A stretch of 47,609 nucleotides of DNA, from the IMG/VR virus record IMGVR_UViG_3300032053_000130, positions 1-47,609 of that record. The stretch is one strand, 5' to 3'. Each line of letters starts with the position of its first letter. Positions within the stretch are counted from its first letter, which is position 1. The notes below the pieces were generated by a model. The model made no database searches. It saw only the letters and a program-made list of their open reading frames with translations, and was not told where the DNA came from. A program made the translations under genes and the position numbers. Origin of the DNA: a virus. Below are positions 1 through 47,609 of the stretch, piece by piece.

Positions 1-332
1 TTCAAATACACTGTAGCCTGAATTGTCAATGGCACATTATCCTCAAATGGACCAACGACTTCAAAATCAGATGCTTCAACAACTTCAAGCTTCAATTGTT
101 CAAGAGCTCTTTTGTACAGCACATCAAATACTTCTGAATAAGCAGTGTATTTGTTGAAGTGAGGTTGTTTCTCAGCTACTTCACGAGGCACACTACCTTT
201 TCTGAAACCATTAGCTGAAATAGTCGGCTTGAGCTTATCATAGACGACATCAATCAGCTTTTTGACTTCTTCAGGACTCTCAACTAATCTAATCTTGTGC
301 GGCGTTGCCTGTCTTTTCAACTTAGCTTCCAT
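1..332 (-). CDS. Trigger-factor-like chaperone, N-terminal part (runs off left edge)
   Basis: The open frame starts at the ATG at 332 and continues without a stop for 110 codons to the window edge. An AAGGAG ribosome binding site lies just upstream. The protein carries the hallmark of the trigger factor ribosome-binding domain, SANGFRKGSVP at about residues 42-52 (family signature GFRxGKxP, with Ser in place of the second Lys). This is followed by a helical stretch and a region resembling the family's al-x-E-x-x-L-x-V...F-x-V beta part. In bacteria this domain docks on ribosomal protein L23 at the nascent-chain exit, and the GFRK residues make the contact. The start is one base from the stop of the 61-aa gene, so it belongs to the same operon. 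A role in folding phage proteins on host ribosomes, or in competing with host trigger factor, is inference. The PPIase and C-terminal domains, if present, lie outside the window. Confidence 0.8.
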   Translation of the reverse strand, partial: MEAKLKRQATPHKIRLVESPEEVKKLIDVVYDKLKPTISANGFRKGSVPREVAEKQPHFNKYTAYSEVFDVLYKRALEQLKLEVVEASDFEVVGPFEDNVPLTIQATVYL

Positions 333-333
333 T

Positions 334-519
334 TTAATCTCCTTCACAAAGAAATTTGAATTTAGCTGCTTTGTCTGTAGTGTCAGTCTTTTTTATTGTT
401 GCAGGCTTTACAATGACTCGCTTACCTTGTAGTTTATCAGCTGTTGAACTATGTCCTTGGCTACGCAATCTATTTGCAATAGTTACCAATTCTGGAATGA
501 TCACTCTTCTTTTCGACAT
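334..519 (-). CDS. Small basic hypothetical protein (61 aa)
   Basis: This short ORF begins with ATG at 519, inside the 3' end of the NucS-like nuclease gene (about 19 bases overlap), and ends one base before the trigger-factor-like gene. The protein is rich in Lys, Arg and Thr (for example KRRVIIPEL at the start and KGKRVIVKP-like basic stretches in the middle). It has no recognisable domain, signal peptide or membrane segment. Its basic character would fit nucleic-acid or ribosome binding, but that is only a guess. The Shine-Dalgarno match is weak, so translation may depend on coupling to the upstream gene. I do not recognise the family. Confidence 0.6.
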   Translation of the reverse strand: MSKRRVIIPELVTIANRLRSQGHSSTADKLQGKRVIVKPATIKKTDTTDKAAKFKFLCEGD

Positions 520-1160
520 TTGCGTAATCTCAATACATTATGTTTGTACTTATACTTAACCGGTATCACACCTAATTTTACTAATTCTCTTGCAACACCA
601 TCAATATAACCGTTTGCAATTACTACACCGACAATCTTGTTCCATTGTTTCAAAATCAGTTTGAGTTTGAAGTCAAGTAAGTACTTGTCAATCTGCGAAA
701 TAACACTGAATCTTGCGTGACTTTTCTTTGTTTCAATAATGTATACTGTCAAACCGTCTTTTGCAACAATATCTACTTTGCCGTACTTTGTTGGATGCTC
801 TATATTGTAAATGTAAAAGTCATCTGATGCACCAAATAGTTGTTTCAAACAGTCAGGGTCTTTACAAATCAACTTTACTAAATCACTCTCAAGTGCTACT
901 TGCTGATCATCTTTATTCGGTGCATCAACATTATCGTCTTTGTAACTGAAATTCTTGACAGTTAAGCCATTTTCAACAGCAGCTGATAATTGTTGTAAAT
1001 GATTCCAGCGGTCATCAGCTCTCAGTGTCTCAAAGTTTCTTTCATCTGCTATAAATTCATCACGTAAAAGATCCAAGAACATTTTAGCATCTTGGCTGTT
1101 ACCAAGAAGTGTCGCATTGTACAAACTATAGTAAAAGACTTCAACGTCACCTGTTGACAT
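501..1160 (-). CDS. PD-(D/E)XK nuclease, NucS-like
   Basis: The 219-aa protein has the order of motifs seen in NucS/DUF91-type and related PD-(D/E)XK endonucleases. These are an acidic helix around E91-D93, then YGKVDIVAKDG with the catalytic Asp at D130, then YIIETKK with E143 and K145, then QIDKY (Q156, Y160) on the following helix. The D-x12-E-x-K spacing and the trailing Q..xY helix are the classic core. The N-terminal 80 residues are helical and unassigned. The ATG overlaps the stop of the 56-aa gene by one base (TAATG), implying coupled translation. Neighbours are replication genes, so a role in phage DNA repair or recombination, or in cutting host or competitor DNA, is plausible. Substrate (mismatch, branched or single-stranded DNA) cannot be told from sequence. 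Confidence 0.75.
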   Translation of the reverse strand: MSTGDVEVFYYSLYNATLLGNSQDAKMFLDLLRDEFIADERNFETLRADDRWNHLQQLSAAVENGLTVKNFSYKDDNVDAPNKDDQQVALESDLVKLICKDPDCLKQLFGASDDFYIYNIEHPTKYGKVDIVAKDGLTVYIIETKKSHARFSVISQIDKYLLDFKLKLILKQWNKIVGVVIANGYIDGVARELVKLGVIPVKYKYKHNVLRLRKCRKEE

Positions 1161-1330
1161 TAAGCATCTGTCACTGTTTCTAGTATACGCGGAAATGACT
1201 TAATGACGTAGTTTGCCACTTCATCTTCATCAATTTCTTCTTTTCGTTCTTCAACCATAAACAAAATAATCGCAGCAGCGACTATGTCACACACTACCGC
1301 CTTATCAAATAACTGTCCTTTATCACTCAT
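1160..1330 (-). CDS. Small acidic hypothetical protein (56 aa)
   Basis: The frame reads ATG at 1330 to TAA at 1160-1162. An AGGAG ribosome binding site lies about 11 bases upstream, inside the 3' end of the DnaB-like gene. The start overlaps the helicase stop by 8 bases, and its own stop overlaps the next ATG (TAATG). This tight fit on both sides is the main support that it is real. The protein has a hydrophobic helix (about residues 12-25: VVCDIVAAAIILF) followed by a strongly acidic/basic patch (EERKEEIDEDE). The hydrophobic part is too short and too close to charges to call a membrane anchor with confidence. No family is recognised. Its place between replicative helicase and nuclease suggests a small replication accessory protein (inference). 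Confidence 0.65.
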   Translation of the reverse strand: MSDKGQLFDKAVVCDIVAAAIILFMVEERKEEIDEDEVANYVIKSFPRILETVTDA

Positions 1331-2741
1331 CAGACGGTGCCTCTCCTGTAATTTGTTTCATTATCTCGTCATGCTCATTATATTCTTCATCATATTCAAT
1401 ACTCATTACATCAAACTTTCTCTTCAGGAACAACGTTGGTCCTCGACCATCTCGATACTTAACAATTGTCATCTTCAACCATTGTTGTTCATCTGATATT
1501 ATTCCCAACATGACATCCGAATTCTGACCAAGTCTATCAGAACTAGCCGAATCCATGGCATCCATATCTTTACCTTGCAGATGCCTCTTGTGACCTTCAC
1601 GATTAATCTGGTTAGCATTTATGACAGGCACATTCAATTTTCTACCCATCAATTTCAAGTCCCACGATATTGCACCTACAGGATCATCGTCATCTACATT
1701 TGGCTTCATCAAATAAATTGGATCTACCAATATCAAATGTATCTTCTTGCCACTTGATTTCTCAAAACTATTAATTCTTGATTCAATGAAGTTAGCTTTG
1801 CACATTGATGGTGCATCTAAAATCATGAATACATTTTCACGCTTGCTTCTTTCTTCTTTAACCTTCTGTTCAATATATAGCAGCTCTTCATCAGTTAATA
1901 AATCGGCATTTTTCATTTTGAAGTATGGAACGCCGGTCATCTTCGAATATAGACGCCGTTTTTGCTGCATTATCGGCATCTCAATCGTCACATACAATAC
2001 ATTAAATCCGGCTTCCCAAGCAGAATATCCAAAATTCAATAGTACGATTGACTTTCCTTGACCTGTACGACCCATCACTGTGATTAAATCTCCGCCCATC
2101 CATCCACCGGTAGCAAGTGTTAGTGGAGGAATACCAGTTTCAACACCTCTATATTTTTCCGGATTGTCATGTCTGTCTTTTATTTCAGCAATATCATCAT
2201 CAACACTCATGAACGCATCTTCTTCAATAATACGATCACGAGTACTTTGATCATTAATTTTGTCTAATGTTAATTCTAGTTTTCGAATCAACGGTGCAGC
2301 ACTTACATCTCTAGTACCTTCTTTAATTGACTTCAAGTCTGATAATACGCCCTGTGTAGCATCAAATATTTGTCGTATATGAAATAGATTTTTGATTTCG
2401 TCAACAATTGGTTCTAATTCTTGTTGTTCAAATTTCCTGTTTAGTATCTTTTCAAATAGTGCTTTTGCATCAGCAATTGACTGTTCTTTTTTGTACTTCT
2501 TGATTATTTTCTGCTTAACAAGATCTATAGTGAGGGCAGATGCATACGAATGGTAGTGCATCATTATAGTTGAAAATAGCCAACTTCTAAAGTCAGTTGT
2601 AAAGCATTCCGGTGAGACGCAGCTGTCAATTAGTTTCTCTATGTTGCGAACAGCAGCCTGCGCATCAATAGTGTCATGATTAATGAGACTTTTGAGTAGT
2701 TTGTTTTCGCTAGCTATTGCAGTGAATAATTTGTCAGACAC
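1323..2741 (-). CDS. DnaB-like replicative DNA helicase
   Basis: The 472-aa protein has a helical N-terminal domain (about 1-170) and a RecA-fold motor. Walker A is GRTGQGKS at residues 224-231. It is followed by YVTIEMP (the DnaB H1a Glu region), Walker B-like LILVDPIYLM near 326-335, an NQINRE segment (the DnaB NQ sensor) and DRLGQNSDVMLGI further on. This is the pattern of hexameric 5'-3' replicative helicases. The start codon is GTG at 2741, with only a modest AAGG match upstream. No in-frame ATG occurs before residue 178, so GTG is the best choice. The start overlaps the end of the loader gene by 8 bases. With the two upstream genes it forms an initiator-loader-helicase cassette for phage replication. 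Confidence 0.92.
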   Translation of the reverse strand: MSDKLFTAIASENKLLKSLINHDTIDAQAAVRNIEKLIDSCVSPECFTTDFRSWLFSTIMMHYHSYASALTIDLVKQKIIKKYKKEQSIADAKALFEKILNRKFEQQELEPIVDEIKNLFHIRQIFDATQGVLSDLKSIKEGTRDVSAAPLIRKLELTLDKINDQSTRDRIIEEDAFMSVDDDIAEIKDRHDNPEKYRGVETGIPPLTLATGGWMGGDLITVMGRTGQGKSIVLLNFGYSAWEAGFNVLYVTIEMPIMQQKRRLYSKMTGVPYFKMKNADLLTDEELLYIEQKVKEERSKRENVFMILDAPSMCKANFIESRINSFEKSSGKKIHLILVDPIYLMKPNVDDDDPVGAISWDLKLMGRKLNVPVINANQINREGHKRHLQGKDMDAMDSASSDRLGQNSDVMLGIISDEQQWLKMTIVKYRDGRGPTLFLKRKFDVMSIEYDEEYNEHDEIMKQITGEAPSDE

Positions 2742-3471
2742 GATGGCCTTTTTTTCCAGTTCGACTAAGTTGTTCTAAAAGCACTTTTGATTTTTCTTGT
2801 CGAATATCTGATCCAACAAGTCGTATCTCGATCAAATTTGACTTCAATAATGCTACTAGTGATTCATTGAAAATTGTTGACGATGAAGTTATGTCGTGCA
2901 TTGATGTAAGTATTGTCACCTTTTTTTGATTACATCTGGTGACGAACAATTTGTCTAGAAATTGAGTTGATTGGCTAGTTTGTACATGATAGTCACGACC
3001 AATATCATCTACTACTAGAAAATCTACATTTGTGACAATGTATTGGTATTTCAATTTCAAGTTGTAATCTTTCCAACCTGAAGTTATGAAATCTACCAAG
3101 TCAGTCATTGATATGAAATAAGCAGTGAACTTTTGTCTTATAGCTTCAATTGAAATAACTATTGCAGCAGTTGTCTTTGCCAGACCATGTGTACCAGAGA
3201 AGAACAATCCAGTGCCATTCTCTCTAGCTTTTTCAAGGTTATTGTAATACAGCGTGTAGTTCTGTATAGACTCATCATTAGCAACGTCATTGCTCCAAGT
3301 GTCAATGACATGATTGAAATTGAACGAATGATAATTTGCAGGAATGTTGGCTAGTAGCAGATGTCGTTTGAGTTCATTATTTTCTTCTTTTATGACATGT
3401 CGAAGACCGTCAAATTCTGACAATTCAAACATTCGAAAATAATGATCTAAGAAATTTCGCTTTTGATTCAT
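2734..3471 (-). CDS. DnaC/IstB-like helicase loader (AAA+ ATPase)
   Basis: The 245-aa protein has an N-terminal helical region and an AAA+ core. The P-loop is FFSGTHGLAKT at residues 90-100, Walker B is FLVVDDIG near 151-158, and a sensor-1-like ILTSMHD lies near 193. Length and motif spacing match DnaC and phage helicase loaders, which place the DnaB ring on DNA. The P-loop is unusual: the consensus GxxGxGKT reads GTHGLAKT, with Ala replacing the third Gly before Lys. Lys and Thr are kept, so nucleotide binding is still likely. The ATG at 3471 lies 8 bases after the upstream stop, and the gene overlaps the DnaB-like gene downstream, which supports a loader-helicase pair. No clear Shine-Dalgarno is seen. 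Confidence 0.85.
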   Translation of the reverse strand: MNQKRNFLDHYFRMFELSEFDGLRHVIKEENNELKRHLLLANIPANYHSFNFNHVIDTWSNDVANDESIQNYTLYYNNLEKARENGTGLFFSGTHGLAKTTAAIVISIEAIRQKFTAYFISMTDLVDFITSGWKDYNLKLKYQYIVTNVDFLVVDDIGRDYHVQTSQSTQFLDKLFVTRCNQKKVTILTSMHDITSSSTIFNESLVALLKSNLIEIRLVGSDIRQEKSKVLLEQLSRTGKKGHRV

Positions 3472-3479
3472 AGTCTATA

Positions 3480-4397
3480 CTATACTTTTTCATGCTCAAG
3501 TTTTAGCCATTCATAGTCTGAAAATAATTCATCTTCTCTATTCTCAGTCCGTAGAATGTCAGCACCCATGCGCCACAATCTCACTAACTCATCAACACTG
3601 TTATTTGTTAGCATTTTTTGATAAATAGCATTATCGAGGACATTACCTGTAGCTAGTTTGATAGAGAACTTCTGAGTGCCTGATTGCTTTTGTTTTTCTG
3701 TTTCTTGTAAAATAGCCTCTTTGTTGACACGAGGTTTGTCTTGCAATTCCATTGAGATACCTTCAGCCATCTTGAAGACATATCTGAATCCTCGTTGTCC
3801 AGCTATTTTAGGGTTATCATTATACTTGTGACAAGCTTCATTTAGAATGGCTTCATCAAAATTCGACATGTCAAGTAAAAACTGTGCAATAGTACCAACA
3901 GTAAACCGTTTGTCTCTCTCCATACAATGTCGCTGTATTAGTTTGATTGTCTTAAGTAGTGACTCTATTAGAATGCTGCTAGGTTTAGAAAGTACAAGCT
4001 GAATTTTCTGCTTGATAAATTCATCAGATACTTGTTTTTGTTCTTCTTGCTTTTGTTCATCTGTGAAAACAGTTACTCTAATATTTCTAAGATGATCTTT
4101 AGCTGAAAATTCAGAATTGTCTTGTCTAATCTTTCTGCCATTCAAAACATACGTTATAGCATTTTCATGTTCTTTTTCAATTACAATACCGTAATTGACT
4201 AATTCTTTCCAAACACTGTCAGCAGAAGTAATGTTGATGCCTATAGTTTTTCGTAATGTTTTAGCATTACGAATACTCACATCGTCACTTACTGTGCGAG
4301 CAAGATAGATCATTTTAAGTAGGACTTTGAACGCATCACTGCTTAATTCATTGATGTATTTTTCTAAGACTATTGTCTCGATAGCAAAATATGTCAT
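3480..4397 (-). CDS. Winged-helix replication-initiator-like protein (DnaD/RepA-like)
   Basis: The 305-aa protein has a predicted winged-helix N-terminus. Residues 10-75 include LSSDAFKVLLKMIYLA, then RTVSDDVSI..., then a recognition-helix-like segment and ENAITYVLNG as the wing. A charged Gln/Glu/Lys linker and an all-helical C-terminal half follow. The N-terminal pattern (s.daFkvLl.mi.la....) is common in phage replication initiators and DnaD-type primosome proteins that bind origin DNA and recruit a loader. It sits directly upstream of the DnaC-like and DnaB-like genes, which supports this role. The assignment rests on fold pattern and position, not on a signature motif. A 98-base gap separates it from the helicase gene upstream and may hold its promoter. 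Confidence 0.6.
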   Translation of the reverse strand: MTYFAIETIVLEKYINELSSDAFKVLLKMIYLARTVSDDVSIRNAKTLRKTIGINITSADSVWKELVNYGIVIEKEHENAITYVLNGRKIRQDNSEFSAKDHLRNIRVTVFTDEQKQEEQKQVSDEFIKQKIQLVLSKPSSILIESLLKTIKLIQRHCMERDKRFTVGTIAQFLLDMSNFDEAILNEACHKYNDNPKIAGQRGFRYVFKMAEGISMELQDKPRVNKEAILQETEKQKQSGTQKFSIKLATGNVLDNAIYQKMLTNNSVDELVRLWRMGADILRTENREDELFSDYEWLKLEHEKV

Positions 4398-4495
4398 TAT
4401 GGGTATTTATTGGCAAAAATTGTCGATAACTTTACACAAACTTGTGGTCAAATAAACAGCATGCGTAGCAGTGATTAAGGAAGGATTATCTGAAG

Positions 4496-7039
4496 TTAAA
4501 AGCTATCAATCAGTTGGAACTGTCTCTCTTGCTCACAAATTGCTCGACGCTTCTTGTAATGTCCAATCAAGTACCGTAAATTATCCTTAAAGTCTATCAC
4601 GATAGCCTCTGTTTTGCCATCTGACAATCTCAATGTCCGACCTATTCTCTGTATCACTCTTGTCGGTGATTTACCACCACCTGCTAATATCAGTGAATCA
4701 AGTGCTGGGATATTCAAACCCTCATCGGCTAAGGACGTCCCTAAAATCACGTCTAGCTGCTTATTTCTAACTTGGTCAATATACTTCTTTCTCAGCATTT
4801 TGTCAACATGACTGTATATGAACTCGCACGATATACCGTCAATCGCTCGTATCATTTTTAATAACAAATGACCATGATTTTTTGTAGTAACTGTTATCAA
4901 GATGGATTTGTTAAGACCATGAAGTCGCTTAACGCAGTCTACTATCAACTGATTTCTATATGCATTGTTGACAATATACAGTTTGTAAATCGTCTTGTAC
5001 TTTTTCCTACTAAACTTATATGCTGCATTTTTTGACCCCTGCAAATAATAAATCTTCGGTCTCACTAAATACTCGTGCTCAATCAAGTATGATGCAGAAA
5101 CTTGTGCCACAATGCTTCCAGCATAAGCTTGCAATACCATGTCACGACCAGTGCCGGTTTCAGGGGTAGCAGAGAGACCTCCTCTGAAATAACTGCTTTT
5201 ACAGACTTTCATTGTTTCTACGTAAGAATTTGCGCTCAAGTGGTGGCAATTACTAACTAGTATTCCATTTGCAAAATAATTGTGATTATCTTCTACTTCT
5301 AAATTGTATCTATACTGTGTATCAACATCGCTATGAGCCTCATAACAATATTTTACGTCTAACACTACTGCTTCATCATGATTATAGACAAACTTAAAAA
5401 TCTTATTTTTAGTATCATCCCAATGATCATCTTCAAAGTCAACATTTGTTAAATATAAACATTCGAAATTTATTGATTCGTATGCGCAAATAAGCTTTTC
5501 AATTTCTTCTTTAGTATGCCAATGACAGATGTCACCTACTTCAATTACTTTTCTTCGTTTTCTAACTTTAAAGTCTGGATTTTTAGACCATTTTCTACCA
5601 TTAGCCTTTTTGCCTACTGTTAACCAAAAGCGACCATCACCAGTATATGCCAATTCTGGTAATTGCAAATCAATCAATTTTTGTTCAAACCTTGTTGGTT
5701 TCCACACTTTATTCTTTGACTTTAATGGTGCATTAATCCAGTTTTGTCGTACTTTTGTTTTTTCTTCTTCTGACTTGTTATTAAAGTTCTTTTGCCAACT
5801 AATTTTCATTTTCTCTATTACTTCTGGCCTAAAACTTGGATTATTCTTTTTCATACGTTCAGATAATTTTTTACAATACGTTTTATTAGCACTTCTAGTA
5901 ACAAATCCCTTACCGTTAGTAAAAGGGTTAGTATTATTATGCATTGAATAGTGACCACCGATATGCATTGTTTCACCTACATATCCACAAATGTCACAAA
6001 CTTTAACATTCTTTGCATTACTATAAAATTTAAGTACATCTGTTTGTAGCAATTCGTCAACTCTAACATATCCACGGTTAACTGTCCAAAACTTATGTTT
6101 AGCTGTAGTTTTTAACTTAATGATCTTACTACCAATTTTAACTGTTACAATCCACCATTTATCAGTACATTTTGAACGTATCTTTCTCAATATCTTTTTC
6201 TTTTCAACAGTATTTTTTTCATGATTATATGACAATACATGAGTTATTTTGTCATTTTCATAAATCTCTTTTATTTTGACTTGCCGTTCATGATCAATCA
6301 TTACTCGAGTTTTTTCATGAAAGCACTCGTCAACCATAATGCATTGAACAGTTTGCAAAAATCTCTTAATGCTATCATTTCTCAAATAGCTTTTCTTGAC
6401 AATAGTGTCATTTTCCATCTGCTCTTTTTCAACTTCATCAAATGGCACATATTCTTTACCTAACACTGCATGAATTGTCTGAACCATACAAACATTGATT
6501 TTTTTGATATCACATTCACCACCACCAATTTTACCTATAGGGATCTGTAATAATTGAGTCAAGTCATCATAAGCTTGTTCAAATAAATCACCGGTATGCA
6601 CTACAAATATTGACGGCATATTCAATCTTGCAAGAATGGCACCCGCAATGACTGTTTTACCACCACCAGTAGCTACTTGAATTACAAAGCGCTGATGGTC
6701 TATAGCAGCTTCGACAATGTCAGATTGGTAAGGTCTGAGTTTTGCGTGCAACTTTAGAGGTTTGTTTGTAGCAGGCTTTGATCTATTGTCAATGACATCA
6801 TAATCAATGTTGTGAGTTTCAAAGATGTCAGCTGCTTTTGAAAATAGTCCTGTAGGAAACGACTGTTTTTGTCTATTGTATAGAACATGATCAATTGTAA
6901 CAAAGTTGAAGCCGTTGAATTCATCTGTCTTGTAAGTCATTGCAGCATATAGATCGTAGATTATGGCATTACTAATATTGCCGACTATTTTGCTGTTTAT
7001 GTTGTTGACTTCAATTTTGATCATATAGCAATAAGTCAT
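4496..7039 (-). CDS. UvsW-like superfamily 2 helicase, interrupted by an intein
   Basis: After removal of the intein (residues 239-597) the extein is 488 aa, a normal size for UvsW-type helicases. An N-terminal domain with LYNRQKQSFPTGLF around residue 53 resembles the UvsW dsDNA-binding domain. Helicase motifs follow: LRPYQSDIVEAA (Q/I region, about 101-112), ATGGGKT (Walker A, 123-129), VDE|CHH (DEAH box, split by the intein), GLSATPETG (motif III, 621-629), LGTSLADEGLNIP (motif V) and QRIGRTLR (motif VI, 797-804). T4 UvsW unwinds R-loops and branched intermediates and switches origin-dependent to recombination-dependent replication. Two starts are possible, 7039 and an in-frame ATG at 7024, and neither has a clear ribosome binding site. 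The start at 7024 would give an N-terminus (MIKIEV) more like UvsW. The helicase is active only after protein splicing. Confidence 0.9.
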   Translation of the reverse strand: MTYCYMIKIEVNNINSKIVGNISNAIIYDLYAAMTYKTDEFNGFNFVTIDHVLYNRQKQSFPTGLFSKAADIFETHNIDYDVIDNRSKPATNKPLKLHAKLRPYQSDIVEAAIDHQRFVIQVATGGGKTVIAGAILARLNMPSIFVVHTGDLFEQAYDDLTQLLQIPIGKIGGGECDIKKINVCMVQTIHAVLGKEYVPFDEVEKEQMENDTIVKKSYLRNDSIKRFLQTVQCIMVDECFHEKTRVMIDHERQVKIKEIYENDKITHVLSYNHEKNTVEKKKILRKIRSKCTDKWWIVTVKIGSKIIKLKTTAKHKFWTVNRGYVRVDELLQTDVLKFYSNAKNVKVCDICGYVGETMHIGGHYSMHNNTNPFTNGKGFVTRSANKTYCKKLSERMKKNNPSFRPEVIEKMKISWQKNFNNKSEEEKTKVRQNWINAPLKSKNKVWKPTRFEQKLIDLQLPELAYTGDGRFWLTVGKKANGRKWSKNPDFKVRKRRKVIEVGDICHWHTKEEIEKLICAYESINFECLYLTNVDFEDDHWDDTKNKIFKFVYNHDEAVVLDVKYCYEAHSDVDTQYRYNLEVEDNHNYFANGILVSNCHHLSANSYVETMKVCKSSYFRGGLSATPETGTGRDMVLQAYAGSIVAQVSASYLIEHEYLVRPKIYYLQGSKNAAYKFSRKKYKTIYKLYIVNNAYRNQLIVDCVKRLHGLNKSILITVTTKNHGHLLLKMIRAIDGISCEFIYSHVDKMLRKKYIDQVRNKQLDVILGTSLADEGLNIPALDSLILAGGGKSPTRVIQRIGRTLRLSDGKTEAIVIDFKDNLRYLIGHYKKRRAICEQERQFQLIDSF
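5249..6325 (-). mobile_element. Intein with Vsr-like (EDxHD-type) homing endonuclease domain
   Basis: The element codes for 359 residues inserted between Glu238 and Cys598 of the helicase, exactly in the DEAH box (DE|CHH). It starts with Cys in CFHEKTRVMID (block A) and has a block B-like TTAKHKFWTV. It ends with NHNYFANGILVSN followed by Cys+1 (blocks F/G). The penultimate residue is Ser instead of the usual His. The middle holds a C2H2 finger-like patch (CDICGY...HIGGHYSMH, 348-367) and a NUMOD3-like repeat region (KKNNPSF..., 397-436). A nuclease domain follows, with RFEQKL (E452), NPDF (D489), KVIEV (E500) and GDICHWH (502-508), matching Vsr-like EDxHD homing endonucleases. The frame is open throughout and looks intact, so both splicing and homing may be active. 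Confidence 0.9.
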
Positions 7040-7064
7040 ACCAAAAAGCTATGATTTTTCACAT

Positions 7065-7089
7065 AAAAAAGCCAGCATTTCGCTGGCTA
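7065..7089 (-). terminator. Rho-independent terminator of the structural operon
   Basis: On the minus strand a GC-rich hairpin (AGCCAGC, loop of five bases, GCTGGCT) is followed directly by six T residues. It lies 20 bases after the stop of the 180-aa gene and before the helicase gene. It separates the tail operon from the DNA metabolism block, so the helicase gene should have its own promoter or rely on read-through. Confidence 0.88.
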
Positions 7090-7108
7090 TAATACTGTTG
7101 CACTAATA

Positions 7109-7651
7109 CTAATCTTGTTGTTGTTCAAATTTCACAACTGCTTCAAACCAGCTATCTTTCGGCCATGCATTCCAATTATCTCTTGTATCGACTACAACCG
7201 GCGTAAGGCCTGCTGCTTTTGTACGACCAACAATTCTTTCAGCAAACTTTTCGGGACTTCCACCATGCCGATAGAAATAACCTTGTTTGAAAACAAATCC
7301 ACCTTTTTTAGGACTATATCCAGGTGAACCATTACTTCCATTAAACGTATCTTCAAGTATTTTTCTAATTTGCGACCTTGTCAAACTCTTTGCAGGTATT
7401 GTTTCAACAGGCTTTACCGGTTCAGTTGGCTTTGTAGCCTCGGCCGGTTTAACTTCAGCTGGTTTTTGCTGCTCTTCAGATTGATCAACGACAGGTTGCA
7501 CTGTTGTTTGAGCTTGCGGTGGTTGAGCAGTCAATCTTCGTCGTGATCCAGGATGACGTTGCAAATACGCACGTTGTTCATCAACTGTCAAATCGTCCCA
7601 TTTACGAGCTTCTTTCAAAAACTCAGATTGAATTCTAGCTAAAAACTTCAT
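7109..7651 (-). CDS. Hypothetical protein with KFLA-IQ-EFL tag and HPGS module (180 aa)
   Basis: Residues 1-12 (MKFLARIQSEFL) closely match the first residues of the FtsK-like protein encoded at 10997-13453. Residues 17-40 contain W-DDLTVDEQRAYLQRHPGS, a module also found in the 155-aa protein at 10533-11000. A Pro/Gln/Val/Lys/Thr-rich linker (about 43-90) leads to a compact C-terminal domain with GGFVFKQGYFYRHGGSP and a WFEAVVKFE end. The ATG at 7651 overlaps the previous stop (ATGA) and has a strong AAGGAG site. It is the last gene before the operon terminator. Function is unknown. A short N-terminal tag, flexible linker and folded domain would fit a virion cargo protein or adaptor, but this is inference. 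Confidence 0.75.
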   Translation of the reverse strand: MKFLARIQSEFLKEARKWDDLTVDEQRAYLQRHPGSRRRLTAQPPQAQTTVQPVVDQSEEQQKPAEVKPAEATKPTEPVKPVETIPAKSLTRSQIRKILEDTFNGSNGSPGYSPKKGGFVFKQGYFYRHGGSPEKFAERIVGRTKAAGLTPVVVDTRDNWNAWPKDSWFEAVVKFEQQQD

Positions 7652-10533
7652 ACAATCTCCTTAATTAACGGTCTATTCTTTATGAAGTAAAAATCTACAC
7701 CAATATGAGTTATATCTGCTGATGTCAACTGATTCGCAGCATCATTGTTCGAATATGTCCACACATACAACACTAACTCATTCTTCATTGCAAACCCTGT
7801 TGAAGCAACAGCTATTCCAAACACTGCTACTTGCTTATGATTTGCAACTACTAACGGCATCATCATTATTGACTTCAATGACGTTGCCTCATTACCGCCA
7901 CGTTCAACTGCATTCAAGCCTGCATTGTATCTAGCAGTTATCACATCATCTATCTTCAAAACTGACTGTGAACTTGTAGCATACTCTAACAAACTTACAA
8001 CACTGTGACACACGTCAAGCGATGCAAATTTTCCAAGATTAGCAACTCCAGTTATAGAATCACCCTTTGTCAAATGCTCAACATCTAACGGTGTCGGCAA
8101 ATTCGATATCAACGGTCTAATATACGTCTTACTATCAATATTAACTGTAACATTTGCTGTTCCGTCAGTATGTGCATAACCTATCATAGCTTTCAATGTT
8201 GCATCAAGTTCAACAGCTTCAACCATACCCTGGTAAGGTAAGTGCTTATATGAAATCTTAACCTGAGCTCCATCATGAGGTTCAGCAATATAATCCATAT
8301 CAATCCACAATTGCTGACCATCAACAATTATTGCACTATCAAGAACTGTAATCCAATTGTCTACAGGAACAACGCTATTTGTAACGTACGCGTTCACTCT
8401 AGCAGTAGGTATACTCTTATACGTCATCTGGAAATCTGCCGGATTAGATGACGGCGGTGAATAAATTGCGCCACTACTATTCACTAACACAAACTGATCA
8501 ATGTCACCACTTGAACTCTGTCGATAAACAGGTGCCCAACCAGCAATAATAAGATCCAATGCTAACGGTACATACACTATTGACGATATCTTAGCAAACG
8601 AATATGGCGCATGAATTCCGCCCGACGGATGTCTAAACACTTGCCCTGAAATCATTGAAGGATTCTGCGCTGTAAATGGCTCAGACGCTATTTCTGTAGT
8701 ACCAGTAGATGTAGTATACACACCACGAACCATCCACACCTTATTTGTAGCAAATGGTAAATATATTCGTCTAGATGTGTTGCTTGTATTTGTAACGAAC
8801 ATCGTACGAGTACTACCATTAACTGATGTAGTTGATGACACTATCGGCGTTACACTTATTTGTTTATTTCGCATTGCTGTCTGATAATTTGCAGCATAAC
8901 TATTAACAGTTCCAGTATGATTGTAATTCAACTGCTTTGAATGTCTCATTGAATATAGTGACGTGTCAGACATGTTAGTGCCTGATCGAACTATACCACT
9001 ATGAGGATTGTAAGCAATTTGTGCTATAGGAAAAGTTGCTGCATTCACGTAATTCACAGATAGTACTTCGTCTGGTACAAACGTCAAACCGTAATTACTT
9101 GGATACTGTACATCGTAAACAATCCAAATCTCTTGATTAGTTAATGAAACATTAGTACCTAATGTAAATGTAGCAGTAGCTGTTCCAGTGTTTAACCATG
9201 ATCCAACAACATCTACTAGTCCTACAGTATTCATATATACATACGGTTTTGTACCTGGACCAGCATCATCAGTTCCAAGAATAATTGTTCCAGCAGGAGA
9301 ACCTGCAGGTGCTTTAACTACAATAGTATTACCATTAGCCCAATTGCCAAGACCGGTTGCTCGATAATAGTCTTGAGAAGAATCTGTATCGACAGTATTA
9401 AGTCTAACAACATTTGACACGACTGTTGTTTGCAAATCACTAATAGTAGTTCTAGTTTTGTCAGCTGCGCAAGCTATTGAATAACCTGTTATTGCTGCAT
9501 CGCTAAATGCGTCATACTTAATAGTAATTGGTCGTCGAACATTGTTTTGACCAGTCAATAGTTCTTGTACAGATGACTTCAAAATTTCTTCATAAGTAAT
9601 CTGTTTTCCAAACACAAGTTTGTGCCGCAAGTCAATTACATCTTGTTGCGCCACTGAATCATTGAATAATCCGTCAGGTCTATCAGATATTCCGCCAATT
9701 ACAACATCTGATGCTTGCTGACCATTCAAATCTTCATCAATGAAAGGTGATATTGACCGTCTAAATACTAGTGCTACAGGAATGGCATAAATGTAACCAT
9801 CAACACTCTTAAGTTGTGATCTTGATGCAATGTCTCCGTTACCTGCTCTCCACAGCCCGTAATCACCTGTAGATGCACCCATGTTTGAGAAATTAAATGG
9901 GTTTACAGGCAGTAACGCACCACCTTGAGCAAAGGTGATTGCATCAAATATATTTGAATTTTGAGCACTTGGAGCAGCTACATTTTCTTGAATACGAAGT
10001 CTATACTGAATCTGTACTCGCTTAGTAGTTTCAGGATAAACAGCTGCTATGATTGGATCAATAATGTCATCAGCTAATGTGCTAGTGACATTTTGAACAT
10101 TGCCTTCTTTGTAAATATGTGTAGCATCTGGTTTGTAATCTGTCGATCCGCCAGATATCATCGTCTTCCATACTTCAAGGAATATGAAATCGTATCGATG
10201 ATTACCGGCACCAAGTGAAGCTGCACTCAAGTTAATATCAGATGTACCAGAAGATAATACATTTACTTGCCAGCCATTTACGAATGCAAAGTCTTGGGGC
10301 ATTTGAAATTTGTTTGACCAAGTGGCATTGAATGCAAATGATGAAGTATTTAAGAAGCCGCTTTGGGCTTGATTTGAAATGTATTTCTGAAACTTGTCTG
10401 ATATGACGTCAAATAATAGATTGAGTTCTGAATCAAGGACAGGTTTACCATCTTGAAATATTAGAGTATCGTACCCGTGAAATTCAGGCTGTAGTGTTCT
10501 AGATACTCCGGTGCCGTAGTCAAGTGTTGACAT
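7648..10533 (-). CDS. Large virion structural protein (961 aa), tail/baseplate appendage
   Basis: The protein is rich in Ser, Thr, Asn, Val and Ala, with long beta-strand patterns and few charges, as expected for a phage fibre or baseplate-associated protein. The N-terminus has FQDGKPVLDSELNLLFD (about 26-42), a pattern (gkpvld.ELN) seen in phage proteins that attach to the baseplate. RYDFIFLEVWKT follows near residue 113. Later segments (for example GAQVKISYKHLPYQG near 768) resemble a beta-module repeated in the other baseplate proteins of this window. The start overlaps the upstream stop (TAATG) with an AGGAGC site. No enzyme motif is seen. It could be a peripheral baseplate plate, fibre or adsorption protein, and sequence alone does not decide. 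Confidence 0.7.
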   Translation of the reverse strand: MSTLDYGTGVSRTLQPEFHGYDTLIFQDGKPVLDSELNLLFDVISDKFQKYISNQAQSGFLNTSSFAFNATWSNKFQMPQDFAFVNGWQVNVLSSGTSDINLSAASLGAGNHRYDFIFLEVWKTMISGGSTDYKPDATHIYKEGNVQNVTSTLADDIIDPIIAAVYPETTKRVQIQYRLRIQENVAAPSAQNSNIFDAITFAQGGALLPVNPFNFSNMGASTGDYGLWRAGNGDIASRSQLKSVDGYIYAIPVALVFRRSISPFIDEDLNGQQASDVVIGGISDRPDGLFNDSVAQQDVIDLRHKLVFGKQITYEEILKSSVQELLTGQNNVRRPITIKYDAFSDAAITGYSIACAADKTRTTISDLQTTVVSNVVRLNTVDTDSSQDYYRATGLGNWANGNTIVVKAPAGSPAGTIILGTDDAGPGTKPYVYMNTVGLVDVVGSWLNTGTATATFTLGTNVSLTNQEIWIVYDVQYPSNYGLTFVPDEVLSVNYVNAATFPIAQIAYNPHSGIVRSGTNMSDTSLYSMRHSKQLNYNHTGTVNSYAANYQTAMRNKQISVTPIVSSTTSVNGSTRTMFVTNTSNTSRRIYLPFATNKVWMVRGVYTTSTGTTEIASEPFTAQNPSMISGQVFRHPSGGIHAPYSFAKISSIVYVPLALDLIIAGWAPVYRQSSSGDIDQFVLVNSSGAIYSPPSSNPADFQMTYKSIPTARVNAYVTNSVVPVDNWITVLDSAIIVDGQQLWIDMDYIAEPHDGAQVKISYKHLPYQGMVEAVELDATLKAMIGYAHTDGTANVTVNIDSKTYIRPLISNLPTPLDVEHLTKGDSITGVANLGKFASLDVCHSVVSLLEYATSSQSVLKIDDVITARYNAGLNAVERGGNEATSLKSIMMMPLVVANHKQVAVFGIAVASTGFAMKNELVLYVWTYSNNDAANQLTSADITHIGVDFYFIKNRPLIKEIV

Positions 10534-11000
10534 TATTTGCTCCTGCTGTCATCTAAATATGATTTGACTCTTTCTTTTTCAGCCTCTAATTCATTATGTT
10601 CATCTTGGTCAAATGCAATCCAACCTTTGTCATGTGTTAGCAATCTGTATTGACCGTTATTGAATTGCGTCGTTCCGATAGGAATATCTCTTGCTCGAAT
10701 TCTATAGTGTGATCCTGGATGATCTTTCAAATGTCTTCGTTGTTCATCAATTGATAGGCTGTTCCACCATTCACTGGTAGCTCTATTAAGTGCCATTTTA
10801 GCAAATTCTTTACTGATAGTATTTGAGTGTTTATGTTTTTGAATTGCTCTTTCTTGACGTAATGCCTTTTCTTTAGATGGATGTCGACCAAGTAATTTAG
10901 AGCCGTCACTAGTATATAGACAGACCTTTTGTTCTTTGCCTGGTCGACTGTCTTTGTCTTTTTTCTTACAAGGTCTGATTACTGATTCTATATCTTTCAT
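10533..11000 (-). CDS. Small basic phage protein with HPGS module (155 aa)
   Basis: The N-terminal half holds KVCLYTSDGSKLLGRHPSKEKALRQERAIQ-type sequence (about 26-55), a motif of small phage proteins in which a 'G-kLLG-hps-ekA--QErAI' helix-strand unit recurs. The second half has EWWNSLSIDEQRRHLKDHPGS (about 77-97), matching the module in the 180-aa protein at 7109-7651. EFAKMAL just before it recalls the EFL part of the tag there. The C-terminus (YRLLTHDKGWIAFDQDEH) looks like a small beta domain followed by a charged helix. It starts with an ATGA overlap on the stop of the FtsK-like gene and stops with a TAATG overlap into the 961-aa gene. The function is unknown; association with the neighbouring motor protein is inferred from coupling and shared modules. 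Confidence 0.75.
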   Translation of the reverse strand: MKDIESVIRPCKKKDKDSRPGKEQKVCLYTSDGSKLLGRHPSKEKALRQERAIQKHKHSNTISKEFAKMALNRATSEWWNSLSIDEQRRHLKDHPGSHYRIRARDIPIGTTQFNNGQYRLLTHDKGWIAFDQDEHNELEAEKERVKSYLDDSRSK

Positions 11001-13453
11001 TTTTTACCAAGTAGTGTTTTGATTCTATCAAGCATTGATTTCTTTTTAGGTTCCATCTTCTTTTTTGCAGCGTCTTCACGAATTTTTTTAAGGAATGGAT
11101 CATTAGATTTTACAGGTTCTTTTACTGGTTCAGGCTTTGTAATTTCATCTATTTCTCTTCGAACAGCGTCCTTATCAGATATATCAGGTTCTGATTTCGT
11201 TTCAGGACCTTTGCTTGTATCAGCTAATAGTTGGTCAATGTCAGTCTCTTCAGGCTGTTCAGGCTGCTCAGCTACATCAATATCAGACGGTGTGCGTTCT
11301 TTTTGTCGTTTGATGTCAGTTTGATCACTACGAGTTTTTTCAAGTTGTTTTTGGCGTTCTTCACGTCGTTTTTGTAATTCTTCTCTCTGAGCTCGTATTT
11401 TATCTATATTAGCATCAAGTTCTTTTGATCGTCCTTCGAGTCTTTCGCGTTGTGCATTAAGTTTTTCACGAACACCAGCCATTTGCTTCTGAAATTCAAT
11501 ATATACTGGATCATCTGTCGCTTTGAATCTCTGTACTGTCGGTAACTCAGGCTTTTTTTCTTTCTCAATGAATTTTTGTTCACCTCTAGTTACGCTAGTA
11601 ATTTTTGCATCGTCATTTTTATCAATGAATCCAGTCTGTAGTCTTGTAGGTGCACCACCAATAGATGGGTCTTCAAAATATCCGTCACCATACATCAATA
11701 GATCTGTAGCATCTGATACACCGATATTTTCAGCATCACTCTTGTTTTGCAATCTAAAAGTCATCTTAGCACCAATATTTGCCTGAATCTTTCCAGGTAT
11801 ATTTTGCTTTGCAGGTGACTGCGTTGCAATAACCATGTGAGCACCGACAGATCTAGCAACTGTTAGCATGTGATCAACTAAATTGAATAATCTTGCAGCA
11901 TTCGGATTAACTTCCTTATTAAACAAATCTTTAGCTTCGTCTACTATCGTCACAATTCGATGCATTTTTTTACGCTGCTCAGCCGGTATTAGATCAAACG
12001 CTTTCTTTTCACTATCATTCATTTGTTCAGGCTGTTTAGCAATAAACGAATTCCAATCTTCAATATTCCTAAAGCTCATACCTGTCAAACCACTAGTGTT
12101 CTTAAAGAAATTGTTTCTTCGATTGACTTCATCACTTAGTGCTTGCAATGACTCTTCTGCTTCTTTTGCATTAGCAGCTATAGGTCTATCTAAATATTCA
12201 CTATCCTTATATTGCGCAAACTCTGCGCCTTGTTTAGCAGCATCAATCAAAATCATCTTGGCTTCATCAGGTGACTTACCCATCTGAATTGAATTTATGA
12301 TGCTCTGATTAAACACAGACTTACCTGATTTAGTGGCACCAGAAACTATCAAGTGAGGAGTTTTACTAAAATCGTAAGTTATTGTATTGTTGTTCTCGTC
12401 TTTACCAAACGCAATTGGCAATTTAGTAGGATCTTTTGAAGCTTTCACAAACGCATCATTTGTAATCAACTCTTTAAACGATACAGGATCTCTATCTCTT
12501 AAATCTGTGCCTTTAGGTACATGAACATCAATAGTATCTGTATCTCTATTTTCAGTAATAGTAACATTCTCTTTCTTACCAATAAAATGACTCATGACGG
12601 TCTTACTTTCAGACGACAATAGCTTATGCATTGCCTTAGCTTTGTCTTTATCTAAAAGCTGTTTCAGACTCAATTTGTACGTTACTACATTAGGACTATT
12701 GACAACATCTGAAACTTGCGCATCACCTACATCCATTGCCTTTAATGCACGATCTAAAGACTCTTGATATTGCTGAATATTTTTCAATTTCTGTGGATCT
12801 GGAGGTGCAGGATCGCTCAAATTACTTGCATCTCTATATATTTGACTTTCATTTTTCTTGACAGTTTCAATTGTGGTCTTATATTGATTATCAGTTTTGT
12901 CACCAATAGCTTTCAATCTCTGTTCATTCTCAACTTGTAACTTCTGCTGTAATTCATCAGCTTTTATTTCTTCTTTTTGTTCTTTTGGAACGTTAGCATT
13001 TGTAACAACTTTAGATTTTTCAGGCAATTTCTTTTTCTTACGCAATTCAAGATTCTTACGATTTTCTAAATATTTTCGATATTTAGCAGCCTCTGACAAT
13101 GATTTTTTCTTAGGTTTAAGCTGCTTTTTCTTATCTTCAAACTCTTTCTTTAATTGCGTCAGATGCTTCTTAGGCAACTTAGCTTTTTGCTTTTTTGTAT
13201 CAACTTTCTTAGTCTTAGAACCCTTCCATTGCTTATATAACTGTTTGTACAAGCCCTTTTGACGTTCATCGCCACTCTTTAATGACTTAATCTTTATTGT
13301 ACGTGTCTTATCACGTTTAGAACTCGGATTCGACACACGCTTTTCACCCATCTCTTTATCAAAAGACTTCAAAGACTGCTTCTTTGCAGTCTTGAACATG
13401 CTGCTTGCTTGCAACTGCAAAAATTCATTCTGTATCAAAGCAAGAAATTTCAT
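10997..13453 (-). CDS. FtsK/SpoIIIE-type DNA translocase motor (818 aa)
   Basis: Residues 1-12 form the MKFLALIQNEFL tag. Residues 20-210 are very Lys/Arg/Glu-rich and probably disordered or coiled. The motor core has HLIVSGATKSGKSV with Walker A at 372-379, MILIDAAKQG, and RIVTIVDEAKDLF with Walker B D505-E506. RSVGAHMVIATQSPAKQ follows, with a PGKIQANIGAKMTFRLQ segment and LLMYGDGYF...PTRLQTGFI. These follow, in order, the FtsK motifs (HLLVaGtTGSGKS, vDE-aDL, GiHLilATQRPs-ItG-iKaNip-RiaF, LLgmGDmLy...RvqGaF). There is no membrane region and no visible gamma winged helix. Residues 630-800 are coiled coil. FtsK motors pump double-stranded DNA as hexamers. An FtsK motor between baseplate genes is not part of a standard tail. 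Packaging into the virion, DNA movement at ejection, or action on host chromosome ends are possible roles (inference). Confidence 0.88.
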   Translation of the reverse strand: MKFLALIQNEFLQLQASSMFKTAKKQSLKSFDKEMGEKRVSNPSSKRDKTRTIKIKSLKSGDERQKGLYKQLYKQWKGSKTKKVDTKKQKAKLPKKHLTQLKKEFEDKKKQLKPKKKSLSEAAKYRKYLENRKNLELRKKKKLPEKSKVVTNANVPKEQKEEIKADELQQKLQVENEQRLKAIGDKTDNQYKTTIETVKKNESQIYRDASNLSDPAPPDPQKLKNIQQYQESLDRALKAMDVGDAQVSDVVNSPNVVTYKLSLKQLLDKDKAKAMHKLLSSESKTVMSHFIGKKENVTITENRDTDTIDVHVPKGTDLRDRDPVSFKELITNDAFVKASKDPTKLPIAFGKDENNNTITYDFSKTPHLIVSGATKSGKSVFNQSIINSIQMGKSPDEAKMILIDAAKQGAEFAQYKDSEYLDRPIAANAKEAEESLQALSDEVNRRNNFFKNTSGLTGMSFRNIEDWNSFIAKQPEQMNDSEKKAFDLIPAEQRKKMHRIVTIVDEAKDLFNKEVNPNAARLFNLVDHMLTVARSVGAHMVIATQSPAKQNIPGKIQANIGAKMTFRLQNKSDAENIGVSDATDLLMYGDGYFEDPSIGGAPTRLQTGFIDKNDDAKITSVTRGEQKFIEKEKKPELPTVQRFKATDDPVYIEFQKQMAGVREKLNAQRERLEGRSKELDANIDKIRAQREELQKRREERQKQLEKTRSDQTDIKRQKERTPSDIDVAEQPEQPEETDIDQLLADTSKGPETKSEPDISDKDAVRREIDEITKPEPVKEPVKSNDPFLKKIREDAAKKKMEPKKKSMLDRIKTLLGKK

Positions 13454-13511
13454 GTCAACCCTTCATTCATTTTTATTTCTCACCTTAAGTCAACTAGGCA
13501 TGTTAGCTCAC

Positions 13512-14036
13512 TTAAAATGTCAATCTCCAACAGATTGTCAGCGTAGATGTACTTGGTTTGTTCCAGACAGGGAACGTATGATAGTTCACCATATCTCCGC
13601 CGCCCGGCGTTGTTGATCCAGTCCCGCCAAATAATGACATTTCAACAAGCGCACCAACAGCTTCTGTATCATTATACACTGTCTCAAAATCAACTATATT
13701 GGTACGAGTCAGTGACTCAACACCAAGCGTATCTACATAATACACTCGATTGAATATCTTTCTAAACAACTCATTAACAAGCGCTATTTGCACTGCAGTT
13801 GCAACAGGCGGATTCTGCAAATCCCAACCGGGATCGCCAGTACCAACTGCTAATGTCTTCAACCCAGGCACATAAGTTCCCAGACCGGCATTATCTGACA
13901 TCAACTGTGCCATCAAATAAGATGCTTGATCTACAATTACATTCTGTTCTACACGTGTCTCAATAGTACCATCTTTATGCTTCATTGTCATGAAGATGTC
14001 ACCACGCTTAATCCATCGATAATTAGTCTCTTGCAT
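13512..14036 (-). CDS. Tail/baseplate-associated virion protein (174 aa)
   Basis: I place the start at the ATG at 14036, because GGAGG lies at ideal distance in front of it. A longer frame from 14081 lacks such a site and would overlap the 41-aa gene. The sequence VIVDQASYLMAQLM, LAVGTG, LVNELFRK, ETVYNDTEAVGALVEMSLFGG and a final TLTICWRLTF follow a pattern shared by many small phage tail proteins: N-iv-G, laVGtG, t-L-nEi-Rk, eanG-l-EmgLFGG, K-----L-i-W-i-f. These proteins lie among baseplate and fibre genes and are probably virion parts. Specific function unknown. Residues 18-26 (MKHKDGTIE) are repeated in the 41-aa gene just upstream. Confidence 0.7.
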   Translation of the reverse strand: MQETNYRWIKRGDIFMTMKHKDGTIETRVEQNVIVDQASYLMAQLMSDNAGLGTYVPGLKTLAVGTGDPGWDLQNPPVATAVQIALVNELFRKIFNRVYYVDTLGVESLTRTNIVDFETVYNDTEAVGALVEMSLFGGTGSTTPGGGDMVNYHTFPVWNKPSTSTLTICWRLTF

Positions 14037-14052
14037 ATTTCCTCCAAATTTG

Positions 14053-14178
14053 TTAGAATTTTCTCTTCTCAATGGTTCCATCTTTATGCTTCATTATACC
14101 AATAGCTGCATCAGACTTAACTCGAGGCACTTGCTCTTTCATTGCCGGTGCTGCCTTTTTAGCCTGCTTAATCTGCAT
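14053..14178 (-). CDS. 41-aa ORF sharing MKHKDGTIE with the next gene
   Basis: The frame runs from the ATG at 14178 to TAA at 14053-14055. The start overlaps the stop of the 2157-aa gene (TAATG), and GGAGG lies about 7 bases before it, one of the best ribosome binding sites in the window. The peptide is basic and Ala/Lys-rich at the N-terminus and ends with GIMKHKDGTIEKRKF. MKHKDGTIE also occurs near the start of the next gene's product, and the DNA (ATGAAGCATAAAGATGG) is the same over at least 17 bases in both. It may be a real mini-protein or the relic of a partial tandem duplication. Function unknown. Confidence 0.55.
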   Translation of the reverse strand: MQIKQAKKAAPAMKEQVPRVKSDAAIGIMKHKDGTIEKRKF

Positions 14179-17100
14179 TAAAATCCTCCAAAGAATCGTT
14201 CAATCCAGAAGAACAACATATCTGTAGACTCATTAGTAATAGAATCTAAATCATTTGTTGTAAACGGATGAGCATTTGTTTCGTGACAAAAACCATATTC
14301 ATTATCTACAGTTGTAACACTCTCAAGATACGGTATTGCAAATCTCATCATCACTTGCTCAATAGGCAACTCAAATTGCTCTCTAGCCAATATACCAAAA
14401 TTAACTTTCTCTTTTATGTCTAACTCAACTCGCTCGTGATTAAAATCACTAGCATTAAAAAATAATGTCTCTTCAGGTTTCTTAACTATTTCGTTAAGTC
14501 CACCCCAATGCACATCTGAGAACATTCTTGTCTCGCATATATGTGCATGTAATCCTTCAGGAATATCATATGCAATTATTGCGTCACTAGGAACATTAAC
14601 CTGATTCAGCAGCGCTTTCTTAGTTAAATCAAAAGCACCAGCAGTAACTGTATAAGTATTCGTATATAATCTAAGTTCTCTGTATATGACGTATTTATTA
14701 AATTTGTAGATAATTTTGACAGTCTCTGTCACTAATGGGTTCCTACTTAAACATATCTTACCAGTAAACCCGTTAACTGATATCACAGATATCGGTGGGC
14801 CAGCAGGCGTAACTACAAGCTGGATGTCTGTTGGATCAGTAGTTATCTTTGTCTCAGCTATGTTCAATATCGGTTTATAATATGCATAACAACAATTGTT
14901 TGTACCATCAAACTGAGCTGTCACGTTCTCTGTTATTATCTCTGCTTTCTTGTATTTAGCTGCGCAATCTGTGCGAACATCTTCAGTGCCACGATAAGCA
15001 AAATCCCACCTAACAATCTCATCTTGTATGTCCTTAGTCCTAATAATCTCAGAGAATACATACCTTAACAAGAAATAAGTATGTGCCGGCTTAACCAATT
15101 TCAATACTGCAGTTACATTTGCATTAAACTCGTCCCAATTTCTAATAGGTATCGTCCCAATATTAACATCAAACGAAAACATGAATTGCCATGCTATATT
15201 ATTCAAATACTCTCGAATAGAAACAGATTGCACACCAAGAAATACTGACAAACCCTCAATCAAGCTCTCCTTGGTTGATCCCTTGAAAAACATCTGCATC
15301 AACACTAACAACACTTCTCGATATCTATCATGCGAAAAATCTGCCCTTGGCTCAAACTTCAACAAATATCCCAAATTCTGATACAACAATTCTGATCGTG
15401 TCTGCTGATAATAATTGTCACGAGAATAATCTTCTGTCACTTGCATTGATCTGGCAATTTCAAGAGCCAATGACTTGAAATAACCATAAAACACTGTTGA
15501 CTCTGAATCCTTATTATACGTACTCTCTAAATTACCCAAAATCCTATTCACAATATCAATATGATACTGATACCATCTATCCCTATACTCTCTTGGCGGC
15601 GTAGCTATATCTTTACAAGTGAAAAAGTAATTCTCAGTCGTCATTACATTGTTACTATAATCTCTAGCATCAACTGACACATTAACCATGTACTTATCTT
15701 CAAACGTCTCTGACGGTGTAATTGCAAGTAGATAACCGCGACTTCTCGGTATAAAGTACACATTCTTGTTATCTTCAAATCTAGCCACAAACATTGTAAA
15801 CGTCGGATTCACTTGCACATGATACAAATTAATGAACTCTAAACTTGAAATCTGATCATAATCCTTATCAATAACAACCGCAGTAAATCCCGGTATCGCA
15901 TCTAAAAATACACTAACTTTCTTAACCGTTGAATACTGATCATGCGTCAAATTTGCTGTGGCAACTACTATACCACCAACTGTCACATACAAATTGTTAT
16001 CAAGCACATCTAAAAACACATCCGGCAATAAACCAGAATAAGTAACAGCTATCACATCTGTAGTAAGCACAGTGTAAGTAGTATTTGCAATCTTAACACT
16101 AACAGTTCGCAAATCGACACCAGACACGTCATCATCCAAGAAAATCATCACATTTGTATCTCTAGACACATCCTCAGCTTTATGCTTCGGCCAAAACCCT
16201 CTAATATACGGCGCAGTCGTATCTGTCGGAAATATACCAACTACAACAGGGATTAACGCGTTACCAGCATTATCATTAGCATAAATAACAACATTATCTA
16301 GATCTTGAAAATTTGGAATACTTGCAATTGGTCCAACTTGAACTTGCAAAGTATTATATGGTAACACACCCGTATATGAAAAGAATGCTGAATTCTTACT
16401 TGTAGAATACTCAATATCGTCAACAACTATTCTAACAGTATCAACATCAATACCAGACAATGCATCAGCAAAATTCACAGTCAAATGTGTCTGTACTGTA
16501 AATACAAGATTTGCAGGATCTATAGACGTTACAGCCGGTTTCTCTAAATCTAATCGCAATGAATTTGAAGCAGTCTTCACAGCTTCAACGTTACCAGCAT
16601 TGTCAACTGTAAAATACTTGATGTTGTAAATACCACTTGCAGCAAACGGTATTTTTTCTGTGACAGTATATGATGAACTTGTAGTAGGATCAGGCGGTAT
16701 TATTGGATCTACTGCAAATTCATAATATGTTCGATAAACACTGGAATGTACAGCGTCAATTGTCAATTGCAGTAATGCGTCATTTGTCCAATTTGTCGTT
16801 ATACTATCTGTAGTGATTGGTATTGTAGTATCGAGCTTAAAAATATGCTGCTTTACAGATTCAACATTACCAACGTTATCGACACTATAAAAGTGTAATA
16901 CGTGAATACCTTCAGACGGTATCAACAATGATGACAAATATGTCGAATAAGCAATTACATTATCCCATTTGTAATATGTACGATAGACTCCTGAATCCGG
17001 ATCAACTGCATCTAAATCTATACTTGGCGATGTCACATACCAATTATTATTACCATCTGGTGGCAATGCGTCAACTGTAGTTTCAGGAGCAGTCTTGTCA

Positions 17101-20100
17101 ATCTGTACTGGCAACGATTCTTCAATAATTTCGTAATTTCCAGCATTGTCAACACCGCGATACTTTACAATGTATTGACCAGTACTAGAAAGCGTCAATA
17201 CGACCGAAGATGCAGGACCTAATATTGTCGGATCTGTTCCATCAGTGCTATATAATATCCTGTTAGTACCTGACGATGACTGATGATATGGATCAGGTAA
17301 CGGTACTTCATAATCATTAGAAGTAATCGTAACTGTGACATTATTTACCGTCCAACCACTAATAGCATCATCAGTTGAAATCGGCGGATTAGTATCCAAC
17401 TTTAATGTATTGCGACTAGACAATTGTGGTATAGAAGTGTTTGTAGTCTGTCGACCACGCTTGTCAACTACTATAGTCGTTATGTCTTTCGGGCCTTGTA
17501 TGTCATACGACGGTATAGGCGGAACTATATCGTCAGGATAGATAAACGGATCAGTCTTGTCAGAAAAGTCAACTTCAATATCAGGATCATCAATGTCACC
17601 AATAATTATTTGCTTAGCGTTAGATCCTAATGCTGTATCAAACAATGTACAATACGTATAGTCTACTTCAACATTGTCACTAATTAATGGCACTGCATTG
17701 GCTGTAATCGTTATTTGATTTCCTGACACAGAAACGACAGCATATGTTTCTAACTGTGTTTTATTTTGCACTCTAGTAGCAGCAGTTAGTGTCTCATATG
17801 TCGTATTGATCTGTAATGTTTGATATACGCAAGTGAATGGTCCCGGACCAGACACACTTATTAATGTAGAATGCTCATTAAACACAAACACATTAGGACT
17901 TGAAACTTCAGCTTTTATTGATGGTCGTAATGGAATATCAGATGGATCGAGTCTATACCACCCATTATCACCATTTGGTGAGAAATCTGTATAATCAGTA
18001 TTCTTTACAATACTTACATTAACTACAGGAGCTCGATTCAAAATTGCAACAGTCGCACCAAGATCTTTTACATCTTCAGTGTTACCGGCAGCATCAACGG
18101 CAAACCACTTAATAGTACTAACGCCATTTTCAAGAAGGTCAATTGTTGTACCTTCAGGTGATAATGTTGTAGGCTGACCATTTATTGCATAATAGACATG
18201 ACTGATGCCGCAATAGATATAACTGACTTTGATAACGTCAGTATCTACAAACGCTTCGTTAGTATAGATCTTGTTGTCAGAAATGTAACTTACAGTTAAT
18301 GTAGTAGCTGTTGTTTCGTTGTATACGTTAGAAACACTAAACAAGAACTTATGAGCGATCGTAAGTTCGTTTTTAGTGTCATCTTTAGTCGATATTATTT
18401 CATCTGTTATTGTATATTGCCTATCATCTACGGGCTTCAAGAATATACGTAATGGATCTGATACTACTATTTCTGGTTTTGCTCGATTTAATGACTGTAT
18501 ACCGATGCCTGCATTAGTTATATCAATCCAATGATTTGCGAGAGCATTACGATAAGTATCAGCTACTCGAATTTGAGTCGCCGATATTCTAACTGCGTAG
18601 TAATATCTACCAGTCAATAACGGATCAGGCAATTGCACCGTTGTTTGAAACTGTAGTACATTACCCGTATTAAGATTATGTGACACTGATGTCGTTAAAA
18701 AATTAGTCAGAGCGTCAGCTGTAAACACTTTGACAGTTGAATCTACGTTCATTACATTCAAATACGTCATCATTGACGACCAATCAGTATATGTCGTCAA
18801 ATTTTGTCGCAATGAATCTGTCAACATCGGATAAAAATCATTATTTTCAATTACATGGGCCCACGACAAGATTATATTGAGATCATTGTATGCATTAATT
18901 GCAGTAGCATCAGTCGCAGTACTTGGCTCAATAAAATCATAATCAAACAGACGTTCTTGTGGTGTTTCTACGTTTCCAGAAACATCAACAGAGAAATATA
19001 TCAGTCGAATTACTTTTGAAGTATAAGGTAATTGTATCGGTCCATCTTCAGGATGATACTCTAAAGTAGGATCTTCATCGAACTGATAGATTATCTTACT
19101 TACACCTGAAGTAATATCTACAGCTGAAAACGAAATATCAGGTGTAGTAGTATAATATCCACTACCATGATCTGGAACTACTGTCAAAGTAGTAACTGGA
19201 GCAGTGGAATCTAACTGATAAACTTTCTCTACAGTTGCTGTCTCAGTGTCAGTACTTGCAGTAGCAGCTACTTCCCAAATACCATCACCAGGAAGCACAA
19301 AATGACCAGTATAATTTACATACAAATACGTTTCTGTAAATGTATGAGGATACATGTCAACACTAAGACCAAATACAGTCTCTGTTGCATCATATGTTCC
19401 TGGACTTACAAACTTAATTTCTGATGTGGATAATCCTGAACCACTAGTTGGCGATGTAACTGTAACATAACCAGTACCCGCTAAGCCATCAGAACCAGTC
19501 TCTGTAGCTATCGGTACATCACCACCAATTGTATTATTGATCTGATCAATAATGTCTTGTATTGACGTCTTTGTGGAATCTACACCGCGAATGTTAATGA
19601 CAATTGGTGTATTAGACTGATCAATCTCAAGAGCAATAAATGAACCACCGGACAAATCAATCAGTCCAGTGATTTGAACAGTACTTGTATACGTTGCTGT
19701 TGTGGGTTTGTTTCTAGGCGCAATCTTGTACTGTAATTGAGTTACTAAGTCAGGTTTAGTAGTTAGTAATCCGATTTGTGGTGATGATTTATACCAACCG
19801 TTTTCACCATTAATCGGAAAACTTTCAGTCATCAATACTTGTAAAGCACCAGTCGAAATTTCAACTCTAAACGGTATTGACTCTTTAACAGTCTCAACGT
19901 TTCCAGCATTATCCACAGAGAAGAACTTTACAACATATAAACCTGACGTCTTGATCTCAAATGATGTTGCAGGCGTCAAATCTCTAGTTGGAGTAGTGCC
20001 ATTTGTAGTATAGTATGTTGACTGTTGACCAGAAGCAGAATCAGTTATAGTGAAGTTAATAGTTACAGGTACATGAACGACGTCTAACGGAACTGTAATA

Positions 20101-20651
20101 GCAGTCGTCGGTGCGTCGTTATCGTACTTGAAGACTATAGTTTGAATATCTTCTTTGTTACTAGCAGTATCTGTAGCATAGACCTGCAAATAGTGAATAC
20201 CTTCACCAGGTATTGTAAGAGCTACAGAGTATTCTTGGAATGTAGTGCCGTCCCAAGAGTAATAGATTTTGTCAACGCCAGAAACAATATCATTAGCAGT
20301 TATTGTTATGACCGGTAGTGATTGATACCAACCATTTTCACCATCGGGTTGGATATTGACATGAATTGTAGATACCGGAGCAATACCGTCAATCTTGACA
20401 GATTCAGTCTGTACAGCATTTGCTTCACTAGTAGATATACTAATTGAGTAGTATTTTACAGTTGTCGTGCCTTCAGTCTCAATAATGAACGGTGTAGTAT
20501 ATAGTCGTCTAGACGGATTTATGAGAATTAATGGATCTGATCCATCTAATGTATAGTACGAATGACTGGGTTCATTAGTCTCTAGTATGACAGCAAAAAA
20601 GCTAGTACACCAACTAGTGGATATATTACTATTTGTTACAGGTATTGCCAA
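14178..20651 (-). CDS. Giant baseplate wedge protein: Ig/OmpL47-like repeats fused to P2 I-like domain (2157 aa)
   Basis: Residues 1-1400 hold about ten copies of an extracellular-type beta domain. A recurring unit is DG-NGWY---P-I---A-D--SGV--iYY-WD ... EGiH-L-fYsVDnaGNvE-vk...lD--aP-T, which resembles OmpL47/Ig-like domains, with chitobiase-C-type variants (TNGTTPTRDLTPATSF). Two more Ig-like domains follow (SGIDVDTVRIVVDDI; SGVDLRTVSVKIANT). Residues about 1687-1865 form a helical domain from DRWYQYHIDIVNRILGN to LKLVKPAHTYFLLRYVF, matching the tail protein I/gp48 wedge family, and a beta-rich tail ends the protein. The start is TTG at 20651 with GAGGT spaced well; the next Met is some 270 residues in. 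Being directly after the J-like gene matches the P2 order J-I. The role is baseplate wedge, with the Ig array projecting outward or bracing the wedge (inference). Confidence 0.82.
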   Translation of the reverse strand: MAIPVTNSNISTSWCTSFFAVILETNEPSHSYYTLDGSDPLILINPSRRLYTTPFIIETEGTTTVKYYSISISTSEANAVQTESVKIDGIAPVSTIHVNIQPDGENGWYQSLPVITITANDIVSGVDKIYYSWDGTTFQEYSVALTIPGEGIHYLQVYATDTASNKEDIQTIVFKYDNDAPTTAITVPLDVVHVPVTINFTITDSASGQQSTYYTTNGTTPTRDLTPATSFEIKTSGLYVVKFFSVDNAGNVETVKESIPFRVEISTGALQVLMTESFPINGENGWYKSSPQIGLLTTKPDLVTQLQYKIAPRNKPTTATYTSTVQITGLIDLSGGSFIALEIDQSNTPIVINIRGVDSTKTSIQDIIDQINNTIGGDVPIATETGSDGLAGTGYVTVTSPTSGSGLSTSEIKFVSPGTYDATETVFGLSVDMYPHTFTETYLYVNYTGHFVLPGDGIWEVAATASTDTETATVEKVYQLDSTAPVTTLTVVPDHGSGYYTTTPDISFSAVDITSGVSKIIYQFDEDPTLEYHPEDGPIQLPYTSKVIRLIYFSVDVSGNVETPQERLFDYDFIEPSTATDATAINAYNDLNIILSWAHVIENNDFYPMLTDSLRQNLTTYTDWSSMMTYLNVMNVDSTVKVFTADALTNFLTTSVSHNLNTGNVLQFQTTVQLPDPLLTGRYYYAVRISATQIRVADTYRNALANHWIDITNAGIGIQSLNRAKPEIVVSDPLRIFLKPVDDRQYTITDEIISTKDDTKNELTIAHKFLFSVSNVYNETTATTLTVSYISDNKIYTNEAFVDTDVIKVSYIYCGISHVYYAINGQPTTLSPEGTTIDLLENGVSTIKWFAVDAAGNTEDVKDLGATVAILNRAPVVNVSIVKNTDYTDFSPNGDNGWYRLDPSDIPLRPSIKAEVSSPNVFVFNEHSTLISVSGPGPFTCVYQTLQINTTYETLTAATRVQNKTQLETYAVVSVSGNQITITANAVPLISDNVEVDYTYCTLFDTALGSNAKQIIIGDIDDPDIEVDFSDKTDPFIYPDDIVPPIPSYDIQGPKDITTIVVDKRGRQTTNTSIPQLSSRNTLKLDTNPPISTDDAISGWTVNNVTVTITSNDYEVPLPDPYHQSSSGTNRILYSTDGTDPTILGPASSVVLTLSSTGQYIVKYRGVDNAGNYEIIEESLPVQIDKTAPETTVDALPPDGNNNWYVTSPSIDLDAVDPDSGVYRTYYKWDNVIAYSTYLSSLLIPSEGIHVLHFYSVDNVGNVESVKQHIFKLDTTIPITTDSITTNWTNDALLQLTIDAVHSSVYRTYYEFAVDPIIPPDPTTSSSYTVTEKIPFAASGIYNIKYFTVDNAGNVEAVKTASNSLRLDLEKPAVTSIDPANLVFTVQTHLTVNFADALSGIDVDTVRIVVDDIEYSTSKNSAFFSYTGVLPYNTLQVQVGPIASIPNFQDLDNVVIYANDNAGNALIPVVVGIFPTDTTAPYIRGFWPKHKAEDVSRDTNVMIFLDDDVSGVDLRTVSVKIANTTYTVLTTDVIAVTYSGLLPDVFLDVLDNNLYVTVGGIVVATANLTHDQYSTVKKVSVFLDAIPGFTAVVIDKDYDQISSLEFINLYHVQVNPTFTMFVARFEDNKNVYFIPRSRGYLLAITPSETFEDKYMVNVSVDARDYSNNVMTTENYFFTCKDIATPPREYRDRWYQYHIDIVNRILGNLESTYNKDSESTVFYGYFKSLALEIARSMQVTEDYSRDNYYQQTRSELLYQNLGYLLKFEPRADFSHDRYREVLLVLMQMFFKGSTKESLIEGLSVFLGVQSVSIREYLNNIAWQFMFSFDVNIGTIPIRNWDEFNANVTAVLKLVKPAHTYFLLRYVFSEIIRTKDIQDEIVRWDFAYRGTEDVRTDCAAKYKKAEIITENVTAQFDGTNNCCYAYYKPILNIAETKITTDPTDIQLVVTPAGPPISVISVNGFTGKICLSRNPLVTETVKIIYKFNKYVIYRELRLYTNTYTVTAGAFDLTKKALLNQVNVPSDAIIAYDIPEGLHAHICETRMFSDVHWGGLNEIVKKPEETLFFNASDFNHERVELDIKEKVNFGILAREQFELPIEQVMMRFAIPYLESVTTVDNEYGFCHETNAHPFTTNDLDSITNESTDMLFFWIERFFGGF

Positions 20652-20664
20652 GATCTACCTCACA

Positions 20665-23600
20665 TTAAATTGTGTGAATTACTAATGATTGCAAATTCAA
20701 GTAATCTAAGTCAGTGACCACGATATCTTTTGATCCTGTCTCGCCTGAAACATTGTATGCAGCAGTTATTACATAATTGTCAGGATTAGATCCGTCAGCA
20801 GTTGAAACGTATAATGAACCGTCACTGTCGATGAACCCTCTACTTAAACCATTTACAACATCATCACGCGAATTTACTAATTGTAATGCCACATCATTTG
20901 CACTAATTCTCCAGAACTTAGATACGTCACTAGCACTTCCAGCAGTACTATATCTTAGCACATTACTTGCAGTTCTATATGATGTTGTTATGCCTGTCTG
21001 ATAAACCGTCCATACAGTGTTAGATTGGATAATTTCATTAGCAATATGAGTACCGTCTGACACTGCCATTTTTGTCAATGGCATTATCACGTAGTCAACA
21101 CCGTTATTGTTGTCAGCTATTGCAATAATGTCACTCTGATTGATACGGTCACCCATATTTTTCTGATCAAACAATGTATATAATTCAGATGTTAACGTGT
21201 CAATAACTACAGGACTTTCAGCATTCAATCTAAGCTTAACTGTGAATTCAATGTCGACGTTTATTTCATTAGCTGATTTGACTAATACATCAGCAGTGAT
21301 GTGCCTACGAACATCTACTTTATCTTGTATTATCTTGACTAGTGAATTCACATTGTATGAAACAGTGATTGATTCTCCATATTTATACGACACAATAACG
21401 GTTTGACCATCAGTAATAGTTGACAACAATGATCTAGCAATACTAATATAGCCGAATTGCGTCGTCGGCATCTGTAGCACGTAATCATTGTTAATATCAT
21501 ACACTATAGTACCAGTAAGATCAATAACTACAATAGTGTATCTGTCAATTCCCTTTTTACCTAATGATTTATATTCTTGACCAACTAAACTAACGTTCTC
21601 GCTGTAATCAAATAAATCGCCAACTGGCAATCCGGTAGTTGCATCAAATAACAATTGAACACTGCGCTGAGCATCTACTGAATTACCTGTAAGCAATATG
21701 TTGTCAACTTTATTAAACAGATACTGCGTGCCTTCTTGTAATATCTGGCCTGTACTAGTAGTAACAGAATTTATAGACTCAACAGGCTGATTACTAAAAA
21801 TTGCAGGATCAGCCTTCTTATACTTGTATGTAACCCTAATTATATCTGTTAGTGCAATACCAATCAAAAAGTTAATAGCATTAGTGTCGTTGACGTCTAT
21901 AGATGTTCCGTTAGATTCAATTATGAATGACTCAACTACGTTTCCATTAACTAGTTGCGCTGTTGTTTCATTACCGACAGCACTAGCTATGACAACTTCA
22001 CCGACAACAGGTTCTACATACGAATAATCAGCTGATATAATATCGCCAGAAACTAATCCTGGTGGAAATGACAAGAATGAGAATGATATTTTACCTCGCT
22101 GATTAACTCCAACTGTTTTATAATATACTCGATAATCAACATCTCTTACTAATGGTGTCTTTGTCGAAGGTTGAATTGTTAACGAACCACTCGCAGGAGT
22201 AACTATATCAATTGCAATGCCATTTTGCGCATTGCTCAGTGTAGTTGCCAACTTAAGAGTTGTATTCGTCAACCTAATAGCGTAATAATCTACACCTGTA
22301 ACTAACGGACTAGGCAATGTGCCACCGACAGCAACTGCAATTCTAGCAGTATCACCTGTATGATAAACATGACCAACTGGAACTGTTACAACATTAGTTG
22401 ACGGGTCAATTGAACAACCACTAACACGATACAGATAAATCGTATCAGTCAAAATTGCAACATTTTTACCGAGTAAATTCGAATCCAAATAAGCATCAAT
22501 TTCACCACCAACAGCAGACGCTACGACGATCTCATTAACTACTGGTACTTTATACTCATAATCTGCAGTTACACTATCACCTAAAAATATCTGCATATCA
22601 AATACAATCTCTCCAGTAGATAAATCTAACGTATAATCAGTCTTCGGTATCTTTATCGCATTCTTGTAAAGCGTGAAATTACCAGTCAAGTCAAAAGAAT
22701 CTGACTTTGTCACGTTAATTATCTCTTGTACTAAATACGCAGGATATGCAGCTGATACATCAGCATTTGTTATGTCGACTCTCATATTTGTAGCACTTGA
22801 TGCACTATCTGCTGTAGTAGTAACAATGTCAACATCTTCTCTGTAATTGCCCTTGTACAGAAATCCAAATGACTCTGTTTCACTAACAGTCACACTACCC
22901 TTGAAATATATGTCAACCTTACCAAACGCATGTTGCTTTCTTACAGAGTCATAGTCGCGCTGCATTAATACGTGCCCAGCATCAACAACTAATACATCAT
23001 CAACATATTGTGTTTCAATCGCTGTTCTCAAATATCCGTCCCTAGTACCTACATCTAATCCTGTAAATGCTAACATCGCTCTACTAGCTAAACTTCTATT
23101 TGACTCAATATCTGTTCCGCCCTCTGTCGGCCTAACATTTGTCACCTGTAATTGTGTAAACGTTGAATTGTTAATAGTGTTAGAACCAACATTAGTGATT
23201 TCACCTGTAGTAACTGCCTGAACTGAAACATTGATTTCGTATCTTTGAGTTGCTTCATTGAAATACTGATTTATTGACCCGATCAACATTTGTGCCTGTG
23301 TTAATGTCTGAAAGTTAATTGCAGGTTTAGCTGATGTTGATGTCGTTGAAACAATCGTTCCCTGAGGAATTGTTATAGTTGCTAATGGCTTTACTTGTGT
23401 ATAGAATACAACAGTTCCTACAGAAGCTAAAGCTGCGTTTCTAAATACCATGAAGTTGTTTGCCAATTTATCGAACGCAAAATCTATTACAGCTTGAGTC
23501 TCACTGTCACTAGTGAACTGCCATGCAGCTTTTAATTGCTGCTTATATGTTGATTGCGAAACTGCGATTGATGTCCCTGTATTATTCGGGTCGTCAATTT

Positions 23601-24216
23601 CTAATAATGTAATGAACGATGACGATCTCGATAGAAAGTCAACATATGTATAGAGAAATCCAAATTCTGACGCATGAGGATCAATGTGAATGTCTCGAGT
23701 CATTGTCCCGGGCTTAACGTCAATTTTAGGATAACGATCTAATACCTTTGTGATCATTGATATCGTTACGTCACTAGCAGTTCGCACTGGAAACTCGACC
23801 AACTTTGTTGACAAAATCAACGGCGTATCATAAATTTCAATTGAATACAGACTTTCTTCTTCTGAATTGTTAACAGCAGTTATCACGTAATACTGAGTTT
23901 TAGTATCTAACAACTCAATATGAGTATAAGCAAACATTAGTACTTGCGTGACTGTTTCTGTAGTAGTAGTTATTCTGTTGCCACCAATATTCTGTACAGT
24001 TGTAACAGTGTTAGTAACAACATCTTTTATTTCACTATAAGTTGTCATTAGTTCGTCATTCAATTTCACATAACTACTAACACCACCACCTGAAGTAGTA
24101 GAATTATAGATATTGTAACCTTTGACATCAGGTTCAGGATTAGCAATCCATCGAACTATAATGGAATTACTTGAAGCCTCAGTTGTCAATCCGGTAGGTT
24201 GCGACGGTCTTGCCAT
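20665..24216 (-). CDS. Baseplate wedge protein, J/gp6-like, with N-terminal FN3 domain (1183 aa)
   Basis: Residues 1-135 form a fibronectin type III domain (PSQPTGLTTEASSNSIIVRW ... KGYNIYNSTTSGG ... TKTQYYVITAVNN). The J-like part starts with ISMITKVLDRYPKIDVKPG, TRDIHIDPHASEF (about 150-190). It goes on to ESNRSLASRAMLAFTGLDVGTRDGYL and YVDDVLVVDAG (about 372-415), the classic s--sRa----t-v-GT--gY---a------V--v-vv-aG of phage baseplate J/gp6/gp47 proteins. Between and after these are inserted beta modules (TGEIVFD---FLGDSVTADYEY). The end (VNSLVKIIQDKVDVRRHITADVLVKSANEINVDIEFTV... MGDRINQSDIIAIADNNNGVDYV) also fits J-family C-termini. The ATG has an AAGGAA site. J/gp6 forms the ring that joins wedges around the hub. 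At 1183 aa it is much larger than usual family members. Confidence 0.88.
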   Translation of the reverse strand: MARPSQPTGLTTEASSNSIIVRWIANPEPDVKGYNIYNSTTSGGGVSSYVKLNDELMTTYSEIKDVVTNTVTTVQNIGGNRITTTTETVTQVLMFAYTHIELLDTKTQYYVITAVNNSEEESLYSIEIYDTPLILSTKLVEFPVRTASDVTISMITKVLDRYPKIDVKPGTMTRDIHIDPHASEFGFLYTYVDFLSRSSSFITLLEIDDPNNTGTSIAVSQSTYKQQLKAAWQFTSDSETQAVIDFAFDKLANNFMVFRNAALASVGTVVFYTQVKPLATITIPQGTIVSTTSTSAKPAINFQTLTQAQMLIGSINQYFNEATQRYEINVSVQAVTTGEITNVGSNTINNSTFTQLQVTNVRPTEGGTDIESNRSLASRAMLAFTGLDVGTRDGYLRTAIETQYVDDVLVVDAGHVLMQRDYDSVRKQHAFGKVDIYFKGSVTVSETESFGFLYKGNYREDVDIVTTTADSASSATNMRVDITNADVSAAYPAYLVQEIINVTKSDSFDLTGNFTLYKNAIKIPKTDYTLDLSTGEIVFDMQIFLGDSVTADYEYKVPVVNEIVVASAVGGEIDAYLDSNLLGKNVAILTDTIYLYRVSGCSIDPSTNVVTVPVGHVYHTGDTARIAVAVGGTLPSPLVTGVDYYAIRLTNTTLKLATTLSNAQNGIAIDIVTPASGSLTIQPSTKTPLVRDVDYRVYYKTVGVNQRGKISFSFLSFPPGLVSGDIISADYSYVEPVVGEVVIASAVGNETTAQLVNGNVVESFIIESNGTSIDVNDTNAINFLIGIALTDIIRVTYKYKKADPAIFSNQPVESINSVTTSTGQILQEGTQYLFNKVDNILLTGNSVDAQRSVQLLFDATTGLPVGDLFDYSENVSLVGQEYKSLGKKGIDRYTIVVIDLTGTIVYDINNDYVLQMPTTQFGYISIARSLLSTITDGQTVIVSYKYGESITVSYNVNSLVKIIQDKVDVRRHITADVLVKSANEINVDIEFTVKLRLNAESPVVIDTLTSELYTLFDQKNMGDRINQSDIIAIADNNNGVDYVIMPLTKMAVSDGTHIANEIIQSNTVWTVYQTGITTSYRTASNVLRYSTAGSASDVSKFWRISANDVALQLVNSRDDVVNGLSRGFIDSDGSLYVSTADGSNPDNYVITAAYNVSGETGSKDIVVTDLDYLNLQSLVIHTI

Positions 24217-24229
24217 ATTGTTCCTTCCC

Positions 24230-25714
24230 TTAACTCATCAACGGCTTGTTAAAATACAATGTCGTATTCATTGCAATAGCAGTTGCAGCTTGTGACACAA
24301 TTGATGCACTTATCTCGTAAAAATTGTAATCATAGTCACTTTGCTGCACGACTATATTGTCAAAATAACTGAAAAACTCTTCATCAGTAACTTCTTGATA
24401 TTGAGATTGCTGTAGCTGCAAATCCTTTATCTTACTACCACCATCAATTATCTCACTCTTAAATTTCGGATCATAATACTCTTGTACTTTAGCTGTACCA
24501 ATATATGAAACTAATGATGTTCCCCACCATGAATGAGCCTTGTTCGAGCCCTTTATGGCAATAGTGAATTTCAATACATCTTGCATTAACTTCTGTTCAT
24601 CTTGTACTGTAATCAATTCACCAAGCTTATCATAGTCAAAATCATTCAATTGACCTGTGCGCTTGCACTTCTTGCATTTGTTAACATCAACCTGATAACT
24701 CACTGAAATTATATCTGTCGGATTCACGCTTCTATAATTATACGTCACTGTCACTGCATCTGTCGTCTTTGGCTTCAGTCCCAACACTATCAAGCCTGTA
24801 TTCGGATCAAAATTCAATGGTGACACTCTTTGACCATTGACTTTAACAATGATCTGTGTTACCATCGTAGTAGACGGGTCAGTGCTTAATTTTGATCTTG
24901 GCGGAATTATCGGTTTATTCTGTGTGTAAAACCTATCTTCAAGACCCGTAAATTGATATGAATCATCTTCATTTTGAACTAAAATATCGTTTGTTTGCTT
25001 TTCTCTATCAAATACTAATGTACTGCTTTTCAATGTAGTATCATTAACGATTGTCCAACCGTCAGGTGCTAAATAGTAATATGAAACTAGTACGTCATGT
25101 CCTAAAGCCGGTGTCTCTTTAACAACTATAGCTCCAGTGTTTGCATTAAATGAAGTTACTTTAGCTTTATAGCTATACGTTACAGTGACAGTCGCACCGA
25201 AAACCGGTGCTTCTTTTAGCATTATTTTGCCGTATTTAGGTTCAATAGAGTCAATGTCAACAATGACAGAATCGACAATAACTGTTACATCATTTGCAGT
25301 CAATTGAACTGCAAAGATGTTATAGCTAGACATTAATGGTCTATGTTGTGTGACTAGTAATTTGTCTGTGCCGGTGAACTGCGCTGATGCATCTTCATCA
25401 TGAACTATAACTTGTACTGTAGCGTCTGTAGTTCTTGATGCTATTTGTTTTTTATTTGCACCGTTGTAAACAGGTACTCGAGATACAACAAAGTTAGAAT
25501 TAGTTCCGAGAATTTGACTAGTTACATCTTGTTCGTATAGTACTTCAGATTTGTTATTCTTGTCCCATAGAACATTATTAACTCTAACTGAAGCGTCATT
25601 CATATTAGCAACAAATGAATTCAAATATACAGTCTTGAAGTCAATGTCGACTGCGTGATCTTCCTCAACTATTCTATGATCACAATAGCGCAGTAATTTA
25701 GAATCGTATGACAT
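24230..25714 (-). CDS. Baseplate protein, probably with C-terminal W/gp25-like domain (494 aa)
   Basis: The first 340 residues are beta-rich, with two copies of a module that begins DA-AQFTGTDKLLVTQHRP (about 108) and DDSYQFTGLEDRFYTQNKP (about 250). Each ends in a strand pair of the type TG-I-L--P--G--V-VTY-Y. A CKKCKRTG knuckle near residue 352 may bind metal as half of a zinc site. The last 130 residues (LKFTIAIKGSNKAHSWWGTSL, a helix, then a strand-rich end) follow the general gp25/W plan. The gene lies directly before the J-like gene, which is the P2 W-J and T4 25-6 order. The gp25 assignment is therefore pattern plus synteny, not a motif match. Its start overlaps the previous stop (TAATG). 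Confidence 0.6.
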   Translation of the reverse strand: MSYDSKLLRYCDHRIVEEDHAVDIDFKTVYLNSFVANMNDASVRVNNVLWDKNNKSEVLYEQDVTSQILGTNSNFVVSRVPVYNGANKKQIASRTTDATVQVIVHDEDASAQFTGTDKLLVTQHRPLMSSYNIFAVQLTANDVTVIVDSVIVDIDSIEPKYGKIMLKEAPVFGATVTVTYSYKAKVTSFNANTGAIVVKETPALGHDVLVSYYYLAPDGWTIVNDTTLKSSTLVFDREKQTNDILVQNEDDSYQFTGLEDRFYTQNKPIIPPRSKLSTDPSTTMVTQIIVKVNGQRVSPLNFDPNTGLIVLGLKPKTTDAVTVTYNYRSVNPTDIISVSYQVDVNKCKKCKRTGQLNDFDYDKLGELITVQDEQKLMQDVLKFTIAIKGSNKAHSWWGTSLVSYIGTAKVQEYYDPKFKSEIIDGGSKIKDLQLQQSQYQEVTDEEFFSYFDNIVVQQSDYDYNFYEISASIVSQAATAIAMNTTLYFNKPLMS

Positions 25715-26178
25715 TATATTACTTCTTGTTCAACTGTTAAGAATGTATGCTTGGTATCAAACAGTGAATTAATGGTTTCAATATCAGTCCTGAATTCACC
25801 CTTTGATATACGTAATAAATGCACTTGTTCTTGTAATTGTTCTATCTCATCCATCAGCTTTCTTATTTTGTGTTCGTAGTAATCTTTAACTTTTATGTTT
25901 TGATAAAACGGCTGCTTAACTCTTTGCACTAACAATGCAGCGTCAGCATCATCAACTTGATTTTGTACTTTTCTGTGAAACGTGTTATCGAAAGTTTTAG
26001 ATTTAGCATTAACTCTAGTAGCTTGATTCAATAATTCTAATCTTGTCTTTTGAAGCTTATTTGCTTCTAAAACCATGTGGTTTATTTGAGCGTCGACCTT
26101 ATTGAGTTCGCCCTGTAAGAAAGTTCGTAAATTGTCTAAATCTTGTTTTGAAAATATGCCCAAAAAATCAAATGCCAC
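25714..26178 (-). CDS. Small coiled-coil structural protein (154 aa)
   Basis: The start is GTG at 26178 with a very strong GGAGGT site. The protein is almost wholly alpha-helical, with heptad-like stretches (LRTFLQGELNKVDAQINHMV...; YYEHKIRKLMDEIEQLQEQV). It opens with a short hydrophobic MAFDFLGIFSKQDL segment. Small coiled-coil proteins of this kind often act as trimerisation or bundle elements in T4-like wedges (compare the gp6-gp7-gp53 helical core). It sits between the 1881-aa and W-like genes and is translationally coupled to the latter. A wedge-core or adaptor role is inferred; the family is not recognised. Confidence 0.65.
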   Translation of the reverse strand: MAFDFLGIFSKQDLDNLRTFLQGELNKVDAQINHMVLEANKLQKTRLELLNQATRVNAKSKTFDNTFHRKVQNQVDDADAALLVQRVKQPFYQNIKVKDYYEHKIRKLMDEIEQLQEQVHLLRISKGEFRTDIETINSLFDTKHTFLTVEQEVI

Positions 26179-26209
26179 CTTGTACCTCCATAGTTATCGC
26201 ACTATCAAA

Positions 26210-29200
26210 TCACTTAAAAAATAACTTCAAGAATTGATAGGTAGCTTGAATTTCTGCAGCATTTGCTGAACCAATTAGCAGCACTAGCCCTGCAGTATAT
26301 CCTTCAGGTCCAGAATCAGGCCCACCTTCAGCAGATTGAATCAACTGCTTTACCCTCTGCGTTCCGCCAGCAGCTGGATCTATTGTCAATATGTGAAAAC
26401 CGGCATCACTAGAAAAGATTGCTAAAAATGTATCTAATATCGCTTGTATTGTATCAATCAACTTTTCTAACGCTTCAATCTTTTTTGTCAACAAATCAAT
26501 AAACTGTGTTGTTGAATCTGACCCTTTTTGTATTGCACCCAACTCCTTACTAACCCAAGCTTCTAATGTATCAATAAATCCCTCAACGGGCTTTATAAAC
26601 GACTTCATCGCTACTAAACTTGTCCAATTAGGATACATCCCTATACTTTGCTCACCCAGCGCTTGATATCCTGCGCACACTCCTGTAGTATCAATACAAT
26701 AACTTGCATCATTTCGCTTCATCAAATCAATTGCTCTAACTTCACCACCCATCGACCCATCTTGACATCTATTCTCATCAAAAAACGTTACATTCGGTAT
26801 ACACCTGTTATCTAACTTTGTATTGCCTTTATTCAAACAAACTGTTCCACCATGATATATACACTTGACATTAGAATAATCTACACATATTGCTTTATTA
26901 GCACCATTATTACAAGCCACTTCATTAAACTCAGTTTTCTGCTTTGCACAACGTGAAGTGTAACTACCAACATAATATTCAATAACTATGCTATCACCCT
27001 GCTTATACCCTGCACCCGATATATCATTCATTGTCAGTACTGTATCACTACCTCTATACGTTACTAGCAAATCCCAACCAGCAACTAATCTTGTATCATT
27101 CAAAATACTAAAATACTCTTGCTTATCTGGCGCACTAACACTACCAGAATTATCATAACTACCTGAATCATCCCAGTTTATCATTGCACCATTAGCAAAA
27201 AACAACTTGTCATCAATACTTAATTTGTTTGTAGAAATTCTTCTAGCAGCTTCTGATGGATTTCTAACAATCAAATTACTAATGTCAACATGAACTGAAT
27301 TTATGACTTGAATAAACGTATTAACTTGCTGCTCATTAGCATCAGCAACTATGCTATTTTCACTAAATCTTGACGTTGACTGTATCACAATACCTGTTCT
27401 ATTGATCAACTTAACTGTCGGCTGTGATAGTGTCTTGATAACTTTTGTAACTGCTTTTGTCTTTATACATCTAAAATTCGAACAACGATTCAAGAATTCT
27501 TCACCAACCGGTGCAGTTTCAATTACAATCTTTGCCGCTGTCACTTCATTAGACAACTTACTATATACATCACCGAGCTTTGACCTAACTGTATAATAGT
27601 AGTTCTTACCAGATTGCGCACTGTAATGACTATCCTCATACTCATAGCCCATAGCCTTAGCAGTGTCTTGACTATTAGCGTCTTTCCAGCCAACAGCAAA
27701 ATTACTGATTCTAAACTGATAATCATCTCTTGCAGATACAGAATTAGGCAACGGCTCAATTTTCTCGTTAGTCGTTATGTCAATTACATCACCAATTTCA
27801 GATATAATTTGATTGTTACTATCACGATGAACTTGAGTCGCGACAGCCATTCTTGACGGTGCCTCTAATCTATAAACTTCAAATCCATCAATCAAATCTA
27901 CAAACTTTTGCTTGTTAAAAATACCAGCGACATTAAACGTCAAAAACTCTGGCAATTCCCATCGCAAAATGACATTATCTCCAGATAATGCCTGAAGTGC
28001 TTGAGGTTCTTGCACATTTGGCGTCCAATCAATTGCCGTAAATATCTTACGTAATGCCATTATACCCTTAATAATTTCGCCAATATTACCAGAATCTATA
28101 GCTATTACAAATGCGCCACAAGTGCCAGTGTCAGAAAATTGAGGTCGCTGACTATCATAAATATCATCAAATGAATTTACTACTCGTTGTTTGAAATTAG
28201 CCGACCCTCCACCAACACTGGCTAAAAACTTAGCAAACTCACTAGTATTGTTGCCTGGATCATAATAATTCGTACTTGGAAATACGGGTAACATGTACAC
28301 GCCAGATGACAATAAGTCATCAACATACATCTTGATTACGTCAAATATCTTTTGTAGTATGACTTTTAGCGCACTTTGTGTATCTACCAATAGCACCTTC
28401 ACTAAATTCAAAATTGTCTTAATCAGATTCAACATTGTCTTCAAAGGGTCAATTACATCATCAATAGCAGTTGCAGTAGACACTAGTGCATCTGGCATCA
28501 TCTCACTCAAATTGAATGATTGCCATTCGCCTTTTGGTTGTATACCCTTACCTTTAAGTAGCACTTCTACATTTGGATTAGAAGTGTCATTATTGTGAAT
28601 GTTTATTTTGCCAGTAATAAAGTCTTTTGGCGCACTTTGTGGAGAAAATATCACTGTAAACTGTGTGGATGAACCCGGTGAAATGTTAGCAGATGACCCA
28701 GATGCTAATGAGAATGACACTAGATTTTCAGTCACTGAAATATTAGTTATTGATAGCGTCTCAGACCCTCTATTAAAAACTTCAAGTACTTTCTGTGTAG
28801 TCTCTCTAACATTAGTTCTATCAAACTCAAGTCTAGAAACTGTTTCAATAACCGGTTTGTCAACACCAGTGCCTGTTATAGCGTAATCAATTTGAGGTTG
28901 TGTTATGTCGTCATTGATAATCTTGATACTTTCAGTATATGACTGAACTGCTGTCGGCTTAAATGAAACTGTAACGTCATACGTGCTATTTGGTAACACA
29001 GAAAATACTGTAGGACTGACATTGAAATATGAAGAATTTAGCTGTAATTCAACTGTTAGATCTACAATGCCCGTATTTTGTATAGGTAGTGTCTTATCAG
29101 TTTGTAAGTCGATTGCTGCATCACCAAAATCAAATGATACTGGTAAAGATATACGAGGATAGTCACCTTGACCAGTAACAGCTATGTCTAAATCAGGCGC

Positions 29201-31855
29201 ATTGCTATGAATCGTTACATTATCACTAACTAATACATTGTCAGTCGGACTGAAGATTATGCCTAAATTGTAAGTTTCATTTGGGTCAATACTAAATTGA
29301 CTTGTTTCAACTGAGAATGGTGAAGATACTGTAACACCTGTCACGTGTAATTTTACAGTACCAATATTCTTCAGAACTACTCTTTGTATCACTGACGAAT
29401 TTATTTTTGCAATGAATTCTACTAATACACTATCTTGTAATATAGACGCTATATTTGCTAGTCCCGTGCCATCAACATTTATTAACAAAATGGGATTGAC
29501 ATCATCATTTGATTGTACTGTGATAGATCCTGATTGATATCCAAGTTGTCGCGGAGAAAATCCAATACTAACGGCTTTGCTTTCATTTTTCAGTATCACA
29601 AGCGAACTTGTAGATAACTTACGATCATAACTGACTCTTAACGATTTGCCATTAGATGCAGCATTAACAGTTATTAGTCCTGTATCTGTATTTGCTGAAA
29701 ACTGAGTAGGATTTGTAGGATCTCCTAAAGTATATTGATCACCTGACACGTTGTCATAAACTGTTATTGAATCTAGTAACAAATTTTGATTTGCAGTACT
29801 AACGACATATTTTGAATTTACGTAAGACACGACTAGATTTTCTTGCGTTGGTGCCTTAAAATGAAATGCATCATTTGTTGATGACAAATCTATCATCAAA
29901 TCTGATTCACGACTTGCATTAGTTATCATTACGTCTTGAAAACCTGTTTCTCCAATTGCTATGCCGCCAAAAGCTACACTAGTACTTGATAATTGTATTG
30001 TAGGTGAAAATACTTCACCTTCATATCTAACAACTAAAGAAGTTGCAGTTTGACCCACTGTAGTACTAAACTTTATGTCACTAGCAACAGCTCCAATACT
30101 AGTAGCTAGTAATGTAACAATTAGAGCAACAGACTCTCCCGGAACCAGTGTCACAGGCAATGTATCAACAGTTATGCTATAAGATGCTACACCTAGCAAG
30201 TCAGTGACAGAATAGCTATTAATAGTTGACGATAGTGAACTACGATTAATGACAGTCAATTCGATAATGTTTGAAACGTTTTTTGATATGAAATTGTTTT
30301 GTATTTTTTCAGGTATGACCCTAAATGAATGATCAAGTGAGGCTGATCCTAATAAGTCAACTGTGACTATTGGATTGAAAACGTCATTTGAATTTATCGT
30401 TAGCGTTTCACTTACATTTCCGGGCGCATCAAGTGAAAACATCACGTTAACAATATATGAACTATTACCTGCGACAACAAAGTTATTATTAGATACGGTA
30501 AAAGCGTTAACATTACCAATAGTAACCAATAAATCTGCATCTTTTGTGTTTTGAATAGTGAATGACAATACTTTTTCTTCACCAACTAACGTAGTACCAA
30601 AATCTAAAGTAGCAGCATCAACTACAATATTCGGTGACTGTGCATCGCCCGTAATAGCAATAGTATGCGGATTGCTGTATGCATTACTATATATAGTAAT
30701 GACATCAGTAAAGTTGATTTCTGATGCAGATTGTATAGTGACAGTGAAAGATAGCGTGTCACCGTGATTAACTATCTGCGGAAAAGTAACAGAAGAAGTA
30801 AATGTAGTTCCCACTACTGTTGGAAAAACTACACTACTTATTGTAAGATCAACTACACCAATATTCTGTATAGTGATAGTTACATCACGATCAACATTTA
30901 GTGAATATATACCGAGATTAATTGATGTCGGTAACACTATTATTGCAGGTATCACTAGTCCGGTGCCTGAATAATTCACTATTAGTAGACCAGAATTACT
31001 TGATAGTCTTACAGAACCTGAAACTAAAGCTGAAGTTACTGGTAAAAACGTAACTGTAAATATTTGAGATTGTAGTGGTAAAATCTTGACACTGCCAATA
31101 TCAATTGAGACTTCACTGTCATCAATAGTTACGGTGCTTACAATTACATTTACATCAGTCTCATTATTTGTCACACTGAATGTAGCACTAGCAGACATGT
31201 TTATAGGTATTGATCCGAAACTAACTGACGGTACTGATACTGTGCAAGAAGGTATAACACTGTCGCCATCAGTATTGAAAGAATATGAGCCTGTAAGGTC
31301 ATTAGTTACTAGATTTATCGTACCGCTTTTGACACCTGAAGTTGTGGGTACAAATTGTATTTCAATATCTGCAGATTCACCTGCAAGAATTTCAATTGTA
31401 GACTGTTTAACTGCGAAATTTGAATCAGTGCTAGAAACTTCAACGATCAATTTTGAACCATTAGTAGCAATATTGCTAATTGATCTCGTCAGTGTCAGTG
31501 AGTCGTTGACACTTAATCTACCAAAATTCAAATCAGATGTGTTAATAACAACAACTGGTTCCAACACATTTGCTGTTACATTTGCTATTTCATCAGGACC
31601 GGCAGTGTTAGATATCGCTATTGTGCCAGTTGCAGTTATTTGGCTATTAGCGGTGTATTTGATTGTTATATTTTTAGCACTGTTTGCGTCTATGAAAAAT
31701 GACAACGGTGCAATTTCATAATCTACACTAGAGCTTACAATGTCAGTTATAGTGACTACAGTTACAGCAGTGTTATAAATTGTTACTTGCTTAGTGGCAA
31801 CATCACCTTTTGACAATGATCCGAAATTTAATGCAGTAGATGATAAGCTAATCAT
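26210..31855 (-). CDS. Giant virion protein with about ten ASH/HYDIN-type repeats (1881 aa)
   Basis: Residues 1-1130 hold about ten tandem domains of roughly 100 aa, each opening with a strand such as SSTALNFGSLSKGD, TSDLNFGRLSVND, AATLDFGTTLVGEE or SSTSVAFGGIAIGE and ending in GS/SG-I-I-SND----I-V---G. This is the ASPM-SPD-2-Hydin (ASH, PapD-like) pattern. The seventh copy has an inserted beta module. Next come an amphipathic helical stretch (about 1140-1210), an FN3-like domain (DNVILRWELPEF ... YYYTVRSKLGD), and a Cys-rich patch of about 11 Cys (about 1455-1720). A helical C-terminus ends in LTIDPAAGGTQRV and YTAGLVLLIGS. The start overlaps the 66-aa gene (ATGA). A long extended arm or fibre on the baseplate is likely, and the Cys patch may hold disulfides or metal (inference). 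Confidence 0.75.
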   Translation of the reverse strand: MISLSSTALNFGSLSKGDVATKQVTIYNTAVTVVTITDIVSSSVDYEIAPLSFFIDANSAKNITIKYTANSQITATGTIAISNTAGPDEIANVTANVLEPVVVINTSDLNFGRLSVNDSLTLTRSISNIATNGSKLIVEVSSTDSNFAVKQSTIEILAGESADIEIQFVPTTSGVKSGTINLVTNDLTGSYSFNTDGDSVIPSCTVSVPSVSFGSIPINMSASATFSVTNNETDVNVIVSTVTIDDSEVSIDIGSVKILPLQSQIFTVTFLPVTSALVSGSVRLSSNSGLLIVNYSGTGLVIPAIIVLPTSINLGIYSLNVDRDVTITIQNIGVVDLTISSVVFPTVVGTTFTSSVTFPQIVNHGDTLSFTVTIQSASEINFTDVITIYSNAYSNPHTIAITGDAQSPNIVVDAATLDFGTTLVGEEKVLSFTIQNTKDADLLVTIGNVNAFTVSNNNFVVAGNSSYIVNVMFSLDAPGNVSETLTINSNDVFNPIVTVDLLGSASLDHSFRVIPEKIQNNFISKNVSNIIELTVINRSSLSSTINSYSVTDLLGVASYSITVDTLPVTLVPGESVALIVTLLATSIGAVASDIKFSTTVGQTATSLVVRYEGEVFSPTIQLSSTSVAFGGIAIGETGFQDVMITNASRESDLMIDLSSTNDAFHFKAPTQENLVVSYVNSKYVVSTANQNLLLDSITVYDNVSGDQYTLGDPTNPTQFSANTDTGLITVNAASNGKSLRVSYDRKLSTSSLVILKNESKAVSIGFSPRQLGYQSGSITVQSNDDVNPILLINVDGTGLANIASILQDSVLVEFIAKINSSVIQRVVLKNIGTVKLHVTGVTVSSPFSVETSQFSIDPNETYNLGIIFSPTDNVLVSDNVTIHSNAPDLDIAVTGQGDYPRISLPVSFDFGDAAIDLQTDKTLPIQNTGIVDLTVELQLNSSYFNVSPTVFSVLPNSTYDVTVSFKPTAVQSYTESIKIINDDITQPQIDYAITGTGVDKPVIETVSRLEFDRTNVRETTQKVLEVFNRGSETLSITNISVTENLVSFSLASGSSANISPGSSTQFTVIFSPQSAPKDFITGKINIHNNDTSNPNVEVLLKGKGIQPKGEWQSFNLSEMMPDALVSTATAIDDVIDPLKTMLNLIKTILNLVKVLLVDTQSALKVILQKIFDVIKMYVDDLLSSGVYMLPVFPSTNYYDPGNNTSEFAKFLASVGGGSANFKQRVVNSFDDIYDSQRPQFSDTGTCGAFVIAIDSGNIGEIIKGIMALRKIFTAIDWTPNVQEPQALQALSGDNVILRWELPEFLTFNVAGIFNKQKFVDLIDGFEVYRLEAPSRMAVATQVHRDSNNQIISEIGDVIDITTNEKIEPLPNSVSARDDYQFRISNFAVGWKDANSQDTAKAMGYEYEDSHYSAQSGKNYYYTVRSKLGDVYSKLSNEVTAAKIVIETAPVGEEFLNRCSNFRCIKTKAVTKVIKTLSQPTVKLINRTGIVIQSTSRFSENSIVADANEQQVNTFIQVINSVHVDISNLIVRNPSEAARRISTNKLSIDDKLFFANGAMINWDDSGSYDNSGSVSAPDKQEYFSILNDTRLVAGWDLLVTYRGSDTVLTMNDISGAGYKQGDSIVIEYYVGSYTSRCAKQKTEFNEVACNNGANKAICVDYSNVKCIYHGGTVCLNKGNTKLDNRCIPNVTFFDENRCQDGSMGGEVRAIDLMKRNDASYCIDTTGVCAGYQALGEQSIGMYPNWTSLVAMKSFIKPVEGFIDTLEAWVSKELGAIQKGSDSTTQFIDLLTKKIEALEKLIDTIQAILDTFLAIFSSDAGFHILTIDPAAGGTQRVKQLIQSAEGGPDSGPEGYTAGLVLLIGSANAAEIQATYQFLKLFFK

Positions 31856-32052
31856 TTTGTAGTATCCGTCTCTTTTAGTTTGTCTAATTCATCTTTGCTA
31901 ATTTGTATCACACCAAGTCGCTTTAGATTTTCCAATTTATGTACTAATTCTTTTTTCTCATGTTCTAGAGATTCTTTTAGTCCAACAAGTAACGGTTCCA
32001 AGACATTTTGAAAACCGATTCGATTTGTTCGATCCCATTTAATATCTGACAT
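31852..32052 (-). CDS. Small helical protein (66 aa)
   Basis: The ATG at 32052 lies one base after the stop of the 1198-aa gene, and the stop overlaps the start of the 1881-aa gene (ATGA). The peptide is charged and helical, with a heptad-like middle (LKESLEHEKKELVHKLENLKRL). It is likely a coiled-coil accessory piece of the neighbouring large structural protein. No family is recognised. Confidence 0.65.
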   Translation of the reverse strand: MSDIKWDRTNRIGFQNVLEPLLVGLKESLEHEKKELVHKLENLKRLGVIQISKDELDKLKETDTTK

Positions 32053-32053
32053 A

Positions 32054-35000
32054 TTAAGACCCTAACATTGTTTGAATTTCAACAATTTTAGCATTGTTAT
32101 CAATAATAGTATTTTGGGTATTGATGATGTTGATTTTTTTACTGCCTACTGCATAATACGATCCCGTTTTCTTATTTAGTCGATTAATAACTTGAGTCCA
32201 TCTGTCTAGATATAATGTCGGACTCAGTTCAACTTCAATTACTGGGATTCTGCCTGCTATTTGTGCTTGGCGTGTACCGATATATGCTATTCTGTTAGCT
32301 ATTTGTAACAATCTTTGATTCATTGTGACGTCATCAGTGACGTTATATGTGACTAGTAAGTCTTTATATTCATAGCCTCGCAATAAATTTCTGTCAACGT
32401 GCCATACACTAATGTCCAAAATTCTTTGCAATGATGAACTTGCAACAGTTTGTAATTCAGTTGCTGTATCTGACACTAGATTGTCTGTATAAAAACCTAG
32501 TCTAGTTGCACAGTCACTGCTTGTTATTTGAATCGTTGCAGTGCTTGTGAATTTTATGTATCCAGAATCTACTGTAGTAGATACGCCTGAAAAACTCAAT
32601 ATACTTGCAACTTGAATTGCAGTTATGAAATAGTTATTTGCAAAAGGACCAGTGCCCGGAGCCTCAATTGATCCTAATTGTAAAAGAAGTTGAGCTGTTC
32701 CACCGGTCACATTAACAATCGATCCTGTACCTGATGTACCAGAATATAAATTGTATGTTCCACCCTGATATGTGCATATAAAATTAGAATACGCGAATTG
32801 ATTTTCCATAGAATCAGCAATGAGTAATCTAATCAAACTTTGAATTATTGCAGCTGTCTCTAAACCACTCATTGTCGTCCATGGAAAAGTGATCGTCTTA
32901 GTAGATTCACCATTTAACGCTACATCTAATGTCATGCCTGAAGCAATACTTGTCATTGGTATTGCACCTGAAATTGATGAACCATTACTGCATGAAATAT
33001 TTATTGTTTGTACACTTCCAGCACCGATGAGTATTGAGAATGAATCACCGTTGAATAACATGTATTTTTCTGTATATCTTGACCATATTTCATTTTTAAT
33101 TGATGTAGAATATTGAGCAGTAATCGCTGTTATTACGTCAGAAGCATTTGGATAACTAATGAATGACAAATTCATATCAACTGCACTACCGCTAACCCAA
33201 TAAACTGTCGTTTGTAATTTTGCTGCATCTATAGTTACTTTAACATCAGTCACGGGATGAACTATTAAGTCCGGAGTTGTGAATGTCGCCATATCGGTTT
33301 GTAAACTAAACCCAATTTTTTCTTGCAACTTATAATTGACGTTATTTCTATAGGTCGGCGTCATATTCTTAGTAGGCAAGAATTTTGCATCGTCATATCT
33401 AAATTCAACTGCCGGTCTATCATAAATACGATCATCATTTACACCAGACGTTAATACTACTACTTGAGTTGTCTGACCTTCACCAAAAATATTCTTTGAA
33501 ATCATGCCTATTTCTTGTCGCAAATGCATAATAGTTTTATCAGGTAACATTGACAAAACATCATTAATATCAGTACTAAGACTATTATACTCAGCTAACA
33601 TATCTAAGTACACAGGATCTGCAGTCCCATATGCAGCACTACGAATAGACAATTGAAACCCAATCATTTGTAATGATGTTCTCTTAAAAACCAATTCTGA
33701 ATCTGCAACACTAGCCCAGTTACTCAATCTAACGTCATTGTCAATATTTATCTGACTCATTAGCGCTGTTACAGCTGCAGCTTCTAATGATGACATTGAT
33801 AATTCTATTGACAAGGCCATGGATTCAGTAAATGTATTTGTATTATCATAATACGGTGGTTGATTATTTAGATAAGCATACGGTACAAACTGAGGTATCG
33901 CTGCCATACTAAAGAAATCAACACCGGCAAATGATATAGCGTTACTTATGAACACTTTATTCGCAGATGGATCAGAAAAGTTTGCGAATCCCATAAAAGT
34001 TGATATACTGGTCGACTTATTATTGCCAGTACCAAACATTGGTCTAAAATTGTTTTTAGCAGTTATAATGAATCTAGACAATGGCGCTTGTTTATATTGA
34101 ACAACATACTCGTTAGATGCAGTTGTATTAGCATTCAATAAATCTTGCAAAGTAGAAGATAATTCAGACTCAGAATAATCACCATCAGGTATAAAAACTG
34201 ATACAGGAGTAGAACCTTCAAGTATATCAAATGAATTCACTTGTGAATTTATACGAATTTTGTTTCCATACAAATTCGGTTGACTTAAACTTGCACGATC
34301 ATACATCGACGTAGTTTGTAAAACCAACTGAATATTTGAAATTAATGCATTGTTGACTGATAATAAAGAATAACAATCATATGTCGGATTTGATAAATTT
34401 GAACACAGTAGACACGTATTTTGATTCAAATAATTGTATAGATCTTGCAATGTATTATATGATGTTTCATTATTTCTACTATCAGTAGGTTCATCCATAC
34501 CTATTGTAAATCTAAAATCTCTATTAGTATCACTAGCAGGCAGTATTTCTATAGATGATGTATTGCCGAATGTACCAGAATAAATAACAAACTTTTCACT
34601 ATCAGAATAATACAAGCATTCAGCAGTCAAATATCCGTCTGAACCAATACCTCTTAATTGACTTTGAATCAATAACGAAATCTTTGCTCCATTATTTGAT
34701 TGCGCAGGCTGTAATCCTCCTGAAAATGTCTGGCGCCAATCTGCACTAAAATCATCAATTGCATAACCCAATGAACTATGTACTGGTATTCTAACATCAA
34801 ATCCTAATGTCAATTCATTCTCTGTACCATCAATCTTAACCTTAAACTTATTGTTTGCATACTTACCAACAACTTTAACTTGATTACTTGTAAACTTCAT
34901 CAAATTAGCTAAATCTGTAGGAATAGCAGATGTGATTACTTCTACTGTAGAGCTTGTACCGCCAGTGCCTGATGCTATAGTAAAGGTTTGTATGTTTTGA

Positions 35001-35647
35001 TTGTAAATGCACTGTGCATTAGTGAATCCGGCAGTAGCCAATCCTTCAGTAAGTTTTGCTGACAATACAAACGAATCAATAACTAATGGTTGTTGACCAG
35101 GATCAATTTCTAAAAACAGATCTTCAAATATCTTGACATCAGCTGTTATACTGTCAATTTTGACAGTTAATTTGTTGTTGCCAGAATGTATAGAATACGA
35201 TGCAGGAACATTAGCTTCAGATGTAGTTGATCCCTTACGATCTCTTGTCCAGATTTCAAAATCTGTTCCTGCAGCTTTTGAAAGTATATATGCTCTAGCA
35301 GACGTAATTGGCACATCAACAAAGACTATATCATTCTTTTGAGCGGTTAAACGACCGTCATTTATTGTGAGTGTAGTATTAAGTTCTGTTGTGGTTATCC
35401 AAAATGCATCTTCCTCTACTGGTACAATTATTGTTTTACCTGTTAACAGTCGTCGTTCTTCTTCTAGTGAATAAATCTCAAGATGTTTTTCATCTACAAA
35501 TTTCTTAGATGAAATATCAAACAGTTGCAAATTGTTAACGACATTTTGATCTGACGCAATGCTATCTTGCAATTGCTTATTGCTTTTGTTCAAGTCGTCG
35601 ATTTTGTTTTGCAGTAATCCTCTATCACGCTCTGACAGTGTTGCCAT
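32054..35647 (-). CDS. Large beta-rich baseplate/virion protein (1197 aa)
   Basis: Two ATGs lie side by side; I choose 35647 because its spacing from AGGAG is better than that of 35650. The protein starts and ends with coiled coils (RDRGLLQNKIDDLNKSNKQL; the last 60 residues are also helical). The middle is beta-rich and contains a recurring module seen at least three times: GF-NAQCIYNQNIQTFTIASGTGG, GYLTAECLYYSDSEKFVIYSG and NFICTYQGGTYNLYSGTSG. Each unit ends in an S-sI-V--- strand. A cluster of Cys (CLLCSNLSNPTYDC near 415) may bind metal. No catalytic motif is seen. It lies between the small repeat protein and the ASH-repeat protein, in the baseplate block. It is probably a wedge or arm component. 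Confidence 0.65.
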   Translation of the reverse strand: MATLSERDRGLLQNKIDDLNKSNKQLQDSIASDQNVVNNLQLFDISSKKFVDEKHLEIYSLEEERRLLTGKTIIVPVEEDAFWITTTELNTTLTINDGRLTAQKNDIVFVDVPITSARAYILSKAAGTDFEIWTRDRKGSTTSEANVPASYSIHSGNNKLTVKIDSITADVKIFEDLFLEIDPGQQPLVIDSFVLSAKLTEGLATAGFTNAQCIYNQNIQTFTIASGTGGTSSTVEVITSAIPTDLANLMKFTSNQVKVVGKYANNKFKVKIDGTENELTLGFDVRIPVHSSLGYAIDDFSADWRQTFSGGLQPAQSNNGAKISLLIQSQLRGIGSDGYLTAECLYYSDSEKFVIYSGTFGNTSSIEILPASDTNRDFRFTIGMDEPTDSRNNETSYNTLQDLYNYLNQNTCLLCSNLSNPTYDCYSLLSVNNALISNIQLVLQTTSMYDRASLSQPNLYGNKIRINSQVNSFDILEGSTPVSVFIPDGDYSESELSSTLQDLLNANTTASNEYVVQYKQAPLSRFIITAKNNFRPMFGTGNNKSTSISTFMGFANFSDPSANKVFISNAISFAGVDFFSMAAIPQFVPYAYLNNQPPYYDNTNTFTESMALSIELSMSSLEAAAVTALMSQINIDNDVRLSNWASVADSELVFKRTSLQMIGFQLSIRSAAYGTADPVYLDMLAEYNSLSTDINDVLSMLPDKTIMHLRQEIGMISKNIFGEGQTTQVVVLTSGVNDDRIYDRPAVEFRYDDAKFLPTKNMTPTYRNNVNYKLQEKIGFSLQTDMATFTTPDLIVHPVTDVKVTIDAAKLQTTVYWVSGSAVDMNLSFISYPNASDVITAITAQYSTSIKNEIWSRYTEKYMLFNGDSFSILIGAGSVQTINISCSNGSSISGAIPMTSIASGMTLDVALNGESTKTITFPWTTMSGLETAAIIQSLIRLLIADSMENQFAYSNFICTYQGGTYNLYSGTSGTGSIVNVTGGTAQLLLQLGSIEAPGTGPFANNYFITAIQVASILSFSGVSTTVDSGYIKFTSTATIQITSSDCATRLGFYTDNLVSDTATELQTVASSSLQRILDISVWHVDRNLLRGYEYKDLLVTYNVTDDVTMNQRLLQIANRIAYIGTRQAQIAGRIPVIEVELSPTLYLDRWTQVINRLNKKTGSYYAVGSKKINIINTQNTIIDNNAKIVEIQTMLGS

Positions 35648-35656
35648 CATCTACTC

Positions 35657-36274
35657 CTATACTATTTTTCCTGAATCTATGCCTGTGCTCGGGATCGGTG
35701 GAAGCGCTGGAGGCACAGTACCCACTGCCGCCCCCATTATTGTAGTAGAAACTGTTGATGCTTGAATTGCAGCTGCAACTCCCATTCCTATAGCCTGCGC
35801 TAACTGAGTTGAATTTTGACCTAAAATTGACGATGCCTGCATTTGAACTATTATGTTCGCTCCCATTGTAGGTCCTAATACTCCGACAATTGTTCCAGTG
35901 CCCGTGCCTATACCGACTATAGTTGACGATCCAACAATCATAGCTGTTGACATGTGAGTTGCAACTGCGTTACCTATAGCTGTTGCTAATGTCTGAGCTT
36001 TCTCTCCCAACAATGACATTGCTGACATTTGGGCAAATATTAGATTACCAACAGCAGACCCTTGTGTTATTGACCCGGATAAAGTTCCAGTTGACGACCC
36101 TACACCTATTCCAAGACCAGTCGATGTACCAGTATAAGTAGCTGATTGCAATATTGTCAAAATTATGCCATTACCTATAGCTTGTGCTAATGACGAGTCA
36201 CTCTCACCTGTAAAACCAGCAGCAGCTAATTCTGTCTGTATCAATCCAGCTAATGCAGGTCCGGCAATTGGCAT
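35657..36274 (-). CDS. Ala/Gly/Thr-rich triple-repeat protein (205 aa)
   Basis: The protein is built from three copies of a unit of about 64 residues. In each, SLAQAIGNGI (about 28), TLATAIGNAV (about 95) and QLAQAIGMGV (about 157) are followed by a Gly/Ser/Thr-rich strand part (GLGIGVGSSTGTLSG; GIGTGTGTIVGVLG) and then a helix part (FAQMSAMSLLG; VQMQASSILG). It contains almost no charged residues and no Cys. The C-terminus is Pro-rich. The start has an AGAGGAT site. It directly follows the spike gene once the homing endonuclease gene is taken away, so a place at the tip or inside the baseplate centre is possible. I do not recognise the family, and a membrane-interacting role is speculative. 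Confidence 0.7.
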   Translation of the reverse strand: MPIAGPALAGLIQTELAAAGFTGESDSSLAQAIGNGIILTILQSATYTGTSTGLGIGVGSSTGTLSGSITQGSAVGNLIFAQMSAMSLLGEKAQTLATAIGNAVATHMSTAMIVGSSTIVGIGTGTGTIVGVLGPTMGANIIVQMQASSILGQNSTQLAQAIGMGVAAAIQASTVSTTIMGAAVGTVPPALPPIPSTGIDSGKIV

Positions 36275-36282
36275 GATATCCT

Positions 36283-37830
36283 CTAATCGTTCTTCAACTT
36301 AACACTTCTTGGCTTTTTAGCATTTTCAGAAGAATAATATGTCGATGGTCGTAAATCGACATTATTATCAGTTAGCAATTTTTTTACAACAATCTTTAAT
36401 ATGCCATATTGTCTACAAATCTGCTTAATAGACATTCCTTGTTTATAATTATCAATTATCTCGATTCTATTAACAGAATCTAACATTGACTGTCTATGTT
36501 CTTCATGACGTTGCTTTGTGTAATGCGCTATACTTCTAACTTTTACATTGTTTTCGCGCAATATGCGCTTAACTTTTTTCTTATGTACACCGTACTCTTG
36601 ACCATACTTATGACAAATTTGTGATATTGATAGACCACTTAGATAGTCTGAAACAATATTTTGTTCAATGGTAATATTTCTATCTTCAATTTGCTTTGAC
36701 AATTTATCACTTTGCAGTGTTATTCCCCAATTTCTTATAGCTTCTAACAATATCTTTGTGTTAGATCTAAATTTATACTTTCTAACAATATTTCGAAAAC
36801 TCAACCCTAATTCGCAATCTTTAATTATACTGTCTTTACATTGTTGTAAAATAAATTGATAAAATTCATTAGACCCATGTTCAGGCACCCATAAATTATA
36901 TGCGTGACTTATCACTCGATAAGGTACATCATATTTTTGTGCAAGCTCTGACAAATTAAGACCATCAAGAATATGAAACTTAAGAAATTCAATTTTGTTA
37001 GTATTATCTATAAACTTCTTAACTGATTTTTCATTCTCATAATCAAGCTGATACAACTCTAAATCTATGTTAAGCTTTTTCTGTACTTCAAATGCACCTA
37101 TTTCAACTAACTTATTTTTATCTATTATAGTCACATCTATGTTCGAATGCTGCTGCCTGAATAACTGCATTCTTTTCTTGTTTTCATCAGAAAAATATCC
37201 TTTAACTTCAACATATCTATCATAGTCTACTAAATAGAAATCAGGACAATATGTAAATTCCATTTCATTTTCATGCTTGCAATGAAATTGCTTAACATTT
37301 TCATGTACATTGAATTTAATATCTTGCTGCTCCAACCATAATCCAAACATAAATTCCCAACTGCCTTGATACGTCTTATTATGATAACGATACCATCGAC
37401 ATCTACCAGAACCTATGGGTGAAGACTTTCCAAAATTGTGATGATTTTTACCCACTCCAATGCCTAATGCTATTTGTTCCTGTCTTGCAGCTTCACAGCT
37501 TTTCAATCTAACGTTAGCTCGACCAAGAATGTTATTAATTTTTGCACGAGACAAACTGTATTTTCTTGCAAGCGATCTAACATTTTCGCCTTGCTTTTTA
37601 TAATCTTCTATAATATTCGCGCCAATTGATTCAAACAATGACTTATTTTTTTCTGTTAAAAACGATCCACGAATTGTAATATGATTATATTGTAAAACGT
37701 TTTTTATAAATTTTCGCGAAAAATTATATTTTTTAGCTAAATCTCTAATTGTACTTTTTTCAATTTCATACTCATCAATCAATGTCTTACATTGCTGAGT
37801 CTTTGAAAACTCTTCAACTTCTTTTATCAT
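36283..37830 (-). CDS. Free-standing PD-(D/E)XK homing endonuclease with six helix-turn-helix repeats (515 aa)
   Basis: The centre holds a nuclease domain with YQGSWEFMFGLWL (E159), YCPDFYL (D197) and YVEVKGY (E208, K210), the E...PD...ExK order of phage PD-(D/E)XK homing endonucleases. Around it are six short helix-turn-helix units of about 35-40 residues, at about 16-54, 73-110, 281-313, 333-374, 390-432 and 456-494. They have cores such as VRSLARKYSLSRAKINNIL and SISQICHKYG and usually end in NNVKVRS-like sequence. These would read a long DNA target. The gene is inserted between the spike gene and the 205-aa gene and breaks an otherwise structural operon. Its ribosome binding site is inside a hairpin. 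Base use looks more AT-rich than its neighbours. It appears intact. Confidence 0.85.
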   Translation of the reverse strand: MIKEVEEFSKTQQCKTLIDEYEIEKSTIRDLAKKYNFSRKFIKNVLQYNHITIRGSFLTEKNKSLFESIGANIIEDYKKQGENVRSLARKYSLSRAKINNILGRANVRLKSCEAARQEQIALGIGVGKNHHNFGKSSPIGSGRCRWYRYHNKTYQGSWEFMFGLWLEQQDIKFNVHENVKQFHCKHENEMEFTYCPDFYLVDYDRYVEVKGYFSDENKKRMQLFRQQHSNIDVTIIDKNKLVEIGAFEVQKKLNIDLELYQLDYENEKSVKKFIDNTNKIEFLKFHILDGLNLSELAQKYDVPYRVISHAYNLWVPEHGSNEFYQFILQQCKDSIIKDCELGLSFRNIVRKYKFRSNTKILLEAIRNWGITLQSDKLSKQIEDRNITIEQNIVSDYLSGLSISQICHKYGQEYGVHKKKVKRILRENNVKVRSIAHYTKQRHEEHRQSMLDSVNRIEIIDNYKQGMSIKQICRQYGILKIVVKKLLTDNNVDLRPSTYYSSENAKKPRSVKLKND

Positions 37831-37838
37831 ATAAATTT

Positions 37839-37858
37839 CTCCTTTAAGTATAAAGGAG
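37839..37858 (-). promoter_or_regulatory. Hairpin masking the ribosome binding site of the homing endonuclease gene
   Basis: On the minus strand CTCCTTTA-TACT-TAAAGGAG forms a perfect 8-bp stem with a 4-base loop. The 3' arm contains AAGGAG, the only good ribosome binding site, 8 bases before the ATG at 37830. No T tract follows, so it is not a terminator. Masking of this kind is known for T4 homing endonuclease genes such as I-TevI, where it blocks translation from read-through transcripts. A TATACT sequence spans the loop and the adjoining stem and could be a -10 element, but the -35 match is weak. Confidence 0.75.
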
Positions 37859-37878
37859 TGCCAGTTATAAATAAATGA

Positions 37879-39978
37879 TCAAATTGTTGATTTCACAGTT
37901 GCAGAACCTACTAGCGCTGCTCCCGTAATATAGTCATAGTGTGACGCGACGCCCGGACTTCCCGTTACCAACCCACCTTGTGCCGGGGTATTCCCTAATG
38001 ATACCATCGGAGCTTTCACATTTACTTCAGTTGCACTAATCACATCTACCTTTGTCATACCATTAATGGTGATACTTTGCGTACCAGAATTTACTTCAAC
38101 TTTTCCTAACGAAGATTTGATAGTGATGTTTCCACTAGTAATCGTAACTTCAAAATTTCCAGACTTAAGCGTAATAGTCTTATTACCGCTTGAGAGAGTT
38201 TCTTTACTATCTCCCAAACTAATTGTCTGAGTAATATTTCCAGAAGTAACATCTACCTTAAAATCACCTGACGTTAATGCCGCTTCTCTATTACCACTAG
38301 TTATAGTCTCTTTAATATCACCACTTGTCAAATCAGTAGTCTTACTACCCAGCATTAATGTCTCTGTACTATCACCTGCAATCAACTTAACTTCTTTATT
38401 TCCTAATGTTAACTCTTCTGTTTTATTTCCCTCAGTAATTTTCAATACATTATCACCCTTAGATATCTCAACTGTATTACTCTCACCATACTTACTCTGT
38501 CTTGACTTTGTCACAATCTCTTGATAATCACCACCAATATTCACCATTCTATCATTAACATAATTCTCGACTTTCGCTCCATGCACATCTTCCTGACTCT
38601 TACCCTTCACAACCAAACTATATGATCCATCAACTGTTGTAGTCTTGTCTGCATGAACTGTCTCAGACGCTTTGCCAAAATACTCCTCAACTACTGCATT
38701 GCCATCTAAATTCGGCGCATTCACAGTTATATGCAATGACCTATTCAACACCCATTCACAACTTCTTTGCGATGACTCGTCTGCTCCAAAAGTCATCAAC
38801 ACTTTACCAGTAGTATTAAGCTCAATTGACTTGCTATTCACATTCTCTTTACCAATTGACAACTTAATACTACCATCAGCAGCAAATTCTAATGATCTAT
38901 TTGCACCAAGTGGATGTAATCTTGATGATCCAGCTAAATGAATAAATGTATGACCCTCTTTATCGACATCAAATTTTGTACCACTTGCAAACTTCAACTG
39001 ATAAGCTGACGCAAGATTCAAATACTCATTCGGTCTACAAACTATATCATCAACTGCTACAACTCCCTCTCCTGTAAATATCTGTGGTCTCAATACCTTA
39101 CCATACTTCTCTATCACACTTCTTTCATTACCAACCAATGTACCAAATAATTGTGCGACCAGTAACCTGCCCTTAGAAGTATCATCAGCAAAATCTCGAT
39201 AATCATAAGATTCAATCACATCTAATACAGCATTTGCCTTTTCTCTAACTTCAGTTCTAAGCTCAGTAAACGCTTGACCATTTTCATCTATAGACGGCCC
39301 ATCTGTAACTACATATAATGGTTGACCATTATCCATTATCACTGGTTCAATTGTCGGTGCAAATTGTCGCGTGATAATACCATTCAATATTCTAGCGGCA
39401 TTAGTATAGACATGATTATTGATTGAGTTACTATATATTGTACGATCTGTGCTTGACAGTATTATCTCATTAAGTTTTGAATCAGATATTACTATTCCAT
39501 TGTCAAGAAAAACTTCAGACCCGTGAGTTGATTCAAGACCAACATCGCCTGGATATTGCTTTCTTTTCTTTACTCTTCGTACATTCCAGCCAATTTTGTC
39601 ATGTATGCTTTCTAACTGTTTGATGTCATCAGTTGTTTTGCCATTATTGTAGATGTAATTCAGTGATCGATAATATTCACTATCAATGTAGGCCAATATT
39701 ATCGGTACACCGCTAGTATTTGTTAGTTTTATGAATCCGCAAATTACTACCGATCCCTCTTCAGGCATTCCGCCAATGAATGCTCTACCAGTAAACAACG
39801 GGTTAGTTATTGGTACACTTCTCGACAACACGGGATTAGAAGTGAACTGTATATCAACTACATTTCGTTCATTATCGACACGTATGATTTTACCAATTTG
39901 TAGAAATTTGTAGAAGTCTACATATTGACCAAATGAGGGATCATCACCCTTTTGTACAAATGACTTTTGAGGTGCCAT
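37879..39978 (-). CDS. Baseplate spike protein, gpV/gp5-like, with nonapeptide beta-helix (699 aa)
   Basis: The N-terminus (about 20-85) is an OB-fold typical of gpV/VgrG/gp5 spikes: FLQIGKIIRVDNERNVVDIQF, SVPITNPLFTGRAFIGGMPEEGSVV. The middle (about 130-470) is beta-rich, with no lysozyme motif. Residues 508-633 are 14 consecutive nine-residue repeats, each starting with Gly-Asp/Asn/Ser/Lys, with Gly at 508, 517, 526 and so on to 625 without a slip. The end (VNVKAPMVSLGN..., then GGLVTGSPG) is the usual spike C-terminus. Such proteins form a trimeric needle that pierces the outer membrane as the sheath contracts. The gene follows the hub gene, as in P2 and T4. The Shine-Dalgarno is weak. Host envelope type (Gram-negative) is suggested only indirectly. 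Confidence 0.9.
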   Translation of the reverse strand: MAPQKSFVQKGDDPSFGQYVDFYKFLQIGKIIRVDNERNVVDIQFTSNPVLSRSVPITNPLFTGRAFIGGMPEEGSVVICGFIKLTNTSGVPIILAYIDSEYYRSLNYIYNNGKTTDDIKQLESIHDKIGWNVRRVKKRKQYPGDVGLESTHGSEVFLDNGIVISDSKLNEIILSSTDRTIYSNSINNHVYTNAARILNGIITRQFAPTIEPVIMDNGQPLYVVTDGPSIDENGQAFTELRTEVREKANAVLDVIESYDYRDFADDTSKGRLLVAQLFGTLVGNERSVIEKYGKVLRPQIFTGEGVVAVDDIVCRPNEYLNLASAYQLKFASGTKFDVDKEGHTFIHLAGSSRLHPLGANRSLEFAADGSIKLSIGKENVNSKSIELNTTGKVLMTFGADESSQRSCEWVLNRSLHITVNAPNLDGNAVVEEYFGKASETVHADKTTTVDGSYSLVVKGKSQEDVHGAKVENYVNDRMVNIGGDYQEIVTKSRQSKYGESNTVEISKGDNVLKITEGNKTEELTLGNKEVKLIAGDSTETLMLGSKTTDLTSGDIKETITSGNREAALTSGDFKVDVTSGNITQTISLGDSKETLSSGNKTITLKSGNFEVTITSGNITIKSSLGKVEVNSGTQSITINGMTKVDVISATEVNVKAPMVSLGNTPAQGGLVTGSPGVASHYDYITGAALVGSATVKSTI
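38080..38457 (-). repeat. Fourteen 27-bp-periodic units encoding nine-residue beta-helix turns
   Basis: The coding sequence has an exact period of 27 bases over 378 bases. Each unit encodes G-(D/N/S/K)-x7, most often ending in T-S, L-S or T-L. The unit copies have diverged in sequence but not in length. There is no insertion or deletion across the array, which indicates strong selection on the turn length of the beta-helix. Confidence 0.85.
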
Positions 39979-39998
39979 AATTTTATTTAAGCTCCGAC

Positions 39999-42185
39999 TT
40001 AACCAATATCACTGCTTTGAATGCCTGGTTGATTCAATGCCAGATTTGCTTCAGTTGACGGCTGCATTGCTGCTGCTATACTTGAGGCTGATCTATTACC
40101 TAAACCACTCAATACAGCTACATTTTCAACTTGATTAAGCGTCAATGGTTGTTGAAAACTTAACACGCTTTTTTGACTACCGGTAGATGTTTTCAATTTC
40201 ATTGATGAAGCTAATTCAACGCCTGACGGAGTAGTTGAATTGATTGCTTTTATCTGAAAATCTTCTGTCAACATCAAGTCTCTACCATACGGAAATCCAT
40301 CACCGTTTAATTCATAACCGTCTTTATCAGTAACTTGCTGATATATTCTGGGATCTGAATTTGCTTGATCACTACTGTTATAAATGAATCTAAATGAACC
40401 CTGATATTTCAAAATGTCATCAAGCGTCTTATATCTGTAAACCGGTCGCTGAGCTGTAAATGTCGCAGACTGTGTAGGGTCGCAAAGCTTTGACACGTTG
40501 TTCATAGGATTGTCTAGGTCTGTCGGTACATCTTTACCGGTAATGTTTTCTTGAGTTGAAACCGTACCGTCAGTTTGAGTGTACATGCGTTTAAGTACTT
40601 CACCTAATGCGTCCCTCTTTTTCTGTCTAACAGCTGTTAATGTCAATCTTGTTGTAAATGATTCACCAAAAGTGAAATCATGATCAATACCAGTTACATA
40701 ATAAAATGCATCACGGCCTGGGCAATATATCGGATAACCAAGTTTAAGTTCTGGTCTGCCAATAATTGTCATTGACCCATTAAATATCAAACTATTTCGT
40801 CTAGTAAGCTCTCTTTTTGCATAATTGAACGCTTCTTCATTACTTATCAAAAAATTAGTCGTTATCATTTGCTGACGTAAACCGTACTTTTCTAATTTAC
40901 CAAATGATATTGCGAATCCATAATAAGGGTTTGCGTCGCTTCCTTCATATTGCCAACCATTTACAGGTGTACCCTTAACGTCAATTCTAGTCCATACTTG
41001 ACTTTCATCTTCAATCACATTTACGTTCTCTATATCTAAGTCATCTACGATATATACGGGATTTGCCCGAGTGTCCATATTGTAAAATTGCGGTTTCAAA
41101 ACTACAGTGCCGTCAACGTCTTGAAAAAATTCATAATGAATCTGTTCTTTAGCATTATTAGCTACGTCTAATCTGTTTTGCAAGTTTGATTCAAATGCCG
41201 GTGCTGTTCCTGTATTAAAAGCAGCTGATCCTTCTGGATATAGCTTTGACACATCTATCCATGGTAACTTAACAGTTTTTTCTGTAAATGACGGCCCAAA
41301 TTCACTTTGTGCAACCTCTTTAACAACTACATCTCTAGAACCATAAATATATGCATACGCATCTAGATCAAGACTAACATCTTTCACATTTACTGAATTC
41401 ACTGTTCCAGGTCCTTTGAACCCGTAAATATACAGAGCTGATGACAGTGCTTCAAACTTCTTATTCCATGTTTTTACTAATTGCTCATTATACGCTCTAA
41501 AACTATCTAATGTAACTGTTTTGTCTATAATTGCATCTTCCGTAGCTTTACTTCTATCAGCGATATTTTTCAAGTCAAAAAAGTTCTCATTAATTGACAA
41601 TGATAGCAAATTTGCAATTACACCGGGAGTACTTATACCAACAAACATTGACGCAAACGCAGTCATTTGAGAATTTAATCCCGTCTGAGCAGCTGCATCA
41701 TGCCATATTATAGAAGCATATGCTGATGGCTGCACATTCACACTAGTAACTTGTAACCATCGCATCATATCTTGACAAGTAATTGTAGTACTAATAATGT
41801 CACCAGCAGCTTCTGATTCTGATAAATTAGTTATCATGCCCCAGAATACAGGACAATATTGAGGTTCGCCATCTACTAGAAATCGACCCTTCATGTATAT
41901 TTCTATCTCTAACATTGTCGACAATATGTCTCTAACACTGCCATAAACACCTTCAAACATATGCTTTGGAGCTCGGACACTAATTGTTGCTTCGCCAGGA
42001 ACTCGATCAATTCCTTTTGACACTGAAATACTACTAACAAAGTTCATGAAATCTACAGGCACGTCAACTACTTGACCCGTAGTATCTATTCGCTTTAACG
42101 TAATTGTACGTATACCGTCAATATAAACGACAGCATCAGGTGCAACAGCATCAACTGCAGGTTGTCTATATTGATTCTTGTTCAT
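39999..42185 (-). CDS. Baseplate hub protein, gpD/gp27-like (728 aa)
   Basis: The N-terminal half shows the hub pattern: VDFMNFVSSISVSKGIDRVP, ATISVRAPKH, VRDILSTMLEIEIYMKGRFL, CPVFWGMITNLSES and TITCQDMMRWLQ (about 45-150). This is followed by a region that continues through WEYGS-type turns to LKLGYPIYCPGRDAFYYVTGIDHDFTFG and SFTTRLTLTAVR (about 485-530), typical of late control D/gp27-type hubs. The last 200 residues are a loose Ser/Asn/Pro-rich extension with no recognised domain. The hub forms the trimer-pseudohexamer that joins tail tube and spike. The ATG overlaps the stop of the upstream gene (ATGA), and the spike gene follows. No peptidase or lysozyme motif is seen. Confidence 0.85.
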   Translation of the reverse strand: MNKNQYRQPAVDAVAPDAVVYIDGIRTITLKRIDTTGQVVDVPVDFMNFVSSISVSKGIDRVPGEATISVRAPKHMFEGVYGSVRDILSTMLEIEIYMKGRFLVDGEPQYCPVFWGMITNLSESEAAGDIISTTITCQDMMRWLQVTSVNVQPSAYASIIWHDAAAQTGLNSQMTAFASMFVGISTPGVIANLLSLSINENFFDLKNIADRSKATEDAIIDKTVTLDSFRAYNEQLVKTWNKKFEALSSALYIYGFKGPGTVNSVNVKDVSLDLDAYAYIYGSRDVVVKEVAQSEFGPSFTEKTVKLPWIDVSKLYPEGSAAFNTGTAPAFESNLQNRLDVANNAKEQIHYEFFQDVDGTVVLKPQFYNMDTRANPVYIVDDLDIENVNVIEDESQVWTRIDVKGTPVNGWQYEGSDANPYYGFAISFGKLEKYGLRQQMITTNFLISNEEAFNYAKRELTRRNSLIFNGSMTIIGRPELKLGYPIYCPGRDAFYYVTGIDHDFTFGESFTTRLTLTAVRQKKRDALGEVLKRMYTQTDGTVSTQENITGKDVPTDLDNPMNNVSKLCDPTQSATFTAQRPVYRYKTLDDILKYQGSFRFIYNSSDQANSDPRIYQQVTDKDGYELNGDGFPYGRDLMLTEDFQIKAINSTTPSGVELASSMKLKTSTGSQKSVLSFQQPLTLNQVENVAVLSGLGNRSASSIAAAMQPSTEANLALNQPGIQSSDIG

Positions 42186-42733
42186 TGCATGTTTCTCACA
42201 TCTATTGTATTACTTACAGTAAACTGAAAATTGAATGTGAAATTGAATGGTTTTTGATCTGTCTCTTCAAACCTAAATGAATCAAACGATCCTCTATAAA
42301 TTATGTCGTCATAAGCAATAATGACACGACCGACAGACTTTATCACGCTATTGCCACCGTTGACCTGTGACATATTACCGGGTCTAGTAAAGTAATTTCT
42401 GCCATTGTTTCTATAAACTTCAATTAGACTTCTAAAATTGCGATAACCTAATGAATCTTTTCTAGCTGCAACGGTTAATCCTTTAGTACCATAAAACATT
42501 GCTGACGTGCCAGAGCAAGTCATTACGTCAAGTTCGTCATAAGCAAAATTATGCAAGTATGCACCGTCATCTCTTGACGTTGATCGCTTGCGACTCTGAG
42601 TAACACGTTTAGTAAATGATTTGTTGAACTCATTAGGGTTTATAGCCAACATCAATACTGGTGGTGGTTCATCGATGTCCAGTTCAAAGTACATCGGTTT
42701 CGAAGCTGTATTTGATCCTAATATGTTGACCAT
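42182..42733 (-). CDS. Tail/baseplate protein, paralogue of the upstream gene (183 aa)
   Basis: I start at the ATG at 42733, 1 base after the upstream stop and behind CAGGGA. A longer frame needs a TTG and would overlap the neighbour. The protein shares a frame of motifs with the 238-aa protein just before it: LAINPNEFNKSF, RKRSTSRD, ELDVMTCSGTSAMFYGTKGLTVAARKDSLGY, IEVYRNNG, IIAYDDIIYRGSFDSFRFEETD and FNFTFNFQFTV. Similar phage proteins act as LysM-like, tube-initiator or hub-joining parts near the tape measure, but I cannot say which applies here. Its position before the hub gene fits a tail tube to baseplate connector. Confidence 0.7.
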   Translation of the reverse strand: MVNILGSNTASKPMYFELDIDEPPPVLMLAINPNEFNKSFTKRVTQSRKRSTSRDDGAYLHNFAYDELDVMTCSGTSAMFYGTKGLTVAARKDSLGYRNFRSLIEVYRNNGRNYFTRPGNMSQVNGGNSVIKSVGRVIIAYDDIIYRGSFDSFRFEETDQKPFNFTFNFQFTVSNTIDVRNMQ

Positions 42734-42734
42734 A

Positions 42735-43451
42735 CTATCCCTGTACTGCTTGTGGACCGACAATATCTAGTGTCACTCGATCATTTCTTATTGCACCAGG
42801 TTGCGTAACAGTCGTGACGTTTCTAAATGATTTCATTCTACCAGGATATACTTCTTGCGTGATTTTGAATGAAAATTCATATTCAAGATCAAACTGTTTT
42901 TCGCCAGATTCAGTTATTGATAATGATTCAAAGTAACCTCGATATACTGCACTATCATAGTTCATTACTACAGAACCTTGAGCAACTAGCATTCCTGTTT
43001 TTTCATCAAATAGTGTTCCGTTGTTTCTGTATATGTTGATGAATTTTTCAAGTTCAAGGAATGCTTGAGTATCTCGTCTGGCATAGTTTGTTAAGCCTGT
43101 TGGTCCGTAAAAATTCGCTGTTCGTCCAGATGACGACATTGAATCTAGTTCTTCACCCCAGTGTTCTTCAACAAATCCGCCTATTGTACGTTTGCGATTG
43201 ATAAGTTGTTTGTAATCTGTGCTCAAGTTTTGAGGGTTTATGCTCATTGTCAAGTCAGGAAGTTTGTACTTATCTGGAATGTCTTGTATTTGCCAAATTA
43301 TTGGTTTTCTGTTTATGACATTGTTGTTACCGACCTGAGCAGGAAATGCTTGACCTGTGAACTCTTCAGTAGTTCTACGAATTCTATTATCGAGTTCGCT
43401 TAATGTGTTTACAGTACGCTGTAAACTGACAATTGCGTCATTTAGAGCCAT
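42735..43451 (-). CDS. Tail/baseplate protein, paralogue of the downstream gene (238 aa)
   Basis: A helical N-terminus (NDAIVSLQRTVNTLSELDNRIRR) precedes the shared domain: LTMSINPQNLSTDYKQL, RKRTIGGFVEEHWGEELD, SSSGRTANFYGPTGLTNYARRD, FINIYRNNG, VVMNYDSAVYRGYFESLSITESG and FDLEYEFSFKITQEVYPG. Compared with its paralogue (42182-42733) it has this extra helix and a C-terminal extension (VTLDIVGPQAVQG). The gene begins with a TAATG overlap on the tape measure stop. Two adjacent homologous rings at the tube-baseplate junction would fit, as in other contractile systems. The exact family is not recognised. Confidence 0.7.
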   Translation of the reverse strand: MALNDAIVSLQRTVNTLSELDNRIRRTTEEFTGQAFPAQVGNNNVINRKPIIWQIQDIPDKYKLPDLTMSINPQNLSTDYKQLINRKRTIGGFVEEHWGEELDSMSSSGRTANFYGPTGLTNYARRDTQAFLELEKFINIYRNNGTLFDEKTGMLVAQGSVVMNYDSAVYRGYFESLSITESGEKQFDLEYEFSFKITQEVYPGRMKSFRNVTTVTQPGAIRNDRVTLDIVGPQAVQG

Positions 43452-46400
43452 TAGTAGCCTACAGGTCTTTCGCTATAGAGTACTTTGCGAATGATTTGTT
43501 CTATTTCTTGTTTGTCACGCTGATTGACTTGTATTGTCACAGTGTTATTGTAATTTGAACCGTTGCCACCACCAGTACTAGTAGGCGTTGTCTTTATTGA
43601 ATTCATTAATGACATCAAATTGGCTGCACCTGCCTTTTTTGTTGAATCACTATCAAATACAAATTCTTTACCATGAACCATGCCTGCAATGTCATTAGAT
43701 GACCCTGATCCTGTGTAACCTCCACGCTTGAATCTATCACCGCCAATAAACATTGACTTCATAGACGTCTTATCAGCATCTGATAAATTAGCAGATTCAC
43801 CACTTATTACATGTTCTAAATCTTTTCTTATTGCTTCACGATCAAGATCTCTGTGGCGCATTCTAACTGCACCAATTCCACCAAATATATTCTCTGCAAC
43901 TAATCTAGAGTCGCCTGTCATTTTATCAATATCACTTTGTATTTTCTCAGATATCGAATTAAACATTTGAGATGAAAGCTTTTTCTCTTTTGCAGAAGCC
44001 CCTGTAGCAAACTTGTAAACATCACCCATTCCAACAGCTTTTGCACCTTTAAACGACAAACCTGAATATTGTTTCTCAAGTTCACCCAATGTGGCTTCAC
44101 CTGACTGCAACTTTCCAATTCCAGCATCAGCTCCTTCTAACTCAGCAGTTGCAGCACTGTATTGTCGCTGCCAATCAGGAGTTCTTTCAGCTTCAGGCGT
44201 ATGTTCAAGCTCTTTTACTCGTGCTGATAATTGTTCTCTAGCTTTCATTGCAATTCGTAAATCTTTACTAAACTGTTCTTTTGTTTGTTTTGTTGATTTA
44301 TAATCTTTACCCAACCAATTCTCAATTAACACATACAACTTTTCTATTGTCAAATAAATGTCTCTAAGCCAACGCTGTATTTGCTGTTCAATTATATCTT
44401 GAATAGGCTTTGTACCCTGCGCTATTATATTGGCTTGCTTTTTTCCTTCTTTATCAAGTCTTTTAACTTCTTCGTCTGATATCTGTTTACCAAGACTATC
44501 TAAACTCTTACCATTTTCTGCTAAATCTTCAACCATTTTCCATTGATCAGCTGACAATCCGAATGATTTTCCCATCTCCATAAATTCTTTTCGATACTTA
44601 ATCAATGCACCATATAATTCTTTCGGATCCTCAATATTTATCTTCAAATTCTTTTGCTTAACGACAGCTTTAACAGCTGCAGAAATTTGCTCAGCCGGCT
44701 TCAATGCTTCAAATGCTCTAATGCTTTTCTCAAATGCAGATGCATCAGATTCAAAAATAGTCTCATTCAACATCTTAAATCTTTTTTGCTGATCTGTTAG
44801 TGACTTCAAATGCTCTTCATCACCAGCGCTTAAAGACTTTCCTTGCTTTGCTAGCTTAGCCTGTCTAGCTGTCAAAGCCTCAACTTCTTTATCTCTTTCT
44901 TCTCGATTAGCTTTTAGTGCATCATGTTCTTTACCAAGAATGCTCATTGCATCAGTCTGATCCATAACTAACATTTTTTGTTGATCTGTCATAGTGCTTG
45001 ACAAACTAACTAAACTTGATGCTAATTTAGTAGCTTCTTTTTGACCAAACTTTGAACCCTTAACTAGATTTGCCATGGCCGTCGAAACATCAGTAACATT
45101 TGTTCCATATAACATTAATCCCTGCGCTGCATTCATAACACTTGAAAAGAATCTAGACGTTGTCATTTCTGATTTAGCTGCATCATGTCTTAACATTGTA
45201 AATGTTCGGCCCAACTCAGAAACTCCAACATTCATATCAGTGACCCACTCACCAGAAATAGCTGCCATCTCACCAAATGACTTACCTGACAGCATCGACA
45301 TGTGCTCAACTTCAACAAATGTCTCACCGCCTCGCTTCATAACATCATTAAGCTTTATGCCCGCATTAGTCAAAGCTCCAACATTTTGTAAAGCCTCATC
45401 ATACTTCATTCCAACACGATCAAACATTGACGACAATGTCTTAATGTACCCATCTGTGGACTTGGCCCCTGCTAAATTTCCATTTTCAATTTTATCCCAT
45501 GCATCACTTCCAGCAGCCCCAAATAAAAACAATTGCTTTCGACTTTCTGACACTTCCTTATTAAACTTCAATATCATCATTATTATACCAGCAATACCAC
45601 CAAGAGCAAGTAATGGTGCTGCCAATTTACCAACAACTCCCAATAACTGAGCGCCTTGCTCTCCTGCAACTGCCTTAACTGCACCTGGCGATGCCTTTTC
45701 TGCTATTTTTTCAGTAATAGTCGGCTTCTTCTTAAATCCTAACTCATCTCGTAAATGCTTTCGCTCTTCTCTAAAAATCTTTCCTCGTTCAAGCCAACCA
45801 ACATGCTGTGTCTTCAGTGCTATTGATTGCAGTCTTGCTTCTTTCAATCTATCTTTCAATTCTTCTTTTCTTACCTTCTTTGTCTTCATAAACAATTCAT
45901 GATGCTTCTTCTCAAACTTAGTCTGCTTCTCATCATAAGAAACATACTTCTTAGCTTGTTTTAACGCTTCTTCATCTGTCATATCCTTATTCATCTTCTT
46001 AATTTCAGTAGCCAATGCAGAAACCATCTCTGCTCGTTCTTGCTGCATCTTTTTCAACTGTTTAGTTCTATCTATCTCTTCTTCTTGCAACTTTGCAAGC
46101 GTCTCTTGACGTTGCTCTTGTTCTATATCAAACTTTTCTCTCTCTTGCTCTAAATTCAATAAATCAGATTCTATCTTATTCTGATCTTCTTTCAATTTGT
46201 TAGCTTGCTCAAGAGGCTCATTAGCTGCCTCCATCATATTCTTTTGAATTTCAGCAATTTTCTCGCCAGCCTGCTGCTGCTCTGCAATGTGCGACTCTAT
46301 CTTTTTTCGAGCTTCATCTGTATCTTTACCTGACAATTTGTTAATATTCTCTTGTGCTTTAGCAATCTTACCATGCTGTGATTCTAAATCTTTACCATAC

Positions 46401-46708
46401 TTGGATTGCAACTTACCAATTTTATCGATTGCATCAGCATGATCTTTATCTAGACTAGCAAATTGTTTTCTAGTATTAACTATTTTCTCATCAATACTCT
46501 TGAGTCTTTCGCTACTCTTCAGTCTATCTTTATCAGCAGAATCTATTTGCTTACTAACTTTAGCAATCGACTGCTCGAGTTCTTTCCAACCCATATCAAT
46601 AGGCTCTTTACGAAGCTTATCACCTATCTGTTTGCCCAAAGCCTTTACTTTAGCTTCGTCAATATCACCAAACTCGAGATCAACTACTATTTTAGAATTT
46701 CGAGCCAT
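43451..46708 (-). CDS. Tape measure protein (1085 aa)
   Basis: Residues 40-330 are a long, highly charged coiled coil (many Glu/Lys/Gln heptads). At about 350-385 lies a hydrophobic stretch (LLGVVGKLAAPLLALGGIAG, then IIMMILKF), typical of the membrane-active part. A mixed helical region follows, and near residue 1015 the family signature FKRGGYTGSGSSNDIAGMVHG-KEFVFDS appears, ending in a short Gly/Asn-rich linker and a helix. The signature resembles the C-terminal GGyTG-G---evaG-VH-gE-V of tape measures. The gene follows two chaperone-like genes, as in other tailed phages. With the usual ruler value of about 0.15 nm per residue this would fit a tail of roughly 160 nm. No lysozyme or peptidase domain is seen. 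Confidence 0.9.
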   Translation of the reverse strand: MARNSKIVVDLEFGDIDEAKVKALGKQIGDKLRKEPIDMGWKELEQSIAKVSKQIDSADKDRLKSSERLKSIDEKIVNTRKQFASLDKDHADAIDKIGKLQSKYGKDLESQHGKIAKAQENINKLSGKDTDEARKKIESHIAEQQQAGEKIAEIQKNMMEAANEPLEQANKLKEDQNKIESDLLNLEQEREKFDIEQEQRQETLAKLQEEEIDRTKQLKKMQQERAEMVSALATEIKKMNKDMTDEEALKQAKKYVSYDEKQTKFEKKHHELFMKTKKVRKEELKDRLKEARLQSIALKTQHVGWLERGKIFREERKHLRDELGFKKKPTITEKIAEKASPGAVKAVAGEQGAQLLGVVGKLAAPLLALGGIAGIIMMILKFNKEVSESRKQLFLFGAAGSDAWDKIENGNLAGAKSTDGYIKTLSSMFDRVGMKYDEALQNVGALTNAGIKLNDVMKRGGETFVEVEHMSMLSGKSFGEMAAISGEWVTDMNVGVSELGRTFTMLRHDAAKSEMTTSRFFSSVMNAAQGLMLYGTNVTDVSTAMANLVKGSKFGQKEATKLASSLVSLSSTMTDQQKMLVMDQTDAMSILGKEHDALKANREERDKEVEALTARQAKLAKQGKSLSAGDEEHLKSLTDQQKRFKMLNETIFESDASAFEKSIRAFEALKPAEQISAAVKAVVKQKNLKINIEDPKELYGALIKYRKEFMEMGKSFGLSADQWKMVEDLAENGKSLDSLGKQISDEEVKRLDKEGKKQANIIAQGTKPIQDIIEQQIQRWLRDIYLTIEKLYVLIENWLGKDYKSTKQTKEQFSKDLRIAMKAREQLSARVKELEHTPEAERTPDWQRQYSAATAELEGADAGIGKLQSGEATLGELEKQYSGLSFKGAKAVGMGDVYKFATGASAKEKKLSSQMFNSISEKIQSDIDKMTGDSRLVAENIFGGIGAVRMRHRDLDREAIRKDLEHVISGESANLSDADKTSMKSMFIGGDRFKRGGYTGSGSSNDIAGMVHGKEFVFDSDSTKKAGAANLMSLMNSIKTTPTSTGGGNGSNYNNTVTIQVNQRDKQEIEQIIRKVLYSERPVGY

Positions 46709-46709
46709 A

Positions 46710-47120
46710 CTATTCCTTTTCTACTACACCCTTAGCATCCACATCGCCTGACTCTCTTTTCTCGACTGACAACTTAATAACCTTATCCAACACGCAATAC
46801 TCGTTAAACAAATAATCTACTAACTCATCACCAAACGAAGAAACAATCTCCAACTTCTGCTTCAACATTCCCTTAGGATCTAACTTAACTTCATTAACTG
46901 AAACAATTGCCCTTGCAACAGTCTCAACTTTCAATGACTGAACACTTGCCTCTGTATCACTATACCTATTACTATTCTCAAATATCTCAATAACTTCTTT
47001 AGCCATCAACGGTGCCAGCACTATCTTAACATCTGCTACTGTAACAAGTCGCTCTTGATACTTATATGTCTCTAATGACTTTAATGCATCAAACGCCTTT
47101 GTCTCATTTTCATTAGCCAT
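46710..47120 (-). CDS. Tail assembly chaperone-like protein 2 (136 aa)
   Basis: I choose the ATG at 47120, 7 bases after AAGGAG; an ATG two codons earlier is too close to it. The protein shares a core with the upstream protein: SLKVETVARAIVSVNEVKL and LEIVSSFGDELVDYLFNEYCVLDKVI match HKLETLCRAITHVNKMSL and RQIISSWHQELIDELYVEY in the other. The pattern (vara-vSvne..., l...l..el.d.L..eY..l) is usual in chaperones encoded directly before the tape measure. They coat and solubilise it during tail assembly. The start overlaps the upstream stop by 8 bases. No slippery sequence is seen. Confidence 0.65.
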   Translation of the reverse strand: MANENETKAFDALKSLETYKYQERLVTVADVKIVLAPLMAKEVIEIFENSNRYSDTEASVQSLKVETVARAIVSVNEVKLDPKGMLKQKLEIVSSFGDELVDYLFNEYCVLDKVIKLSVEKRESGDVDAKGVVEKE

Positions 47121-47571
47121 TTTCATTCTCCTTTACATCTGTTTTAATATTCATTGCTTCTCTCTTTGCTTCAGCATCTTTAACACCTATCACATTTGTC
47201 TGTGCTGTCATCTCGATATTCTTGAAGAAATTGTCTATTGAAGTCAACAATCTAGCATATTCTACATATAACTCATCAATCAATTCCTGGTGCCAACTTG
47301 AAATAATCTGTCTTTTCTCATTCACACTCATCTTATCTAAGGACATTTTATTGACATGAGTTATTGCTCTACAAAGAGTCTCTAACTTATGCTGGTAAAT
47401 GAATGCTTGTCCCCACAAATTCATACAATCAATAAATGTATCTGTCTCATCTTTAGCACCCAATGTCCTAATAGTTACTATAAAATTCTCAACTGGCACA
47501 TCTTTTGACCTATGTCGTATCTCAGAAATAGCATTCATGGCCAACAACGGATCTTCAAACTTCTTTGTCAT
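47113..47571 (-). CDS. Tail assembly chaperone-like protein 1 (152 aa)
   Basis: The ATG at 47571 has an AAGGAGT site. The protein is helical, with LETLCRAITHVNKMSLDKM and IISSWHQELIDELYVEYARLL matching the next gene's product, and it has a charged C-terminal tail (EAKREAMNIKTDVKENENG). In many phages two chaperone forms are made from one gene by ribosomal frameshift. Here two separate, overlapping paralogous genes seem to take these roles. The assignment rests on the position before the tape measure, the size and the shared pattern. Confidence 0.65.
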   Translation of the reverse strand: MTKKFEDPLLAMNAISEIRHRSKDVPVENFIVTIRTLGAKDETDTFIDCMNLWGQAFIYQHKLETLCRAITHVNKMSLDKMSVNEKRQIISSWHQELIDELYVEYARLLTSIDNFFKNIEMTAQTNVIGVKDAEAKREAMNIKTDVKENENG

Positions 47572-47585
47572 AATGACTCCTTAAT

Positions 47586-47609
47586 TTATCGTGATTTTTG
47601 AATCTGATC
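47586..47609 (-). CDS. Possible 3' end of a further upstream gene (partial)
   Basis: The eight codons from the right edge to TAA at 47586-47588 (DQIQKSR, stop) could be the end of the preceding gene, 14 bases before the next ATG. Such spacing is normal in this operon. The fragment is too short to identify. Confidence 0.35.
   Translation of the reverse strand, partial: DQIQKSR

What the first reader, a model, noticed from the sequence alone, without database searches (positions are those of the whole stretch)
10997..13453. FtsK/SpoIIIE-type DNA motor encoded inside the tail operon
The protein at 10997-13453 has the full set of FtsK motor motifs (Walker A at 372-379, DE at 505-506, the ATQ-P and LL-yGD segments). 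It has no membrane domain and no visible gamma domain. It is coupled by ATGA to its neighbour and lies between baseplate genes. Standard contractile tails have no such motor. It may be a virion-carried translocase working at ejection, or a late protein handling host or phage DNA.
Basis: partly seen in the sequence, partly recalled or inferred. Interest (0 to 1): 0.75.

Follow-up and report, generated by a model that had tools for sequence, protein, structure and literature searches.

The report
Tagged FtsK motor, likely phage-head cargo
A giant phage carries a bacterial-type DNA-pumping motor whose first ~15 residues match a tag found on dozens of unrelated proteins in the same phage family, which suggests the motor is loaded into the virus particle and delivered into the next host cell.

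Summary
The minus-strand ORF 10997-13453 (818 aa) encodes a real FtsK/SpoIIIE-type motor: Pfam E=3e-29, FtsK hexamer subunit Z=35, intact Walker A/B, no membrane segment, no gamma domain found. It lies at the 3' end of the tail operon of a jumbo phage related to phage G and Tunturi_5. Four relatives carry it at the same place.

The same tag opens about 90 otherwise unrelated genes in this phage clade (up to 31 per genome): ADP-ribosyltransferase, topoisomerase IB, aminopeptidase, rhodanese, HExxH proteins. Some lie beside head-gene homologues. Selection is on the peptide, since codons follow genome usage. In one relative the motor core was exchanged while tag, adapter and tail were kept. The tag resembles the T4 capsid-targeting sequence (MKTYQEFIAEA).

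Best reading: the motor is late-made capsid cargo, injected with the genome, acting on DNA at or after entry. Tag conservation, synteny and core exchange are shown; packaging, injection and function are inferred. No virion proteomics was found for this clade. T4-type cleavage of the tag is not supported.

The parts
10997..13453 (-). FtsK/SpoIIIE-type motor, 818 aa
   Evidence: Pfam 3.4e-29, PHROG 2e-42, FtsK fold Z 35
13409..13453 (-). N-terminal tag of the motor, residues 1-15, MKFLALIQNEFLQLQ
   Evidence: profile score 34.6 bits; same tag on 93 genes in 8 records
13184..13393 (-). adapter segment, residues 21-90, kept in G006 although the motor core differs
   Evidence: 67% identity to G006 against 30-33% in the core
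11582..12811 (-). motor core, residues 215-624 (alpha-like and beta RecA-like domains)
   Evidence: aligned range to FtsK 6t8b
12317..12340 (-). Walker A GATKSGKS, residues 372-379
   Evidence: G372, T374, S376, G377, K378 invariant
11936..11941 (-). Walker B acidic pair D505 E506
   Evidence: invariant
11000..11044 (-). conserved basic C-terminus, KKSMLDRIKTLLGKK
   Evidence: L808, D809, R810, G816, K817 invariant; role unknown
10533..11000 (-). 155-aa gene overlapping the motor stop by ATGA; holds an internal copy of the second module (WWNSLSIDEQRRHLKDHPGS)
7648..10533 (-). 961-aa tail-fibre-like protein
   Evidence: homologue in Tunturi_5 annotated tail fiber protein; phage G gp211
7109..7651 (-). 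second tagged gene (180 aa), tag plus second module; cassette absent from G001
7070..7088 (-). intrinsic terminator-like site closing the operon
   Evidence: 8-pair stem and T tract; kept in G001
13512..14081 (-). 189-aa gene upstream of the motor, phage G gp190 family
14178..20651 (-). 2157-aa tail protein at the head of the conserved block
   Evidence: same position in five lineages

Best explanation
The gene makes a soluble FtsK-type dsDNA translocase, late in infection, from the 3' end of the tail operon. Its first ~15 residues are a delivery tag shared with many unrelated cargo proteins of this jumbo-phage clade. The tag (a predicted helix, often followed by a second small helical module RKWDDLSxEEQKxYLKRHPKSKRR) most likely recruits proteins into the assembling head, as the T4 capsid-targeting sequence does. 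The cargo is then packaged with the genome and ejected into the next host, where the motor, assembling as a hexamer, moves along DNA early in infection: pulling in or clearing the long incoming genome, or acting on host DNA. Shown here: FtsK motor fold and motifs; a shared tag under peptide-level selection; conserved operon position; exchange of the motor core with the tag kept; tagged genes beside head genes. Inferred: late expression, head targeting, packaging, injection, hexamer, and the role after entry.
For: All five motor lineages carry the tag at the same place in the tail block. 93 tagged genes in 8 records, reversed-sequence control zero above threshold; unsupervised N-terminus clustering recovers the same genes. 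Codons at tag positions follow genome usage. Tagged proteins include an ADP-ribosyltransferase with Alt-like PHROG hits, topoisomerase IB, M17 aminopeptidase, rhodanese, HExxH proteins. Tagged genes follow a head-tail connector homologue directly in three genomes and one gene later in a fourth. The motor core was exchanged in G006 with tag and tail kept. A tagged cassette is present or absent between otherwise 99% identical phages, just before the operon terminator. The tag shares MK...EF[LI]xxA with T4 IPII and IPIII, whose first 10 residues suffice for head targeting (PMC9026906).
Against: No proteomics. The likeness to the T4 sequence is short and was noticed after the fact. The T4-type cleavage site ([ILVM]xE before A/S) occurs in only 25 of 91 tags, and [IL]xE sites are no more frequent than in untagged proteins. 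No T4-family (S77) prohead protease was found, although another head-maturation-protease homologue is present. Nearest cultured relatives lack the tag. Most tagged proteins have no known function.
Confidence: 0.5

Rival explanations
1. The motor is a late protein that stays in the producing cell and handles phage DNA there (concatemer resolution, sorting of replicated genomes, feeding DNA to the terminase). The tag is an address for an intracellular phage structure such as an assembly or replication site, not for the virion.
For: FtsK acts on replicated DNA in bacteria (established knowledge); the gene sits at the border between the tail block and the DnaC/DnaB replication block.
Against: Rhodanese, aminopeptidase and ADP-ribosyltransferase share the tag and have no obvious task in DNA packaging; a terminase is present in G003 and G004.
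Confidence: 0.27
2. The motor is an ordinary moron (host takeover or anti-defence gene) that happens to lie near tail genes, as phage FtsK genes elsewhere are filed; the tag has no bearing on its function.
For: PHROGs files the family as moron; in phage Troll the gene lies among non-structural genes.
Against: Same operon position in five lineages; tag kept although the core was exchanged.
Confidence: 0.13
3. The motor is a tail or baseplate assembly factor or a minor tail part.
For: Position in the tail operon.
Against: The same tag occurs on genes far from the tail block and beside head genes; the relatives Tunturi_5 and LR745208 have the tail genes but no detectable motor.
Confidence: 0.05
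4. The tag is not a protein address but a by-product of shared DNA: a translation-start element or a recombination hot spot spread at gene starts.
For: Tagged genes come in clusters and as presence/absence cassettes.
Against: Synonymous positions vary as in the rest of the genome, so the peptide is what is kept; tag plus second module is modelled as two helices.
Confidence: 0.05

Closest known systems
FtsK motor domain (P. aeruginosa / E. coli FtsK; PDB 6t8b, 2iuu, 2ius)
   Same: alpha and beta motor domains, Walker A/B, about 25% identity over 369 aligned residues
   Different: no membrane domain, no gamma domain found; tagged N-terminus, coiled linkers and a basic C-terminus instead
Phage FtsK/SpoIIIE-like proteins phrog_1358 and phrog_3551 (e.g. 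Bacillus phage Troll gp226, Mycobacterium phage Optimus gp193)
   Same: homologous motor core, about 26-33% identity
   Different: Troll gp226 has no tag and lies among non-structural genes; here the gene is fixed in the tail operon and tagged
T4 internal proteins IPI-IPIII and Alt with capsid-targeting sequence
   Same: short N-terminal peptide of the form MK...EF[LI]xxA on unrelated proteins; Alt is an ADP-ribosyltransferase, one is tagged here too
   Different: longer tag, often a second module, up to 31 tagged genes in one genome; general cleavage site not supported; packaging untested
Ejection and inner-body proteins of phiKZ-type phages and SPN3US
   Same: head-packaged proteins delivered with the genome; N-terminal propeptides proposed to target them (PMC5694885)
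   Different: propeptides there are mostly over 100 residues and are cleaved; no FtsK motor is named among the cargo in the passages read

Membership tests
FtsK/SpoIIIE motor family | FtsK_SpoIIIE domain with Walker A and B | tested here: met
   Pfam 102 bits against cut-off 24; motifs invariant in five homologues
FtsK/SpoIIIE motor family | alpha plus beta motor fold | tested here: met
   Z 35.4, 369 residues, rmsd 3.0 to 6t8b_B
FtsK/SpoIIIE motor family | N-terminal membrane domain (cellular FtsK/SpoIIIE) | tested here: not met
   no hydrophobic segment; so not a cellular-type FtsK, but a member of the motor family
FtsK/SpoIIIE motor family | gamma winged-helix domain reading KOPS | tested here: inconclusive
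   no Pfam match at E<=1; the C-terminal third is modelled with low confidence; no KOPS-like octamer seen
FtsK/SpoIIIE motor family | hexamer that translocates dsDNA | not testable with these tools
   needs biochemistry
T4-type capsid-targeted internal proteins | short conserved N-terminal peptide on unrelated proteins | tested here: met
   93 genes, 8 records
T4-type capsid-targeted internal proteins | cleavage of the peptide at (I/L)xE by the prohead protease | tested here: not met
   site at the expected place in 25 of 91 tags; no enrichment over untagged proteins
T4-type capsid-targeted internal proteins | S77 (gp21-type) prohead protease in the genome | tested here: inconclusive
   no PF03420 match, but the search rang nowhere, controls included; a different head-maturation-protease homologue is present in G003 and G004
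T4-type capsid-targeted internal proteins | peptide sufficient for entry into the prohead; protein found in virions and injected | not testable with these tools
   no isolate or virion proteome of the clade known
VirB4 / TrwB / terminase / DnaB | closest fold and sequence match in that group rather than FtsK | tested here: not met
   VirB4 Z 17.0, TrwB Z 15.9 against FtsK 35.4; no terminase or DnaB family match in Pfam or PHROGs

The most novel reading that the evidence does not exclude
A tailed phage packages a hexameric FtsK-type dsDNA translocase in its capsid and injects it as one of dozens of tag-addressed proteins, and the motor helps internalise, or clear the way for, a genome of 300-400 kb or more: a task so far linked to RNA polymerases and ejection proteins, not to a translocase.
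Probability: 0.25. Interest if true: 0.9.

Novelty: new variant of a known kind. Interest (0 to 1): 0.68.

Why it matters
If right, these phages use a portable peptide address to load a large and changing set of enzymes, including a DNA motor, into their particles. That would make it directly testable how jumbo phages finish pulling in and protecting very long genomes, would predict the injected protein set from sequence alone, and would supply a short cargo tag for loading proteins into a large phage head. Even if the tag addresses something other than the head, a tag on up to 31 proteins per genome is an undescribed sorting system as far as Pfam, the PDB sequences and the papers searched here show.

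Tried and rejected
Plus-strand translation of the coordinates is full of stops. Close cultured relatives: no megablast match in phages. Tag pattern in bacterial and archaeal genomes: none; plasmids: only a 29-base chance match. Relaxed tag pattern in IMG/VR: hits outside the clade are singletons without the full tag. Tag and second module absent from the searched parts of Tunturi_5, phage G and LR745208 (phage G and LR745208 were read for about 470 and 435 kb). T4-like cleavage site: not enriched. C-terminal helix as a membrane anchor: amphipathicity varies and no other tagged protein has it; left as a weak lead. KOPS-like octamer: none seen; TTGACA is frequent but not among the words that exceed a Markov expectation. 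Late-promoter k-mer search: no enriched 7-mer. Tag module against Pfam and PDB sequences: no credible family. Second module in Erwinia and Yersinia jumbo phages: at the end of a glycosyltransferase, not after a tag. Defence-system library: only generic FtsK/HerA-type matches such as SspH. Papers: no report found of an FtsK motor in a tailed-phage virion; only open-licence papers could be searched.

Full report
CHECK OF THE OBSERVATION. The ORF 10997-13453 lies on the minus strand. Residues 338-548 match Pfam FtsK_SpoIIIE at E=3.4e-29 and the protein matches phrog_1358 at E=2e-42. A profile of the five finds solved FtsK at E=3e-48. An AlphaFold model (core pLDDT mostly 70-90, ends poor) aligns with the DNA-bound FtsK hexamer subunit 6t8b over residues 215-624 (Z 35.4, rmsd 3.0, 369 residues), far ahead of VirB4 (17) and TrwB (16). 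There is no membrane segment and no gamma-domain match.

SURROUNDINGS. The window is an IMG/VR viral contig. A near-identical 113-kb contig (G001) and a cousin of 126 kb (G002, motor core 85% identical) came from the first scan. Further relatives are G003 (330 kb), G004 (416 kb; G007 gives the same motor match) and G006 (128 kb). In all of them the order is: 2157-aa tail protein, 189-aa protein, motor, 961-aa tail-fibre-like protein, sometimes with extra tagged genes between. In the window the block ends at an intrinsic terminator at 7088-7070, after which a helicase and DnaC- and DnaB-like genes follow. Tail proteins are shared with Bacillus phage G, Tunturiibacter phage Tunturi_5 and the huge phage LR745208. 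Tunturi_5 and LR745208 have no detectable FtsK gene; phage G gives only a weak hit to gp155, annotated VirB-like.

THE TAG. The motor begins MKFLALIQNEFLQLQ. The same kind of start opens another gene of the window (7109-7651: MKFLARIQSEFLKEARKWDDLTVDEQRAYLQRHPGS) and many genes of the relatives. A degenerate DNA pattern for it, run over 2.9 million viral contigs, hit only eight contigs, most of them repeatedly. A profile census over eight records gave 93 tagged genes, 31 of them in the 416-kb phage; reversed sequences gave no score above 5.3, against a cut of 9.5. Because the profile was seeded with some of these sequences, an unsupervised clustering of all N-termini was also run; it recovered 9, 18, 29 and 14 genes in G002, G003, G004 and G006 and none in Tunturi_5. 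Codons at tag positions follow genome usage, so selection acts on the peptide. About half of the tags are followed by a second module, consensus RKWxDLSxExQKxYLKRHPKSKRRLTA; tag and module are modelled as two helices. Neither Pfam nor the PDB sequences hold this module.

WHAT ELSE IS TAGGED. Among 82 tagged proteins scanned: FtsK motors, topoisomerase IB (G003, G004), M17 aminopeptidase, an ADP-ribosyltransferase (G006 18578-19378, E=8.5e-20; the set also hits Alt-like PHROGs), a rhodanese, weak nucleoside-deoxyribosyltransferase matches and several HExxH proteins. None of the terminase, portal, MCP and protease homologues starts with the tag. Head genes were located through Tunturi_5; a head-tail connector homologue lies immediately upstream of a tagged gene in G003, G004 and G005, and one gene away in G002. 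A gene with the second module adjoins terL in G004.

MODULARITY. Window and G006 are about 80% identical in DNA on both sides of the motor, yet the motor core (residues 176-640) is only 30-33% identical at protein level. The tag (83%), adapter 21-90 (67%) and C-terminal tail (44-50%) are much closer. The simplest reading is that the core was exchanged while the ends were kept. The second tagged gene of the window is missing from G001, which is otherwise 99% identical up to that point: the gene, with its own ribosome-binding site, lies exactly between the 961-aa gene and the terminator. The end of the tail operon therefore looks like a docking place for cargo genes.

MECHANISM. The pattern (one short N-terminal peptide on many unrelated proteins, host-takeover enzymes among them, genes beside head and tail genes) is that of capsid-targeted internal proteins. 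In T4 the first 10 residues of IPIII (MKTYQEFIAE) suffice for entry into the prohead, residues 4 and 7 mattering for targeting and 8 and 10 for processing; Alt, an ADP-ribosyltransferase, and many internal proteins are ejected into the host (PMC9026906). The present tag has the same MK...EF[LI]xxA form. The likeness is short and was noticed after the fact, and the T4-type cleavage site is not generally present, so this is 'works like', not 'is a member of'. If it is head cargo, the motor would arrive with the DNA. A translocase together with a topoisomerase IB, both tagged in G003 and G004, would suit the pulling in or clearing of a very long genome, but that step is conjecture.

OTHER PHAGE FtsK GENES. 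About 200 records in the phage collection hold relatives at 20-33% identity, mostly Bacillus and Mycobacterium phages. The Troll gene lies among non-structural genes and lacks the tag. PHROGs files the family as morons. So the motor family in phages is known; the tagged, operon-fixed form is not, as far as the searches here show.

VERDICT. Observation confirmed. Interpretation partly supported: a tail-operon FtsK motor that probably travels in the virion as one of many tagged cargo proteins, rather than as a tail part. Rough probabilities (judgement, not computed): that the tag addresses the virion about 0.6; that the motor is injected and acts on DNA at or soon after entry about 0.5; that it helps genome entry itself about 0.25.

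Noticed in passing
7109-7651 (minus): A tagged 180-aa gene is present here and cleanly absent from the near-identical contig G001, between the 961-aa gene and the shared terminator: a cargo-gene presence/absence site.
   Followed up: yes
4496-7039 (minus): The helicase gene carries an intein (Pfam Intein_splicing 7e-16) that the G001 homologue (483 aa) lacks.
   Followed up: partly
LR745208.1 (L160, L161, L171, L175, L177, L178, L179): This related huge phage has a different recurrent N-terminal tag, MTTLRSKLIRLAHENPALRPHLLPLLKEA, on at least 9 ORFs without Pfam families; tags of this sort may be common in jumbo phages.
   Followed up: partly
L205 and L206 (Erwinia phage Yoloswag, Yersinia phage fHe-Yen9-02): The second module (W..LS..EQ..YL..HP.S) sits at the C-terminal end of a glycosyltransferase a few genes from the head maturation protease.
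   Followed up: partly
G004 (416-kb relative), whole contig: The octamers GGATATTC and GGTTATTC are over-represented (148 against 66 and 101 against 43 expected); cause unknown.
   Followed up: no
G003 48212-49945; G004 22896-24581: The head-maturation-protease homologue is about twice as long as the Tunturi_5 protein (577 and 561 aa against 287), with an extra C-terminal region of unknown role.
   Followed up: no
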